A DNA stretch of 64,000 bases from Bacteroidales bacterium (GTDB lineage Bacteria > Bacteroidota > Bacteroidia > Bacteroidales > JAFGHD01). The stretch covers positions 33,181 to 97,180 of the forward strand of contig JAFGHD010000020.1 of NCBI GenBank assembly GCA_016939365.1. Reading direction: 5' to 3'. Position 1 is the stretch's first letter; each line of letters opens with the position of its first letter. The notes below the pieces were generated by a model that saw only the letters and a list, made by a program, of their open reading frames with translations, did not search any database and had not been told where the DNA came from. A program made the translations under genes and the position numbers. Shown here piece by piece: positions 1-64,000 of the stretch.

Positions 1-720
1 GATGAGCAGGGCATTTTCCACCCCCAGAAGCAACAAGCCGGATGTCAGCAAGGTGATCATCGAAATCACTTCAAGACTGAGCCCGATGAAATACCTGCTG
101 AGTAAATTCTTGATCTCATTCAGTGCATTGGCCGCTTTCTCCTCATATTTCACGGGAACGAACAATAAAATACCGTTGAAAAACAAATGCCGGTCCCGGA
201 GAAAAAAGAAGGTCAGGAAAACAACAGTAAACACAGCAATAAACAGTGTGCCTGTCAGGCTGATGAGATTATTGAAAAAATTTGCAAAGGTGGCCATGCT
301 CAGGACCGATTGCAATTGTGTTTTAATGGATGATTCAATGGTTTGGTCATCGGCAATGATATTATAACGAATGAGAAAATCCTGCAGACTGGCAATCGGA
401 GACTGGAGATCAAAGGTGATCTTCTCAATATCGATTCCTGCGATGGTCTCGGCTTGCCCTGCGACCAATGGAATAAATAACAGAACCAGGGAGACCATCA
501 CACCCAAAATAATGATCAGCGCAAGGACGGCGCTGAGACTATGGGGAAACTGAACATTCCGGATACGGATTCGATCAAAAAGGGACACCAGGGGATGGCC
601 CATGAATGACAATACGCCCGAGACCAAAATATAGACCACAATATCGGAAAAGAACCAAATCATGTAAATTCCCAGCACGAAGAGCAAACCTCCCAGGATA
701 AACTGTCCGGTTTTATTCAT
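1..720 (-). CDS. AI-2E family transporter (PerM/YdiK-like), C-terminus cut off by the window edge
   Basis: Minus-strand translation from ATG at 720: MNKTGQFILGGLLFVLGIYMIWFFSDIVVYILVSGVLSFMGHPLV..., open to the window edge; multiple TM segments typical of the family. Missing from the supplied ORF track because it has no stop inside the window. Confidence 0.8.
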   Translation of the reverse strand, partial: MNKTGQFILGGLLFVLGIYMIWFFSDIVVYILVSGVLSFMGHPLVSLFDRIRIRNVQFPHSLSAVLALIIILGVMVSLVLLFIPLVAGQAETIAGIDIEKITFDLQSPIASLQDFLIRYNIIADDQTIESSIKTQLQSVLSMATFANFFNNLISLTGTLFIAVFTVVFLTFFFLRDRHLFFNGILLFVPVKYEEKAANALNEIKNLLSRYFIGLSLEVISMITLLTSGLLLLGVENALLI

Positions 721-858
721 ATTCAGGATGTTTCAGCAAAATTAGAAACAATTAATGAGAGGAGCCGATATGGATGCCGCACGTTGTCTTCGTAACAGAA
801 TGATAATGAGCATAGATCAAAATCCGTCATCCGGCTCGTGGATGATGAAGCCAGAAGG

Positions 859-1257
859 TCATAAACAGTCTTTCTCCCAGACAAAAGCCGGCCGGAGTAA
901 ATCATGCGGCCAGAGCCGGTGATAATTCAGCAGGATAAACTTGAGCTGGCTTGTTGAAAGGGTCTTGACAATATAAACAATCACCTTGCCTGAACCGGTT
1001 TGGTCGTCAAACCATCCCTCTTCATTCACCGACAACACCTCACTGACGGGATACTGAAAAAGATAAGTCCTTGAAAAGAAATGGAAGGCTTGCCTGTCAA
1101 GCATCTCAAGGGCTTCAGCCTCCCTGAGGTACTCCCTTTCCCGGCGGTCAAGACGCTCCAGCATACCAAATCCTGAAAAATTGAGGATCACGGCAGCCGA
1201 AAAGATGACCACCGACATCGATATCTTTTTTGTCAACGTTTTGACATTCATTTGCAT
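859..1257 (-). CDS. hypothetical protein with N-terminal hydrophobic segment
   Basis: 132-aa ORF with ATG start and N-terminal TM/signal-like segment; no family recognised. Confidence 0.55.
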   Translation of the reverse strand: MQMNVKTLTKKISMSVVIFSAAVILNFSGFGMLERLDRREREYLREAEALEMLDRQAFHFFSRTYLFQYPVSEVLSVNEEGWFDDQTGSGKVIVYIVKTLSTSQLKFILLNYHRLWPHDLLRPAFVWEKDCL

Positions 1258-1480
1258 AATAAATCAATCGCCCAATCCTTTGCCAAAACGGGGTGATAAT
1301 CTGTACCCTTCAGTCACAGGGTATGAAATTACAATTTTTTCTTCATATGGAAACTCTGGCAGTGCGATGGCTGATCATCCGGAAGAAATCCGGTGGGAAC
1401 CAATAAGGTTGACCGATCTGTATTAAATTTGTATGTCATCCGGGAAATCTCCAGGAATAGAATAAATATATTCCAGCATT

Positions 1481-3655
1481 ATGAAAGTGTCAAAACGGAC
1501 CCTGATCACGTTTATCGTTTTCGCTTCACTGTTTCCCATGTCCTCTGATTGCCAGTGGATCAGTGTCCCGGATCCCTACCTTCAGATCCACGCAGATGCG
1601 GATGATCCCCTGTATACGACCTATTCCGCAGCTCCTGAAAGGTCACGGCTTTATGGTGACAAGGCATATAAAATGGACTATTATTCCGATTGCAATCCCA
1701 TTCATTTTCAATCTGATCCATACGGCAGGTTCTATCATCTGTGGATGATCGACAAGGTGGTAATCGATCTCACCGGCAAATACTATAAAAAACCGGTGGT
1801 CACCGCATCCTTTCCTGACATGGCCATTCTGGAATATGAACCCGTAAAAGGTCTTCGGGTGCGTCAATGTTTCCTGGTTTACAGTTCCCGGAGTGCAATG
1901 GTCGATCTGATGATCCGTAATGAAAGCGGACGGGAACATCTCGTTGAAATCTATCCGATTCTGGAAATGGGCAACGATTCCTTGCTGATATCAGGTTTTG
2001 ATGACAACCTGAACGGTTATGTTACACATCACCGGGAGACAAGGGAGCGGCTGATCAGTGATCTTTATGCTGCGGCACCATACCCCACAGAGTGGACAGG
2101 TTTTTTTTCTGCCGGTTTTCCGCTCTATTCCCGTGGTGGATTTCACGGAAGCATCCCGGAGTTTTATCAGTATATCAAAACCGACTTCTATGAAGAGGAA
2201 CGAAGCCACGACTCTCTGAACTTCCTTGAAGAAGGGAATGTTGATTTCATTGCACTTCACGGCCAATTTGAACTTGCCTCCGGAGCGGAAATGAGCCTGA
2301 GGTATTTCAGGTCTCTTCAGGGGTCGGATGAGCCGATTGAGACGTTGCGGGATGAAATGGAGACACTCCAAACGGTCAGTCTGCAGGATTTTCTGGACGC
2401 CAATACAGCTCTTTTCAAGAGCATACCGAGGCCTGAACTGATTACGGAGGAAGAAAAACTGTTATATCTGGGCTCGTTCAACCTCGTCAGGGGATGCATG
2501 CTTCCACCCACCGGTCATACCAGGAACCATTATTATGTTTTTTCGAGGAATCCCATATGGGGGTGGGGTCATGGTCATCAGGTGCTGCATGAATCCCTCA
2601 GCATGCTGGCTTATGTCTATCTCGATTGCCGGACGGCCATGGAATCACAGCGCGTGTTCATGGAGCAGCAGGGGGAGGATGGACTTATCGCTTACCGTCA
2701 TGGCCCGCGTGGTCCGCAAACCTATCCACACAAGGGTCAGCCGACCACTTCAGCACCCTTTTACAATTGGATCAACTGGGAATTATTCAGGGTTTGTCCT
2801 GACACAGCATTTCTTAAGGATGCCTATGTCTCCGGCACCAGTTATATAGACTGGGTTCTGGGAAACCGCGATAAGGACCGCGACGGATCCCTTGAATGGG
2901 GACCATATGGTATCATTGAGAACGTCCGTGACTGGTATAATGTGGTTTTCCAGGTTTCAAAGGAACGTTACCTGGATATCGACAAAGAAGACATCTCAGA
3001 TGAACTGGAATGTCTGGACCTGAACCTGATGGTCATCAATGAAATGAGATGTCTTTCATCAATGGCCGGGATTCTGGATATACCTGAGGATTCTGTTAAA
3101 TGGAAGGGACTGGCCGACAGCATGTCCATGCGGATCAATGAATACATGTGGGATCCGGCATCCGGATTCTATTACCATGTGGATATGAAAAACCACAGTT
3201 TCCGTTTTATGGAGAGAGACCTGCGCAGGCAGGAAATCATTGGCTTCCTTCCCCTGTGGGCGCAGGCGACTGATTCCGCAAGGGCCGGCCGGCTTATCAA
3301 AGCACTGACTGATACCACGAAATTCTGGAGGGAATTTGGCATTCCCACCCTGGCCGCAGATGATCCCTGGTACAGCCCCGACGTGGATTATTGCTGCAAA
3401 TGGAACGGCCCTGTCTGGATGCTTTGGGATTACATGGTGTTTGATGGCCTTCTGAAATATGGGTACGAAAACCTCGCTCTCCGCCTTGGAGAGAAAATGG
3501 TGCATGCTGCATCTGCACAGCTCAGGATCAACCACAACTTCTGGGAGTCATACAGCCCCGACAATACTGTGCTTGACTGCCCTTCCAATTACATTTGGGA
3601 TGCCATACTGGCTAAGATTCTCATCGAGCTGAACCGCCTGCGGGTTGGACAATAA
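1481..3655 (+). CDS. secreted glycoside hydrolase with (alpha/alpha)6 domain, GH63/trehalase-like
   Basis: 724 aa, N-terminal signal peptide; GHGHQVLHESL, RDKDRDGSLEWGPYG, CCKWNGPVWMLWDYMVFDGLLKYGYENLA and NHNFWESYSPD resemble GH63/GH37 catalytic-domain motifs. Confidence 0.75.
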   Translation: MKVSKRTLITFIVFASLFPMSSDCQWISVPDPYLQIHADADDPLYTTYSAAPERSRLYGDKAYKMDYYSDCNPIHFQSDPYGRFYHLWMIDKVVIDLTGKYYKKPVVTASFPDMAILEYEPVKGLRVRQCFLVYSSRSAMVDLMIRNESGREHLVEIYPILEMGNDSLLISGFDDNLNGYVTHHRETRERLISDLYAAAPYPTEWTGFFSAGFPLYSRGGFHGSIPEFYQYIKTDFYEEERSHDSLNFLEEGNVDFIALHGQFELASGAEMSLRYFRSLQGSDEPIETLRDEMETLQTVSLQDFLDANTALFKSIPRPELITEEEKLLYLGSFNLVRGCMLPPTGHTRNHYYVFSRNPIWGWGHGHQVLHESLSMLAYVYLDCRTAMESQRVFMEQQGEDGLIAYRHGPRGPQTYPHKGQPTTSAPFYNWINWELFRVCPDTAFLKDAYVSGTSYIDWVLGNRDKDRDGSLEWGPYGIIENVRDWYNVVFQVSKERYLDIDKEDISDELECLDLNLMVINEMRCLSSMAGILDIPEDSVKWKGLADSMSMRINEYMWDPASGFYYHVDMKNHSFRFMERDLRRQEIIGFLPLWAQATDSARAGRLIKALTDTTKFWREFGIPTLAADDPWYSPDVDYCCKWNGPVWMLWDYMVFDGLLKYGYENLALRLGEKMVHAASAQLRINHNFWESYSPDNTVLDCPSNYIWDAILAKILIELNRLRVGQ

Positions 3656-3861
3656 GATGAGGTTTCCATCGTATTTTCAGAGACAAAATACAATAGAACC
3701 CCCATCACATTCTAAGCTATTACCCCTTCCGGCCAGAATAGGATACTAACACCCGGTAAAAATTCATCTTCAGTCCGGAAGCACTCATGACAGAGTACCG
3801 GTTATGGGCATACCCGGACACGCGGATCGTCCGGTTTAGAATCAAAATAAACGGAATATGA

Positions 3862-4332
3862 CTATCCGAGGAAGTATTCAAACTGATTGGAGGTCGGGTT
3901 CTTTTCCCTTTTCAGTTTGTTTTCCTTCACCAGTTTCATCAGAGGACCTGAAAGGTCAGTGCTCTTGAAATCGGTCTTCAGGTTTTCGTTGCAATGGGCA
4001 ACAACATCGCCCAAAGCTCTGTGGGTTTTGAAGAAATCACCGTCCATCAGGATGTCAAGGGTTTTGGATGGCCCTACTTTTCTTTTTCTCGGTCCACCCT
4101 TTGGGCCGGGTTTGCGACCGCCCCTTTTCCCGGGCTCCTTCACCTTGGCCACAACCTCAACCTTTGGTTTGCGTCCCGGTTTTTTCCTGCCCACTTTTGC
4201 AGGTGCATCGACCTCAATCCCCTTAAGCAGGGATTCCACGATCTTCAGCTGAACAGCCTCGGATTTAAATGAATTCACAATTCCGGCAAGCTCTTTCAGC
4301 TCATCTTTTAGATTACCCAGTAATTTTGCCAT
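3862..4332 (-). CDS. AT-hook-like, Lys/Arg/Pro/Gly-rich DNA-binding protein
   Basis: 156 aa; KKPGRKPK and KRGGRKPGPKGGPRKRK are AT-hook-like (GRKP core); flanked by a helical N-terminus and a globular C-terminus. Confidence 0.65.
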   Translation of the reverse strand: MAKLLGNLKDELKELAGIVNSFKSEAVQLKIVESLLKGIEVDAPAKVGRKKPGRKPKVEVVAKVKEPGKRGGRKPGPKGGPRKRKVGPSKTLDILMDGDFFKTHRALGDVVAHCNENLKTDFKSTDLSGPLMKLVKENKLKREKNPTSNQFEYFLG

Positions 4333-4362
4333 ACATCAAGTTTTTAATTGAGTATTTATCAC

Positions 4363-4379
4363 AGGTTCAAAATGAACCT
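4363..4379. repeat. perfect inverted repeat AGGTTCA-AAA-TGAACCT upstream of the AT-hook gene
   Basis: 7-bp perfect arms, 3-bp centre, about 30 bp upstream of the ATG at 4332. Confidence 0.7.
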
Positions 4380-4589
4380 TATGGATAACAAAAATAAGTA
4401 TATTTTTCAAAATATCTAATTTATTTCGGATATTTTTTTGAAATCAGTCTGCGACCAATGTTTGATCAGGGGGTAAAGCCTTGCTTCTTAGATATTTAAA
4501 ACATCCATTGTATGTTAGCAGAATGCGGATCAATAACAGTAATAATACTGTCTTTTCAGCTGTCTGGCAAGGATAATCCCGTTCAATGA

Positions 4590-7500
4590 CTATTTGTTCT
4601 TCTCCGGATAGGAAGGTATTTCCAGCCAGTTTTCAGGCCAGTTTTTCAGATCTTCCAGGATCAATTCTATGGCTTTATTCAGCTGGTCATCATTTCCATC
4701 ATATTCACGTGCCGGATCATTGTCGACCCAGACATCGGGTTCGACGCCCCTGCCTTCGATCACGAACTGTTTCATTTGCAGGTCGTAGTGTGCAAATTCA
4801 GGCCGGATCAGGGCACCGCCATCGACAAAGGGTATAGGGCTGCGGTAACCCACCACACCGCCCCATGTCCTGACGCCCACCAGTTTTCCCAGCCCCAGCT
4901 TCCTGAACTGATACGGGAAAAGATCGCCGTCAGAAGCAGAATAGTTGTCGATGAGCATAATCTTGGGGCCATGCTGTAAACCTGCCGGCTTGGTATTGGG
5001 AGATCCGTTCCTGCCAACCGACATGATGGTGATCTCGCGGGCAAGTCTTTCGATGATCATCGGGGAGACGTTACCGCCGCCGTTACCCCGGTTATCAATG
5101 ATCAATGCCCTTTTCCTCAGCTGGGGATAGTAATGCTTTACAAATTCATTCAGCCCTTCCGAACTCATATCCGGAATGTGGATATAACCCACTTGTCCCT
5201 CCGTAGCCGCCTCTACCTTCCGTATATTGTCCTGCACCCAATTGTAATAATACAAACCGCTTTCATCCCGGGCAGGAATAACGGTCACCCTTCGTGCCCC
5301 ATCCAGTGAAGGGACATTGTTCACCGTGAGCTCCACCTGTTTTCCAGCCATGCCAAACAGCGATTGATAAATGTCGTTCATTTCCGTGGTGGATTTCCCG
5401 TTGACCGCCAGAATGTAGTCGCCCTCATGAACATCCACACCCACCTCCGTCAAGGGAGAACGGGTGGCATCATTCCAGTTTTCACCCTGCAAAATACGAT
5501 CGATCCGGTATGTTCCTTCAGGGTCACGACTAAGTTCTGCACCCAGCAATCCCATACTGATCCGTTCCGGGGCGGGTTTGTCCCCGCCGGTTATGTATGC
5601 ATGGCCGGCATTCAGCTCACCGATCATTTCACCGATCACATAGTTCAGATCGTCCCGGTGATATACATAAGGGATCAATGCGGCATATTTTTCATACACC
5701 GCATGCCAGTCCACCCCATGCATCCCGGGATCATAGAAGAAATCCCGCATCAGTCTCCAGGCTTCATTGAAAATCTGGTTCCACTCCTCCCGGTAATCAA
5801 CCATTATTTTCATACCGGACAGATCGACGAACTTGTCCAGGTTTACTTTCGAGGCGGGAATGTCGATTACAGCATACTGAGCCCCGCTGCTGACGGCCAT
5901 CTTTTTCCGGTCGGCTGAAATGATGAAGCTTCCGAATTCACCGATGGTTTTCTCGCTGCGATCATCCAGATCAAACATCTTCAGGCTGGCTTTCTCCTGG
6001 CTGGCATCTCTGAAGCAGTAGTACAACCTGTTTTCTGCGGGCTGGAGGTTCCAATAGCTACCGTTTTCCACCGGTAATGCAATGATCCGGCCTTCTATCC
6101 CGTCGAAATCTATCCCGACAAGCGGATTGTCCTTTTCCCCCTCCTGACCCGGCGGTTCATTTCCAGGATCTTTTTTGATATTTACCTCATCATTCCGGGG
6201 GCCGAGTGGATTTTCCACCGATTTCTCCAGTGTGAGGGCGAATAGTTTGTGCATATCCCTGTAGATATGGTTCCATTCCGTCCAGCTGTAGGCCGGAGAG
6301 AAATCCCTGGATGAGACGAAGAAGAGATATTTGCCGTCGATACTGAAAACCGGTGATCCGGAAGCGTACCAGCTGTCTGTTACCGGTCTTTTCACGCCTC
6401 CTTCAAGCTGGTATATCCAGATACGGGGCATACCCTCCTTTTCAGGTTTCACATATGCGATCCATCGGCTATCGGGCGACCACACATATTCATTGAACTC
6501 CCCATCCCGTGTTTCATCCACCATAACAGGCAGACCTGTTTCAACATCGGCATATTGCAGCCTTTGTTTCTTATCGGACCATAACATTTTCCTGTTGTCT
6601 GGCGACCAGACCGGATTATAAACATATGTGTCACCCAGGCGGACCACGCACCGTGCCTCAGTCATGCCATCCTGCTGCTGTACGTAAATGTCATCACTTC
6701 CATTCTGGTCGGAGACGAAGGAAATATACTTCCCGTCGGGTGACCATTCCACATTTCTTTCGTTTACACGGGAAGTGTTGGTCAGATTCCGCGTGATCCC
6801 ATGGCGTACAGGAACGGAAAAGACATCCCCTCTGGCTCCGAAAACCATCCGGTTGCCATCCGGAGAGAGGGCCCAGCTCCTGATGAAATGGCTGGCATCT
6901 TCGATCCCATTGCGACTCCACGAATGGTCATCTGCGATGACAACAGGAATTCTTGAAACCTGACGGTCAGAAAGGTTGAAACGGTAGAGAAAGCCCCCAT
7001 TTTCATAAATAATGGAATGATCGCCCAGGCTTGGAAATTTGATATCATAACCGGTATAATGTGTCAGCTTTTCGGTTTCGCCCGTCAGGGTATTATAGGC
7101 AAAAAGGTTCATCGTCCTGTCACGGTCCGACAGGAAATAAATCATGTCACCGTGCCACATAGGGATGATATCCTGCGCTTCATTGTTGGTGATATTGATT
7201 GTTTGCCGGGTTTCGAAATCATATATCCAGACATCATCAACCATCCCCCCACGGTAATATTTCCAGGTCCTGAACTCACGGAAAACACGGTTGAATGCCA
7301 GTTTCTTCCTGTCAGGGGAAAAGCTGCAGAAACCGGCACAGGGTAAAGGAAACTCATCAGAGAGGCCGCCTGAGGTTGACACTGTGTAGAGTCTTCCCTT
7401 GAAAGGGTTGAATGAGTTTTTGCGGGAGCGGTAAATGATCTCGTGATCATTTTTCCAGCCCATGACGATATTATTCGGGCCCATCCGGTCTGAAATATCG

Positions 7501-7829
7501 TCTCTGGACAAGGTGGCCGTATATGTCAGCCTTTCCGGAATACCGCCACCGGAGGGTATCAGATATACTTCTGTATTTCCGTCATACTGGCCGGTGAAAG
7601 CGATCTGGTTTCCGTCCGGTGAGAAACGGGCAAACATCTCGAATCCTACGTCATTCGTCAGTTTACGTGCCACGCCACCCTCCAGTCCGACAGAATAAAG
7701 GTCGCCGGCAAAGGTAAATACTACCATATCCCCGTGGACAGCCGGGAATCTGAGAAGCCGGGCTTCCTCCTGGGATTTGAGCAGCCATGTGAGGCAAAGC
7801 AGTGCAGAAATCAAAACCAGTCTTTTCAT
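4590..7829 (-). CDS. tricorn-like S41 family peptidase (beta-propeller + PDZ + S41 domains)
   Basis: Repeated WSPDG(K/N) beta-propeller motifs, PDZ-like region GDYILAVNGKSTTEM, S41 core RALIIDNRGNGGGNVSP...; signal peptide after MKRLVLISALLCLTWLL (ATG at 7829). Confidence 0.9.
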   Translation of the reverse strand: MKRLVLISALLCLTWLLKSQEEARLLRFPAVHGDMVVFTFAGDLYSVGLEGGVARKLTNDVGFEMFARFSPDGNQIAFTGQYDGNTEVYLIPSGGGIPERLTYTATLSRDDISDRMGPNNIVMGWKNDHEIIYRSRKNSFNPFKGRLYTVSTSGGLSDEFPLPCAGFCSFSPDRKKLAFNRVFREFRTWKYYRGGMVDDVWIYDFETRQTINITNNEAQDIIPMWHGDMIYFLSDRDRTMNLFAYNTLTGETEKLTHYTGYDIKFPSLGDHSIIYENGGFLYRFNLSDRQVSRIPVVIADDHSWSRNGIEDASHFIRSWALSPDGNRMVFGARGDVFSVPVRHGITRNLTNTSRVNERNVEWSPDGKYISFVSDQNGSDDIYVQQQDGMTEARCVVRLGDTYVYNPVWSPDNRKMLWSDKKQRLQYADVETGLPVMVDETRDGEFNEYVWSPDSRWIAYVKPEKEGMPRIWIYQLEGGVKRPVTDSWYASGSPVFSIDGKYLFFVSSRDFSPAYSWTEWNHIYRDMHKLFALTLEKSVENPLGPRNDEVNIKKDPGNEPPGQEGEKDNPLVGIDFDGIEGRIIALPVENGSYWNLQPAENRLYYCFRDASQEKASLKMFDLDDRSEKTIGEFGSFIISADRKKMAVSSGAQYAVIDIPASKVNLDKFVDLSGMKIMVDYREEWNQIFNEAWRLMRDFFYDPGMHGVDWHAVYEKYAALIPYVYHRDDLNYVIGEMIGELNAGHAYITGGDKPAPERISMGLLGAELSRDPEGTYRIDRILQGENWNDATRSPLTEVGVDVHEGDYILAVNGKSTTEMNDIYQSLFGMAGKQVELTVNNVPSLDGARRVTVIPARDESGLYYYNWVQDNIRKVEAATEGQVGYIHIPDMSSEGLNEFVKHYYPQLRKRALIIDNRGNGGGNVSPMIIERLAREITIMSVGRNGSPNTKPAGLQHGPKIMLIDNYSASDGDLFPYQFRKLGLGKLVGVRTWGGVVGYRSPIPFVDGGALIRPEFAHYDLQMKQFVIEGRGVEPDVWVDNDPAREYDGNDDQLNKAIELILEDLKNWPENWLEIPSYPEKNK

Positions 7830-7965
7830 ATCTCTTTTTATTGAAAACAATTGCAAAGCCAAATGTTGTACCATGAAATCAATGCATTAAATGTCAGACC
7901 CATATGCCGGAACACATGTGAATTCCGGTTGGATAACGGACGGTGGATGTCCACTGCCGGACAGG

Positions 7966-8601
7966 CTACCATCCCAGTACGTCTGAAAAAAACCACTCAT
8001 CAAGACCTGATGCCCATGCCAGCATGGCCAGACCTCCTGCAAACAACGGTACGAATAAAAGGGCAATCAGGTAATTGGCCAGCAGGGAGATTTTCTGTGA
8101 TGCACCCAGTTGTCCAAGTTTTCGTCCCCCCTTGATTTTCCAACCGCGAAAATAGAAATAACAGCCAAAGACCACTGATATCAAAAGCATCAGGATCCCA
8201 CCCGAATATCCCACGATGCCGATGCTCCCCGATAGAAATGCCGAATAGAGCATTTGCAACACTACGATCCCCATATAGAGGAGAAGTGCAGACATGAGCC
8301 AATATTTGGCAAGTCCACCAGCCATCCAACTCAGTGAGATGCCCCTGTAGAACATCACAACCAATACGGCCATGGGCGCCATCAGGGTCAAGGCCCGGAG
8401 ATGGATACGTAAGGGTATATGGTCGCGGCCTGCTGCAAAGAGAATGAAAATAAGCAGACTAAAAAGTATCAGCAGATAGGAAATTCCACGGCTGATTTTC
8501 GTTTCAAAGACATTCTTTGGCCTGACCACCCTCCGGCCCGCCCTGAAAAAGCCATCCACCTGATTATGGATAAATCCGGGAAAGTGGCTTCCCATCATCA
8601 T
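7966..8601 (-). CDS. multi-pass membrane protein, possibly Yip1-like
   Basis: 211 aa, about five hydrophobic segments; family uncertain. Confidence 0.6.
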   Translation of the reverse strand: MMMGSHFPGFIHNQVDGFFRAGRRVVRPKNVFETKISRGISYLLILFSLLIFILFAAGRDHIPLRIHLRALTLMAPMAVLVVMFYRGISLSWMAGGLAKYWLMSALLLYMGIVVLQMLYSAFLSGSIGIVGYSGGILMLLISVVFGCYFYFRGWKIKGGRKLGQLGASQKISLLANYLIALLFVPLFAGGLAMLAWASGLDEWFFSDVLGW

Positions 8602-8692
8602 TCATGCCCGCATTAGATATATTCTGTTTCCCTGCAAGGATTAAACGAGACGGCATATATGAGTAACCCTTGCAAGGAGTATATTCAGGGAG

Positions 8693-9319
8693 TTACAAAA
8701 TCGCCACCAATCTGATGCTCCAACCCAGGTTCATCGAGAGGACGATAGGGAAATCTTCCCATCCGGAAACCATCATCGAATACATTTTGTTAAAATTCAG
8801 CAATTTGATTGCAGGAAATGCATTGACCCCGCCAAATCTCTGATCGGTAACCACAGGAAATTCCGTAAGGGCATTTTCAAAACTCTTGTTATCCTGATCT
8901 CCGAAGTAGGCAACAAATTTCAGCGGTTCCTCCTCCCCCATATCGAATGTGACGGTTTTTCCTTCTTTGAGGGACCGGTAGGCCGCTTGTGAGACCCACC
9001 CGGATGTTTGGTCTGTCAGAGTATAATTTCCATCCGAATAATAATTCATCATTGCTGTTGCCTTCTCAAGGGCCTCCCGGGTCATGGTCAGTGTGCCTCC
9101 CGACATATTGTGCGTCATCATCCACTGCATGGTGACGCTGTCGGCAGACAGATGCTTCAACTTGATGATAAACAGGTACACTGATCCTTCATAATCAACC
9201 TGATAGACAAAGATGGTACCGGGTTGTGCAACGGCCTCCTTGAAATCTTTTTGTGCATGAACCGGACCCGCCAGCCATGCAATCAATAAGGTCAATGTCA
9301 ATGTGAAGATCTTTTTCAT
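8693..9319 (-). CDS. hypothetical secreted protein
   Basis: 208 aa, signal peptide MKKIFTLTLTLLIAWLAGPVHAQ. Confidence 0.65.
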   Translation of the reverse strand: MKKIFTLTLTLLIAWLAGPVHAQKDFKEAVAQPGTIFVYQVDYEGSVYLFIIKLKHLSADSVTMQWMMTHNMSGGTLTMTREALEKATAMMNYYSDGNYTLTDQTSGWVSQAAYRSLKEGKTVTFDMGEEEPLKFVAYFGDQDNKSFENALTEFPVVTDQRFGGVNAFPAIKLLNFNKMYSMMVSGWEDFPIVLSMNLGWSIRLVAIL

Positions 9320-9353
9320 AGTTTCCGGTTTTTATCAGAACAAAAATAGGAAA

Positions 9354-12300
9354 TCAAAACCACCTGACAAGGTTCAGATCATGCCTGTAAGGTAACAGCG
9401 GAGATTTAGGTGCAATCCGGAAGGCAAACTCAAATATACCGGAAGCTGTCATCGGGAAATCACACTCGTAGACAGCATACGGATTTTTCTTTTCCCGCAG
9501 ATCAAGTTCGTTTGTATACCAGGGACAATCCACATGATCATTGATCCGGCGTCCGAATATCACCTCTGCCCTGATTTCCTCAGGGGGTATTTCTCCGGTT
9601 TTCAGGACCAATGTGGCTTTGAAATTCTGCCCCATGGTCAGGGAACTCTGAATATTTCCGGGGATATCAATTGAAACCAGTTCAATGTCATCCCAGAACC
9701 GCCGGATCTTTCTTTTCCAGCCCGTGATCTCGCGAGCCAGGGTATAATCGTTGTGGATCAGTTTGGTGTTTCGCTGGCGGAGTTTATGGTAATATTGCCC
9801 GGTGTAATCATCCAGCATCCGCTTCATTGTGAAATGAGGTGCGATCTGGGCCATGCTGTTCCTTACAAATTTGAGCCAGCCACCCGGAATACCCTTATTG
9901 TTCCTGGTGAAAAAGAGGGGTATGATTTCCTCCTGAAGCAGGTTAAGGATTGTCTCTGCGTCAAGTTCGTCCTGATATTGTTGATTTGCATAAATCCTGG
10001 CTTCATTCAGGGCCCATCCTGCGTTTTCTTTGAAACCCTCCGACCACCAACCATCCAGGACGCTCAGGTTCAGCACTCCGTTCATCACAGCCTTCTGCCC
10101 GCTGGTTCCTGAGGCCTCCAGCGGTCTGGTCGGTGTATTCAGCCAGACGTCAACGCCTGCGATGAGATTTCGGGCCAGGTGCATATCATAATTCTCGAGG
10201 AAAATGACCTTTCCGAGAAAGCGTGGATTCTTCGAAATGGTCACGATCCTCTGGATCAGATCCTGACCCGGCTTGTCGTTGGGATGTGCCTTTCCTGCAA
10301 AGATGAAACGCACCGGGCGCTCGGGGTCATTGACGATCTCTTCCAGCCGGTCGGTGTTCCCAAAAAGGAGATGTGCCCTTTTATAGGTGGCAAATCTCCT
10401 GGCAAAACCAATATAAAGTGCCTCTTCGCTGATCTCATTCAGGGTTTCGATAATGATCCTCGGATTTTCCTGCCGTTTGGTCAGGTCGGAGTTGATCTTC
10501 TTTTTCAGAAAGCGGGTCATGACCGATTTGGAAGCCTTCCGTTCTTCCCAGAGTTCCTCATCTCCGATCTGAAACACCCGTTCCCAATGTTCCGGACTAT
10601 TGACCTGGCTGACGAAATCCTTCCCGAAATACTTCCTGTGGAGTTCCTGCCAATTGCGGGCTGTCCAGGTTCCGTAATGCACACCGTTGGTAACATGACC
10701 GATATGGAGTTCGCCAGGGAAATAGCCCGGGTACAGATCCCTGAAAATCTCACGGGTCACCCTTTCGTGGATTTTGCTGACCCCGTTTGCCTCCTGACAC
10801 AGCTTCATGGCCAGTATGCTCATTGAAAACCGTCCGTCCTGCGCACTTCCATCGATCTGTCCCATGTTCATGAACTCCCTCCAGGATATCCGCAGCCTGT
10901 CGGCATAGTGGGGAATATATGTACGAAGGATGTCTTCACTGAAGGTGTCATGGCCTGCCGGCACCGGCGTATGCGTTGTGAAAAGGGAAGATGACCGGAC
11001 TACCTCAAGAGCCACCTCAAAGGGAAGGTTGTCATACTGAACATACATCCGCAGTCTTTCAAGCCCGGCAAAGGAGGCATGTCCTTCGTTCAGATGGAGT
11101 ATATCGGGTTTCACGCCCATTGCGTCCAGAAGCCTCATACCCCCGACACCGAGCAACAGCTCCTGCTTGAAACGGTTCTCCCAGTCGCCGCCATAAAGAT
11201 GGTAAGTAATGGCCCGGTCTTCGGCCGTGTTTTCATCAATATCCGTATCCAGTAGGTAAAGCGGTATCCTCCCCACATCAACCCGCCATGCACGGGCTGT
11301 AAGAGACCTCCCTGGAAATACAATACTGATCTTCAGTGGATTGCCCTTGTCATCGTTGACCTCCTGAATGGGAAGTGTGGAGAACTTCTGCGGGATATAC
11401 AAGTTGAGCTGATCTCCATGAAGGGAGATGCTTTGCTGGAAATATCCATACCTGTAAAGGATACCGACACCGATCATGTGTACATTGGAATCACTTGCTT
11501 CCTTGAGGAAATCCCCGGCCAGAACACCGAGACCTCCCGAATAGATGGTTAGTGATTCATGCAGGCCATACTCCATGGAGAAATATGCGATCCGTGGATC
11601 ATTTCCAGGAAAATCCTGAGATATATATTCGTTGAATTGTTCCAGCACAGTGGCCAGTTTCTTCTGGAATCCCACATTTTTCTCAAGGTTTGCCCATTGT
11701 ACCGAGTCGAGCGAATCCAGCAGTGAGAGTGGGTTTTGCCTGTGCTTTTCCCATAAATCCACATCAATCAACCGGAAAAGCTCTTCCGCCTGGGGATTCC
11801 ATGACCACCACAGGTTCATGGCCAGTTTATGCAGAGCTTCCATCGATTCCGGATAGCTGGGACGGATATTTATCTGGCGCCACTCCGGCTCAAACCTTGG
11901 TAATCTGGGGGAAACGGGAGGAACGGCCTTTTCTGCAGCTTTCTTTGTAACGAACAGATCCTTCCTTCCTTCCACTTTTTCAAGGGCTACACTGTAGGCT
12001 TCCCTGTAATGATCATAAAGGGTATTCCATGTGATCCCGGCTGCAATTTCCAGTGCCTCCATTCTGGTGCTTTCCAGCATGTCCGGTGAATATGCGGCGA
12101 ACTGAAGAATGGCTTCGGCTATATCCCCTACGGCCTTCTCATCATTTCCATCCATCCGGTCAAGAATAGTCACGGCATTCGTTTTTCCCGGGAATTCACC
12201 GGCGACCCACTTGCCGAAGCCAGCCAGGGAGGTAGTTATGGTAGGTATCCCGAAAGCCACGCTTTCCATAGGTGTATAACCCCAGGGCTCGTAGTAGGAG

Positions 12301-13595
12301 GGAAACACGGTCTGGTCGAATCCCAGAAGGAAATGATAATAGGGTATGTTGAAGATGCCATCGTCTCCATTCAGGTATGCCGGGATGAAAAAAGCATTTA
12401 CAGCATCACCGGCTTTGTTGTGAATTCCTTTCTGCAAAAGGTTGCTGATGATCTGGTCTGAGGCGGGATCCATCAGCAAATGAGTCAAATAGATACTACC
12501 ACTCTGGGAATCAGGACTATTTTTGGGCTCCTCACTGAGAATATCCATTCTTGGTCCGGTCTGATATGCAGGTATGGCGAAGAAAACGAGAATCTGCCGT
12601 TCGGTCTTCCTGTCCCTGACTTTGGCCAGTGCATCAATCAGGAGGTCGATACCCTTGTTCCTGTATTCATAACGGCCGCTGGTGAGAACCAGCCAGGCAT
12701 TCCGGCCGATTTTACGGCCCAGGACAGCTTCGGCAACACGAATGATCCGGTTACGGATATCCTCCCGGCTGGTCTGGCGGGAAACGGGATCCGGGATGAG
12801 GCCGGGATCAAACCCGTTCGGGGTGATGATATCAGGCGATCGTTGCAGAAAGCGGCGACATTCGGAAGCGGTCACCTCACTCACAGTAGCAAAGGAATCA
12901 GCCTCCTGTGATGCGGTCTTTTCCAATGAGTGTTTGGAAACCACTCCAAAGCGCCTTATCAGCGACTCCAGATCAAGTTTATCGGGCTCATGGTAGAGGG
13001 GCAGCCCGTTACCTGCAATGGCACGGCCGGCAACTGTGGCATGGGTCGTGAAGACTGTGCCTACCTGAGGCACTTTATCCTTCAGGTAAAGCACCCCGGC
13101 GCCCGTCATCCACTCATGAAAATGAGCAATGACACGGTCTGAAGCTGACAAATAGTATTCATAAAAACTTTCGATCACCTTGCCTGCCGCATACCCAAAA
13201 AGGGCCGGTTCCACATAATCCCATTGTCCCTGGAGCGAGTCCAGTTTGTAAAGCTCCCAGAATTTGGAAAATATCCTGTCTTTTTCAGGGAAAAAGGGAG
13301 TAAAATCAACCAGGATGGCGATGGGTTTTCCCGGCACATTCCATCTTCCGACTCTCAGCCTCAGGCCTTCCTGCTCGGCCTTACTCCTCCATCCCGGCAA
13401 GAGAGACCTGTCCTCTGAGAAATCCGGGTGTTCCGGTGTTTCCTTCCAGACATCCGGGCCGATCATGAAATACCTCTCCTTAAGGTCTTTGACAACGATC
13501 GGTGCCTTGCTGGAAATTACGGTATAAATTCCACCGATCTTGTTGCACACTTCCCAACTGATCTCAAATAGATAATCCGGTCTGTTCAATTTCAT
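9354..13595 (-). CDS. fused GT3-type glycogen synthase and GT35 alpha-glucan phosphorylase
   Basis: N-terminal YLFEISWEVCNKIGGIYTVISSKAPIVV resembles the eukaryote-type GT3 glycogen synthase start; C-terminal half has NEGHASFAGLERLR, TTHTPVPAGHDTF and LEASGTSGQKAVMNGVLNLSVLDGWW (PLP-lysine region). ATG at 13595 preferred over the upstream start at 13655. Confidence 0.9.
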   Translation of the reverse strand: MKLNRPDYLFEISWEVCNKIGGIYTVISSKAPIVVKDLKERYFMIGPDVWKETPEHPDFSEDRSLLPGWRSKAEQEGLRLRVGRWNVPGKPIAILVDFTPFFPEKDRIFSKFWELYKLDSLQGQWDYVEPALFGYAAGKVIESFYEYYLSASDRVIAHFHEWMTGAGVLYLKDKVPQVGTVFTTHATVAGRAIAGNGLPLYHEPDKLDLESLIRRFGVVSKHSLEKTASQEADSFATVSEVTASECRRFLQRSPDIITPNGFDPGLIPDPVSRQTSREDIRNRIIRVAEAVLGRKIGRNAWLVLTSGRYEYRNKGIDLLIDALAKVRDRKTERQILVFFAIPAYQTGPRMDILSEEPKNSPDSQSGSIYLTHLLMDPASDQIISNLLQKGIHNKAGDAVNAFFIPAYLNGDDGIFNIPYYHFLLGFDQTVFPSYYEPWGYTPMESVAFGIPTITTSLAGFGKWVAGEFPGKTNAVTILDRMDGNDEKAVGDIAEAILQFAAYSPDMLESTRMEALEIAAGITWNTLYDHYREAYSVALEKVEGRKDLFVTKKAAEKAVPPVSPRLPRFEPEWRQINIRPSYPESMEALHKLAMNLWWSWNPQAEELFRLIDVDLWEKHRQNPLSLLDSLDSVQWANLEKNVGFQKKLATVLEQFNEYISQDFPGNDPRIAYFSMEYGLHESLTIYSGGLGVLAGDFLKEASDSNVHMIGVGILYRYGYFQQSISLHGDQLNLYIPQKFSTLPIQEVNDDKGNPLKISIVFPGRSLTARAWRVDVGRIPLYLLDTDIDENTAEDRAITYHLYGGDWENRFKQELLLGVGGMRLLDAMGVKPDILHLNEGHASFAGLERLRMYVQYDNLPFEVALEVVRSSSLFTTHTPVPAGHDTFSEDILRTYIPHYADRLRISWREFMNMGQIDGSAQDGRFSMSILAMKLCQEANGVSKIHERVTREIFRDLYPGYFPGELHIGHVTNGVHYGTWTARNWQELHRKYFGKDFVSQVNSPEHWERVFQIGDEELWEERKASKSVMTRFLKKKINSDLTKRQENPRIIIETLNEISEEALYIGFARRFATYKRAHLLFGNTDRLEEIVNDPERPVRFIFAGKAHPNDKPGQDLIQRIVTISKNPRFLGKVIFLENYDMHLARNLIAGVDVWLNTPTRPLEASGTSGQKAVMNGVLNLSVLDGWWSEGFKENAGWALNEARIYANQQYQDELDAETILNLLQEEIIPLFFTRNNKGIPGGWLKFVRNSMAQIAPHFTMKRMLDDYTGQYYHKLRQRNTKLIHNDYTLAREITGWKRKIRRFWDDIELVSIDIPGNIQSSLTMGQNFKATLVLKTGEIPPEEIRAEVIFGRRINDHVDCPWYTNELDLREKKNPYAVYECDFPMTASGIFEFAFRIAPKSPLLPYRHDLNLVRWF

Positions 13596-13622
13596 CGTTC
13601 CTGTTTCATCATTTAGTCCGGG

Positions 13623-13630
13623 CAAAAATA
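13623..13630 (-). promoter_or_regulatory. Bacteroidota -7-like box TATTTTTG upstream of the synthase-phosphorylase gene
   Basis: Matches TAnnTTTG on the minus strand, 28 bp upstream of the ATG; no clear -33 TTTG. Confidence 0.4.
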
Positions 13631-13654
13631 TCCCTTTGATTTTCTTTACGGACA

Positions 13655-13678
13655 CATTTCTTCTTCATATAAGAAATG
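13655..13678. repeat. inverted repeat CATTTCTT-N8-AAGAAATG, possible operator
   Basis: 8-bp perfect arms just upstream of the candidate -7 box. Confidence 0.5.
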
Positions 13679-13790
13679 CGCCATCAATACCACCTGTTTA
13701 TAAGCCATGCAAATCCAAAAGGAGACTCTTATGTCCATAATCAGCATTGATCACCGCCGGAAACGGGAAGCCGGTGAGTCCGGCGGGGTT

Positions 13791-15323
13791 TCAGGAAATA
13801 TCAGAAAGGATAGCTGATAACCTTGACAAAGCCTGTCTGATCCGTGTACGTCCTGCCTCGGCGGCGTCTTCCGACATCTCTTTCACCTTCTTTTTCTTCC
13901 CTTCACTGATATATTTCATCACCCGTTCCGTTGCAGCCGGATCGATTTCCCTGATAAGGACAGATAAATCGAACGGGTCAGCCTTGCTGATAAACTTCCT
14001 GAGGTCCTTGACTTTCAGCCCCAACAAATCAGGGTATGCAACCGTTTTTCCGGGTCTCATCACAGCGGAGACTTTGACGGATGGTGCGGTTGATCTGACG
14101 CGGATTCCGGAAGCCGGACCCGGCATGTCTTCCTGGACGGCTTCATCCAGTCTGATCATAAAATCAGACAGGACATTCATGTAATTGATAAAAGCTTCGT
14201 AGGGTGTCGCGTAAGGGTTGAAGTACCTGTGGACATCGCCGTCGGAGAACCATTTGGTACACATGTAGTAAAAATGGTCGCTCGCCTGAAGATTGTTCCA
14301 GTCGTTCAGTAGCCGGCCGTCCCTGCACTGACGGACTTGATCTGAAATGCTGTAGAGTCTCGCGAATGCCTCATCCTGCATCTCATTGCCCAGCCAGGCG
14401 GTCAGGTCCCGTTCCTCGTCGGCCCAGGATATCGGGTGCGGAACGGATATTTCAGCAACAGGCCGGTGCATGGAGGACAATTCAGCGGGAGTCCGGAAAG
14501 CAAAATCAGAATCCTTTAGCAACATTCCGGGTAGGGATTCCATGAACTGGAAAATACCCGAATCAGCCGGCTGATGCTCTCCCAGGGTCTCGTAATCAAT
14601 GAAAATATTTACGATTTCCTGATCCTGATCCAGGTTGTTGATCCATCCCGCATATTTTTCTGCAGTGAGCGGCCATTCATTCCAGCTTTTGTCTGAAAAC
14701 CGGAAGGCAATATCATCACTCAACCTGAAATTCTTGAGGAGCAGGTTCAGCCCTGTCCTGGTCGGATTACGATACAGATAATTCGGGCTTTTCCATCCGA
14801 GTATGTGTTTAGCCCCCTCAGTAAGCAAAGTATTATATCCCATATCATACACCATCTCTCCGATCTGATCGGAGTAAACCAGCTCGGTATTCCTGAAAGT
14901 AGCAGGCCTGATGCCAAAAAGCTCATTCATTTTGTGGCTGTGGGCCTCCACCTGGCGGATGAATTCCTCTTTGCTGACCAGGGATGCAAGCGAATGGGCA
15001 TAGGTCTCGGTGAGAAATTCCACAGATCCGGTAGCAGCAAGTTCCTTAAAGCTATCGAGCACAGCAGGGGCAAACATCTCAAACTGATCGACCGCCAGAC
15101 CCGAAATGGAGTAACTGATCCGGAACCGGTCCCCGTATTTTCCGATCAGGTTGAGCATCATTCTGTTGGCAGGCAGATAACATTTGTCCGCGATCCTTTG
15201 CATGATAGACCGGTTGAGGAAATCATCGTAATAATAATGATCTGAACCAATGTCGAAAAACCGGTAGGTTCTCAGCCTGAAAGGCTGGTGTACCTGAAAG
15301 TACAGACAGATTGATCTCATCAA
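13791..15323 (-). CDS. glycoside hydrolase family 57 (alpha-amylase-like)
   Basis: CLYFQVHQPFRLRTYRFFDIG, NTELVYSDQIGEMVYDMGYNTLLTEG and FIDYETLGEHQ match GH57 motifs; overlaps the upstream gene by 4 bp. Confidence 0.9.
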   Translation of the reverse strand: MMRSICLYFQVHQPFRLRTYRFFDIGSDHYYYDDFLNRSIMQRIADKCYLPANRMMLNLIGKYGDRFRISYSISGLAVDQFEMFAPAVLDSFKELAATGSVEFLTETYAHSLASLVSKEEFIRQVEAHSHKMNELFGIRPATFRNTELVYSDQIGEMVYDMGYNTLLTEGAKHILGWKSPNYLYRNPTRTGLNLLLKNFRLSDDIAFRFSDKSWNEWPLTAEKYAGWINNLDQDQEIVNIFIDYETLGEHQPADSGIFQFMESLPGMLLKDSDFAFRTPAELSSMHRPVAEISVPHPISWADEERDLTAWLGNEMQDEAFARLYSISDQVRQCRDGRLLNDWNNLQASDHFYYMCTKWFSDGDVHRYFNPYATPYEAFINYMNVLSDFMIRLDEAVQEDMPGPASGIRVRSTAPSVKVSAVMRPGKTVAYPDLLGLKVKDLRKFISKADPFDLSVLIREIDPAATERVMKYISEGKKKKVKEMSEDAAEAGRTRIRQALSRLSAILSDIS

Positions 15324-16624
15324 ATATGATTTTCTTTGCTATTGGCAACAACATCCCTGTACACTTCCACAATATGGGATGCAGCATTTTCCCACTTCAG
15401 ATGATCAACTTCAGCCCGGCCATACCGAACAAACATCTTGGAGAGTGCCGGATAATGGATCAGGCCATAAATGGCATCTGCCATACCATTGACATCCCAG
15501 AAATCCACCTTGATGGCATGCTTGAGTACTTCCGCCACGCCGGATTGCTTGGAGACAACAACGGGCACATTGGTTCTCATAGCTTCCAGGGGAACCAGCC
15601 CGAAGGGTTCTGATACGGATGGCATGACAAAGACATCGCTCATGGCGAACATCCTGTCCACATCATCTCCCCTCAGAAAACCTGCGAAGTGGAACCTGTC
15701 GGCTATTTTCAGCTGTGCTACGCGCCGTACCATTTTATACAGCAAATCCCCTGAACCGGCCATAACAAAACGGATATTACGGTCTCTGGTGAGCACCTTA
15801 TGTGCTGCTTCAATAAAATACTCAGGTCCTTTCTGGAAAGTGATCCTGCCCAGAAATGAAACAATATACTCCCTGACGTTTTTTTGTGTGTTGAGCAATT
15901 CAGGTTTCTCAATTGTTTCAATGGCATTATGTACAGTGACCACCTTATCGGGATTGATACCATACCGGTCGATCACAATACGGCGGGTAAGGTGGCTGAC
16001 TGCGATGACACAGTCGGCGGCCTCCATTCCGCGACGTTCAATATCATAGACCAGGGAGTTGATATTTTCACCAGATCTGTCAAATTCCGTTGCATGAATA
16101 TGGACAACCAGGGGTTTTCCGCTCATTCTTTTCGCGGCAATACCGGCATAATAAGTCAACCAGTCGTGGGAATGGATAATGTCGAACTCATGCTGGGCGG
16201 CAATGGCACCACCTACCAGTGCATACCTTGACACCTCCTCCATCAGGTTCTGTCCGTATTTACCTGAAAAGTGGTATTTTGCTGAGAACACCCGGTTCCG
16301 GAGTTCTTTTTCTTCCCTGACGGTTTCGCGGTATATTCGTTCAAATTCCTCCGGGCCCAGATAGGGAACCAGGTTGGCTCCCACTTCGATATAGCTGAGG
16401 TTGTGTGCCAGCTGGCGGAATTCCTGGTCATAGATGTTCACAGCTACATCACTTGCATTGATGAGACGGACTGCCTGCTGGTCTTCATCGCCGAAGGCTC
16501 TGGGAACCACAAAAAGAACCTGAACGCCGTGCTTCATCAGGCCTTTGGTCATCCCATAGCATGCGGTGCCCAGCCCCCCTGAGATATGGGGTGGAAACTC
16601 CCAGCCGAACATCAGTACCCTCAT
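15320..16624 (-). CDS. GT4 family glycosyltransferase
   Basis: MFGWEFPPHISGGLGTACYGMTKGL; HSHDWLTYYAG; SFLGRITFQKGPEYFIEAA; DVFVMPSVSEPFGLVPLEAM. Confidence 0.9.
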   Translation of the reverse strand: MRVLMFGWEFPPHISGGLGTACYGMTKGLMKHGVQVLFVVPRAFGDEDQQAVRLINASDVAVNIYDQEFRQLAHNLSYIEVGANLVPYLGPEEFERIYRETVREEKELRNRVFSAKYHFSGKYGQNLMEEVSRYALVGGAIAAQHEFDIIHSHDWLTYYAGIAAKRMSGKPLVVHIHATEFDRSGENINSLVYDIERRGMEAADCVIAVSHLTRRIVIDRYGINPDKVVTVHNAIETIEKPELLNTQKNVREYIVSFLGRITFQKGPEYFIEAAHKVLTRDRNIRFVMAGSGDLLYKMVRRVAQLKIADRFHFAGFLRGDDVDRMFAMSDVFVMPSVSEPFGLVPLEAMRTNVPVVVSKQSGVAEVLKHAIKVDFWDVNGMADAIYGLIHYPALSKMFVRYGRAEVDHLKWENAASHIVEVYRDVVANSKENHI

Positions 16625-18582
16625 GATGCAACAGTGTGTTTACAAAGGATATCAATGAGATATTTCATTCTTAAAAGCTCGGCCACACTCCATGCCTGTG
16701 AGATTGAGCCCCTTGGTCTGTGGGGAGGGTCTCCATCATAAATCTCAGAAATACTGCCCACTCCATGTTCAGCCAGCTCATCTTCAAAACCATAGTAAAG
16801 CTTTCTAATGAGCGGCAATCCTGATCTCCCGTGAAGGCGGAGATATCCTTCGGCAAAATGGCCCAACATCCATGGAAAAACGGATCCCTGATGATAGGCT
16901 GTATCACGCTGGGCGGAACTTCCTTCATATATGCCCCTGTATTCCGGATGATCGGGGGCGAGAGATCTTAATCCCCTGATTGTCAATAGCTCACTTTCAA
17001 TATGATCGAACACCTTTTTCCTGACATCCTCAGGAACAGGGGAATAAAGCAGGGATGCGGTAAAAATCTGGTTTGGTCTGAAACTCCAGTCCGGCTTCCC
17101 GTTATACACTACATCGGCCAGGTATCCTTTCTCCTCATTCCAAAAAACCTTCATGAATGATGCTGGAATACTCCGTGCCAGCTCCAGCCAATCTGAGACA
17201 GCCCCCTGATACTTTGAATCCCTGAAAAGATCCAGGGTAAACATGATGGCATGATACCATAGGGCATTGAGATCAACAGCCAGGCCAGTGCGCGGTGTAA
17301 CGGGCATCCCTTCCACCACGGCATTCATCCATGTCACGGGTTTCCCCTCTATGCCTGCACCCAAAAGTCCATCCTCCTGCATATGGATCTGGTGTGAAGT
17401 CCCCTTTCGGTATTCCGAGAGTATCATCCGGATCAGTTCCCCGTAACGCTTCCTGATCCTTTCACGGTCACCCGTGAACTGCACGTATTGCTGCAAAGCC
17501 CAGATGAACCACAGTGATGTGTCTGCGGACTCGTAAAATGATTCATTCCCCTTTCTGTAATCAGGGAAAAAAGGGCCCTTCATGCGACGGACCATGGTGT
17601 CGATAACAGAGAAGAAAGTCAGGTGGTCATTGCGGGTGAGCATAAGGCCGGGAATTGAGATGAATGTGTCGCGGCCGATCACATCAAACCAGGGGTAGCC
17701 GGCAATGATTTCAGTATCTCCGTTGCGCCTGATGACAAACTGGTCTCCCGAATTATGAAGGCAGTGCTCAAAACTGTCACGGGGGGTCCTCGATCTGAGT
17801 TCCTTACTGAAAAGCCTTTTCAGCGTGGAGGGATCCTTGCCGGAAATCCCGGCTGAAAACATCACACTCTCCCCCTTTTTTATGTCCAGCTCGAAGTATC
17901 CGGGGACCCACAGATCTTCCTTGAAATCATATCCCCGTTCCTCCTCCCGGTCATATTCCAGGCCGAAATACCAGTCCGGGGCATGGTGATACTCCACCTG
18001 TTTGGAGAACTGCATGTAAACGGGTGTGTAGTTAGGGTACAAGCTCATCATGATCCCGTTGGGAATGGAATCATACCCGGTACGCACATCGGAATTTGCG
18101 CTGCTCAGCATGTGGCGCTGTCTGAATGCCAGGAAAGGCCTTAAGCGGAGTTTTGTGGGAGAATGGGCTTCTACCAAACTGTACCTGATCAGGATTCGGT
18201 CGTCAATGGAGGAAAAAACCCGCTCGACCGTCAGTACCACCCCGCCAACGGTGTAGGTCAGATGCGGAATCGGATCCGATCTGAAATCCCTGATGTATTT
18301 GTGCCCTTTCGGATTGTACAGGTTATTCCGGTACTTGTGTATGCCGAGGTTGAATTCAGCATTACGCTGTATTACAGTAACATCCAGAGAAGAAAGCAAA
18401 ACATGAAGCTCGTGATCGATCTCCGGTTGACGAACGATCAGTAATCCATGATACTTCCTTGTATTACAGCCAACAATCGTCGTTGTCGCAAACGACCCCA
18501 TACGGTTTGACCTGATAAGCTCCTTCGAGAGTGAATACTCAAGATTGACCAGTTCATTCTTATCAAATTCAATATATCCCAT
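16621..18582 (-). CDS. amylo-alpha-1,6-glucosidase (glycogen debranching enzyme, GH133-like)
   Basis: FATTTIVGCNTRKYHGLLI; AGYPWFDVIGRDTFISIPGLML; NALWYHAI; AYHQGSVFPWMLGHFAEGYLR. Confidence 0.92.
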   Translation of the reverse strand: MGYIEFDKNELVNLEYSLSKELIRSNRMGSFATTTIVGCNTRKYHGLLIVRQPEIDHELHVLLSSLDVTVIQRNAEFNLGIHKYRNNLYNPKGHKYIRDFRSDPIPHLTYTVGGVVLTVERVFSSIDDRILIRYSLVEAHSPTKLRLRPFLAFRQRHMLSSANSDVRTGYDSIPNGIMMSLYPNYTPVYMQFSKQVEYHHAPDWYFGLEYDREEERGYDFKEDLWVPGYFELDIKKGESVMFSAGISGKDPSTLKRLFSKELRSRTPRDSFEHCLHNSGDQFVIRRNGDTEIIAGYPWFDVIGRDTFISIPGLMLTRNDHLTFFSVIDTMVRRMKGPFFPDYRKGNESFYESADTSLWFIWALQQYVQFTGDRERIRKRYGELIRMILSEYRKGTSHQIHMQEDGLLGAGIEGKPVTWMNAVVEGMPVTPRTGLAVDLNALWYHAIMFTLDLFRDSKYQGAVSDWLELARSIPASFMKVFWNEEKGYLADVVYNGKPDWSFRPNQIFTASLLYSPVPEDVRKKVFDHIESELLTIRGLRSLAPDHPEYRGIYEGSSAQRDTAYHQGSVFPWMLGHFAEGYLRLHGRSGLPLIRKLYYGFEDELAEHGVGSISEIYDGDPPHRPRGSISQAWSVAELLRMKYLIDILCKHTVAS

Positions 18583-18610
18583 CGCGCAGTTCGTGAGTAT
18601 TTATACCTGA

Positions 18611-18618
18611 CAAATATA
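18611..18618 (-). promoter_or_regulatory. candidate -7 box TATATTTG upstream of the debranching enzyme gene
   Basis: Minus-strand match to TAnnTTTG 29 bp upstream of the ATG at 18582. Confidence 0.4.
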
Positions 18619-18715
18619 GAACAAAACCTCCACCCTTTGTGACAGGGTGCCATGGAAGAGAAAAACAATTACACATACATGTGATCACTGCCCGGGAGAC
18701 AGACGGTGAACTGGC

Positions 18716-18952
18716 TCATCGAAAGAAATTGCGCCGGATGTCATGAAGTCTCTTTAGAGAATAAACTGCTGCCGCGACCATGATCCATAAGATGCCGCCA
18801 TCCATCGGTGCCCCTCCTCCAACCGGCAAATCTCCTGAACCGGGACCACCTCCGGGATTGGGAGGTTCATCGGGAAAAACTGATGATGAAACGAGAACAA
18901 AGAATATCACAATAAGCAATGTCGCTGGTATTTTTTTCATAAGCCTATTCAT
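18716..18952 (-). CDS. small exported protein with PID-CTERM-like tail
   Basis: MNRLMKKIPATLLIVIFFVLVSSSVFPDEPPNPGGGPGSGDLPVGGGAPMDGGILWIMVAAAVYSLKRLHDIRRNFFR: signal peptide, Pro/Gly-rich middle, P(M/I)DGG motif, TM helix, basic tail. Confidence 0.6.
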   Translation of the reverse strand: MNRLMKKIPATLLIVIFFVLVSSSVFPDEPPNPGGGPGSGDLPVGGGAPMDGGILWIMVAAAVYSLKRLHDIRRNFFR

Positions 18953-19156
18953 TAATATAGGTATCCAATTCAATATGACAAAACATCAAACCATCCGCAC
19001 ACGGAAAAGTTACCGACCGTAACGATCAAATTCCATGCAAAACTTTAATCCCACCTTCTTTCCGTTACTTACTCCTTCGAACTGCATGAAATATTCCATT
19101 CCTGGGAACAGGTAAGACCAAATTGAAACCTTGTCAGGAAAGCCTTATTTTTTTAT

Positions 19157-19164
19157 TATATTTG
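19157..19164 (+). promoter_or_regulatory. candidate -7 box TATATTTG upstream of the TonB receptor operon
   Basis: Matches TAnnTTTG 25 bp before the ATG at 19190; TTG at 19131-19133 is a loose -33 candidate with 23-bp spacing. Confidence 0.45.
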
Positions 19165-19189
19165 CAAGGTATTTCAATTACCATAGGTA

Positions 19190-21553
19190 ATGAACAGGGG
19201 AGCATGCATAGCCCTGATATTGTTTTCATTGTCATATTACGCCTGCGCGCAAAGCGGTCTGATCATTACCGGAAAGATACTCGACGGGGATGAGTTGCAT
19301 CCTGTCCCCGGGGCGGAAATCATCCTGAACGAAAAATCTGTCGGAACACTAAGTGATGCCTATGGAAACTTCCGTCTGGACGGACTTTCATCCGGCACTA
19401 TCACATTAACGGTCAGGCATATCGGGTATAAGGTATTGCGAAAGAAGGTTGAGCTGGCGGATGAAAACATCGAGTACCTTACACTTTTGCTGACTCCTGA
19501 TATTAAAACATTATCTGAATTCGTACTCACTGATAAGGCACCCGGCCGAAGTCGTATACCGGGCAAGGCCATTCCGGTATCCCGCATGAGTCCTCTGACT
19601 GACGGAACCGTGCAGCATGATCTGGGAGATTATATGCGAAATGCCGCCAACATCTCCGGCATCAGGAAAGGTGCCATCGGCATTGATCCGGTGATCAGGG
19701 GATTCAAATACAGCCAGTTGAACGTCCAGATAAACGGAGGTCACAAGATCGAAGGGGGGTGCCCCAACCGGATGGACCCGGCAACTTCACATGTTGAAAT
19801 GGAAGACCTTGAATCTGTATCTGTGATAAAGGGGCCTTACGCATTGAGATTCGGCCCTTCGCTCGGTGGTGTCATCTCCCTGGAAACGCATATTCCGGTC
19901 ACGGCCAGTGATTTTTATACATCGGTTCATACCTTGCTGGGTTACGAAAGTAACTGGAACGGTTTCCGGGAACACCTGCGTGTTACTGCCGGCGGCAGGG
20001 GATACTTCCTCTCCATTACCGGGGGAAGGAAGGAATATGATGATTACAATGCGGGAACCGGAGATTTAATCCCCTCTTCATTCACAAGATACAACTTCAA
20101 ATTACAGGCGGGAGCCCTGCTGTCCGATCATCAGAAGCTGGTTCTGAGTGCAGAAGAGCAAAATGGCTATCATGTTGCATTTCCCGCCTTGCCCATGGAT
20201 GAACGGCGCGACCACACCCGCCTTGCCTCAATGGACTATTCTTACCTTCCGGAGGAAGGCCGGATCCGGTCAATCATTGCAAAAGCGTATTATTCCGTTA
20301 TCAATCATCTAATGGACAATAAAGAAAGACCCTCTTCGGATACCGTGACGGCGGTATCAGAGATCGATGCGGTGAACAGGGGAGTCCGTATGGAAGCAAG
20401 CCTGCATGCCGGTCAGGGAAATCTGACCCTGGGAGTGGATATTGAGAATATTCTGAAGGACGGTCAGAGGACCAAGTCGATGATCCTGCAACCTGCATTA
20501 CCGGTAAAAAGGGAAAGTCTTTGGAATAGAGGCGTTATTGTCAATACAGGTTTCTTCACGGATTATTCCCTGATGCTCGGAAGTTATGAAGTCACACTGG
20601 CCGCACGGCTGGATATAAACCATGCGGAATCAGGAGCACTTGAGGTCTTTGGCGGTAACCAGCAGGAGTTGTACAGGTTCGGTAAAGACTCGATCCGGTC
20701 GGATTTTCTGAATTTTAGTGTGAGTGCCGGTGTCCATAGGATGCTGAATGAGTATGTCTCGTTTTCACTTGCACTGGGAAGAGGTGTCAGAAGCCCCGAT
20801 ATGACAGAACGATTTATTATCCTTCTTCCGATCGGTTACGATCCCTTTGATTATCTGGGGAATCCTGCCCTTAAACCTGAAACCAACAACCAGATTGACA
20901 TCGGCCTGAAATATCAGCAGCCGCAATGGGGTGAAGCCGGTTTGACCTGCTTCTACTCCCTTGTGGAAAATTTTATTACAGGACAAATCATTCCACCCTC
21001 CGTTCAGAAGCCTCTGTCCAAAGACGTTGTGGGAGTAAAAAAATTCCACAACGGGGGCCTTGCCAGGCTAAGGGGATTCGAAATGGAATATACCTCCCCT
21101 GGCAGCCTGCTGATCTCGGGAGGTATCCGCGCATCTTTCACATACGGTACTATCGCTGAAGCGGTGCAATATACCACCGACGGACAGGGTGATCCCACAG
21201 GACAGGAGGTGATCGCGAATGATGCACTGTCTGAAATACCACCCTTTGAAGCAAGTGGGTTCATTCAGGGGAACATCGCAGGAGGCAAACTGAAACCCAA
21301 AATCTCCTGCAGGCTGGTAGCTCCCCAGAATCATGTTTCAGAAGTACAGTATGAAAAAAAGACACCCGGCTTCATCGTGGCGAACATCGCCTTCATCGCC
21401 AGGCTTAACGGGCATATCGAAATAAACGGGGGGGTGAACAATCTGTTCGATGCATCCTATTATGAACATCTGAACCGGAACATCATAGGTTCGGAATTGC
21501 CGTTATATGAACCCGGCCGTGTTTTTTATATCAACCTGGTTTTTTCATTATGA
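19190..21553 (+). CDS. TonB-dependent receptor, predicted copper-related (OprC-like CPNRM plug motif)
   Basis: Signal peptide, carboxypeptidase-like domain, plug with INGGHKIEGGCPNRMDPATSHVEMEDLESVSVIKGP, C-terminal beta-barrel ending ...GRVFYINLVFSL. Confidence 0.88.
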   Translation: MNRGACIALILFSLSYYACAQSGLIITGKILDGDELHPVPGAEIILNEKSVGTLSDAYGNFRLDGLSSGTITLTVRHIGYKVLRKKVELADENIEYLTLLLTPDIKTLSEFVLTDKAPGRSRIPGKAIPVSRMSPLTDGTVQHDLGDYMRNAANISGIRKGAIGIDPVIRGFKYSQLNVQINGGHKIEGGCPNRMDPATSHVEMEDLESVSVIKGPYALRFGPSLGGVISLETHIPVTASDFYTSVHTLLGYESNWNGFREHLRVTAGGRGYFLSITGGRKEYDDYNAGTGDLIPSSFTRYNFKLQAGALLSDHQKLVLSAEEQNGYHVAFPALPMDERRDHTRLASMDYSYLPEEGRIRSIIAKAYYSVINHLMDNKERPSSDTVTAVSEIDAVNRGVRMEASLHAGQGNLTLGVDIENILKDGQRTKSMILQPALPVKRESLWNRGVIVNTGFFTDYSLMLGSYEVTLAARLDINHAESGALEVFGGNQQELYRFGKDSIRSDFLNFSVSAGVHRMLNEYVSFSLALGRGVRSPDMTERFIILLPIGYDPFDYLGNPALKPETNNQIDIGLKYQQPQWGEAGLTCFYSLVENFITGQIIPPSVQKPLSKDVVGVKKFHNGGLARLRGFEMEYTSPGSLLISGGIRASFTYGTIAEAVQYTTDGQGDPTGQEVIANDALSEIPPFEASGFIQGNIAGGKLKPKISCRLVAPQNHVSEVQYEKKTPGFIVANIAFIARLNGHIEINGGVNNLFDASYYEHLNRNIIGSELPLYEPGRVFYINLVFSL

Positions 21554-21567
21554 CAGTAATACACCAC

Positions 21568-21933
21568 ATGAAAACCCTGATCATACTGAATATGATCATC
21601 ATCCTGGCTGCAATGTTGGGGTGCACCCGTTATGACGAAAAATTGGCGGTCGAGTATAGTATCTCCAAATCCTATTCGGATGTCAATGTTCAATTCCGTG
21701 ATGGGGATGGTGTTTTACGCGACACGATAATTCATTTGCAGAGCATTGAGGATCAATGGCAATACCATTTTGAGGCCAGACGGGGAGATATAGTGTATGT
21801 ATCGGCCATCTACTTCGATTCCTCATCCACTGTCACGGCAGGAATCCTATTGGAAGGCAAACTGTTCAAACAGGGAAGCAGCAATAAGGAACCCGGAAAA
21901 TACGTTACTGTATCCGGGACGGTACCCTATTAA
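21568..21933 (+). CDS. small predicted lipoprotein
   Basis: MKTLIILNMIIILAAMLGC; alternative start at 21550 overlaps the receptor stop (ATGA). Confidence 0.65.
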   Translation: MKTLIILNMIIILAAMLGCTRYDEKLAVEYSISKSYSDVNVQFRDGDGVLRDTIIHLQSIEDQWQYHFEARRGDIVYVSAIYFDSSSTVTAGILLEGKLFKQGSSNKEPGKYVTVSGTVPY

Positions 21934-21941
21934 ACAACCAG

Positions 21942-22751
21942 ATGGAACGTCTCATTAAATTATTATTCATAGCCGCAGCGGGTATCGCCCTTCTGGCAGG
22001 TTGCAAGAAAGAGACAAAAATCACCGAAGTGAGCAGCGGCAAGATCATCATTTGTTTTGATCACCGGGTGGATGACCTGCCCATGGTCCGTGACTCCCTG
22101 ATGTACACCAATGAGGCGGGCAATCCATACATGATCAATGAAATTCAATATTTCATTTCAGACTTCACCCTTTATGGTGCCGGCGGAAGCCAGGTGGTCA
22201 TCGATGATTGGAAAGACATCCATTATGTGGATACGGATATTCCCGAAACATGGACATGGGAAGTCTATGACGAGATACCCCAGGGATGGTACGATTCTGT
22301 TTCCTTCACCTTCGGCATCACTGCCGAAAAAAATAAATCGTTCATGTATGTCAATCCTCCCGAAAGGGATATGTTCTGGCCGGAATATCTGGGAGGGGGA
22401 TACCACTACCTGAAACTGAACGGCAAATGGCTGCCGGCAGGTCAGGCATACCAGACCAGGCCCTTTGATTTCCACCTCGGTATCGGTCAGATATACTTCA
22501 GCTATCCCGACTCCATCACCGGATATGTGCAAAACTATTTCACGGTATGTCCTCCGGGTTCTGCCCTTCAGGTGATCAATGGCCAATCCACGAAATTCAA
22601 CATCGTCATGAATATTGAAAACTGGTTCAAGGAGCCCCATATTTATGATCATGACCAATGGGGCGGTTATATCATGCAGAACCAGGATGCCATGGCTTTG
22701 GCAAGGGAAAACGGACACAATGTATTCACTTTGGAACTGTGCAAAAAATGA
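21942..22751 (+). CDS. MbnP-like lipoprotein
   Basis: Lipobox LLAGC; NEIQYFISDFTLYG, DMFWPEYLGGGYHYLKLNGKW and FNIVMNIENWFKEP resemble the MbnP family; located next to an MbnH-like gene. Confidence 0.75.
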   Translation: MERLIKLLFIAAAGIALLAGCKKETKITEVSSGKIIICFDHRVDDLPMVRDSLMYTNEAGNPYMINEIQYFISDFTLYGAGGSQVVIDDWKDIHYVDTDIPETWTWEVYDEIPQGWYDSVSFTFGITAEKNKSFMYVNPPERDMFWPEYLGGGYHYLKLNGKWLPAGQAYQTRPFDFHLGIGQIYFSYPDSITGYVQNYFTVCPPGSALQVINGQSTKFNIVMNIENWFKEPHIYDHDQWGGYIMQNQDAMALARENGHNVFTLELCKK

Positions 22752-23404
22752 ATACCTACAGGCTGCTGTCCGGCATGGTTATTCTGTTATGGGGTTTCCT
22801 TCCAGGGTGCAGGGAAAAAGATGACATTCCTCCTGTGATCACATTGAAGGGAAGCGGTTACATGACCACCGAACTCAACCAGCCATTTTCCGATCCCGGT
22901 GTTACTGCAACAGATGATTCGGATGGAGATATTACGTCAAGGGTATACGTTGAAAGTGATCTGGACATCGACCGGGTGGGGATTTACAATCATGTTTACC
23001 GGGTGACTGATCAATCCGGTAATACAGCCAATCCGTTGGTCCGGGAAATTGAGGTGGTTAACGGATCGAGGCAATACGAAGGCAACTATAACGGAACAGA
23101 TAAAGGAATGTTCCCGGATGCGGACAGCCTGGCCTTCAGCACATATCTACGGTTTGATTCCACACTGAATCACAGAATGATCTTCTCCGGTTTCGGAGGG
23201 CAATCCGGCTGGGTTGTGATGGCAGATATCTCCGGGGGATTGATGATCATTCCCTTTCAGGTAATCCAGGATTCTCTGGGTGGGTTCAATATCCAGGGGG
23301 CGGGCACGGTCAGCGACACCCTGATTGAAATGAATTATACACGTGAAACAGAAACAGAAATTCTTCTGAGAAATGCCGTTTTCAACAAAATACCGAAAGG
23401 ATAA
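22748..23404 (+). CDS. lipoprotein with DUF5011-like immunoglobulin-type domain
   Basis: PPVITLKGSGYMTTELNQPFSDPGVTATDDSDGDITSRV...GIYNHVYRVTDQSGNTA; lipobox LPGC; ATG overlaps the MbnP-like stop by 4 bp. Confidence 0.75.
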   Translation: MNTYRLLSGMVILLWGFLPGCREKDDIPPVITLKGSGYMTTELNQPFSDPGVTATDDSDGDITSRVYVESDLDIDRVGIYNHVYRVTDQSGNTANPLVREIEVVNGSRQYEGNYNGTDKGMFPDADSLAFSTYLRFDSTLNHRMIFSGFGGQSGWVVMADISGGLMIIPFQVIQDSLGGFNIQGAGTVSDTLIEMNYTRETETEILLRNAVFNKIPKG

Positions 23405-23417
23405 ATATGGCCTTCAA

Positions 23418-24581
23418 ATGCCAGGTTTGTTCCCGGTAGCGGTCATTGTCGCTTCATTGATTTTCAGTTGCAGCAAAAAGGATGACGGCACGGAACCAGA
23501 ACAGCCCTATCAACCACATCCATACTCCCTGGAAATACCCTATGGATTTCCCACCCAGTTGAATATTCCTTCAGACAACCCGCTCACAGAAGAAGGGGTG
23601 GCATTGGGAAGATACCTTTTTTATGACGGCAGGCTGGGGGGACGCGACCACCCCGACTCCCTGATGAGCTGTGCCACATGCCATCTTCAGCAAAATGCTT
23701 TCGAATGTGGTACGGATCACCCGGTATATACCAACGGATTTACCCATGGCATCAACGGTAAACCGACTCCCCATGTAATGCTGCCGTTGTTCAATCTCGT
23801 CTGGAACAGTAACGGTTATTTCTGGAATGGCCTTGTCGGTCCCGACAATCCAGACGAGCATTACCGGAATATCGAGGATATAGTATGGATGGGTGTAGTG
23901 GTCGAGCACGAAATGGACAGCGATACGAACCGTGTCAGGGAACTCATACAGTCCATACCGGGCTATCCCGACCTGTTTGAAAAAGCGTTCGGGTCGCGCC
24001 AGGTAACGATGCGGAATATCGGAAGGGCCGTTGCACAATTCATCAGGACGATCACATCGGCCGAATCAAAATTCGACAGGTATCTGCGCGGGGAAGAACA
24101 GCTCTCTCCGCAGGAGTTGAATGGATTTGTTCTTTTTACCACTGAAGAGGGGGCAGACTGTTTCCACTGCCATGGCGGCTCGGGAAATCCCCTTTTTACG
24201 ACCAACAAGTTTTACAATAACGGCAAGGATTCATTGTTTACCGGACCGTATGAGGATCCAAGGGACCGGTATCATGTCACCGGCGACCCCATGGACCTGG
24301 GCGCATACAAAGCCCCAACCCTGAGAAATATCATCTTTACTGCACCCTATATGCATGACGGCCGTTTCGCTACACTAGACTCTGTAATCCATTTTTACAA
24401 TACCAGTCTGGTCTGGTCACCCTATATCGATCCTCTGATGCATCATATTGCCAATGGCGGAACACAGATGATTCCCCAGGAAGTCAGCGATCTGAAAGCC
24501 TTCATTCTTTCACTTACCGATTATCAGATCCTCAGCGACCCCGACCTGGGTCCTCCTGAGAAGTTTCCCGACGAGGAGTAG
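23418..24581 (+). CDS. MbnH-like di-heme cytochrome c peroxidase (MauG superfamily)
   Basis: Two CXXCH motifs (CATCH, CFHCH), KAPTLRNIIFTAPYMHDGRFATLDSVIHFYN signature and lipobox FSC; alternative upstream start at 23373. Confidence 0.88.
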   Translation: MPGLFPVAVIVASLIFSCSKKDDGTEPEQPYQPHPYSLEIPYGFPTQLNIPSDNPLTEEGVALGRYLFYDGRLGGRDHPDSLMSCATCHLQQNAFECGTDHPVYTNGFTHGINGKPTPHVMLPLFNLVWNSNGYFWNGLVGPDNPDEHYRNIEDIVWMGVVVEHEMDSDTNRVRELIQSIPGYPDLFEKAFGSRQVTMRNIGRAVAQFIRTITSAESKFDRYLRGEEQLSPQELNGFVLFTTEEGADCFHCHGGSGNPLFTTNKFYNNGKDSLFTGPYEDPRDRYHVTGDPMDLGAYKAPTLRNIIFTAPYMHDGRFATLDSVIHFYNTSLVWSPYIDPLMHHIANGGTQMIPQEVSDLKAFILSLTDYQILSDPDLGPPEKFPDEE

Positions 24582-24741
24582 TCTGTTCTCATCGGAAACA
24601 CACTCACGAGGCAAACGGATACCTGGAATTATCGGCAAATGCCAGACAAAGAGAAGTAGGAACGTTTTTCATTGAATCCAAAAGTTCTATTTTCGTCCTT
24701 CCTTAAGAGGATATTAATCCCTGATCAACACTTTGAAACTG

Positions 24742-25401
24742 ATGCAGAAATCAGGCAGACTGGCACGATGGCTTGGAAGACTGTCGTTTTTAATCCTGTT
24801 CCTATTGGCAGCCGACATTATTGCAATGTTCATTTACTACCATATGGTAAAGAACTTTATCGCCAGCCAGCCTCAACAATTCCGTGCCGATGTTGCAGTG
24901 ATATTCTATGGTGATACCAAGGATGGAGAGCTTGGTGATGACAGCAGGCTTCGTGCAGACAAGGGGCTTGAACTTTACCGGAGCGGGAGCATCAGTTATT
25001 TCATTTGCGCAGGGGGATACCGGAACGGCCAGCTCTCCATTCGTCCGCACATGATGAAGGAATACCTTGAAGACCGGGATGTTGATCCGGCACGGATTTA
25101 TTATGACTCCCTCTCATTCAACACCATAACGAACTGGGAGGAGGCCCAAAAGATCATCAGCCGGCGGGGCTTTCAGAGAATTGCAGTTGTCAGTGCCCCT
25201 TGGCACGTCTATCGTATAGCAAAGATGATCGGAGATGATTCGGTCATTTTTTCAGCCTATGATTGCCGGTTGCATACACTGATTGATTACTGGGAGTTGG
25301 TCGGAGATATTCATCATGAGTGGATCAGTCTCTCTCTTTCGGCGTTGCTTGATAACACGACACGGAACAGGCTGGTTGGCTGGATCAGGGAAAATATTTA
25401 A
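24742..25401 (+). CDS. YdcF/SanA family protein (DUF218)
   Basis: One TM, VIFYGDTKDGELGDDSRLRADKGLELYRSG, FICAGG, IAVVSAPWHVYRI. Confidence 0.82.
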   Translation: MQKSGRLARWLGRLSFLILFLLAADIIAMFIYYHMVKNFIASQPQQFRADVAVIFYGDTKDGELGDDSRLRADKGLELYRSGSISYFICAGGYRNGQLSIRPHMMKEYLEDRDVDPARIYYDSLSFNTITNWEEAQKIISRRGFQRIAVVSAPWHVYRIAKMIGDDSVIFSAYDCRLHTLIDYWELVGDIHHEWISLSLSALLDNTTRNRLVGWIRENI

Positions 25402-25406
25402 GGGCA

Positions 25407-26327
25407 ATGAACAAGCAGGTCAAGGCCATTATGATGACCCTGGTGGTAATACTCTTCTGGTCCACTATTGCTTCCGCTTTTAAAATCTCCCTGCGGTACC
25501 TGCCTTTCCATCAATTGTTGCTACAGTCCACATTCGTTGCATGCATAATTCTATTTATCATAATCACCACAACAGGCAAGGTTGGCATGCTGAAACGCCT
25601 GAACCGGAAAGACATCCTACATTCCGCTTTCATGGGATTGCTCAATCCTTTCCTGTATTATCTCGTGTTGCTGAAAGCCTATTCATTACTGAAGGCCCAG
25701 GAGGCCGGTACCCTGAACTATATCTGGCCCGTAACCCTGGTACTTCTTTCCATTCCACTGCTCAGGCAGAGGATCTCGTGGACAGGCATGGCCGCAATAT
25801 TGATCAGTTTCTCAGGCATAGTGGTCATTTCCACCCAAGGAAACATCTCTTCACTAAAGTTCAGCGATCCGCTGGGTGTCGGGCTGGCACTGTGCAGTTC
25901 GGTTTTCTGGTCGCTTTACTGGATCCTCAATATGAAGAGCCGAACAGATGAAGTGGTCAAGCTTTTTCTCAACTTTCTCTTCGGTTTCATATATCTTGCC
26001 ATTTCGGTGCCCCTCCTTTTTGAAATGAGCATACCTCATCTCTATGGAATGGCAGGCAGCATATATATTGGTATTTTTGAGATGGGGCTGACCTTCGTGC
26101 TCTGGCTCAGGGCGTTGAAAATGGCAAACCATACAGCGGCCCTCGCAAACCTGATATTTCTTTCACCATTCCTATCCCTGATCATCATTAGGTTTTCTGT
26201 TGGCGAGCTCATCCTGCCCTCCACCATCATGGGATTGATACTTATCACGGTGGGAATTATCCTGCAGCAGAACTGGGGAAACCAACGGATTCATCCCACC
26301 AGTCCCGGCTCAGGCAGGGATGAGTGA
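25407..26327 (+). CDS. EamA/DMT family transporter
   Basis: About 10 TM segments; LFWSTIASAFKISLRY, YLVLLKAYSLLKAQEAGTLNYIWPV. Confidence 0.9.
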   Translation: MNKQVKAIMMTLVVILFWSTIASAFKISLRYLPFHQLLLQSTFVACIILFIIITTTGKVGMLKRLNRKDILHSAFMGLLNPFLYYLVLLKAYSLLKAQEAGTLNYIWPVTLVLLSIPLLRQRISWTGMAAILISFSGIVVISTQGNISSLKFSDPLGVGLALCSSVFWSLYWILNMKSRTDEVVKLFLNFLFGFIYLAISVPLLFEMSIPHLYGMAGSIYIGIFEMGLTFVLWLRALKMANHTAALANLIFLSPFLSLIIIRFSVGELILPSTIMGLILITVGIILQQNWGNQRIHPTSPGSGRDE

Positions 26328-26357
26328 AATATTCATATTATTGCGAATCAGATTGGA

Positions 26358-28817
26358 TCAGGAGGGTTTGATTTTGGTGGGGATTGAGAAGTAGAATGTG
26401 GATCCTTCACCCAGGCGCGAAACGACCCACAACTTACCCCCGAGAAGGCCCGCAAGTTGCCTGGAAATAGCGAGGCCCAATCCTGTACCTCCATAGCGCC
26501 GGGTATGGGAATCATCCCCCTGCATGAACCGTTCGAATACCTTGTCGATCTTATCCTCCGGTATACCGGGTCCCGTATCGCGAACGAAGAAAACGAAATG
26601 GTTTTCGCCCTCAGTATTATCCGTTTCGTATCCGAATTCCACGCTCCCCTCCTCTGTGAACTTTAATCCGTTCCCGATCAGGTTATACATAATCTGCCTC
26701 ACCCTGTGCGGATCCGTATAACATATGGAGCTATGAGGCATCCCGGGTAGCCTGAGATCCAGCTTTACCGCACGGGTGGTACGTGTCCGATCCATTTCTT
26801 CAAACAATCCGGTCATCAATTCCCTCATATCACATTCAGCAAATGAGAGATTCAGCTGTCCTGCCTCGATCTTTGAAATATCAACAATATCATTGATGAT
26901 GTGCATCAGAGTATTGCTTCCGTTAATGATATATTGAAGGTATTCCCTGGATTTCCTGGCAGAGAGGCCCTGATCCAGGAGCAGGTGTGCAAACCCCACC
27001 AGGGAATTCATCGGGGTCCTGATCTCGTGTGACATGTTTGCCAGAAAGGCTGATTTCAGCCGGTCCGATTCTTCGGCCTTATCCCTGGCCATTTTGAGCT
27101 CTTCGATAAACCGGCTTCGCTCAGTCACATCAATGATATTTGTGACCACTGCAACCGAGTTTCCCCTGGAATCCCTGATTGAGGCACTGGAAAGCTCGGC
27201 GATGAATGAGGTATCGTCACTGCGAAGCAATCTGTAATCATTCCGGACATTCTTGCCCTGTATCATGGCTTTCCTGAAGTTTTCCGCTGCCAGTGTCCTG
27301 TCCTCCCGGGGAATGAAATCCGTTATGTTTTTTCCGATAATCTGATCCCTGGAGTCAAGTCTGAAAAGCTTTAGTCCTGCAGGATTGCAGTCAATAATGA
27401 CACCGTTTGCATCGGCCAGTGAAATGCCGTGCGGCGAGGATGTAAAGATTTGCCTCAGGGTCTCCTGGTCTTTCTGAAGGGTTTCCTCAGCTTTCCTGAT
27501 CTGCCTGTTCATCCTGAAAAGCAGAAAGGAAATGATCAGCAATGCAATGGAAAAGCCGACGATTCCGGCAATGATCATGTTTTTCCTGTGCAGTGCATCC
27601 CTGTTGTGGGCGATCTCCAGGTCCTTAAGTTGCTGATCGCTTGTCAGACGATCAATTTCGCTCTCCATCCTTCCGGTCTGGTATGCATTCTGGATTTCGA
27701 TGAGACGGTTGTTGTAACGCTGGTTTTCAAGGCTGTCCTGGAATTTATCATACATCAGATACTGCTCAAATGCTGAGGCATAATCACCCTGTCTTTCAAA
27801 GAGTACACTGAAATTCTTTCTGATGTTTTTCAGATCATTGATATCCCCTGTTTTCTGAGCATCAGCCAAAGCCCTGGAAAGGAAATCACCTGCAGCGGAA
27901 TATTCTCCCTTTTCAATATACACCTGGGCAATATTATTCAATATCAGCGCACTCTCCAGTCCGATCTGCCGGTTTTGCCTGAGCGCTTCCTCGTAATAAT
28001 AGACTGCCCGGTCAAAATCCTTCCGGAGATAATGGATCCTTCCCAGGTTATTATATACATTGGCAAGACCTTCGGGGTTATCAGAATCACGAATTGCCGC
28101 AATGGACCTGATGAAATGCTCCCGGGCTGTTTCCAGATCACCCTTGTCCATATGGATCATCCCGATATTACTGAGCAATATATGTATGAATGCCTTGTTC
28201 TTCAAATGCTCTGCATAATCGAGGGCTGTCCGGAAGTTCGCAAGTGCCTCATCCAGACTGCCGATGGAATAGTAAATGGATCCGATATTGTTAAACGAAC
28301 TGATCTCTGACAAAGAATCATGCATGGCTTTTTTCATTTTAAGGGAATGAAGGTGATATTCGAGGGAGCGACGGTACAATCCCATCCTGTTAAACACCAC
28401 CCCGAGGTTATTGGAGGCTTTTGCCATGCCCATGGTATCACCGAGGGTCCGGTAGATCGTTAGGCTCGAATCATAATATCTGAAGGCAAAGTCATTTTCA
28501 CCCGTATAATAATGGATATTACCGGCATTCTTCAGGGCATTTGCAAGTGCGGCCCGATCACCTGACTTCCTGGCCAAGGACAAGGCTGAATCAGCCAGTA
28601 TAAGGGCGGACTCGGACGATCGGCCGGTCATCCCGGCTGATAAACTGATCAGGCTTTCCACTCTTTTTAACAAGGAGCTGTCCGTGCTATTACCCGAACC
28701 GGCAGCCTGTGGCATCGCAAAAACCGGGAGGAGTACCAGACAGATAATGGTGAAGCGGTTTAATCCCGAACCTGCAATTATCCTCGACTGCACTGTATGA
28801 GAAAGCCCAACATTCAT
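26358..28817 (-). CDS. sensor histidine kinase with TPR repeats, TM, PAS, HisKA and HATPase
   Basis: Repeated NNLGxxxxxxG TPR-like motifs; FLANMSHEIRTPMNSLVGFAHLL H-box; DTGPGIPEDKIDKVFERFMQGD; GTGLGLAISRQL. Confidence 0.92.
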   Translation of the reverse strand: MNVGLSHTVQSRIIAGSGLNRFTIICLVLLPVFAMPQAAGSGNSTDSSLLKRVESLISLSAGMTGRSSESALILADSALSLARKSGDRAALANALKNAGNIHYYTGENDFAFRYYDSSLTIYRTLGDTMGMAKASNNLGVVFNRMGLYRRSLEYHLHSLKMKKAMHDSLSEISSFNNIGSIYYSIGSLDEALANFRTALDYAEHLKNKAFIHILLSNIGMIHMDKGDLETAREHFIRSIAAIRDSDNPEGLANVYNNLGRIHYLRKDFDRAVYYYEEALRQNRQIGLESALILNNIAQVYIEKGEYSAAGDFLSRALADAQKTGDINDLKNIRKNFSVLFERQGDYASAFEQYLMYDKFQDSLENQRYNNRLIEIQNAYQTGRMESEIDRLTSDQQLKDLEIAHNRDALHRKNMIIAGIVGFSIALLIISFLLFRMNRQIRKAEETLQKDQETLRQIFTSSPHGISLADANGVIIDCNPAGLKLFRLDSRDQIIGKNITDFIPREDRTLAAENFRKAMIQGKNVRNDYRLLRSDDTSFIAELSSASIRDSRGNSVAVVTNIIDVTERSRFIEELKMARDKAEESDRLKSAFLANMSHEIRTPMNSLVGFAHLLLDQGLSARKSREYLQYIINGSNTLMHIINDIVDISKIEAGQLNLSFAECDMRELMTGLFEEMDRTRTTRAVKLDLRLPGMPHSSICYTDPHRVRQIMYNLIGNGLKFTEEGSVEFGYETDNTEGENHFVFFVRDTGPGIPEDKIDKVFERFMQGDDSHTRRYGGTGLGLAISRQLAGLLGGKLWVVSRLGEGSTFYFSIPTKIKPS

Positions 28818-31738
28818 CCCATCAGAAAATTTGAAATTTTTTGAATCAGTTCGTTAGGGCGGATCGGCTTGGACAGGTATTCATCGCAACCGGCCTGAAG
28901 ACTTTTTTCCCTGTCCTCAGTCATGGCATATGCCGTTAAAGAAATCACCGGCATTTTCGGTCTGAATTCCTTTATTGCCCTGGTCGCATCATAACCATTC
29001 ATCAGGGGCATCCGGATATCCATCAGTACCAGGTCGATATTCCCGTTGGAATGACACATTTTCAAAGCTTCATGTCCATTCCGGACATGCAGGAGCCTTG
29101 CTCCCGTATGTTCCAATATGGCACGTACCAACTCGAAGTTGGATATTTCATCCTCGGCAACGAGAATGAGCTTGTCGGACCAATCGGGGTACCCAGTGAC
29201 AGTGGTGGTTGCTTCGGAAATTTCCTCATACCGGCTCTCGCCAGGTTCATATGGCAGTGTGAATGTAAACCTGCTGCCCTTCCCCTTCTCTGACTTCACC
29301 GAAATCTCGCCACCCAGGATTTTGACCAGTTTTTCGGAAATTGTCAATCCAAGTCCAGTTCCGCTATATCCGCGTGTCAGGGAATCCTCAGCCTGACGAA
29401 AACGTTCGAAGATGATTCCCAGCTTGTCTTCTGAGAGACCGATGCCCGTATCCTCCACAAAAAATGATATATCATCATCTCCCTTCATTTCATAGCCTAC
29501 ACATATCCAACCCTTGTCGGTAAATTTCAGGGCATTATCGATCAGGTTGCTGAATATCTGTCTGAATCTCAAAGGATCGGTAATGACCGAAAAACCGGGA
29601 TCATCCATTTCTTTCATCGGTTTCAGAACGACATGCTCCTTCCCCATCCTGGCCGCTTCAATCCTGTAATGCTCAAGCAATTCATCAATGATTCTGTTGA
29701 CCTGGCAGGGGGATTTGACGATATTGACCTGTTCGGCTTCAATTTTGGCAACATCAATGATATCCTCTATCAGTTTGAGTAGTATCTGGCTATTTTCACT
29801 GATGAGGCTGATGTACTCATTACGCGATTCCACAGAAAGATCAGTATCACCTAGCAGTTGGGAGAAACCGACGATGGCATTCATGGGAGTGCGTATCTCA
29901 TGCGACATGTTTGCCAGGAAGGCCGTTTTCAGCCGGTCTGATTCCTCGGCTCTCTCCTTGGCGAATTTCAGGTCCGTTTCAGCTCTTTTTCTTGCAGTTA
30001 TGTCGATGGCAATCCCGATCACCACCTGTTCATCATCCGATCTGAAACTGTATGGGATTTTAAAGGCCTGCAAAATGATCGTCGTTCCGTCATGACGTGT
30101 GAAGCGACCGTCAGGAACGGACATGATCCTGTTGGATTTTATTACTTCCAGGTCCTCCTGATGGTATTTTTCCCATTCCGCCCTTACCGGGTGCACATCC
30201 TTCTGCAACTTGCCCACAAGTTTTTCCGCGGTTGTACCATATGCTTCCGCCATGGCTTTATTGACCATGAGAAACCTTCCCAGGTTGTCCTTGGCGAATA
30301 TCATATGGGGAACCAAATCAATAATTGCCCTGAGGCGCCGTTCACTTTCACGCAGGGCATCCTCTGCCCTCTTTTGGGCGATGGAGAGGGCCACCTGATT
30401 GGATACGAATTCGAGAATGATCAGGTCTCTTTCACCAAAAGCACGGGCATTTGTCATGTTATGTACAACCATTGCACCCATTACTTTCTCATTCGCCTTA
30501 AGTGGAACTCCCATCCAAACCAGGGGCCAGGGACCTTCATTCCGGAGAATGCCTTGCCTTGCCAGCTCAGTGATCTCCTCCTTCTGCAGGAGCAAGGGCT
30601 GATTCCTGCTTATCAAGTACATTGCAAGGGCATTCCCAGCGTAATTATATGGTTCCTTGCCATCTGGGGGTGCAGGGGGGAATACCATTTGAACCGTCTG
30701 ATCTTCCGGATCAAAGAAAAATATCTGCAGCATTGAAGTATCGACCACCCTCCCCATCTCGATCCGGATGATCCGATATAAATCATCCAGATCGCCTGTC
30801 ATATTGACCGCATTGGATATCTGATAAACAACGGATTGTAACTGCTGGTAACGTATGCGTTCCGCTTCGATCATTTTTTCACGGGTAACATCCCGGGCAC
30901 TCCCCACCGTTCCCATCGTCCGGCCGTTATCAAACCATAACGGTGCCTTGAAAACATCGAGATATACCTTGCGGCCCTCTATATACCCCACCTCCTCAAA
31001 ACGTTTTAATTCACCCGTTTCCAAAACCTCGCGATCTGACTTTGAAAAGGCAAAATCCATGGTATACCATGTATCGGAGCCCGGAGTTGTTTTCCTCTGA
31101 CGTTCTGCAAAATAGAGATCGGTCTTGCCAATCGCTGTCGCTGTATCGCAGCCACCCAGCAATTTCTCACAGACTGCCCTGTTGGCAAAAATATAGCGGT
31201 TATTCAGGTCCTTCGCCCATATCATGTCGGGCACATTATCCGTCATCATGCGGAACAGGGTAAAAAGCGACTGGTATTTCGATTCGTCAAAATGAACCTT
31301 TGGTTCCTGAAGCCGGGAAGAGGAAACATCATGGACTATAGCCATCATAACCGGCTGCCCTCTTAAGGTCACAAGGGAAACCCGGATATCAGCCCATCTC
31401 CCGGAACCATCCTTCGTACACACCTTGATTCTATAACTCTTCTTCACCCTTCTCCCTTTCAGCCGTCCGGATTCCCTTTTTCGGACGATTTCTCTGTGAT
31501 CAGGATGCACCCAATCAAAAAAATTCATTTTCAGGAGTTCCTTCTCACTGTAGCCGCTAAAAATCAAGGCCTGAGGGCTGATATGGAAGAAACACCCATC
31601 CTCTCTGAAAAGGAAAACCGCAGACCGGATGTTTTCTGAAAGTGCCCTGAACAAGCTCCCGTGATCCAGAATTTCTTCACACGGCACATGTGGCCTGGTG
31701 ACCAATTTGTCGGTTCCTCCGTTGGCTCTCTTTTTCAT
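28814..31738 (-). CDS. hybrid sensor kinase (PAS, PAS, GAF, PAS, HisKA, HATPase, REC)
   Basis: FLANMSHEIRTPMNAIVGFSQLL; GTGLGLTISEKL; C-terminal receiver ILVAEDEISNFELV...DLVLMDIRMPLMNGYDATR...LTAY...KPI; ATG at 31738. Confidence 0.92.
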   Translation of the reverse strand: MKKRANGGTDKLVTRPHVPCEEILDHGSLFRALSENIRSAVFLFREDGCFFHISPQALIFSGYSEKELLKMNFFDWVHPDHREIVRKRESGRLKGRRVKKSYRIKVCTKDGSGRWADIRVSLVTLRGQPVMMAIVHDVSSSRLQEPKVHFDESKYQSLFTLFRMMTDNVPDMIWAKDLNNRYIFANRAVCEKLLGGCDTATAIGKTDLYFAERQRKTTPGSDTWYTMDFAFSKSDREVLETGELKRFEEVGYIEGRKVYLDVFKAPLWFDNGRTMGTVGSARDVTREKMIEAERIRYQQLQSVVYQISNAVNMTGDLDDLYRIIRIEMGRVVDTSMLQIFFFDPEDQTVQMVFPPAPPDGKEPYNYAGNALAMYLISRNQPLLLQKEEITELARQGILRNEGPWPLVWMGVPLKANEKVMGAMVVHNMTNARAFGERDLIILEFVSNQVALSIAQKRAEDALRESERRLRAIIDLVPHMIFAKDNLGRFLMVNKAMAEAYGTTAEKLVGKLQKDVHPVRAEWEKYHQEDLEVIKSNRIMSVPDGRFTRHDGTTIILQAFKIPYSFRSDDEQVVIGIAIDITARKRAETDLKFAKERAEESDRLKTAFLANMSHEIRTPMNAIVGFSQLLGDTDLSVESRNEYISLISENSQILLKLIEDIIDVAKIEAEQVNIVKSPCQVNRIIDELLEHYRIEAARMGKEHVVLKPMKEMDDPGFSVITDPLRFRQIFSNLIDNALKFTDKGWICVGYEMKGDDDISFFVEDTGIGLSEDKLGIIFERFRQAEDSLTRGYSGTGLGLTISEKLVKILGGEISVKSEKGKGSRFTFTLPYEPGESRYEEISEATTTVTGYPDWSDKLILVAEDEISNFELVRAILEHTGARLLHVRNGHEALKMCHSNGNIDLVLMDIRMPLMNGYDATRAIKEFRPKMPVISLTAYAMTEDREKSLQAGCDEYLSKPIRPNELIQKISNFLMG

Positions 31739-31845
31739 TTCATTCAAACGGGGTTTCGATCGTGTATAACAGGAACCCCGTCAATCCCATAAAGGGTGTT
31801 ATCCCAAACAAATGATAAAATTACGCAATAAATGGTTTTAAACCC

Positions 31846-31930
31846 CAGGGCAAGCCCTGATCCCTCTTTTCCGGGGCAAGCCCCGGGACATTAAACCATA
31901 CCTTCTCGTCCGCCGAAGCGGAATGCGAAG
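31846..31930. repeat. cluster of three short hairpins (CAGGG-CAAG-CCCTG, CCGGGG-CAAG-CCCCGG, TCCGC-CGAA-GCGGA)
   Basis: Perfect stems at 31846-31859, 31871-31886 and 31909-31922; first two share a GGG-CAAG-CCC core. Confidence 0.7.
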
Positions 31931-31963
31931 GAGGATTAAATTCCAGGCCCTCCACAGGGAAAT

Positions 31964-31994
31964 TTTGGTATAATTAGCGCTTTCCGTAAATTTG
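31964..31994 (+). promoter_or_regulatory. Bacteroidota-type promoter TTTG-N19-TAAATTTG
   Basis: TTTG at 31964-31967, exactly 19 bp, TAAATTTG at 31987-31994; 16 bp before the IMPase ATG. Confidence 0.75.
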
Positions 31995-32010
31995 GACGAA
32001 ATTTCATCCC

Positions 32011-32817
32011 ATGAATCTTGAACTGATCACCAAACAAGTATCAAATCTTTGCAGGGCGAATGGCAGATATATCAGGAATGAGCTGGATCATTTGACTGGA
32101 ATTCAGATCGAGGAAAAAGGGGAGAACAGTTTTGTCACTTATGTCGACAGGACATCCGAGGAGCGGCTGGTCAGCGAACTGGCCAAGATCCTGCCGGAAG
32201 CGGGATTCATTGCGGAAGAGAACGACAGCTATCCAAGGGAAGTGAGGTATAACTGGGTAATTGACCCCCTGGATGGCACCACCAATTTTATTCACGGTGT
32301 GCCGCTCTATTCCGTGAGTGTAGCCCTGCTGGATGATAACGAAGTCATATCCGGGGTCATCCTGGAGGTCAACCTGCAGGAATGCTTCTATGCCTGGAAA
32401 AATGGTGGCGCCTGGCTGAACGGCCAACCCATTAATGTTTCCAAAGTGGCCACCCTGAAAGAGAGTCTGCTGGCGACGGGATTCCCCTATTCCGATTACA
32501 GCCGGATGGAGGAATACCTGCAGGTGTTCAACTACCTCATCAAGAATTCCCATGGCTTAAGACGTTTGGGCTCAGCCGCAGCGGATCTGGCCTATGTTGC
32601 CTGCGGAAGGTTTGACGGTTTTTACGAGTATGGTCTGAACCCATGGGATGTGGCAGCCGGTTCCCTGATCGTGACCGAAGCAGGAGGCCGTATCGGTGAT
32701 TTTGAAGGGGGTGGCCGTTATCTCTTCGGCGAGGAGATCATTGCCTCCAATAATAAACTGTTTGATAGCCTGGTCGATAAATTGCGCCAACATTTCAAGC
32801 TGCGTCCGAATCCCTGA
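32011..32817 (+). CDS. inositol monophosphatase family protein
   Basis: GFIAEEN; VIDPLDGTTNFIHGVPLYSVSVAL; NPWDVAAGSLIVTEAGG. Confidence 0.92.
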   Translation: MNLELITKQVSNLCRANGRYIRNELDHLTGIQIEEKGENSFVTYVDRTSEERLVSELAKILPEAGFIAEENDSYPREVRYNWVIDPLDGTTNFIHGVPLYSVSVALLDDNEVISGVILEVNLQECFYAWKNGGAWLNGQPINVSKVATLKESLLATGFPYSDYSRMEEYLQVFNYLIKNSHGLRRLGSAAADLAYVACGRFDGFYEYGLNPWDVAAGSLIVTEAGGRIGDFEGGGRYLFGEEIIASNNKLFDSLVDKLRQHFKLRPNP

Positions 32818-32838
32818 GATATCAATACTGCCACAACC

Positions 32839-33204
32839 ATGACACAGAAATCTTCAGTCAAAGATAAAAAACCGCATTCGGAGCAGACTATCATTCTTAA
32901 GGACACCCCGGGCAGGAGTATTGCAAAGGCTATCAGCTGGAGGATAGTAGCTTCCGTCACTACATTTGCCATCACTTTCATCGTTTTCAGGAGTTACACA
33001 GATAAAACCTTCAATGAAACGCTTGAAACTTCATTCTGGGTGCTGTTTTTCGATGTGATACTGAAGATTGCGATCTATTATTTTCACGAGAGACTCTGGA
33101 CCAATATCAATTGGGGGAAATATATGGAGAGGAAGTACTGGAAACAGCGGGCCTGGAGGAAGATGTACCGGCGTTTGCATGAAGAAAGGGAAATGAGGCC
33201 TTAG
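32839..33204 (+). CDS. DUF2061 domain membrane protein
   Basis: RSIAKAISWRIVASVTTFAITFIVF...ILKIAIYYFHERLWTNINWGK. Confidence 0.85.
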   Translation: MTQKSSVKDKKPHSEQTIILKDTPGRSIAKAISWRIVASVTTFAITFIVFRSYTDKTFNETLETSFWVLFFDVILKIAIYYFHERLWTNINWGKYMERKYWKQRAWRKMYRRLHEEREMRP

Positions 33205-33259
33205 GGACTGTTTTAAATTTATATTATTGAAACTAAACCTCGTGAATGAACAAGAATTC

Positions 33260-33361
33260 TTCTATGTGCAATCTTTGTGCTCTATTGTGGCTATGTGGTA
33301 ATATTTTCGCTGATATTGAACCGCATAGAACCATAGAACACATAGAAAGCACACATAGAAA
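33260..33361. repeat. long imperfect inverted repeat with four CATAGAA copies
   Basis: Left arm TTCTATGTGCAATCTTTGTGCTCTATTGTGGCTATGTGGT; reverse complement of right arm TTCTATGTGTGCTTTCTATGTGTTCTATGGTTCTATGCGGT. Confidence 0.75.
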
Positions 33362-33466
33362 ACGGTTTCTAAAAACAATGGGGTCACAGTTTTAAACAGT
33401 CAATTAGACTCACCTGTTTACCTGAAAGTATTATTGTTATCGACAACAGAACTGAATCATAGTAAT

Positions 33467-34840
33467 ATGAGCAATACCCTCAAAATCTTCATCCGATTGC
33501 TGGCGGTAACGTTCCTGTTTCCGGCCGGGGTCTCGCCTGCAGGAACTCCTCAGGGCAAGGAGAACTCCCATCGGGTATACGTTTTGGAAATCATGGAAAC
33601 CATTGCGCCCCCCGTATGGAGGAAAACGCAGATCGCTTTTGAGCAGGCACTTGATACAAATGCCGACCTGGTGCTTATTCATATGAACACTTACGGAGGG
33701 ATGCTCGATGCAGCAGATTCCATCCGCACTATCATTCTGAAATCCCCGATCCCCGTGTGGGTATTTATTGACAATAACGCTGCATCTGCCGGCGCTCTGA
33801 TCTCCATTGCATGTGACAGCATTTACATGTACCCCGGGGCCAATATCGGGGCGGCCACAGTAGTGGACCAGGCCGGCAAACCATTGCCTGACAAATACCA
33901 GTCCTATATGCGTTCGATGATGAGGGCAACTGCCGAAGCCACAGGTAGGGATCCCGATATCGCCCAGGCTATGGTAGATCCCAGGATATCGATCGAAGGG
34001 ATCACGGACACCGGGCAGGTACTTACCTTCACTTCCCAGGAGGCAATGAAATACGGCTTCTGTGAAGGGATCGCCACCTCCATCAACGAGGTGCTCTCCC
34101 ACGGAGGTATTGACAACTATGAGATCATCAAGCAGAAAATCACAGGCATTGACCGGATCATCGGATTCCTGATCAACCCTTTCGTGAGCGGCATCCTGAT
34201 CATGATCATCATCGGCGGCATCTATTTTGAACTGCAGACTCCCGGTATCGGATTCCCGCTGGGAGCTGCCGTGGTAGCAGCTCTCCTTTACTTCGCACCC
34301 CTCTATCTGGAGGGTCTGGCAGAGCACTGGGAAATTCTTCTTTTCATTGCGGGACTGATCCTGGTCGCGGTGGAACTTTTCGTCATTCCCGGATTCGGAG
34401 CCCCGGGGATAATGGGTATTATATTGATCATCACCGGGCTGACCCTGAGCATGACGGATAATATGGGCTTTGACTTCACCGGAATCGGCATTTCCGGACT
34501 GCTGAAGTCGTTTTTTATCGTCATTATCGCCATGTTCCTGTCGATCCTACTGTCGTTCTATTTCGGCAGAAAACTCTTAACTACCAACACTTTTGGACAT
34601 CTGGCGCTGGACAGCATCCAGGAAAAGGAATCCGGCTTTATCGCATCCGATTCCAGGTACAGCAGCACTGTCGGCAAGGAAGGAATCGCATCCACTATAC
34701 TCAGGCCTGCAGGAAAGGTACGGATCGGTGATGAAGTTTTTGATGCCACGGCACAGACAGGTTATATTGAGAAGGATGAACCTGTTATTGTGACCGGTTA
34801 CAGCACTTCACAGCTGATCGTCATAAAAAAACCCAAATAG
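33467..34840 (+). CDS. NfeD family membrane-bound ClpP-class serine protease
   Basis: ADLVLIHMNTYGGMLDAADSIRTIIL, NNAASAGALISIACDSIYMYPGANIGAA, TM bundle, C-terminal OB-like domain GKVRIGDEVFDATAQTGYIEKDEPVIVTGYS. Confidence 0.92.
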   Translation: MSNTLKIFIRLLAVTFLFPAGVSPAGTPQGKENSHRVYVLEIMETIAPPVWRKTQIAFEQALDTNADLVLIHMNTYGGMLDAADSIRTIILKSPIPVWVFIDNNAASAGALISIACDSIYMYPGANIGAATVVDQAGKPLPDKYQSYMRSMMRATAEATGRDPDIAQAMVDPRISIEGITDTGQVLTFTSQEAMKYGFCEGIATSINEVLSHGGIDNYEIIKQKITGIDRIIGFLINPFVSGILIMIIIGGIYFELQTPGIGFPLGAAVVAALLYFAPLYLEGLAEHWEILLFIAGLILVAVELFVIPGFGAPGIMGIILIITGLTLSMTDNMGFDFTGIGISGLLKSFFIVIIAMFLSILLSFYFGRKLLTTNTFGHLALDSIQEKESGFIASDSRYSSTVGKEGIASTILRPAGKVRIGDEVFDATAQTGYIEKDEPVIVTGYSTSQLIVIKKPK

Positions 34841-34849
34841 AATCTGATC

Positions 34850-35359
34850 ATGGGAGGGTATCAGATCCATCTTGTCCGCAATGACATTACTGAAATGAAG
34901 GCAGATGCCATTGTCAATGCCGCCAACAGGACGTTGCTGGGTGGTGGCGGAGTCGATGGTGCCATCCACAGGGCAGCCGGACCACGACTCCTGGAAGAGT
35001 GCAGAACGCTGGAGGGCTGTGATACCGGACAGGCCAGGATCACCGGTGGATACAACCTCCCTGCCAGATACGTCATACATACCGTCGGCCCTGTATGGAG
35101 AGGGGGGAATCATGGGGAAAGGGAGCTGCTTGCCTCGTGCTACCGGAATAGCCTGTGCCTGGCATATGAACACAACTGCAGGACAATCGCCTTTCCCAAT
35201 ATCAGCACCGGAGTATACGCATTCCCCAAGGAACTTGCGGCCGATATTGCCCTTAGGGAGGTGAAAAACTCTATTTCCGGCCCCTACCCGCTGGAGGAGG
35301 TTTACTTTGTCTGCTTCGATGATGAAAACTACCATATCTACAGCAAATTGCTCCGGTAG
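34850..35359 (+). CDS. macro domain protein (O-acetyl-ADP-ribose deacetylase-like)
   Basis: [56 protein letters not shown]. Confidence 0.93.
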
Positions 35360-35389
35360 AATTCGAAGCCGGCAAGCGCGGGCTGCTGT

Positions 35390-36292
35390 TCAGGGTATCC
35401 TCGCCGGCAGATAATTGTCGTAGCTCCGGCAAACTTCGGTGGCATAAGCAATAGCCCTTTCAACGATTTGACACCACGTCTCCTCTTCTATGGCCGGAAT
35501 CAGTTCACGGCTGATGTTTCTGAATGCAAGACCTTCAATAATGCCCGCATTGAAGGTGTCACCCGCCCCGATGGTGCTGATCGTCCTTATGACAGGCACA
35601 TCAAAAAACATACTGATCGCCTCGGTTCTCAGAAACACTTTCCCCGGCCCGTCGGTGCAGACCATCACGCTGCACCCTGCCTCCCTCAGGCAAGCGTAAA
35701 CCGCGTCAGGATTGCCTGTCCCAAAAAGAAACCTGAAATCATCCAGGGATCCCCTAACCAACGAAGCATATCCAATATTCTCCCTGATCATTGTCCTGCT
35801 TGATTCAAGCTGTCCCAGATGCGCCTTCCTGAAATTGGGATCGTAAAGAATGACGGAGCCGGCACGGGATGCATTACCGATAAGGCCGGTCAGCCCTTGA
35901 CGCACTTCAGGATTTATTGCGAAATAGGACCCGAAAAGAATAAAATCGCCCGGTGTGAATTCCGGTGAGGTCCACCTCAAACGTTCAGGGGGAAAGAATT
36001 TATAGAAATCATACGAGGCTTCATTTTTGTCATCAAGGAAGGCAACGGCAACCGGGGTTTTGCCAGTGGGATAACGGTGGAAATACCTTGTATCGACGTT
36101 GTTGGATGCAAGAAAGTCAGTAATCAGTCCTCCCAGTGGGTCATCACCTGCCTCAGATACCAGGCAGACGGGAATATTCAGTCTTCCCAGCGATACAGCG
36201 CTGTTCAGCATGGCACCACCCGGCCGTCCTGCCACAAGGTTACCATCCCTGAATATCAGGTCATAAACCGTTTCGCCTATGGCAAAAACCAT
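35390..36292 (-). CDS. PfkB family carbohydrate kinase
   Basis: GGAMLNSAVSLGRL; TISTIGAGDTFNAGIIEGL. Confidence 0.9.
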   Translation of the reverse strand: MVFAIGETVYDLIFRDGNLVAGRPGGAMLNSAVSLGRLNIPVCLVSEAGDDPLGGLITDFLASNNVDTRYFHRYPTGKTPVAVAFLDDKNEASYDFYKFFPPERLRWTSPEFTPGDFILFGSYFAINPEVRQGLTGLIGNASRAGSVILYDPNFRKAHLGQLESSRTMIRENIGYASLVRGSLDDFRFLFGTGNPDAVYACLREAGCSVMVCTDGPGKVFLRTEAISMFFDVPVIRTISTIGAGDTFNAGIIEGLAFRNISRELIPAIEEETWCQIVERAIAYATEVCRSYDNYLPARIP

Positions 36293-36410
36293 ACTGATCC
36301 TTATTTGATCTCACGAAAATACAACATTCCCTCAGGGATACAGCCCGCTTATGTACGACAAATGGGAAATATCCTGCGGGGCTTTGCTGAGTTTTGGATA
36401 AATTTACGAC

Positions 36411-37682
36411 ATGAAGAGCAATTACATCCGTCTGGCGGTAATCCTCGGATCCGTTTCAGTGATTGGGATCCTGCTGTTTCAATTCTATTGGATCCGAAAG
36501 ACTTTCGGATTGGCAGAACAGCAGTTCAACCGGACGGTACACATCGCCCTTTATCGTGTTGCGGGGAAAATGGCCGAATTCAACGGTTCCGAGCTTCCCA
36601 ATGAAAACCCCGTAAAGCAGATCACATCAAACTACTTCATCGTCGACGTCAACGATGTGATCGATGCCAAAATACTGGATCACTTTCTCAAAACCGAATT
36701 CGAATACAGCAATATCCGGATCGATTACGAATATGCCATTTACGATTGTGAGACGAACCAGATGGTTTACGGTAACTACATCAACCAGTCCCGTAAAAGC
36801 GAAAACCGGGCGGATAGGTTTCAGAAATACGATGAATTTACCTATTATTTCGGCATTTTATTCCCTTCCAAGACAGCCTATATTCTTCAGGACATGGATA
36901 TCTGGCTGGTCAGCTCCCTGGTTCTGATCGCTGCTATGGCCTTTTTCGCCTATTCTATTTTTGTGATCCTGAAACAGAAAAGGCTTTCGGAAGTCCAGAA
37001 GGACTTCATCAACAACATGACGCACGAGTTCAAAACCCCGATATCGACCATAGGGATTGCCGCATCCGTCTTATCCGATCCGGATATTCTCACAGAGCCA
37101 TGGAGGCTTCAAAACTACGCGGCCATCATCTCCGACCAGAATAAAAAACTTCAGAACCATATTGAAAAGGTACTGCAGCTTGCGACTCTCGACAGCCCTC
37201 CATTTTCACTGAAGATTGAAAAGGTCGACTGCCATGAGCTGATCAGGGAGGTGATCACCAATTTCAGGATAAGCATACCCCAAATCAGCGATTATGTCAG
37301 CCTTGATCTGGCGGCCAGGGATCGCATGATCCTGGCCGACCGGCTTCACTGCACCAATCTGATATTCAACCTGGTTGACAATGCCGTGAAGTACTCGAAA
37401 GAGAATCCCCGTATCAGTGTTTCCACCCGGAACGAGGATTCCCACAAGCTGATCCTCATGGTCGCCGATCAGGGAATCGGAATAGAAATGAGGTACCAGA
37501 AAAAGATATTTGACAGATTTTTCAGGGTACCATCCGGCAATGTTCACAATGTCAAAGGCTTTGGACTGGGGCTGCATTATGTCATGAGTATTGTGGAGAA
37601 CCACAAATGGAAAATGTCCATGGAGAGCACACATGGCCAGGGAACCTGTTTTACCATAATCATCCCGGTTGCCGATAAATGA
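36411..37682 (+). CDS. two-component sensor histidine kinase
   Basis: Two TM segments; FINNMTHEFKTPISTIGIAASVL; NLVDNAVKYSKENP; GFGLGLHYVMSIVENH. Confidence 0.92.
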   Translation: MKSNYIRLAVILGSVSVIGILLFQFYWIRKTFGLAEQQFNRTVHIALYRVAGKMAEFNGSELPNENPVKQITSNYFIVDVNDVIDAKILDHFLKTEFEYSNIRIDYEYAIYDCETNQMVYGNYINQSRKSENRADRFQKYDEFTYYFGILFPSKTAYILQDMDIWLVSSLVLIAAMAFFAYSIFVILKQKRLSEVQKDFINNMTHEFKTPISTIGIAASVLSDPDILTEPWRLQNYAAIISDQNKKLQNHIEKVLQLATLDSPPFSLKIEKVDCHELIREVITNFRISIPQISDYVSLDLAARDRMILADRLHCTNLIFNLVDNAVKYSKENPRISVSTRNEDSHKLILMVADQGIGIEMRYQKKIFDRFFRVPSGNVHNVKGFGLGLHYVMSIVENHKWKMSMESTHGQGTCFTIIIPVADK

Positions 37683-37686
37683 TGCC

Positions 37687-38376
37687 ATGAAGAAACCGAA
37701 GATATTGTACGTCGAGGATGACCAGCATCTGGGTTTTGTCACCAAAGATACCCTTGAGCATAAAGGCTTTTCCGTCACCTATTGCCGGACCGGTAAGGAG
37801 GCGCTGCAGCAATACCGTTCCCATCCTTTCGACCTGTGTATACTAGATGTGATGCTTCCTGAAATGGATGGGCTGACGCTGGCAGGAAAAATCCGGGAAT
37901 CGAATCTGCATATACCCATATTGTTCCTTTCGGCCAGGTCGATGAAAGAAGACCGGATCACAGGTCTGGCGATCGGTGGTGATGATTATATCACCAAACC
38001 CTTCAGCATGGATGAGCTGATTCTGAAAATCGAAGTATTTATACGCAGGAGCAGGATCCATATTGAGGAGGGACATATGGAAAGGAAAAAGATCGGATCC
38101 TTTAGTTTCGATGTGGAATCTATGGTACTGTATCACGAGAACCGGACCATTCAGCTGACTGCAACAGAATCCTCCCTGCTGGCGTTTTTATCCGCACATT
38201 CCAGCAGGATGGTTCGGCGCGAAGAGATACTCAAGGCGGTCTGGGGCAAAAACAGTTATTTAAACAGCCGCAGCCTGGATGTCTTCATTTCACGGTTACG
38301 GAAACACCTGGCCGCTGACCCCTCGATCCAGATCCGGACAATACATGGAATGGGATTTCTCTTTGATGCGAAATAA
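37687..38376 (+). CDS. OmpR/PhoB family response regulator
   Basis: ILYVEDDQHLGFVTKDTLE; DLCILDVMLPEMDGLTLA; GGDDYITKPFSMDELILKI; winged-helix LTATESSLLAFLSAHSSRMVRREEIL...SLDVFISRLRKHL. Confidence 0.93.
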   Translation: MKKPKILYVEDDQHLGFVTKDTLEHKGFSVTYCRTGKEALQQYRSHPFDLCILDVMLPEMDGLTLAGKIRESNLHIPILFLSARSMKEDRITGLAIGGDDYITKPFSMDELILKIEVFIRRSRIHIEEGHMERKKIGSFSFDVESMVLYHENRTIQLTATESSLLAFLSAHSSRMVRREEILKAVWGKNSYLNSRSLDVFISRLRKHLAADPSIQIRTIHGMGFLFDAK

Positions 38377-38428
38377 TGCCCGTCTCAGTTTCAGCAAATC
38401 CTGGTTCTCCTTTTATACCTTTGCAGAT

Positions 38429-40081
38429 ATGCCCGATAAAAAGTATAGGAAAGATGCTGTCATTGTGCTGATCCTGTTGGTTGCGGGAGCAACGGTATAC
38501 CTTCCATTTCTGGGAAGGGTGCATCTTTTCGACTGGGATGAGGCTAATTTCGCAGAGGCTGCACGCGAGATGGTCGTCACAGGGAATTATTCCACCATTC
38601 AGATCAACTATACTCCCTTCTGGGAAAAACCGCCCCTGTATATATGGATGCAGGCTGCATCGATGAAGGCTTTTGGCATTAATGAGTTTGCCGCCCGTTT
38701 GCCCAATGCCCTCTGCGGTATGCTCACCCTGGTGGTTCTCTTTCTTGCCGGGAGGTCAATTGCAGGGAGACGTTTCGGGATACTCTGGTCGGTGTCCTTC
38801 GGTGCCTCGATCCTCCCGTTCTTCTATTTCAAGTCAGGCATCATTGATCCCTGGTTCAATCTCTTCATCTTTCTTTCAGTTTTCTTCATCATACGCGCTG
38901 GCGCTGAACGAAGGCAACCATTCAGTTACCTGATGGGGGGCCTTTTTGCGGGATGCGCCATGCTCACCAAAGGCCCCGTCGGACTGCTTCTGATCATACT
39001 GACATGGATTATTTTCCTGTTGTTTAACCGTTTCAGGCACCTCCCCCATCTAAAACACATCGTCCTTTTTACCGTCATGCTGGTCATCAGCGGAGGCAGC
39101 TGGTTCATTGCAGAACTCCTCCAGGGCAGGACACACATCATCGCTGATTTCATTCAATACCAGATCAGGCTGGCAGGCACTGCGGATGCCGGTCATGCCG
39201 GTTTCCCGCTGTTTCATTTCGTTGTGGTCTTCATGGGTTGTTTCCCTGCCTCTGTGCTGGCGCTCCTGCCCTTGCTGAAATCAAGGCATACCCCTGAGCA
39301 TTTGCGGATATTCAGACTATGGATGGTGATCCTTTTCTGGGTGGTCATGATCATTTTCAGCCTGGTGCGAACCAAAATCGTCCATTATTCCTCTATGACC
39401 TGGTTTCCCCTGTCCTTCCTGTCTGCGATAATGCTGGAGCGGATGATTGCCGAGCCCGGTGCCACTCCCGGATGGATCAGGAAGATAATCCTCATCACAG
39501 GTATCATCTGGGCCATAATGCTTGCCTTACCACCGTTGCTGCTTATGAACCGGGATTGGCTTTTGAACACAAGCCTCATCCGGGACGACTTCACCCGGGG
39601 ATGCCTGGAAGCAAACGTCAGGTGGTCAGGCTTGGAATCTTTAGCAGGAATTATTTTTCCGGCCACATTATACCTCTTCTTCCAATTCCGGATCAAACGT
39701 GCCAGAGAGGCTGTCATCATGCTTTTTTCAGGCATAGTGGTCGCAACAATAATGGCTTTGGTGTTTTATGTACCACGTATCGAAGCTCATACACAACGGG
39801 CAGCCATTGAATTTTACCGTTCAAAACAAGGCATGGACTGTCTTGTACAGACTCTTGGATTTAAAAGCTACGCCTACCTGTTCTATTCAGCCAGGCCTCC
39901 ACAGCCGGATGAACGTCATACAGATCTGAAATGGCTTTTCCACGGGGATATTTCCCGGCCGGTCTATTTCGTTGTCCGGATCACTGAAGCCGCACGGCAT
40001 GAAGAATGGCTGCCGCACCTCGAAAAGACCGGTAGCAGCAACGGCTATGTTTTCTATGTCCGGCACCCCGGGGTTTACTGA
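38429..40081 (+). CDS. GT39/ArnT-like family glycosyltransferase
   Basis: Multi-TM; FDWDEANFAEAAREMVVTGNY, FWEKPPLYIWMQAASMKAFGINEFAARLPNAL. Confidence 0.88.
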   Translation: MPDKKYRKDAVIVLILLVAGATVYLPFLGRVHLFDWDEANFAEAAREMVVTGNYSTIQINYTPFWEKPPLYIWMQAASMKAFGINEFAARLPNALCGMLTLVVLFLAGRSIAGRRFGILWSVSFGASILPFFYFKSGIIDPWFNLFIFLSVFFIIRAGAERRQPFSYLMGGLFAGCAMLTKGPVGLLLIILTWIIFLLFNRFRHLPHLKHIVLFTVMLVISGGSWFIAELLQGRTHIIADFIQYQIRLAGTADAGHAGFPLFHFVVVFMGCFPASVLALLPLLKSRHTPEHLRIFRLWMVILFWVVMIIFSLVRTKIVHYSSMTWFPLSFLSAIMLERMIAEPGATPGWIRKIILITGIIWAIMLALPPLLLMNRDWLLNTSLIRDDFTRGCLEANVRWSGLESLAGIIFPATLYLFFQFRIKRAREAVIMLFSGIVVATIMALVFYVPRIEAHTQRAAIEFYRSKQGMDCLVQTLGFKSYAYLFYSARPPQPDERHTDLKWLFHGDISRPVYFVVRITEAARHEEWLPHLEKTGSSNGYVFYVRHPGVY

Positions 40082-40827
40082 TCCAAACCCCTGTACAGGG
40101 CCGGTTTTAAAATTCCGCGTTTGGCAAGAAAATGGATTGCCGAAACGCCCAGTACTCCGAGCCCGTAATTCACGCTCCTGGAAAGGTTGATCGATGACGC
40201 TTCCCTGAAATATTTGGTGGGGCAGGTAATTTCAGCAATGGGAAAACCCGCAAAGATGATCTGTGAAAGCATCTGGTTATCAAAAATGAAGTCATCAGAA
40301 TTGTCATTCAGGTTGATCTTTTCGAGCACCTCCCTGGCGAAAGCCCGGTATCCGGTATGATATTCCGACAGTTTCTGGCCGGTCAGCAGGTTCTGGATCA
40401 GGGTGAGTGTCCTGTTGGCCAGATATTTATATACGGGCATTCCTCCTTTCAGCGCCCCGTTTCCCAGGATCCTCGATCCGAGGACCACCAGGTATAATCC
40501 ACTGGCGATCAGGTGAGCCATGGATGGGATGAGCAGGGGTGTATACTGGTAATCCGGATGAAGCATGATGATGATATCGGCATCCAGTTCCATGGCTTTG
40601 CGGTAACAGGTTTTCTGGTTGGCTCCGTAACCCTTGTTCTGCTCATGGACTATGATGTGCCTGATCCCAAGCTCAGAGGCACGTTGGATGGTCTGATCGT
40701 GACTGGCATCATCCACCAGTACCACGTCATCCACCAGATCGCCCGGAATTTCCCGGTAAGTCCGTTCCAATGTGAACTCGGCATTATAGGCGGGTAAAAC
40801 CACCACCACCTTTTTCCCATTGATCAT
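40075..40827 (-). CDS. GT2 family glycosyltransferase (polyprenyl-phosphate transferase-like)
   Basis: KVVVVLPAYNAEFTLERTYREIP; DVVLVDDASHDQT; DADIIIMLHPDYQYTP. Confidence 0.92.
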   Translation of the reverse strand: MINGKKVVVVLPAYNAEFTLERTYREIPGDLVDDVVLVDDASHDQTIQRASELGIRHIIVHEQNKGYGANQKTCYRKAMELDADIIIMLHPDYQYTPLLIPSMAHLIASGLYLVVLGSRILGNGALKGGMPVYKYLANRTLTLIQNLLTGQKLSEYHTGYRAFAREVLEKINLNDNSDDFIFDNQMLSQIIFAGFPIAEITCPTKYFREASSINLSRSVNYGLGVLGVSAIHFLAKRGILKPALYRGLDQ

Positions 40828-40854
40828 ACGGATCCTTTTTAATAAAAAGACATT

Positions 40855-41034
40855 TTACTTTTCCGCATCCATAAGGTTAACCGCCACGTTACGCATGGCT
40901 GCGGCCGCACCCTGAACACAGACATGGCCAATCCCAAACCGGATCTGGCTCTCACTGACGATTTCGCTGATGGTTGTTGCGATGTCAAAGAATGCAATGC
41001 CACTGTCAGTTCTTATCTTAATGATTTTCGGCAT
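40855..41034 (-). pseudogene. possible truncated YjbQ/UPF0047-family protein
   Basis: MPKIIKIRTDSGIAFFDIATTISEIVSESQIRFGIGHVCVQGAAAAMRNVAVNLMDAEK resembles the YjbQ N-terminus only; a GTG start at 41112 would overlap the aminotransferase stop. Confidence 0.4.
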
Positions 41035-41108
41035 CTTGTTGCATGCACGGTTTGGCTTATCCAAGCCCGGGCACCAAAACCATGTTTGCCTGGCATCCGG
41101 GCCTGAAA

Positions 41109-42575
41109 TCACAACCTGAACCAGGGCTCAACAAGGGCGGATTTATCAGCCGGTTCACGTAAATGTTTGAACTCATTCCTGCGCTTGTCATAAATGTAAT
41201 CGTCCTTCCATGTGGGATAGTGAACAGATATTTCACGGATTGCATGCATGATATGGTCCAGTTCATCATCGGTCATGGTAGGATGCAATGAAATCCGCAC
41301 CCAGCCAGGCTTTTCGGAAAGATCACCCTTGTTGATCAGTTCCGTGATCTTATGAGAGTGTTCATAGGAGACATCCAGCAGAAAGTGCCCGTATGTTCCG
41401 GCACAGGCACATCCTCCCCTCGCCTGGATACCGAAGTGGTCGTTCAGAAGCCTGACCAGCAGGTTATAGTGAAGGTGATCCAGGTAAAATGAAATGACAC
41501 CCAGACGTTTGTGCATATTATCTGCCAGGACATGTATCCCGGGTATCCGGGCCAGCTCATCGAATGCCCTGGCGACCATCTCTTCTTCACGCCTGAGGAT
41601 ATTCACGACACCCATACAGTTTTTCAGCTCAATGGAGAGGGAAGTTCGGATCGCCTGGAGAAATCCGGGTGTTCCGCCGTCTTCCCTGGCTTCAATGTCG
41701 TCAATATACTTGTATTCTCCCCACGGATTGGTCCAATCAACTGTCCCACCCCCGGGCTGATCCGGCGAGACATCCCTCTTGTAAAGGCTGGAATCAAATA
41801 CCAAAACTCCCGAGCTGCCCGGCCCGCCGAGGAATTTATGGGGCGAGAAGAAAATGGCATCGAGTTTTTGCATGGGATCTTCCGGATGCATATCCATCCG
41901 GACATACGGTGCCGAAGCTGCAAAATCAACAAAGCATACACCCCCGTATTCATGCATAAGACGCGCCATGTCATAATAGGGAGTTTCTATGCCCGTCACA
42001 TTGGAGCATGCGGTGAATGAACCGATCTTGGTCTTGCGGTCCTTGTATTTCTCCAACTGTTCGCGTAACAGGTTCAGGTTGAGCAACAATCCTTCACCCG
42101 GAGGGATCATCACCACATCGGACATGGTTTCGAACCAGGAAGTATGGTTTGAGTGATGTTCCATATGGGTAAGGAAAACCACCGGCCGTTCCGATTCATG
42201 CAGGCAATTCTGCCCGACGAGTCTCCCGCAATGTTTCAGCCCCAGGATTCTCTGAAACTTAGTGACCACTCCCGTCATCCCGAATCCTGTCGTGATAATC
42301 ACTTCATCAGGGCCTGCATTCACATGCTGTTTGATTTTCTGATGGGCCAGACGGTATGCAGTGGTCATCAGCGTGCCTGTCTCGGAGGTTTCGGTGTGGG
42401 TGTTTCCCACAAAGGGACCGAAGGTCTCCATGATCTTCCGTTCAATAGGAGCATAAAGACGTCCGCTGGCCAACCAGTCTGCATAAAGCATCCGTTTCCT
42501 TCCGTAAGGTGTATCGTATTCCAGGTCCCAGCCAATCGTGTTTTCCCGGAACTCCCTGAAATAATCCTGATTCAT
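41109..42575 (-). CDS. class V aminotransferase (cysteine desulfurase-like, PLP dependent)
   Basis: YADWLASGR; VFLTHMEHHSNHTSW; CFVDFAASAPYV; DAIFFSPHKFLGGPGSSGVLVFD; GGCACAGTYGH. Confidence 0.9.
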   Translation of the reverse strand: MNQDYFREFRENTIGWDLEYDTPYGRKRMLYADWLASGRLYAPIERKIMETFGPFVGNTHTETSETGTLMTTAYRLAHQKIKQHVNAGPDEVIITTGFGMTGVVTKFQRILGLKHCGRLVGQNCLHESERPVVFLTHMEHHSNHTSWFETMSDVVMIPPGEGLLLNLNLLREQLEKYKDRKTKIGSFTACSNVTGIETPYYDMARLMHEYGGVCFVDFAASAPYVRMDMHPEDPMQKLDAIFFSPHKFLGGPGSSGVLVFDSSLYKRDVSPDQPGGGTVDWTNPWGEYKYIDDIEAREDGGTPGFLQAIRTSLSIELKNCMGVVNILRREEEMVARAFDELARIPGIHVLADNMHKRLGVISFYLDHLHYNLLVRLLNDHFGIQARGGCACAGTYGHFLLDVSYEHSHKITELINKGDLSEKPGWVRISLHPTMTDDELDHIMHAIREISVHYPTWKDDYIYDKRRNEFKHLREPADKSALVEPWFRL

Positions 42576-42720
42576 GGTAGATTCCTAAACAGGGTGCAAA
42601 AATATCAAATAACTGGTTAAGAACCCGGCATGCCGTGAAGTATCCGTTCCTGTCAAATTACCGGGAAGATGTCTCCCGCCAAAGACAGGGTCATGCAACC
42701 CGACCGGGCAGCTTTTGCAC

Positions 42721-43629
42721 CTATCCCGGAGAGAAAAGGAAAATCAGCAAAGGCAGGTAAACAACTCCGATTAAAATAGCGACAGAGACAATCCGGGCGG
42801 CAAATTCCCTGTCCAGCTTTTCCATGGATGCGAAAGTAAGGGTGTTATATCCCACCGGAGTGGCCGATCCGATGATGACGATCATGCGGGTCAGCCCCTC
42901 CAGACCGGCCACCTCCGAAAGCGCCAGTCCGGCTGCCAGGCCAAGCCCCATCCTGATAAAGATCACGGACAGCATGGCCTTCCATTTCATGATTCCCGGA
43001 GTGAAATAAAAGCCTACGACCAGCATGAGCAAGGGGACAGTCAGATTGCCTGAGACTTCAAGGAATGACCTGGTCCAACCCGTTATCCGGACATTAGCTG
43101 CATTCAGGCTGATCCCTGCCAGCAAGGCCCAGAACGGAGGGGACTGAAGTACCTTTCTCACCAGCATGCTCCTGTTGGTTCCTTCCTGTCCAAACCTGCA
43201 AGCCTGCAGATAGACGAAAGTGTATACCATGATCCCGTTCCCGAAATCCATGATGATCATCCTGGTCAGGCCTTCGTCCCCGAAGGCTGAAATGACAAAT
43301 GGAAGGGCAAATCCGATATTCAGTATCATGGCTCCGACAAGGAAAGTGCCCATGGTCTTCCTTTCCAGCCGCAGCCATTTACCGGAATACCAGGCAACGG
43401 CGAATGTGAACAGTATCACGCCGGCCGCAACAAAGGGAAGCATTGCCAGCTCGGCCGTCAGGGGGGTCCTGCTGACCGACAGCAGTATGAGGGCCGGAAG
43501 TGAATAATTGAAAACCAGTCGGAGCAGCACATCCCCGTCGCCCCGGTGAAAAAGCCGTAAAATCCTGAGCAGGTAGCCCGCCAGAAAGATCAGTACCACA
43601 GGAAGTACTCTCAGAAGGATTTCCTGCAT
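42721..43629 (-). CDS. AEC family (auxin efflux carrier-like) transporter
   Basis: 302 aa, about 10 TM; MIIMDFGNGIMVYTFVY; IGSATPVGYNTLTFAS. Confidence 0.85.
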   Translation of the reverse strand: MQEILLRVLPVVLIFLAGYLLRILRLFHRGDGDVLLRLVFNYSLPALILLSVSRTPLTAELAMLPFVAAGVILFTFAVAWYSGKWLRLERKTMGTFLVGAMILNIGFALPFVISAFGDEGLTRMIIMDFGNGIMVYTFVYLQACRFGQEGTNRSMLVRKVLQSPPFWALLAGISLNAANVRITGWTRSFLEVSGNLTVPLLMLVVGFYFTPGIMKWKAMLSVIFIRMGLGLAAGLALSEVAGLEGLTRMIVIIGSATPVGYNTLTFASMEKLDREFAARIVSVAILIGVVYLPLLIFLFSPG

Positions 43630-43831
43630 ATCATCAGTTCACCGGGTGTTGCGGGTAAAAGTAGATATTTTCCTTTACCGGTCATCATCTTTCGTGGCAT
43701 GTCGTCAGGTTTCGGTATGATCATTCCAGGAAACCGGTTCACAGGTCTGTAAGCAATAATTCATTATCATCACAGGGATGCGAGGTCGGATGATTTTCAT
43801 AATTTCACCGTCCCGCTTTCATGGCAAACTG

Positions 43832-45295
43832 ATGGAAGAGATGAACCTCCGAAAGTTCCCCGCTACCTTCTGGATCGCCAATACCATGGAGTTGTTCGAG
43901 AGGTGGGCATACTACGGTATGTTTGCCATCCTGTCGGTATATCTCACGGATCCCGTTTCCAGGGGCGGGCTGGGTTTTACGCAGGAGCAACGGGGAGTCA
44001 TGCAGGCTGTGGTCACAGGGATACTTTACCTGTTGCCCATCCTGGGTGGTGCCATCGCCGACCGGTTCGGATTCAGGAAGGTTTTGCTGGCTGCCTTCAC
44101 CACACTTGTTGCAGGGTATTACGCCATGGGACATACCGGAAGTTATGGGGCGGTTTTCTCGGCCTTCCTTGTGGTCGCCATCGGTGGCTCCCTTTTCAAG
44201 CCCGTGATCGTTGCCACCGTCTCCAAAACTTCACCCAGGGGGAGAGATACCATTGGTTTCGGCATCTTTTACATGATCGTCAATATCGGCGGTTTTATCG
44301 GGCCCTTCACCACATCGAAGCTTCGTGATCTCGAATGGGTTCATGTATTCCATATGTGCGCAGGAGTGATCCTCATCAACCTGCTGCTGCTGCTCTTCTT
44401 CAGGGAGCCGGACAGTAAACGGAGCAAAATGAATGATTCCGTCAAACATGCCCTGAAGCAGGTCATAGGCAACTCCCTGATTGTCATAGGTGACAGAAAA
44501 TTCATGACCTTCCTGCTGATCATGTCCGGCTTCTGGACCATGTATATGCAGATTTTTTTCACGCTACCGGTGTACATCACTCAATGGGTGGATACCACAG
44601 CGGTTTACAATTCCTCCGGGCTCCTTGCGATGATCATCGGAACAGTGGAAGACGGCAGGGGGATCATCAGACCGGAAATGATACTCAATATCCCCGCATT
44701 CACAATCATTTGCTTTCAGGTAGTCATATCCGGCATGGTCAGACGGATCAGTCCGCCGGTTTCTATACTGATGGGCATTGTGGTAGTTGCTGCCGGTTTG
44801 GGGATATGCACACTGGGTATGAGCGGTTGGATTATAATAACGGGAGTGGTGACAGTGGCCTTCGGCGAAATGGTGAGTTCCCCGAGAATACAGGAGTACA
44901 GCGGCCGGATCGCACCCCGTGACAAGGTGGCATTGTATATGGGTTACAGCTTCCTGCCCCTGGCCCTTGGCAATATCCTCGGTGGTCTGCTTTCCGGCAA
45001 ACTGTATGCCGTCCTTTCCGACAAATATGCCTTTGCCGAAAAGCTGCTGCTCGGGAAAGGACTGACCGCCCGGGGGCTCGATCCCTCAACCCTCCTTGAG
45101 AAGGCATGTGAAGGATTCGGCACAGATATAACCGGACTTACCGGGCTGATGTACCACGCTTATCAACCTTACAGGATATGGTATGTATTTGCAGCCATCG
45201 GTTTGATCACCGCAATCAGTCTTTTTGCCTTCAACAACAATCTGGGGGGTAAAAAAGAGGTCAACCCTCCGGATTCCGCACCTTCACAGGGATGA
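43832..45295 (+). CDS. peptide MFS transporter (POT/PTR family)
   Basis: FPATFWIANTMELFERWAYYGMFAILSVYL; LPILGGAIADRFGFRKVLL; GFGIFYMIVNIGGFIGPF. Confidence 0.88.
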   Translation: MEEMNLRKFPATFWIANTMELFERWAYYGMFAILSVYLTDPVSRGGLGFTQEQRGVMQAVVTGILYLLPILGGAIADRFGFRKVLLAAFTTLVAGYYAMGHTGSYGAVFSAFLVVAIGGSLFKPVIVATVSKTSPRGRDTIGFGIFYMIVNIGGFIGPFTTSKLRDLEWVHVFHMCAGVILINLLLLLFFREPDSKRSKMNDSVKHALKQVIGNSLIVIGDRKFMTFLLIMSGFWTMYMQIFFTLPVYITQWVDTTAVYNSSGLLAMIIGTVEDGRGIIRPEMILNIPAFTIICFQVVISGMVRRISPPVSILMGIVVVAAGLGICTLGMSGWIIITGVVTVAFGEMVSSPRIQEYSGRIAPRDKVALYMGYSFLPLALGNILGGLLSGKLYAVLSDKYAFAEKLLLGKGLTARGLDPSTLLEKACEGFGTDITGLTGLMYHAYQPYRIWYVFAAIGLITAISLFAFNNNLGGKKEVNPPDSAPSQG

Positions 45296-45342
45296 GCAAA
45301 CTGTATCAGCCGGTACACCCACATGTTTCGTTCCGGAGGGAT

Positions 45343-46863
45343 CTACCATACGAAAATATCCGCTTTTTTCAAAGGCCTTCGTTCTATGTGCCATTTGAAA
45401 TCCTTCAGAAAGAGGTCTTCAGCCGTCAGTTCGTTCTCAGGATATACCGCTCCCTTGGGATCCCTGATATATGTGATGGTTTGAATATCATTGTCCTTCA
45501 GGTGGATCAGCATGTCGGTGGAGGCGGTTTTGTTGATCCCGATCAGGCTGCCATTGTCTTCCCTGACCCAGTAGATGGTCTCCGAATTACCCAGAACCTT
45601 GATCCTGACAATCTGGTTATCCCTGAAATATCCGGTAAAAATCTTTCCCCTGATCTGGTTGAATGATCCTGCTGCCGGATCATCCACTGAAGCAATAAAG
45701 GCGTTGTTCATCAGGGCCATGGTGTCCACCTGGTTGTTTTTCATAGCGATATATGCCGAGTCGGCGGTCATCTGGTTGTCTTCCGACCAGAGAACCGGCC
45801 GGTGGTACATCATGATCGTGGAGTCACGGTAGCTGTAAACCAGCGAGTCGGTCATCCCCTGCAGGTCTCTGCGGAAAAACTTAGCCTTATAATATCCATA
45901 CATTCTTTTCAACTGCTGCAAGCTGTCGAAGTGCATCAACAGGGTATCTGCGTGCAGGAAGAGGGAATCCTTCTTTTCGATGAGCACAGCCATTGCGCTG
46001 TCGACCACAAAAGCCATCCCGTCCCTTTTGCTGAATTCACCGTAGCCACCCTCAATAAAAACATCCTGTACCGTATCGGTAAGGAACACATTCCCCGTGG
46101 CCTGCCCCCAATCCATCATCCGGTCATAATAAATAGTGTCGCCACTGAGCCTCTGATCGCCTGTGACCAGGAACGGATTCTTCCAGAACCTGGACTTTTC
46201 ATTCCCGGTGTCATACCATCCCCGCTCGCAATAGATCAGGTTATCATCCGAGGTGATGACGGTGGGTCCGAAAAAGCGGGACAGCTCGGTTTCTGTGTGA
46301 TAATGCAGGGTATCCGAGTTCATGACATAGCGGGGATTCGTAAGGACAACACTGTCGCTGAAACGTGCTTCCTTCAGGTGGGTAAGGTATTGCCCCTTCA
46401 TGCTGGTCAGGTCATTTTCCCGGTCCTTTATCCTTCCACCGGTCAGATACCATGCGGTTCCCCTGTTGCGGTCATACCAGAGGTGATCCGTGGTCAGTAT
46501 GGCCTGCGGATCTTCGAGTTTCACATTACCCGTCAGCTCAGCGATCCGGGTATTGCCCTCATAATGGAGCAGGTCGCCGTAGATGTTGAGGGTGTCGCTC
46601 ACCTTGATCCGGACGTGGCCAAATCCGTCAAAATTGTTGTTGGGTTCGTCAAGCCATGCACTGTCACAATAGAGCCATGTGCTGTCATGCTTCAGTATTA
46701 CATCACCGATCAGCCGCTGGATGTTCTCGCCTAACCTTTTATCATACCTCAGGTCCCGTGCCCCGACCAGCCTGATACGGGCGGCCTGTTGCGAGAAAAG
46801 CATATGGCCGGCAACCATAAGGATGATCAGGGATAACAAACGGCTGATGGCCTCTTTCTTCAT
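45343..46863 (-). CDS. OstA/LptA-like protein
   Basis: 506 aa, signal peptide and repeated LTGNVKLEDPQAILTTDHLWYDRNRGTAWYLTGG-type motifs. Confidence 0.82.
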   Translation of the reverse strand: MKKEAISRLLSLIILMVAGHMLFSQQAARIRLVGARDLRYDKRLGENIQRLIGDVILKHDSTWLYCDSAWLDEPNNNFDGFGHVRIKVSDTLNIYGDLLHYEGNTRIAELTGNVKLEDPQAILTTDHLWYDRNRGTAWYLTGGRIKDRENDLTSMKGQYLTHLKEARFSDSVVLTNPRYVMNSDTLHYHTETELSRFFGPTVITSDDNLIYCERGWYDTGNEKSRFWKNPFLVTGDQRLSGDTIYYDRMMDWGQATGNVFLTDTVQDVFIEGGYGEFSKRDGMAFVVDSAMAVLIEKKDSLFLHADTLLMHFDSLQQLKRMYGYYKAKFFRRDLQGMTDSLVYSYRDSTIMMYHRPVLWSEDNQMTADSAYIAMKNNQVDTMALMNNAFIASVDDPAAGSFNQIRGKIFTGYFRDNQIVRIKVLGNSETIYWVREDNGSLIGINKTASTDMLIHLKDNDIQTITYIRDPKGAVYPENELTAEDLFLKDFKWHIERRPLKKADIFVW

Positions 46864-46983
46864 GTTTCACCGCTCAGAGGCAAAGATAGCGACTAATACG
46901 CTTCCCTGATGTGCCGGATCCGCACCGAAGAATAGAAGGACATGTTATGGCCCGGTTGCAGACAGTCCGTGGATGGCAGGTCA

Positions 46984-47628
46984 TTAATCCTTCATATCTG
47001 GTACCACCCCGATGATTTGCATGAACTCACTCTGGGAAATATGCCGGGGAGTATAAGTCATTCCACGGGCTTCGATATGCCTTACAAATATCCGGAGATG
47101 GTGCCTTGAGGCCTGCCCCAGATTGTTCAACACCATAAGGATATCCTGGTTGTCAGTGTTTCCCTTCAAATTCTGCAGGTCGCTGATATCCATTTCCTCT
47201 ATTTCCGCTCCCGCCATCAGGGCATCAGCCAGTGACCGGCTGCCGCTTTCCTTCAGCCGGTTATATTCCTTTTGTATCACCGTATTGAAATATGAACCCT
47301 GAGTGCAATCCCCTGTTGAATCTGCCAGTTGGTAACGGTCGATCAGCATCTGCACAGCCCTGACATGATGGGTTTCTCCACGGGATGAGATGTTGCTGAA
47401 GACCGGGATATCATAGATCGTGGCAAAATGAGCGTATAAATCCCTGGCCATCATTTCTTCTTCAAGGATATAAAGCAAACCCTCCCTTTCGTTCTCGTTC
47501 AGTTCATCGGGGGGGATATCGGCAAGCATCCGGCAAAGTACCTGGTCAGAAAGTTCATCTGAAGGTACTTCCTGACTGAAACCTGCGGGTATGATCCAAC
47601 AGGCCAGAATAAACATTGTTAATCTCAT
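46984..47628 (-). CDS. DUF2202 ferritin-like domain protein, secreted
   Basis: YILEEEMMARDLYAHFATIYDIPVFSNISSRGETHHVRAVQMLIDRY; GQASRHHLRIF. Confidence 0.87.
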   Translation of the reverse strand: MRLTMFILACWIIPAGFSQEVPSDELSDQVLCRMLADIPPDELNENEREGLLYILEEEMMARDLYAHFATIYDIPVFSNISSRGETHHVRAVQMLIDRYQLADSTGDCTQGSYFNTVIQKEYNRLKESGSRSLADALMAGAEIEEMDISDLQNLKGNTDNQDILMVLNNLGQASRHHLRIFVRHIEARGMTYTPRHISQSEFMQIIGVVPDMKD

Positions 47629-47654
47629 AGCAATAGATTTTCTATATATTTGAC

Positions 47655-47820
47655 TTTAAAAACCCAATCAGGTTTAATCCAGGAGTATCACTTCCGCCGC
47701 TCAAGCCAAAGCAACCGGTACTACAGGCCGCTTGAAAACCAGGTCTTCCTGATGGGTTTGTCCGGAGTGCACACCTGTCACTCCGGGGCTGCAACACCTG
47801 ATGGCAGATCAGGTCTGAAC
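47655..47820 (-). ncRNA. candidate structured RNA or cis-regulatory leader upstream of DUF2202
   Basis: Stem AAACCCATCAGG/CCTGATTGGGTTT (47748-47759 with 47660-47672), CCGGAGTG-N9-CACTCCGG (47762-47786), CCTGAT-N5-ATCAGG (47797-47813); 3' stem followed by a T run on the minus strand. Confidence 0.45.
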
Positions 47821-48116
47821 ACACACCAACCCACTTTTTCATTTCATTAATTACGACATGTCAGAAACAACAACATGGGCTGACCTCCTTCATTTTGTCC
47901 GTCAGGGATCCTGCCGATGAGTTGCCTGGGCTGAAAAGACCTGAGGTATCATTACCCGGAAAAAGACAATGATCCATGATGAGGCCTGAAATAGCCTTAT
48001 GAATTGACATGTGGGGTAACCAAATCGCACGGCATTCCGGAAAGCATGCAACATGCCCTGAACTTGAGAGGAGCACATTGCCGCTGGCAGGGCAGGTCAT
48101 ACCCGTCATCGGGGAA

Positions 48117-48428
48117 TCAGGCCATCGGTGTAGGACCTCCCAGGTTGAAAGGCAATGACTCAGTTTCAGGAACCTGTATCTCACCATGGATCGATTCAAA
48201 CTTCGAGATATTGTCTTTCAGGGCCCTGAAAAGCCTTTTGGCATGCTGCGGTGTAAGTATTACCCTTGACTTCACCTTGGCCTTGGGAACTCCCGGCATC
48301 ATATTGAGAAAGTCAACAATAAATTCCGAATGGGAGTGTGTGATGATGGCCATGTTGGAATAGACTCCCTGGCTCACATCGTCGGGAAGTTCAATATTCA
48401 GCTGGGCTTTTTTCGGTTGTTCAGACAT
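48117..48428 (-). CDS. DUF3467 domain protein
   Basis: GVYSNMAIITHSHSEFIVDFLNMMPGVPKAKVKSRVILTPQHAKRLFRALKDNI. Confidence 0.9.
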   Translation of the reverse strand: MSEQPKKAQLNIELPDDVSQGVYSNMAIITHSHSEFIVDFLNMMPGVPKAKVKSRVILTPQHAKRLFRALKDNISKFESIHGEIQVPETESLPFNLGGPTPMA

Positions 48429-48438
48429 GATTCAACAC

Positions 48439-51400
48439 TTACATTTGTTCTGCTTCTTTTTCCTTGGATGCCATAAGGGCCTCATAGTCATCCATGGAAC
48501 CTACGATAAGGCTTTCATATTCGCGTAAACCGCTTCCGGCGGGGATCAGGTGACCCACGATCACATTCTCCTTCAATCCGAGGAGCGGGTCGGTCTTGGC
48601 TTCCACTGCTGCCTGCGTAAGCACCTTGGTTGTTTCCTGGAAGGATGCCGCGGAGATAAAGCTATCCGTTTGGAGGGATGCGCGGGTAATTCCCTGGAGT
48701 ACCTGCCGGGCTGTAGCCGGTTTGGCGTCGCGTGCCTCCACCAGCTTTTTATCCTTCCGCTTCAATTGTGAATTTTCATCCCTCAGCTTTCGTGCACTGA
48801 TGATCTGACCGGGTTTCAGCATCGTTGAATCCCCGGGATCCTCAACCACCTTTTTGCCAAAGACATTGTCATTTTCCTCCTGGAAATCGCTTTTGTTGAC
48901 GAGCTCGCCTTCAAGGAACTTCGTGTCTCCCGGATCCTCAACCTCAACCTTTCTCATCATCTGACGCACAATGACCTCGAAATGTTTGTCATTGATCTTT
49001 ACACCCTGGAGGCGATAGACCTCCTGAATCTCATTGACAATATACTCCTGTACCTTCATCGGGCCCTTGATGGCCAGGATGTCAGAAGGCGTCATAGCCC
49101 CTTCGGAAAGAGGTGTTCCGGCTTTCACATAGTCGTTCTCCTGAGCCAGAATCTGCTTGGAGGTGGGAATAAGATACCGTTTTTCTTCACCTGTTCTTGA
49201 AGTGATGATGATTTCACGGTTGCCTCTTTTGAGCTTCTTGCTGAAGGAGACCACACCGTCGATTTCTGATACCTTGGCCGGGTCAGATGGGTTTCTGGCT
49301 TCGAACAGTTCTGTCACCCGCGGCAGGCCTCCCGTGATGTCACCCGATTTGCCGATAGCTCTTGGTATCTTGGCGAGGATATCCCCTGCCCTGATCGCGA
49401 CTCCCTTTTCCACCATGATATGAGCGCCTACGGGCATGTCATATGATTTGATCTCCTCGCCACCGGGATTGACCAGTTTGATCACCGGGTTTTTGGTTTT
49501 CTGGCGGGACTCAATGATCACCTTGTCGTGGTAACCGGTCTGTTCATCCGATTCCACACGGAAAGTCACACCTTCGATCACATCTTCAAATTCAACGGTG
49601 CCTGACACTTCTGAGAGTATGACGGCATTGTAGGGATCCCAGTCACTGATGATATCCCCTTTTGCCACTTTCTGCCCACTTCTGAAAAACAGCCTGGCAC
49701 CATATGGTATATGGCCGGAGGCCAGAATGACACCGGTATTTTCATCAACGATCCTCATTTCCGCAGAACGGCCAATAACCACATCGTATTTCCGTCCTTC
49801 GCTCTCCTGGAATTCGACAAACCGAAGCTCATCGACCTCGAAGATGCCGTCGTATTTTGCTTCGATCTTTGATGCGATGGCGATGCTGGAGGCGGTACCA
49901 CCCACATGGAAGGTACGGAGTGTCAACTGTGTACCCGGTTCACCAATGGATTGTGCGGCAATGACACCGACTGCCTCCCCTTTCTGGACCATCCTGCCGG
50001 TGGCCAGGTTCCTTCCGTAACATTTGGCACACACCCCCCTCCTGGATTCGCAGGTAAGCACCGATCTGATCTCAATGGCTTCCAGCGGTGAATCCTCAAT
50101 GATGCGTGCAATCTCTTCGGTCAGCTCCTCCCCGGCCTGAATGATAAGTTCTCCGGTCTGAGGATGATAAATATCATGAAGTGTGGATCTGCCCAGTATC
50201 CTGTCATAAAGGCTCTCCACCACTTCCTCATTCTTTTTCAGCGCTGATGTAAGCAGACCGCGCAAGGTACCGCAGTCTTCCTCGGTGATTACAACATCCT
50301 GTGCGACGTCCACCAGTCTTCGGGTAAGGTAACCGGCATCTGCAGTTTTCAGGGCAGTATCCGCCAGACCTTTACGGGCACCGTGGGTGGAAATGAAATA
50401 CTCCAGCACTGACAAGCCCTCCTTGAAATTGGAGAGGATCGGGTTTTCGATGATCTCGCCACCGGTGGCACCTGATTTCTGCGGCTTGGCCATCAGACCC
50501 CTCATACCGGAAAGCTGCCTGATCTGCTCCTTCGATCCCCTGGCGCCGGAATCAAGCATCATGAAGATCGGGTTGAACCCCTGCTGATCCCTTGACAGCT
50601 TGTCCATCAGCATCTGTGTCAGCCTCGAGTTGGTATGTGTCCAGATATCGATGATCTGGTTGTAACGCTCATTGTAGGTGATGAAACCCATATTGTAGTT
50701 GCCCAGCACCTCTTCAACCTCCTGGTTTGCCTGGTTGATCAGGTTTTCCTTGATTTCAGGGACGACCACATCACCCAGCTTAAAGGAGAGCCCTCCTTCA
50801 AAGGCCAGTTTGAATCCGAGATTCTTGATGTCATCCAGAAATTTCGAAGTGCTGGCGGTATCGGTCCTCTTCAGGATGTCGCCGATGATATCCCGGAGGG
50901 ATTTCTTCGTAAGCAACTGGTTGAGATAGCCCATCTCACTGGGAACCACCTGGTTAAACAACATCCTGCCGACTGTGGTTTCGATCATCCTTTCCACGGG
51001 CTGACCTTTATCATCGCGGTCCATCACCTTTACGTAGATGATGGCATGCAGGTCCACCCTTCGTTCGTTGTACGCTATGATGACCTCCTCCGGTCCATAA
51101 AAGCGGAATCCTTCACCCTTGACAGGGTGTTCCGGGACGCTCTTTCTCGCTTTGGTCATATAATACAGTCCGAGCACCATATCCTGGGAAGGGACGGTGA
51201 TCGGCGCCCCATTGGCGGGGTTGAGTATGTTATGGGATGCGAGCATCAGGAGCTGGGCTTCCAGAATGGCGGCATTACCCAACGGGACGTGAACGGCCAT
51301 CTGGTCACCGTCGAAGTCGGCATTGAAGGCCGTACATACCAGAGGGTGAAGCTGAATGGCCTTCCCTTCGATAAGCTTGGGCTGAAAAGCCTGGATACCC

Positions 51401-52737
51401 AGCCGGTGCAGCGTAGGGGCCCTGTTCAGGAATACCGGATGGCCTTTCAGTGTGTTCTCAAGGATATCCCAAACCACCGGGTCTTTCCGGTCAACGATCT
51501 TCTTGGCAGATTTAACGGTCTTGACAATGCCTCTTTCCAGCATCTTACGGATGATAAATGGCTTGAACAGCTCCGAAGCCATTTCCTTGGGAAGACCACA
51601 TTCGTTCAGTTTCAGTTCGGGGCCCACGACGATCACGGAACGACCGGAATAGTCAACCCTCTTGCCCAGAAGGTTTTGCCTGAAACGCCCCTGCTTTCCT
51701 TTCAAGCTGTCGCTGAGTGATTTCAGAGCCCTGTTGGACTCGGTTTTCACAGCATTGGCCTTACGGGAGTTGTCAAGCAGTGAATCAACCGCCTCCTGAA
51801 GCATACGCTTTTCGTTACGCATGATCACCTCAGGGGCCTTGATCTCGATGAGCCTTTTCAGGCGGTTGTTCCTGATAATGACGCGGCGGTAAAGGTCGTT
51901 GAGGTCGGATGTGGCAAAACGTCCGCCGTCAAGCGGCACCAGAGGCCTGAGTTCAGGCGGTATCACCGGGACCACCTTCATGATCATCCATTCAGGCTTG
52001 TTTTCAATCCTGTTCTGTGCGTCCCTGAAAGCTTCAAATACCTGAAGCCGCTTCAACGCTTCCTGTTTCCTCTGCTGGGACGTTTCGGTGTTGGCTTTGT
52101 GCCGCAGATCATAGGACTCCTTGTCCAGGTCAAGCCGTGCAAGAAGATCATGAATGGCCTCCGCCCCCATCTTCGCAATAAACTTGTTGGGATCGGAATC
52201 ATCCAGGTACTGGTTCTCGGCGGGCAGGTGGTCAATGATCTCAAAATATTCCTCTTCCGTAAGGAAATCCAGGTATTGTATTCCGTCCTGGGCCTTGATG
52301 CCCGGATTGATCACCACATAACGCTCGTAATAGATGATCGAATCCAGCTTTTTCGATGGGAGGCCCAGCAGCGCGCCTATTTTATTAGGCAGGGAACGGA
52401 AAAACCATATATGGGCCACCGGAACCACCAGCTGAATGTGTCCCATCCTCTCACGACGCACCTTTTTTTCAGTCACCTCGACGCCGCAACGGTCACACAC
52501 AATGCCTTTATAACGGATGCGTTTGTATTTCCCACAATGGCATTCCCAGTCCTTGACCGGACCGAAAATCCGTTCACAAAACAGTCCGTCGCGTTCCGGC
52601 TTATACGTCCTGTAGTTGATGGTTTCAGGCTTGAGAACTTCACCGCTGGATCTTTCCAGGATCATTTCAGGAGATGCCAGGCTGATGGTCATCTTTGAGA
52701 AGTCGCTCGGAATTTTTTCTTCTTTTCTGAAAGCCAT
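48439..52737 (-). CDS. rpoC: DNA-directed RNA polymerase subunit beta'
   Basis: Zn-finger [38 protein letters not shown]. Confidence 0.99.
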
Positions 52738-52803
52738 ATATTATTATGATATTTACGTGTGAATGAAAGTCTAACTCATTACCGGAGCCTGTGGGTCTGA
52801 AGA

Positions 52804-55800
52804 TTACTCGAAGGTAACATTCAGTCCCAGCCCCCTCAGCTCGTGGACCAGCACGTTAAACGACTCAGGTACATTGGGTTTTGGCATGTTTTCACCCTTC
52901 ACAATGGCCTCATAGGCCTTGGCCCGTCCGATGACATCGTCAGACTTGACGGTCAGTATCTCCTGCAGGGTACTGGCAGCGCCGAATGCTTCCAGTGCCC
53001 ATACTTCCATCTCTCCAAAACGCTGCCCCCCGAATTGTGCCTTACCACCGAGAGGCTGCTGGGTGATCAGTGAGTAAGGTCCGATGGAACGGGCGTGCAT
53101 CTTGTCGTCAACCATGTGGTGCAGCTTCATCATATAGATATAGCCTACCGTAGCGGGCTGATCGAAGCGCTCCCCGGTTCCCCCGTCGTAGAGATAGACC
53201 TGTCCGTTCTGTGGCAGTGAGGCATTTTTCAGATAATCGTTGATCTCATCCAGTGAGGCTCCGTCAAAAATGGGGGAGGAAAACTTCATTCCCAGCTTGA
53301 TACCTGCCCAGCCGAGGATGGTCTCATAGATCTGCCCGAGGTTCATTCGAGAAGGTACGCCCAACGGGTTCAGGACAATATCCACGGGGGTGCCGTCTTC
53401 AAGAAAGGGCATGTCCTCTTCCCGGACGATCTTGGCAACGATGCCCTTGTTACCGTGCCTTCCGGCCATCTTGTCTCCCACGGTCAGCTTGCGCTTCTTC
53501 GCGATAAACACCTTGGCCATCTGCACAATTCCGTTGGGAAGATCGTCTCCCACACTCGCCACGAACTTCTTCCGGTTATAAACCCCAAGGATTTCCTTGA
53601 ATTTGATGGAATAATTGTTGATCAGCTCCTTGATCAGGTCGTTCTTCTCCTTATCGGTCGTCCATTTGTTGGGATTGACGTTGAGGTAATCGATCCCCTG
53701 AAGGATTTTCTGTGTGAACTTGGTTTTCGGGGGTACGATCTCCTCCTTGAATTTGTTGTAAACGCCCTGGGAGGACTTGCCGCTGACGAGCACAAAGAGT
53801 TTATCGACCAGCTTGTTTTTCAGTTCGGCCGATTGTTTGTTGTACTCATCATCCATGTGCTTGAGAATATCCTTCTCCTTGGACTTGGCCTTTCGGTCCT
53901 TGATCACTCTGGAGAAGAGCTTCTTGTCGATCACCACACCCTTCATGGAGGGGGGTGCTTTCAGTGAGGCATCCTTGACATCTCCGGCCTTGTCGCCGAA
54001 GATGGCCCTGAGGAGTTTTTCTTCCGGTGTGGGATCGGATTCCCCTTTGGGTGTAATCTTTCCGATCAGGATATCTCCTTCATTGACTTCGGCGCCGATC
54101 CGGATAATTCCGTTGTCATCAAGGTCTTTGGTTGCTTCGATGCTGACATTCGGGATGTCGCTGGTCAGTTCCTCGAGTCCGCGTTTGGTATCTCTAACCT
54201 CCAGGGTAAACTCCTCGATATGAACGGATGTGAAGATATCTTCCTTCACGATCCTTTCGGAGATCACGATGGCATCTTCGAAGTTATAACCTTTCCAGGG
54301 CATGAAGGCTACCATCAGGTTCCTTCCCAGTGCAAGTTCGCCATCCTTTGTGGCATATCCTTCACAGAGGACTTGTCCCTTAACGACCTTATCGCCTTTT
54401 TTGACGATGGGTCGGAGGTTGATGGCCGTATTCTGGTTGGTACGTTTGAACTTGGTAAGCGTGTATAGTCTCAGGTCATCCTCGAAGCTGACCAGTCGTT
54501 CTTTTTCCTCGCGGATGTATCTGATCCTGATCTCATCGGCATCGACATATTCAACGACTCCGGGTCCTTCGGCATTGATCAGCACCCTGGAATCCCGGGC
54601 CACATCGGCTTCGATCCCGGTGCCCACCAGTGGCACTTCCGGGTTGAGCAGCGGGATGGCCTGGCGCATCATGTTGGATCCCATGAGGGCCCTGTTGGCA
54701 TCATCGTGCTCGAGGAAGGGGATCAGGGAAGCGGCAATGGAGGCGATCTGGTTGGGAGCGACGTCCACAAGGTGAACTTCATCACGTGGAACAATCGGAT
54801 AATCGGCCTGATACCTGACCTTGATCCTCTCCCTTACGAGGCTGCCGTCTTTGTCAACGGGAGTGCTGGCCTGGGCAATGATCATGTCCTCCTCTTCCTC
54901 CGCGCTGAGATAGAGCGGTGGATTATCCAGCTCGACCTTACCCTGGCTTACTTTCATGTAGGGCGTTTCGATGAAGCCCAGCTTGTTGATTTTGGCGTAG
55001 ACACAAAGCGACGAAATGAGACCGATGTTGGGTCCTTCAGGAGTTTCAATGGTACACAACCGTCCGTAATGGGTGTAGTGTACGTCCCTGACCTCGAATC
55101 CTGCCCTTTCGCGTGACAAACCGCCCGGGCCGAGTGCCGAAATCCTCCGCTTGTGGGTCAGCTCCGACAGGGGATTCGTCTGATCCATGAACTGGGAGAG
55201 CTGGTTGGTGCCGAAAAAAGAGTTGATCACCGACGAAAGGGTCTTGGCGTTGATCAGGTCCATCGGGGTGAACACCTCATTGTCGCGGACATTCATACGC
55301 TCGCGGATGGTCCGGGCCATACGGGCCAGACCAACACCAAACTGCGCATAAAGCTGCTCACCCACCGTCCGGACACGCCGGTTGCTCAGATGATCTATAT
55401 CGTCGACTTCTGCCTTGGAATTCACCAACTCGATCAGGTACTTGATGATATCAATGATGTCTTCCTTGGTGAGCACCTTCACATTCTCATCCACATTAAG
55501 ACCCAGTTTCTTGTTGATCCGGTATCTTCCCACATCACCCAGGTCGTATCTCTTGTCGGAGAAGAAGAGCTTATCGATAATCCCGCGTGCTGTCTCCTCA
55601 TCCGGTGGTTCTGCGTTACGCAGCTGGCGGTAGATGAACTCCACGGCTTCCTTTTCCGAGTTGGCCGTATCCTTCTGCAAAGTGTTGAAGATGATGGAAA
55701 AGTCGGTGGCGGTGGTCTCATCCCTGTGTATGAGAATTAATTTTACACCCGAGTCCACGATCAGATCGACATGATCATTCTCCAGGACGGTCTCCCGGTC

Positions 55801-56616
55801 AATGATCACCTCCGTTCTCTCGATGGAGACCACCTCTCCGGTATCCTCATCGACAAAGTCTTCGACCCATGTACGCACCACCCTTGCAGCCAGCTTTCTT
55901 CCCAGGAATTTTTTCAGTGTGGCCTTGGAGACTTTAACCTCTTCTGCCAGATCGAACAGTTCCAGGATGTCCTTATCGCTCTCATATCCAATGGCACGCA
56001 GCAGTGTGGTAACCGGCAGCTTCTTCTTCCGGTCGATGTATGCATACATGACATTGTTGATATCGGTGGTAAACTCGATCCATGATCCCTTGAATGGGAT
56101 GATACGGGCCGAATAGAGTGTTGTACCGTTGGCATGCTGATACTGGCCGAAGAACACACCCGGGGACCTGTGTAGCTGTGAGACAACAACCCTTTCGGCT
56201 CCATTGATGATAAAAGTGCCTTTGGGTGACATGTAGGGGATCATTCCCAGATAGACATCCTGGATGATTGTTTCAAAATCCTCATGCTCAGGGTCAGTAC
56301 AATAAAGTTTCAGCTTGGCCTTGAGTGGAACACTGTAAGTCAATCCCCTCTCGATACATTCATCGATGGAATACCTTGGCGGGTCAATGAAGTAATCGAG
56401 AAATTCCAGGACAAAGTTGTTGCGTGAATCAGTAATCGGGAAATTCTCACTGAAAACCTTGAACAATCCCTCTTCAGTCCTGTTTTCCGGATTGGTTTCC
56501 AGCTGGAAAAAATCCTGAAACGATTTGAGCTGAATATCAAGGAAATCGGGATAGTCAATCTGGATATGGGTGGACCCGAAATGAACTCTGTGATTGGTTT
56601 TTTCCAAGGTGAGCAA
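52804..56616 (-). CDS. rpoB: DNA-directed RNA polymerase subunit beta; apparent TTG start
   Basis: [61 protein letters not shown]; first codon TTG with in-frame TAA two codons upstream. Confidence 0.98.
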
Positions 56617-56654
56617 TGTTTAAGGTTTTGCAAAAAGCGGAAAACGGTCATAAC

Positions 56655-56708
56655 ACAAAAACAAGAAAAAGACTACTTCTCCCTCTCCGCACGAGGCAGA
56701 AGCAGTCT
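56655..56708 (-). terminator. terminator/attenuator-like hairpin between rplL and rpoB
   Basis: Minus strand AGACTGCTTCTGCCTC-GTGCGGA-GAGGGAGAAGTAGTCT then TTTTCTTGTTTTTG; one mismatch and one G-U pair in a 16-bp stem. Confidence 0.7.
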
Positions 56709-56739
56709 GATTCTTGAAGATGCTTTGAAGCAACTGTCC

Positions 56740-57120
56740 TTATTTAATTTCAACCTCTGCTCCGGCTTCTACCAATTGATTTTTCAATGCTTCGGCTTCA
56801 TCCTTGGTCACCCCTTCCTTGATGGCCTTGGGGGCGGCGTCAACCAGTTCCTTGGCTTCCTTGAGTCCAAGACTGGTAAGTTCCTTGACCAGCTTCACTA
56901 CCGCCAGTTTCGACTGACCGGCAGCTTTCAGAATGACATCAAAGGAGGTCTTTTCTTCTGCGGCGGCCGCTTCAATTCCGGCACCGGGACCTGCTGCCAC
57001 GGCAACCGCAGCTGCGGCCGGTTCAATTCCATACTCCTCCTTCAGGATCTGGGCAAGCTCATTTACCTCCTTTACGGTCAGGTTGACAAGCTGTTCTGCA
57101 AATGCTTTCAAATCTGCCAT
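56740..57120 (-). CDS. rplL: 50S ribosomal protein L7/L12
   Basis: [49 protein letters not shown]. Confidence 0.99.
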
Positions 57121-57180
57121 TTTAAACTATTGTTTTTAGTGATTTTTCAAAAAATTGACGTTTAACATACAGAATTGCAC

Positions 57181-57702
57181 CTATTCAGGTTTTTCCGATA
57201 ATGTTTTCATAATACCGGAAAGTTTCTGACCGCCCGACTGCAGCGCCATGATGACATTTCTGGCCGGCGATTGCAGCAATGCAACGATATCTGCGATCAG
57301 TTCTTCCCTTGTTTTGAGATTCTCCAGGATGTTCAGCTGATCGTCACCCAGGAAGATCATTTCCTGGATATAGGCACCTTTGAGGACGGGCCTGCTGGAT
57401 GTCTTCCTGAATTCCCTGATCAGTCTGGCCGGAACATTACCTGAACCGGCGAACATGATGGATGTGGGTCCGTTGAGAACCGGATACAGCTGATCCAGTC
57501 CCTTGTTCGACTTTTCCATTGCCCGTTTGAGCAATGTGTTCTTCACTACCCTCAGTCTGACCTCCTTTTTAAAACAAATCCGCCTCAGGTCCGAAGCGCC
57601 CTTGGCATTCAGGTCGGATATATCTGTGATATAAAAAACATCACTTGCTGAGAGTTCTTCAGCGAGAGAGTCGATCAGTTGATTCTTCTCGTCTTTGTTC
57701 AT
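57181..57702 (-). CDS. rplJ: 50S ribosomal protein L10
   Basis: Position between rplA and rplL; LRRICFKKEVRLRVVKNTLLKRAM. Confidence 0.97.
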   Translation of the reverse strand: MNKDEKNQLIDSLAEELSASDVFYITDISDLNAKGASDLRRICFKKEVRLRVVKNTLLKRAMEKSNKGLDQLYPVLNGPTSIMFAGSGNVPARLIREFRKTSSRPVLKGAYIQEMIFLGDDQLNILENLKTREELIADIVALLQSPARNVIMALQSGGQKLSGIMKTLSEKPE

Positions 57703-57732
57703 GCTTTTCCCGCTTTTGACGATTCCTGTTGA

Positions 57733-58428
57733 CTATACGGAGACGGTTTTCGCCTCAACCTGTATTCCCGGGCTCATGGTACTGGACATATAGATACTCT
57801 TGACATACGTACCTTTTGCCGCAGGTGGTTTCAGCCTGATAATTGTCTGGATCAGTTCCCGTGCATTATCGGCAATTTTTCCCTCGTCAAAGGAAACCTT
57901 TGCGATGGAGGCATGGATGATTCCGGTTTTATCGACTTTGAAGTCGATCTTACCGGCTTTCACATCCTTGACTGCTTTACCGATCTCCATGGTAACCGTG
58001 CCGCTCTTGGGATTTGGCATCAGCCCCCTCGGGCCCAGTATCTTTCCGAGCTGTCCGACTTTGGGCATGACACTGGGCATGGTGATCACCACATCGATGT
58101 CAGTCCAGCCGCCCTTGATCTTGTCGACATATTCATCCAGCCCTACATAATCCGCTCCGGCTGCTTTGGCTTCTTCCTCCCTGTCAGGGGTACACAAAAC
58201 CAACACCCTGATGGTTTTGCCGGTGCCGTGGGGCAGGGTGACAGTACCCCTGACCATCTGGTTGGCCTTCCGGGGATCCACACCCAGCCGTACATCGAGA
58301 TCGACAGAAGCATCAAATTGAGTATAGGTAATGCTCTTGACGATCTTCACGGCTTCCGACAGCGGGTACACCGTGTTTCTGTCAAACCTTGTTAAAGCTT
58401 CCTTCCGCTTTCTGGTAAGTTTCGCCAT
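57733..58428 (-). CDS. rplA: 50S ribosomal protein L1
   Basis: [21 protein letters not shown]-type motif ([22 protein letters not shown]). Confidence 0.99.
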
Positions 58429-58452
58429 CTGTTACAAATTTTCTCCTTACTT

Positions 58453-58899
58453 TTAATTAACTTGGAAGGGGGGGTCACCCTTCACACGGATTCCCATGCT
58501 TCTGGCAGTCCCTGCGACCATCCTCATGGCCGATTCGACGGTAAAGGCATTGAGATCGATCATTTTGCTCTCTGCAATGTTCCTCACCTGGTCCCAGGTA
58601 ACGGTGGCCACCTTGTTCCGGTTGGGTTCCGGGGAACCTTTCTGGATCTTGACGGCTTCCATCAGCTGGACTGCCACCGGCGGAGTTTTGATGATGAAAT
58701 CAAAGGATTTGTCCCTGTAGACCGTAATGATCACAGGCAGAATCTGTCCGGCCTTATCCTGTGTACGGGCATTGAACTGCTTGCAAAACTCCATGATGTT
58801 CACCCCTTTGGAGCCCAGTGCAGGCCCTACAGGTGGAGACGGATTTGCAGCTCCTCCCTTGATCTGCAGCTTGATCAGTCCACTAACTTCTTTTGCCAT
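58453..58899 (-). CDS. rplK: 50S ribosomal protein L11
   Basis: [36 protein letters not shown]. Confidence 0.99.
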
Positions 58900-58965
58900 A
58901 TTCTACTCAAGCTTAGTAATAATAATGTTGCGTAACAGCATTTATACTGAGGTAACAGCTCACTC

Positions 58966-59508
58966 TCATTCCTTCTCAACCTGTAAAAAGCTGAGTTCCA
59001 GAGGCGTTTTCCGCCCGAAAATCTTCACCATCACCTTCAGCTTCTTCTTTTCCTCATTGATCTCCTCGATCACTCCGCTGAAGCTGTTGAAAGGTCCGTC
59101 AATCACCGTAACGGTCTCGCCCACTATGAAGGGTATGTTCATACCTTCACCCTGTTCGGCCAGTTCATCGACCTTGCCGAGAATGCGTTTCACTTCTGAG
59201 GGGCGCAGGGGATTGGGTTCACCCTTTGAACCCAGGAAGCCGAGCACTCCCGGAACATTCTTGATGATGTGGGGTATTTCTCCAACCAGATTGGCTTCAA
59301 TCAGCACGTACCCCGGGAAGTAATTCCGCTCCTTGCTAACCTTCTTGCCGCTCCTGACCTGGTATATCTTCTCAGTCGGTATAAGCACCTGGGTCACATA
59401 GTCCTGCAGATTGAGCCTGGCGATCTCGCTTTCAATATATTGCTTGATCTTTTTCTCATTTCCGCTGATGGCCCGGATGACATACCATTTTTTTTCTTGA
59501 TCGCTCAT
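58966..59508 (-). CDS. nusG: transcription termination/antitermination protein NusG
   Basis: [51 protein letters not shown]. Confidence 0.97.
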
Positions 59509-59562
59509 CCCTTGTCAAAGTATAGGATAATCGGAGGAATTCAGGAGAAACAGGCTTGAAAC

Positions 59563-59760
59563 TCAGAAATTCTTGTAAAACTGCTGAAGGATGGTCTGAA
59601 ATGACACATCCATCAGGTAAACTATCAGAGCAATGATCAGGGATGCCACGGATACCACGATGGCACTGCTTTGAAGCTCACTCCAGGTTGGCCAGGAGAC
59701 TTTGTTCTTCAGCTCCTCGTAGCTTTCCCTCACATAGGCCTGTACTTTCAATTTTGCCAT
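59563..59760 (-). CDS. secE: preprotein translocase subunit SecE
   Basis: MAKLKVQAYVRESYEELKNKVSWPTWSELQSSAIVVSVASLIIALIVYLMD; ATG at 59760. Confidence 0.95.
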   Translation of the reverse strand: MAKLKVQAYVRESYEELKNKVSWPTWSELQSSAIVVSVASLIIALIVYLMDVSFQTILQQFYKNF

Positions 59761-59774
59761 ATCCGGTAAGTTTG

Positions 59775-59847
59775 CACGGGTGGTAGGATTTGAACCCACG
59801 ACACCTGGTTTTGGAGACCAGTGCTCTACCAGCTGAGCTACACCCGT
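59775..59847 (-). tRNA. tRNA-Trp (CCA)
   Basis: ACGGGTGTAGCTCAGCTGGTAGAGCACTGGTCTCCAAAACCAGGTGTCGTGGGTTCAAATCCTACCACCCGTG cloverleaf. Confidence 0.95.
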
Positions 59848-59887
59848 TTAAAGGGATGAGCACACGGCTCCTTTCCCTGTCAAGATA

Positions 59888-61075
59888 TCAATCCAAAATC
59901 TCAGTGACCTGTCCGGCGCCCACTGTTCTGCCCCCTTCACGGATGGCGAAGCGCAGGTTCTTGGCCATGGCGATCTCGGAGATCAGTTTCACCTCAATGG
60001 TGAGGTTGTCACCCGGCATCACCATTTCGACGCCTTCCGGGAGCATGATCTCGCCGGTAACGTCGGTAGTCCTGAAATAGAACTGTGGTCTGTATTTGTT
60101 ATGGAACGGGGTATGCCTTCCACCTTCTTCCTTTTTGAGGATATAGACTTCCGCTTTGAAGTGGGTATGGGGAGTGATGGATCCGGGGGCGGCGATGACC
60201 ATACCCCTGAAGATATCCTTCTTGTCGACGCCACGGAGCAGGAGGCCAGCGTTATCACCAGCTTCACCCCTGTCGAGTATCTTACGGAACATCTCCACGC
60301 CGGTCACCACGGATTTCATCTTGTGTGCGCCCAGGCCGATGATCTCAACGGGGTCATTGATCTTGATGACACCCAGTTCGATCCTTCCGGTGGCCACGGT
60401 TCCCCTGCCGGTAATGGAAAAGACGTCTTCCACCGGCATCAGGAATGGTTTATCAATTTCGCGCTGTGGCAGGGGCACCCAGGAGTCGCAGGCTTCCATC
60501 AGTTCCCAGATTTTTTCGACCCACTTGGGCTCCTTGTTGAGGGCACCCAGTGCAGAACCACGGATAATGGGTGTATTGTCGCCGTCGAACTCATAGAATG
60601 AAAGCAGTTCACGCACTTCCATTTCGACCAGGTCGAGCAGTTCGGGGTCATCCACCATGTCCACCTTGCTCATGAAAACCACGATCCGCGGCACACCTAC
60701 CTGACGTGCCAGGAGGATATGCTCCCGGGTCTGGGGCATGGGGCCGTCGGTAGCGGCTACCACCAGGATGGCACCGTCCATCTGTGCGGCACCGGTAACC
60801 ATGTTCTTGACGTAGTCGGCGTGTCCCGGACAGTCGACATGGGCATAATGCCTGTTTTCGGTCTGGTACTCGACATGCGCCGTGTTGATGGTAATACCTC
60901 TTTCCTTCTCTTCCGGTGCATTGTCGATCTCATCGAACGACTTGAAGGTGGCCAGTCCCTTATCCTGAAGGTTCAGGGTGATGGCAGCGGTGAGGGTCGT
61001 CTTACCGTGGTCAACATGACCAATGGTACCGATATTCACATGCGGTTTGGTTCTTGCAAATACTTCTTTTGCCAT
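59888..61075 (-). CDS. tuf: elongation factor Tu
   Basis: [47 protein letters not shown]. Confidence 0.99.
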
Positions 61076-61124
61076 GTTGCAGTTGTTTAATGTCGGTTAT
61101 TTGTTCCGGTTTCTAATTTATTCG

Positions 61125-61196
61125 AGCCATTGACGAGAATTGAACTCGTGACCCCTTCCTTACCAAGGAAGTGCTCTACCCCTGAGCTACAATGGC
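61125..61196 (-). tRNA. tRNA-Thr (GGT)
   Basis: GCCATTGTAGCTCAGGGGTAGAGCACTTCCTTGGTAAGGAAGGGGTCACGAGTTCAATTCTCGTCAATGGC. Confidence 0.94.
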
Positions 61197-61206
61197 TTGC
61201 TCTCAG

Positions 61207-61279
61207 AGCGGGAGACCGGGCTCGAACCGGCCACCTACAGCTTGGAAGGCTGTCGCTCTACCAAATGAGCTACTCCCGC
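61207..61279 (-). tRNA. tRNA-Gly (TCC)
   Basis: GCGGGAGTAGCTCATTTGGTAGAGCGACAGCCTTCCAAGCTGTAGGTGGCCGGTTCGAGCCCGGTCTCCCGC. Confidence 0.95.
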
Positions 61280-61290
61280 ATGCCACTGTG

Positions 61291-61373
61291 TGGGGAGAGG
61301 AGGATTCGAACCTCCGAAGGCGAAAGCCAACAGATTTACAGTCTGCCCCATTTGGCCACTCTGGAATCTCCCC
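61291..61373 (-). tRNA. tRNA-Tyr (GTA)
   Basis: GGGGAGATTCCAGAGTGGCCAAATGGGGCAGACTGTAAATCTG... with long variable arm. Confidence 0.95.
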
Positions 61374-61386
61374 GTCGCGTGAATCG

Positions 61387-61460
61387 AGCCAATGGAGGGA
61401 TTCGAACCCCCGACCGGCTGATTACAAATCAGCTGCTCTGGCCAGCTGAGCTACATTGGC
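61387..61460 (-). tRNA. tRNA-Thr (TGT)
   Basis: GCCAATGTAGCTCAGCTGGCCAGAGCAGCTGATTTGTAATCAGCCGGTCGGGGGTTCGAATCCCTCCATTGGC. Confidence 0.95.
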
Positions 61461-61470
61461 GACACCCCAT

Positions 61471-61506
61471 AAAACAAAAAACAGTCCTTTTCTCAAAAAA
61501 GGACTG
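61471..61506 (-). terminator. intrinsic terminator downstream of hpf
   Basis: CAGTCCTTTT-N5-AAAAGGACTG hairpin; T-rich tract follows on the minus strand (poly-A at 61471-61480 on +). Confidence 0.8.
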
Positions 61507-61552
61507 CAAAAGTATTAAACATTATAATACAAACAAAGTTTTTTCAAAAAAT

Positions 61553-61852
61553 TTAACGGCTCCGGATCTTCTCCTTTCTTCTGGTCAGCTGGCGCTTCAA
61601 TGCGTCCACCGCACTATCAGCAGCCTCTTCAAATGACTTGCTCTGCTTCTTTGCATACAGGTCATTGCCCCGGATCATCAACCGTATCTCCGCGATCTTA
61701 TTATCAGGTGTCTCAGTGTTCTCCAGTTTGAGTGTCACATCACTTCCTATCACCCCGTCGTACAACTGGGAGAGTTTTTCAATTTTCTCGTTGATAAAGG
61801 CCACAAGCTTGCGGTCGGCCTTGAAATGCACAGAATTGATGTTCACTTTCAT
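61553..61852 (-). CDS. hpf: ribosome hibernation-promoting factor (HPF/YfiA family)
   Basis: MKVNINSVHFKADRKLVAFINEKIEKLSQLYDGVIGSDVTLKLE...SFEEAADSAVDALKRQLTRRKEK. Confidence 0.93.
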   Translation of the reverse strand: MKVNINSVHFKADRKLVAFINEKIEKLSQLYDGVIGSDVTLKLENTETPDNKIAEIRLMIRGNDLYAKKQSKSFEEAADSAVDALKRQLTRRKEKIRSR

Positions 61853-61876
61853 ATTGCTTCTGGTTTTTAAAATAAA

Positions 61877-62767
61877 TTATGCCCTTGGATGGGCCTGCCT
61901 GTAAACAGACCTCAGTTTCTCAATGTCCGTATGTGTATAGATTTGTGTTGCCGATAAGTTGGCATGCCCCAGCAGTTCCTTCACAGCATTCAGATCAGCT
62001 CCGTTATTCAGCATATGCGTCGCAAAGGTGTGCCTCAATACATGAGGGCTTTTCTTCTTCAACGTTGAGACCCTACTAAGATAAGAATTAACTACACGAT
62101 AAACAAGTTTTTGATAAACTTTTTTTCCCTTGTCGGTCAACAGGAGATAGTCTCCCGGTCCTCTGAAAAAACCTGCCTTCTCCTTCATCCTTGTATAGTC
62201 CGCCAAAGAAGCCCTCAACTCTTTTCCAAACGGAATGATCCGCTCTTTATTACGTTTGCCGAGCACTTTGAGATGATCCCGGTACAGGTCGATATCGCTG
62301 TGTTTCAGGTTCACCAGTTCCGACAGGCGGATGCCGGTGAAATAGAGTATTTCGATGATCAGCCGGTCACGCTGCCCGGTGAGTCCCTGACCGAAGTCCA
62401 CCTCATCCAGCAGCAGGTCCATCTGCTCCTGCTCCACGTATTCCGGCAGCCTTTTCCGGGTGCGGGGGGCTGTGACCCGCGTCAGCGGGCTTTCGGTTGA
62501 ATGACCCTGTTTCCTGAGGTATCTGAAAAATGACTTGAGCGAAGAGAGCTTCCGGTTCACCGAACGGGCATCCAGCGAAGCTTCCATCAGAGAAACCACC
62601 CATGACCTGACCATCACCGGATCGGCTTCGCAAGGTTGTTCAAGTCCATAAATGGCGGAAAGAAACTCGCGAAACTGCTCCAGGTCCGTACGGTATGCCC
62701 TGACCGTGTGAACGGAATACCTTTTCTCGTATTCCAGGTAGCGGATGAACTCCCCGATCCGGTCCAT
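61877..62767 (-). CDS. XerC/XerD-like tyrosine recombinase
   Basis: FTGIRLSELVNLKHSDIDL; HVLRHTFATHMLNNGADLNAVKELLGHANLSATQIYTH. Confidence 0.95.
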   Translation of the reverse strand: MDRIGEFIRYLEYEKRYSVHTVRAYRTDLEQFREFLSAIYGLEQPCEADPVMVRSWVVSLMEASLDARSVNRKLSSLKSFFRYLRKQGHSTESPLTRVTAPRTRKRLPEYVEQEQMDLLLDEVDFGQGLTGQRDRLIIEILYFTGIRLSELVNLKHSDIDLYRDHLKVLGKRNKERIIPFGKELRASLADYTRMKEKAGFFRGPGDYLLLTDKGKKVYQKLVYRVVNSYLSRVSTLKKKSPHVLRHTFATHMLNNGADLNAVKELLGHANLSATQIYTHTDIEKLRSVYRQAHPRA

Positions 62768-62773
62768 TACAAC

Positions 62774-62820
62774 TTAAAAACCCCTGTCCCAAATATACAG
62801 AAAAGCAGGAACAGGGGTTT
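62774..62820 (-). terminator. intrinsic terminator downstream of rpsU
   Basis: Stem AAACCCCTGTTCC/GGGACAGGGGTTT on the minus strand followed by a T run. Confidence 0.8.
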
Positions 62821-62850
62821 CTCCCCAGGTAGTTTATACTTTCAATCCTT

Positions 62851-63045
62851 TCAGAACTCGCTGGACTGTTTGATCCTTTGAATATAAATGGCCTTCAGCC
62901 TTTCCTCACGCCGTTTTACAGAGGGTTTGGTGAATTTCTGCCTTTCGCGCAATTCTTTTACAACGCCTGTTTTTTCATACTTCCGCTTGTACTTCTTGAG
63001 GGCCCTGTCGATGTTCTCCCCCTCTTTCACCGGAATAATGATCAT
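62851..63045 (-). CDS. rpsU: 30S ribosomal protein S21
   Basis: MIIIPVKEGENIDRALKKYKRKYEKTGVVKELRERQKFTKPSVKRREERLKAIY; ATG at 63045 preferred. Confidence 0.95.
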   Translation of the reverse strand: MIIIPVKEGENIDRALKKYKRKYEKTGVVKELRERQKFTKPSVKRREERLKAIYIQRIKQSSEF

Positions 63046-63106
63046 AAAATGCTCCTTTTGTTTTTTTTGAGGGCGCAAAAATAATACTTTTCTCCAAAAT
63101 TCCAAA

Positions 63107-64000
63107 TTATTTATTCACCAGATGCTCCATGATAAAACCGGTCATCAGGGTGTAATGATGCAGGGATGTATTTCTTCCCGTGTGGATGCCGTGATTGCTG
63201 TTGGGATAGAGCTGCAGGTCGAACTGCTTTCCGGCATCCACCAGGGCTGTCACCAGATCCATGGCGTTCTGGACATGCACATTATCGTCCGCAGTGCCGT
63301 GGATCAGCAGGAACTGTCCTTTCAGCATGTCCACGTGGTTGATCGGGGAGTTGTCGTCATAACCCGATGGGTTTTCCTGTGGTGTGCGCATGAATCGCTC
63401 GGTATAGATGTTGTCATAGTACCGCCAGTTGGTCACGGGTGCCACGGCAATGGCCGTGCTGAACACGTCGGCGCCTTTTGTGATGCAGAGCGAGGACATA
63501 TAGCCGCCGTAGCTCCATCCCCAGATGCCGATCCGGGCACTGTCCACATAGGGCAGTCTGCGCATGTATTTGCCGGCTTCGACCAGGTCGGTGGTCTCAT
63601 ACCTGCCCAGCTGCATGTAGGTCATCTTCTTGAACTCCTCGCCCCGGGCTCCGGTGCCCCGGTTATCCACCGAGACGATGATCACGCCCTGGTAGGAGAG
63701 GTACTGATTCCACAGACCGGTGCGCCAGCTGTTCAGTACGGTCTGCGATCCCGGCCCCCCGTAAATGTCGAACAGCACGGCATACTTCCTTTCCGGGTCG
63801 AAATCACGGGGCCTGATCATCCACCCGTTCAGTTCCACTCCTTCAGAGGTGGTGAACGTGAAGAACTCCCTGAAGGTGTACCCATACAGGGCCAGGGTAT
63901 CCAGCAGGCTGCCGTTCTCCGCAAGTGTCCGCAGCTTTTCCCCGCCGTACCGGTGAACCGTCACTACCGGAGGGGTAAGGGCGTCCGAAAAGGTGTTGAC
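63107..64000 (-). CDS. S9 family peptidase (prolyl oligopeptidase/DPP IV-like), N-terminus cut off by the window edge
   Basis: VLFDIYGGPGSQTV; GIWGWSYGGYMSSLC; HGTADDNVHVQNAMDLV; ORF open to the window edge. Confidence 0.95.
   Translation of the reverse strand, partial: VNTFSDALTPPVVTVHRYGGEKLRTLAENGSLLDTLALYGYTFREFFTFTTSEGVELNGWMIRPRDFDPERKYAVLFDIYGGPGSQTVLNSWRTGLWNQYLSYQGVIIVSVDNRGTGARGEEFKKMTYMQLGRYETTDLVEAGKYMRRLPYVDSARIGIWGWSYGGYMSSLCITKGADVFSTAIAVAPVTNWRYYDNIYTERFMRTPQENPSGYDDNSPINHVDMLKGQFLLIHGTADDNVHVQNAMDLVTALVDAGKQFDLQLYPNSNHGIHTGRNTSLHHYTLMTGFIMEHLVNK

Follow-up and report, generated by a model that had tools for sequence, protein, structure and literature searches.

A five-gene Bacteroidales cluster that most likely builds a copper-capturing system of the cell envelope

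Copper import by bacteria is, to our knowledge, poorly known beyond the methanotrophs and a few Proteobacteria. The copper motif of MbnP is MxWxW, whose two Trp residues are regarded as a hallmark of the family, and the first Trp of this motif is converted to kynurenine. Pairs of MbnP and MbnH are found adjacent to methanobactin receptors (PMC3621798). In the functional relatives MopE and CorA, the copper site is composed of kynurenine and two His residues, the gene for a di-heme partner adjoins, and both proteins are repressed by copper (PMC3912023). The receptor OprC binds copper through a CxxxM-HxM ligand set that includes C143 and M147 (PMC8610252), and OprC-type receptors have previously been reported in operons with MbnPH-like genes (PMC9426467).

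The role of MbnP and MbnH outside methanobactin operons is the question addressed by the gene cluster described here. The cluster is found in the window, the whole stretch of 64,000 nucleotides that was analyzed, and comes from an uncultured Bacteroidales-type bacterium. Together, its five genes most likely specify copper-capturing machinery of the cell envelope. With a probability of about 0.6, we read it as an outer-membrane copper acquisition operon, in which an OprC-type receptor, an MbnP-fold Cu(I) holder bearing kynurenine, and an MbnH-type modifier would serve to supply the metal to periplasmic cuproenzymes.

Layout and recurrence of the locus

The five adjoining genes are co-directional and occupy positions 19190-24581 (Table 1). 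The tight packing described in a sequence-only reading, with 4-bp overlaps and short gaps, is indeed present: the receptor gene overlaps the 127-aa gene by 4 bp, the 269-aa gene overlaps the Ig-protein gene to the same extent, and 8 bp separate the 127-aa and 269-aa genes. The lipobox-like Cys noted in that reading is also seen in all four proteins downstream of the receptor (MLGC, LAGC, LPGC, and IFSC). The start of the 218-aa ORF is read as ATG 22748. For the 402-aa ORF, an in-frame ATG at 23418 is more likely than the start at 23373, because it yields a normal lipoprotein signal of 18 residues. The promoter candidate in Table 1 is the sole TAnnTTTG match in a pattern search of 18991-19400, and is graded as weak because no -33 TTG was found at standard spacing from it.

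Table 1. Features of the cluster, with protein lengths from the ORF reading of the window
Feature	Position	Strand	Basis
TATATTTG, match to the Bacteroidota -7 element TAnnTTTG	19157..19164	+	Pattern match, ~25 bp upstream of gene 1
OprC-like TonB-dependent copper receptor, 787 aa, N-terminal CarboxypepD_reg domain	19190..21553	+	TIGR01778 and OprC 6fok matches
CPNRM, residues 191-195, CxxxM half of OprC-type copper site	19760..19774	+	Aligned to OprC C143/M147
HLM, residues 373-375, HxM half of OprC-type copper site	20306..20314	+	Aligned to OprC H323/M325
Lipoprotein of new family, 127 aa, predicted MmpS-like beta-sandwich	21550..21933	+	AF2, Foldseek, MbnP linkage
MbnP-fold lipoprotein, WxW-less group, 269 aa	21942..22751	+	PF20243, AF2, Foldseek
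M144-F145-W146, predicted Met ligand and Trp predicted to become kynurenine	22371..22379	+	M and W in 57/57
H155, group-specific invariant His	22404..22406	+	57/57 in group; His in 0/28 WxW proteins
H178, His common to both MbnP groups	22473..22475	+	57/57 and 28/28
W228, group-specific invariant Trp	22623..22625	+	57/57 in group; unconserved in WxW proteins
Ig-like PF16403 (DUF5011-type) lipoprotein, 218 aa, optional	22748..23404	+	Pfam Bact_surface_Ig-like, 1e-16
MbnH-type di-heme MauG-superfamily lipoprotein, 402-aa ORF	23373..24581, likely ATG 23418	+	TIGR04039, 6e1c
CATCH, heme 1 attachment	23670..23684	+	Both Cys and His invariant in 32 homologues
CFHCH, heme 2 attachment	24159..24173	+	Invariant in 32 homologues
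Tyr of VIHFYN, predicted MauG/MbnH-type axial ligand	24396..24398	+	Invariant in 32 homologues

The cluster is not a product of chance, because it contains Pfam matches to MbnP, CCP_MauG, and Bact_surface_Ig-like and many related genomes preserve its gene order. A gene-neighborhood survey of the five-gene set, as proposed in the sequence-only reading, found the core set in dozens of Bacteroidales genomes. The order receptor, 127-aa protein, MbnP, (Ig), MbnH is repeated across Bacteroidales loci, including one in a genome of the same genus, and an MbnH-type gene adjoins MbnP in most loci. Across 196 genomes of the window's order, Fisher tests that ignore kinship associate MbnP with a CPNRMD receptor (p 1e-13) and with the 127-aa family (p 1e-14). 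The Ig-like lipoprotein counts as an optional accessory, with a homologue in 12 related loci and none found in others that share the same core; its PF16403 match agrees with the earlier DUF5011-like call. That reading had also described the Ig-like and 127-aa proteins as two added lipoproteins of unknown role, a description that suits the former but not the latter, which is a recurrent component rather than an incidental extra.

The receptor and its neighboring lipoprotein

The best NCBIfam match of the receptor is TIGR01778 (TonB-copper) at 1.9e-62, but its 212 bits lie below the curated cut-off of 472.45, and it is for this reason called OprC-like rather than filed as TIGR01778. In the PDB it matches OprC (6fok) at 2.7e-38. 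The CxxxM site is kept in 20/20 receptors covering that region, and the His and Met of HxM in 21/21 covering theirs. Judged by alignment, the window receptor therefore has a complete predicted CxxxM-HxM copper site with all four OprC ligands retained, in line with the earlier call of an OprC-like receptor with a CPNRM plug motif. The HxM half of the site had been overlooked in that call.

A receptor found with MbnP and MbnH could alternatively carry a copper chelate or a metal-free organic ligand of the chalkophore type, like MbnT, and the MbnP/MbnH pairs that adjoin methanobactin receptors (PMC3621798) provide a precedent. However, the receptor retains every plug and barrel residue by which OprC binds bare copper, and a search with PF05114 found no MbnB homologue in the whole assembly of 197 contigs, extending for MbnB the earlier remark that the window holds no methanobactin genes. 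Uptake of a chelate is hence very improbable.

The 127-aa lipoprotein has no match in Pfam or NCBIfam. Its AF2 model (pLDDT 91.5) resembles MmpS5 (8em5) in Foldseek, with an E-value of 8.3e-5, TM scores of 0.69/0.77, and 13% identity, and the protein is thus predicted to form an MmpS-like beta-sandwich. Where an MmpS would have an RND (MmpL) transporter as its neighbor, the 127-aa gene adjoins a TonB receptor. The family is new, was found only in the window's order (Bacteroidales), and is tied to MbnP-bearing genomes. A metal-binding role was considered and rejected: besides the lipobox Cys, invariance is seen at Y, W, G, K, and S residues, and no conserved His or Met was found in the family. 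TonB receptors of Bacteroidota come with companion lipoproteins, and on this model the 127-aa protein is most likely a partner of the receptor.

The MbnP-fold lipoprotein and the MbnH-type enzyme

The 269-aa protein matches Pfam MbnP (PF20243) at 1.4e-22, with 80.9 bits against a curated cut-off of 27. Its AF2 model (pLDDT 90.5) has the predicted fold of MbnP: the six significant Foldseek matches are all 7l6g MbnP chains, the best at 6.1e-8, and the next match, which is unrelated, is at 0.16. The fold search alone found MbnP, as PDB searches with the sequence and with its profile returned no relatives. TIGR04052 (MbnP_like_WxW) gave no match to the protein at E 1 and scored a close homologue at just 18.4 bits; control WxW proteins gave 9e-16 and 5e-15, yet likewise fell below the cut-off.

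Across the phylum, MbnP forms two fully supported groups, MxWxW and MxWP. Both Trp residues of WxW are present in 28/28 proteins sampled from outside the window's order, whereas all 57 sampled within it have MxWP, in which the second Trp is gone and two residues are inserted. The window protein reads W146-P-E at this site. In both MAFFT and profile-profile alignments W146 is aligned to the first Trp of WxW, and M144, present throughout the WxW-less group (57/57), has an equivalent Met in 27/28 WxW proteins. The positions of M144 and H178 are those that we take to be the Met and His copper ligands of MbnP. M223 is also invariant in the WxW-less group and is absent or variable in WxW proteins. 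The earlier MbnP-like call thus stands as regards family. The protein retains the Trp that is modified in MbnP, the Met, and the His, but is missing the second Trp and has gained a clade-specific His; because of these two changes, MbnP chemistry is not simply transferable to this protein. The loss of the WxW motif had been overlooked in that call. The WTW at residues 104-106 was rejected as a true WxW, as residue 104 is Trp in only 13/58 group members and neither column is Trp in WxW proteins.

The di-heme protein matches Pfam CCP_MauG at 1.6e-35. Its best NCBIfam match is TIGR04039 (9.8e-56), with 189 bits for MbnH, 121 for MauG, and 84 for SAM_quin_mod. Its best PDB match is MbnH 6e1c (4.4e-40), to which a profile search gave 199 bits, against 146 to a peroxidase. 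Since 189 bits do not reach the TIGR04039 curated cut-off of 362.85, the protein is described as MbnH-type and not as a certified member; an MbnH that adjoins a canonical WxW MbnP scores 197.8 bits, also below the cut-off. The Tyr of VIHFYN is aligned to a Tyr in 6e1c and to a Met in peroxidase 2c1u. The MbnH-like call first made with the two CXXCH motifs is therefore strengthened by a Tyr at the predicted axial position in place of the Met of ordinary peroxidases. A second di-heme peroxidase able to share the work was sought in the genome (assembly of 197 contigs) and not found.

The altered site could represent a copper system that operates without kynurenine. Cu(I) would then be bound via Met144, His155, and His178, perhaps with Met223/Met245, the extra His replacing the function of kynurenine, and MbnH would either serve as a peroxidase or target a different Trp, for example W228. 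The loss of the second WxW Trp is consistent with such a site, as is the invariance in the group of His155, Met223, and Trp228, which are absent or variable in WxW proteins. Trp146 is nevertheless itself invariant (57/57), and an MbnH-type gene remains adjacent to MbnP in most loci, which suggests that the modification is still made and renders a kynurenine-free system unlikely. If W146 still becomes kynurenine, then the second Trp is dispensable; if it does not, the added His may show how a copper site manages without modification. The WxW-less group is in effect a natural mutant series for the kynurenine copper site. We tentatively suggest that the kynurenine site may have been rebuilt, with the second Trp lost, a His gained beside the retained Met-Trp-His core, and the distant, invariant W228 now relaying radicals to the di-heme enzyme. 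Such a site would be a hybrid between MbnP (Met and His) and MopE/CorA (two His) and would work with a new MmpS-like receptor lipoprotein in chalkophore-free copper uptake.

Copper acquisition and comparison with known systems

In the acquisition reading, the TonB receptor, partnered by the 127-aa lipoprotein and with the Ig-like lipoprotein as an optional accessory, would import ionic copper via its OprC-type site. The MbnP-fold lipoprotein would hold copper(I) with Met144, His178, and the group-specific His155 around Trp146, which the MbnH-type enzyme would oxidize to kynurenine. The loaded protein may hand copper to the receptor or may receive copper from it, and the metal would then reach cuproenzymes of the periplasm, for example a cytochrome oxidase whose genes are located elsewhere in the genome. 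COX1, a CuA-type COX2, a COX3-like protein, and CtaB lie there in one cluster, making this copper-dependent oxidase a plausible user. MbnP is enriched with A-type COX1 in genomes of the window's order (Fisher p 1.3e-5, kinship ignored), but neither COX1 nor NosZ is present in 19/51 genomes that carry MbnP, so that an oxidase does not use the copper in every case. NosZ was rejected as a user in the window genome, as a weak TIGR04246 match falls in the oxidase CuA subunit; nor does NosZ track MbnP in the window's order (p 0.16).

Those 19 genomes, and loci that have MbnP and MbnH without a detected receptor (such as L037-L044), would fit a role in copper defense or sensing, whereby surplus copper is sequestered at the surface and MbnH detoxifies peroxide, without uptake. 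The first gene of the cluster, however, encodes an importer of the OprC type whose copper site is intact, and the copper repression of CorA and MopE is what acquisition predicts (PMC3912023), leaving defense or sensing rather improbable. Acquisition has points against it in the missing second WxW Trp and in the receptor and MbnH scores below the NCBIfam cut-offs. It is directly testable, because the pair and an intact-site importer lie in a compact cluster, a copper oxidase is present, and MbnB is absent.

The receptor shares the full CxxxM-HxM ligand set with OprC of Pseudomonas aeruginosa (6fok; TIGR01778), but falls below the TIGR01778 cut-off, carries an N-terminal CarboxypepD_reg domain, and sits in an MbnP-MbnH operon. 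The 127-aa protein has in common with mycobacterial MmpS5 (8em5) a predicted fold only, being a lipoprotein that adjoins a TonB receptor and not the partner of an RND transporter. The di-heme enzyme shares two CXXCH motifs and the axial-position Tyr with MbnH of Methylosinus trichosporium (6e1c; TIGR04039), but is a lipoprotein and scores below the cut-off for that family; the heme 2 motif of its group is CFHCH, whereas most enzymes paired with WxW proteins have other residues at this place. With H155, H178, and W146, the window protein would resemble the kynurenine and two-His site of MopE/CorA of Methylococcus/Methylomicrobium, a likeness of ligand type only, with MopE/CorA absent from the PDB sequence searches and from among the Foldseek matches listed. 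Finally, MbnP of M. trichosporium OB3b (7l6g) has the fold, the Pfam family, the Met-x-Trp, the downstream His, and an MbnH-type neighbor in common with the window protein, which comes from a genome without MbnB, is without the second Trp, and carries a two-residue insertion and the invariant H155, M223, and W228.

Gene order and surroundings

The five genes of the predicted copper operon are co-directional, with junctions that are 4-bp overlaps or short gaps, and all of the open reading frames lie where the sequence-only reading had placed this tightly packed set. Another genome of the same genus carries size-matched genes in identical order. A TAnnTTTG element, matching the Bacteroidota -7 promoter element, precedes the first gene, with no -33 partner seen at normal spacing. 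A glycogen/alpha-glucan cluster, divergent from the operon, encodes a 1433-aa fused glycogen synthase-phosphorylase, GH57, a GT4 glycosyltransferase and a debranching enzyme.

Features of the predicted copper operon, its surroundings and the oxidase cluster (window positions unless a contig is named)
Feature	Position	Strand	Remark
Glycogen/alpha-glucan cluster	9354-18582	-	upstream of operon
TAnnTTTG element	19157		pattern match, ~25 bp upstream of receptor gene
OprC-like TonB receptor	19190-21553	+	ORF confirmed
127-aa lipoprotein	21550-21933	+	ORF confirmed
MbnP-like protein	21942-22751	+	ORF confirmed
Ig-like lipoprotein	22748-23404	+	ORF confirmed
Di-heme protein	23373-24581	+	ORF confirmed; ATG 23418 likelier start
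Cytochrome oxidase cluster	L093 (G000:C53, same genome) 4496-12614		COX1, COX2, COX3-like, CtaB

The MbnP-like protein and its group

The MbnP-like protein matches Pfam MbnP at 1.4e-22, and the only significant Foldseek matches to its AlphaFold model (35-sequence input, pLDDT 90.5) are six chains of 7l6g, at 6.1e-8 to 3.6e-6, the first match thereafter being at 0.16. The predicted model thus has its fold in common with 7l6g, MbnP from Methylosinus trichosporium. Manesis and colleagues (PNAS, 2021) reportedly found that MbnH acts on a conserved WxW in MbnP, oxidising its first Trp to kynurenine, and that Cu(I) is bound there by one Met and one His. The NCBIfam model MbnP_like_WxW reaches 9e-16 and 5e-15 with canonical proteins from Bacteroidota, gives no match to the window protein, and scores only 18 bits with a close homologue. 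Given the Pfam and model matches, the absent WxW and the silent NCBIfam model, the protein is a member of Pfam MbnP, yet one that lacks the motif by which the WxW group is defined. The earlier MbnP-like call therefore stands on family and fold, with Trp146, Met and His retained and the second Trp of WxW missing.

The comparison set encompassed 85 further MbnP proteins: 45 GTDB-set loci, 12 loci from a sample of 196 genomes of the window's order, and 28 phylum-sample proteins. Outside the order, WxW and a subsequent His are found in 28/28 proteins, and a Met two residues ahead of WxW in 27 of the 28. In the WxW-less group, all 57 site-covering members have M-x-W-P, the second Trp is absent and two residues are inserted; profile-profile alignment, an independent check, maps W146 onto the first Trp of WxW. 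His155 is also invariant in this group, the position being Ile, Lys or Val in WxW proteins, and Met223 and Trp228 are invariant in this group only. A maximum-likelihood tree splits the two groups with support of 100/99, its root not fixed and its long branches flagged. Three loci (L048, L050 and L051) form a deep side branch inside the WxW-less group, with MEWP replacing MFWP, and their genomes hold two MbnP matches apiece.

Receptor, lipoproteins and di-heme enzyme

The best NCBIfam match of the receptor is TIGR01778 (TonB-copper; 212 bits, below the cut-off of 472) and its best PDB match is OprC (2.7e-38); with all four copper ligands present, the OprC-like assignment is upheld. The ligands in OprC are C143 and M147 of the plug and H323 and M325 of the barrel (PMC8610252), to which C191, M195, H373 and M375 respectively align in a pairwise alignment. 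The sequence-only reading had recognized the plug pair, conserved in 20/20 covering homologues, and overlooked the barrel pair, conserved in 21/21.

The 127-aa lipoprotein has no match in Pfam or NCBIfam, and its predicted model (pLDDT 91.5) resembles MmpS5 (E 8.3e-5). The family is present only in the window's own genome in a 197-genome phylum sample. Strong matches occur in 21 genomes of the order, each of which also has MbnP; the two lie no more than 2 kb apart in 20 of them and on different contigs in the remaining one. The upstream receptor, the lipoprotein and MbnP form a stable trio. Since its conserved residues include no metal ligands, we infer that the lipoprotein is a receptor partner. 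On two contigs from other genomes (G047:C364 and G145:C52) a CPNRMD receptor is found near a divergent 127-aa-type lipoprotein, with MbnP on a separate contig; receptor and lipoprotein may thus occur as a pair independent of MbnP. The Ig-like lipoprotein (PF16403, 1e-16) is an optional component, as a homologue was detected at 12 related loci and undetected at others sharing the core genes.

The di-heme protein ranks MbnH (189 bits) above MauG (121) in NCBIfam and has 6e1c (MbnH) as its best PDB structure; it falls under the curated MbnH cut-off, as does one MbnH that adjoins a canonical WxW MbnP. Both CXXCH motifs and the axial-position Tyr are invariant across 32 homologues, and this Tyr aligns to Tyr in 6e1c and to Met in peroxidase 2c1u, in agreement with the proposed MbnH-like identity. 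A family search found no second CCP_MauG protein in the genome. MAGs of Bacteroidales (L042-L043), of which one derives from sheep reticulum, also carry an MbnP-MbnH pair, with no receptor or 127-aa lipoprotein detected in its neighbourhood; if these hosts are strict anaerobes, the oxidant of the enzyme is puzzling.

Possible copper users and related systems

The oxidase cluster harbors COX1 (1e-158), a COX2 bearing a CuA motif and, at its C terminus, CXXCH, and a UbiA-family CtaB. Neighbours of the cluster are a DUF4920 protein, a 194-aa cytochrome c-like protein and a 265-aa ORF that has a CPxxC motif as in SCO chaperones but no match in Pfam at 1e-5. Across the order, A-type COX1 is found in 26 of 51 MbnP-bearing and 26 of 145 other genomes (p 1.3e-5, kinship ignored), and COX1 and NosZ are both missing from 19 MbnP-bearing genomes. 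No MbnB was found in the window's genome, extending to that level the earlier observation that the window lacks methanobactin genes.

We consider it fairly probable (about 0.6) that the operon is an ionic copper uptake unit, presumably acting at the surface, in which MbnP would store Cu(I) or pass it on from a Met-His-His site arranged round a kynurenine that would derive from Trp146. The genes, their families, the fold, the retained ligands, the split into two groups and the linkage are observed; copper as the metal, the kynurenine, the direction of transfer, the surface position and the regulation are predicted.

What is apparently new here is the MbnP group that lacks WxW, together with the small lipoprotein family linked to it; we did not find them described in the literature searched, whose scope excluded key structural papers, and an earlier mention is possible. 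The type of system is itself already known, since operons combining OprC-type receptors with MbnPH-like genes have been reported previously (PMC9426467) and MbnP/MbnH pairs outside methanobactin producers have been known since 2013 (PMC3621798).
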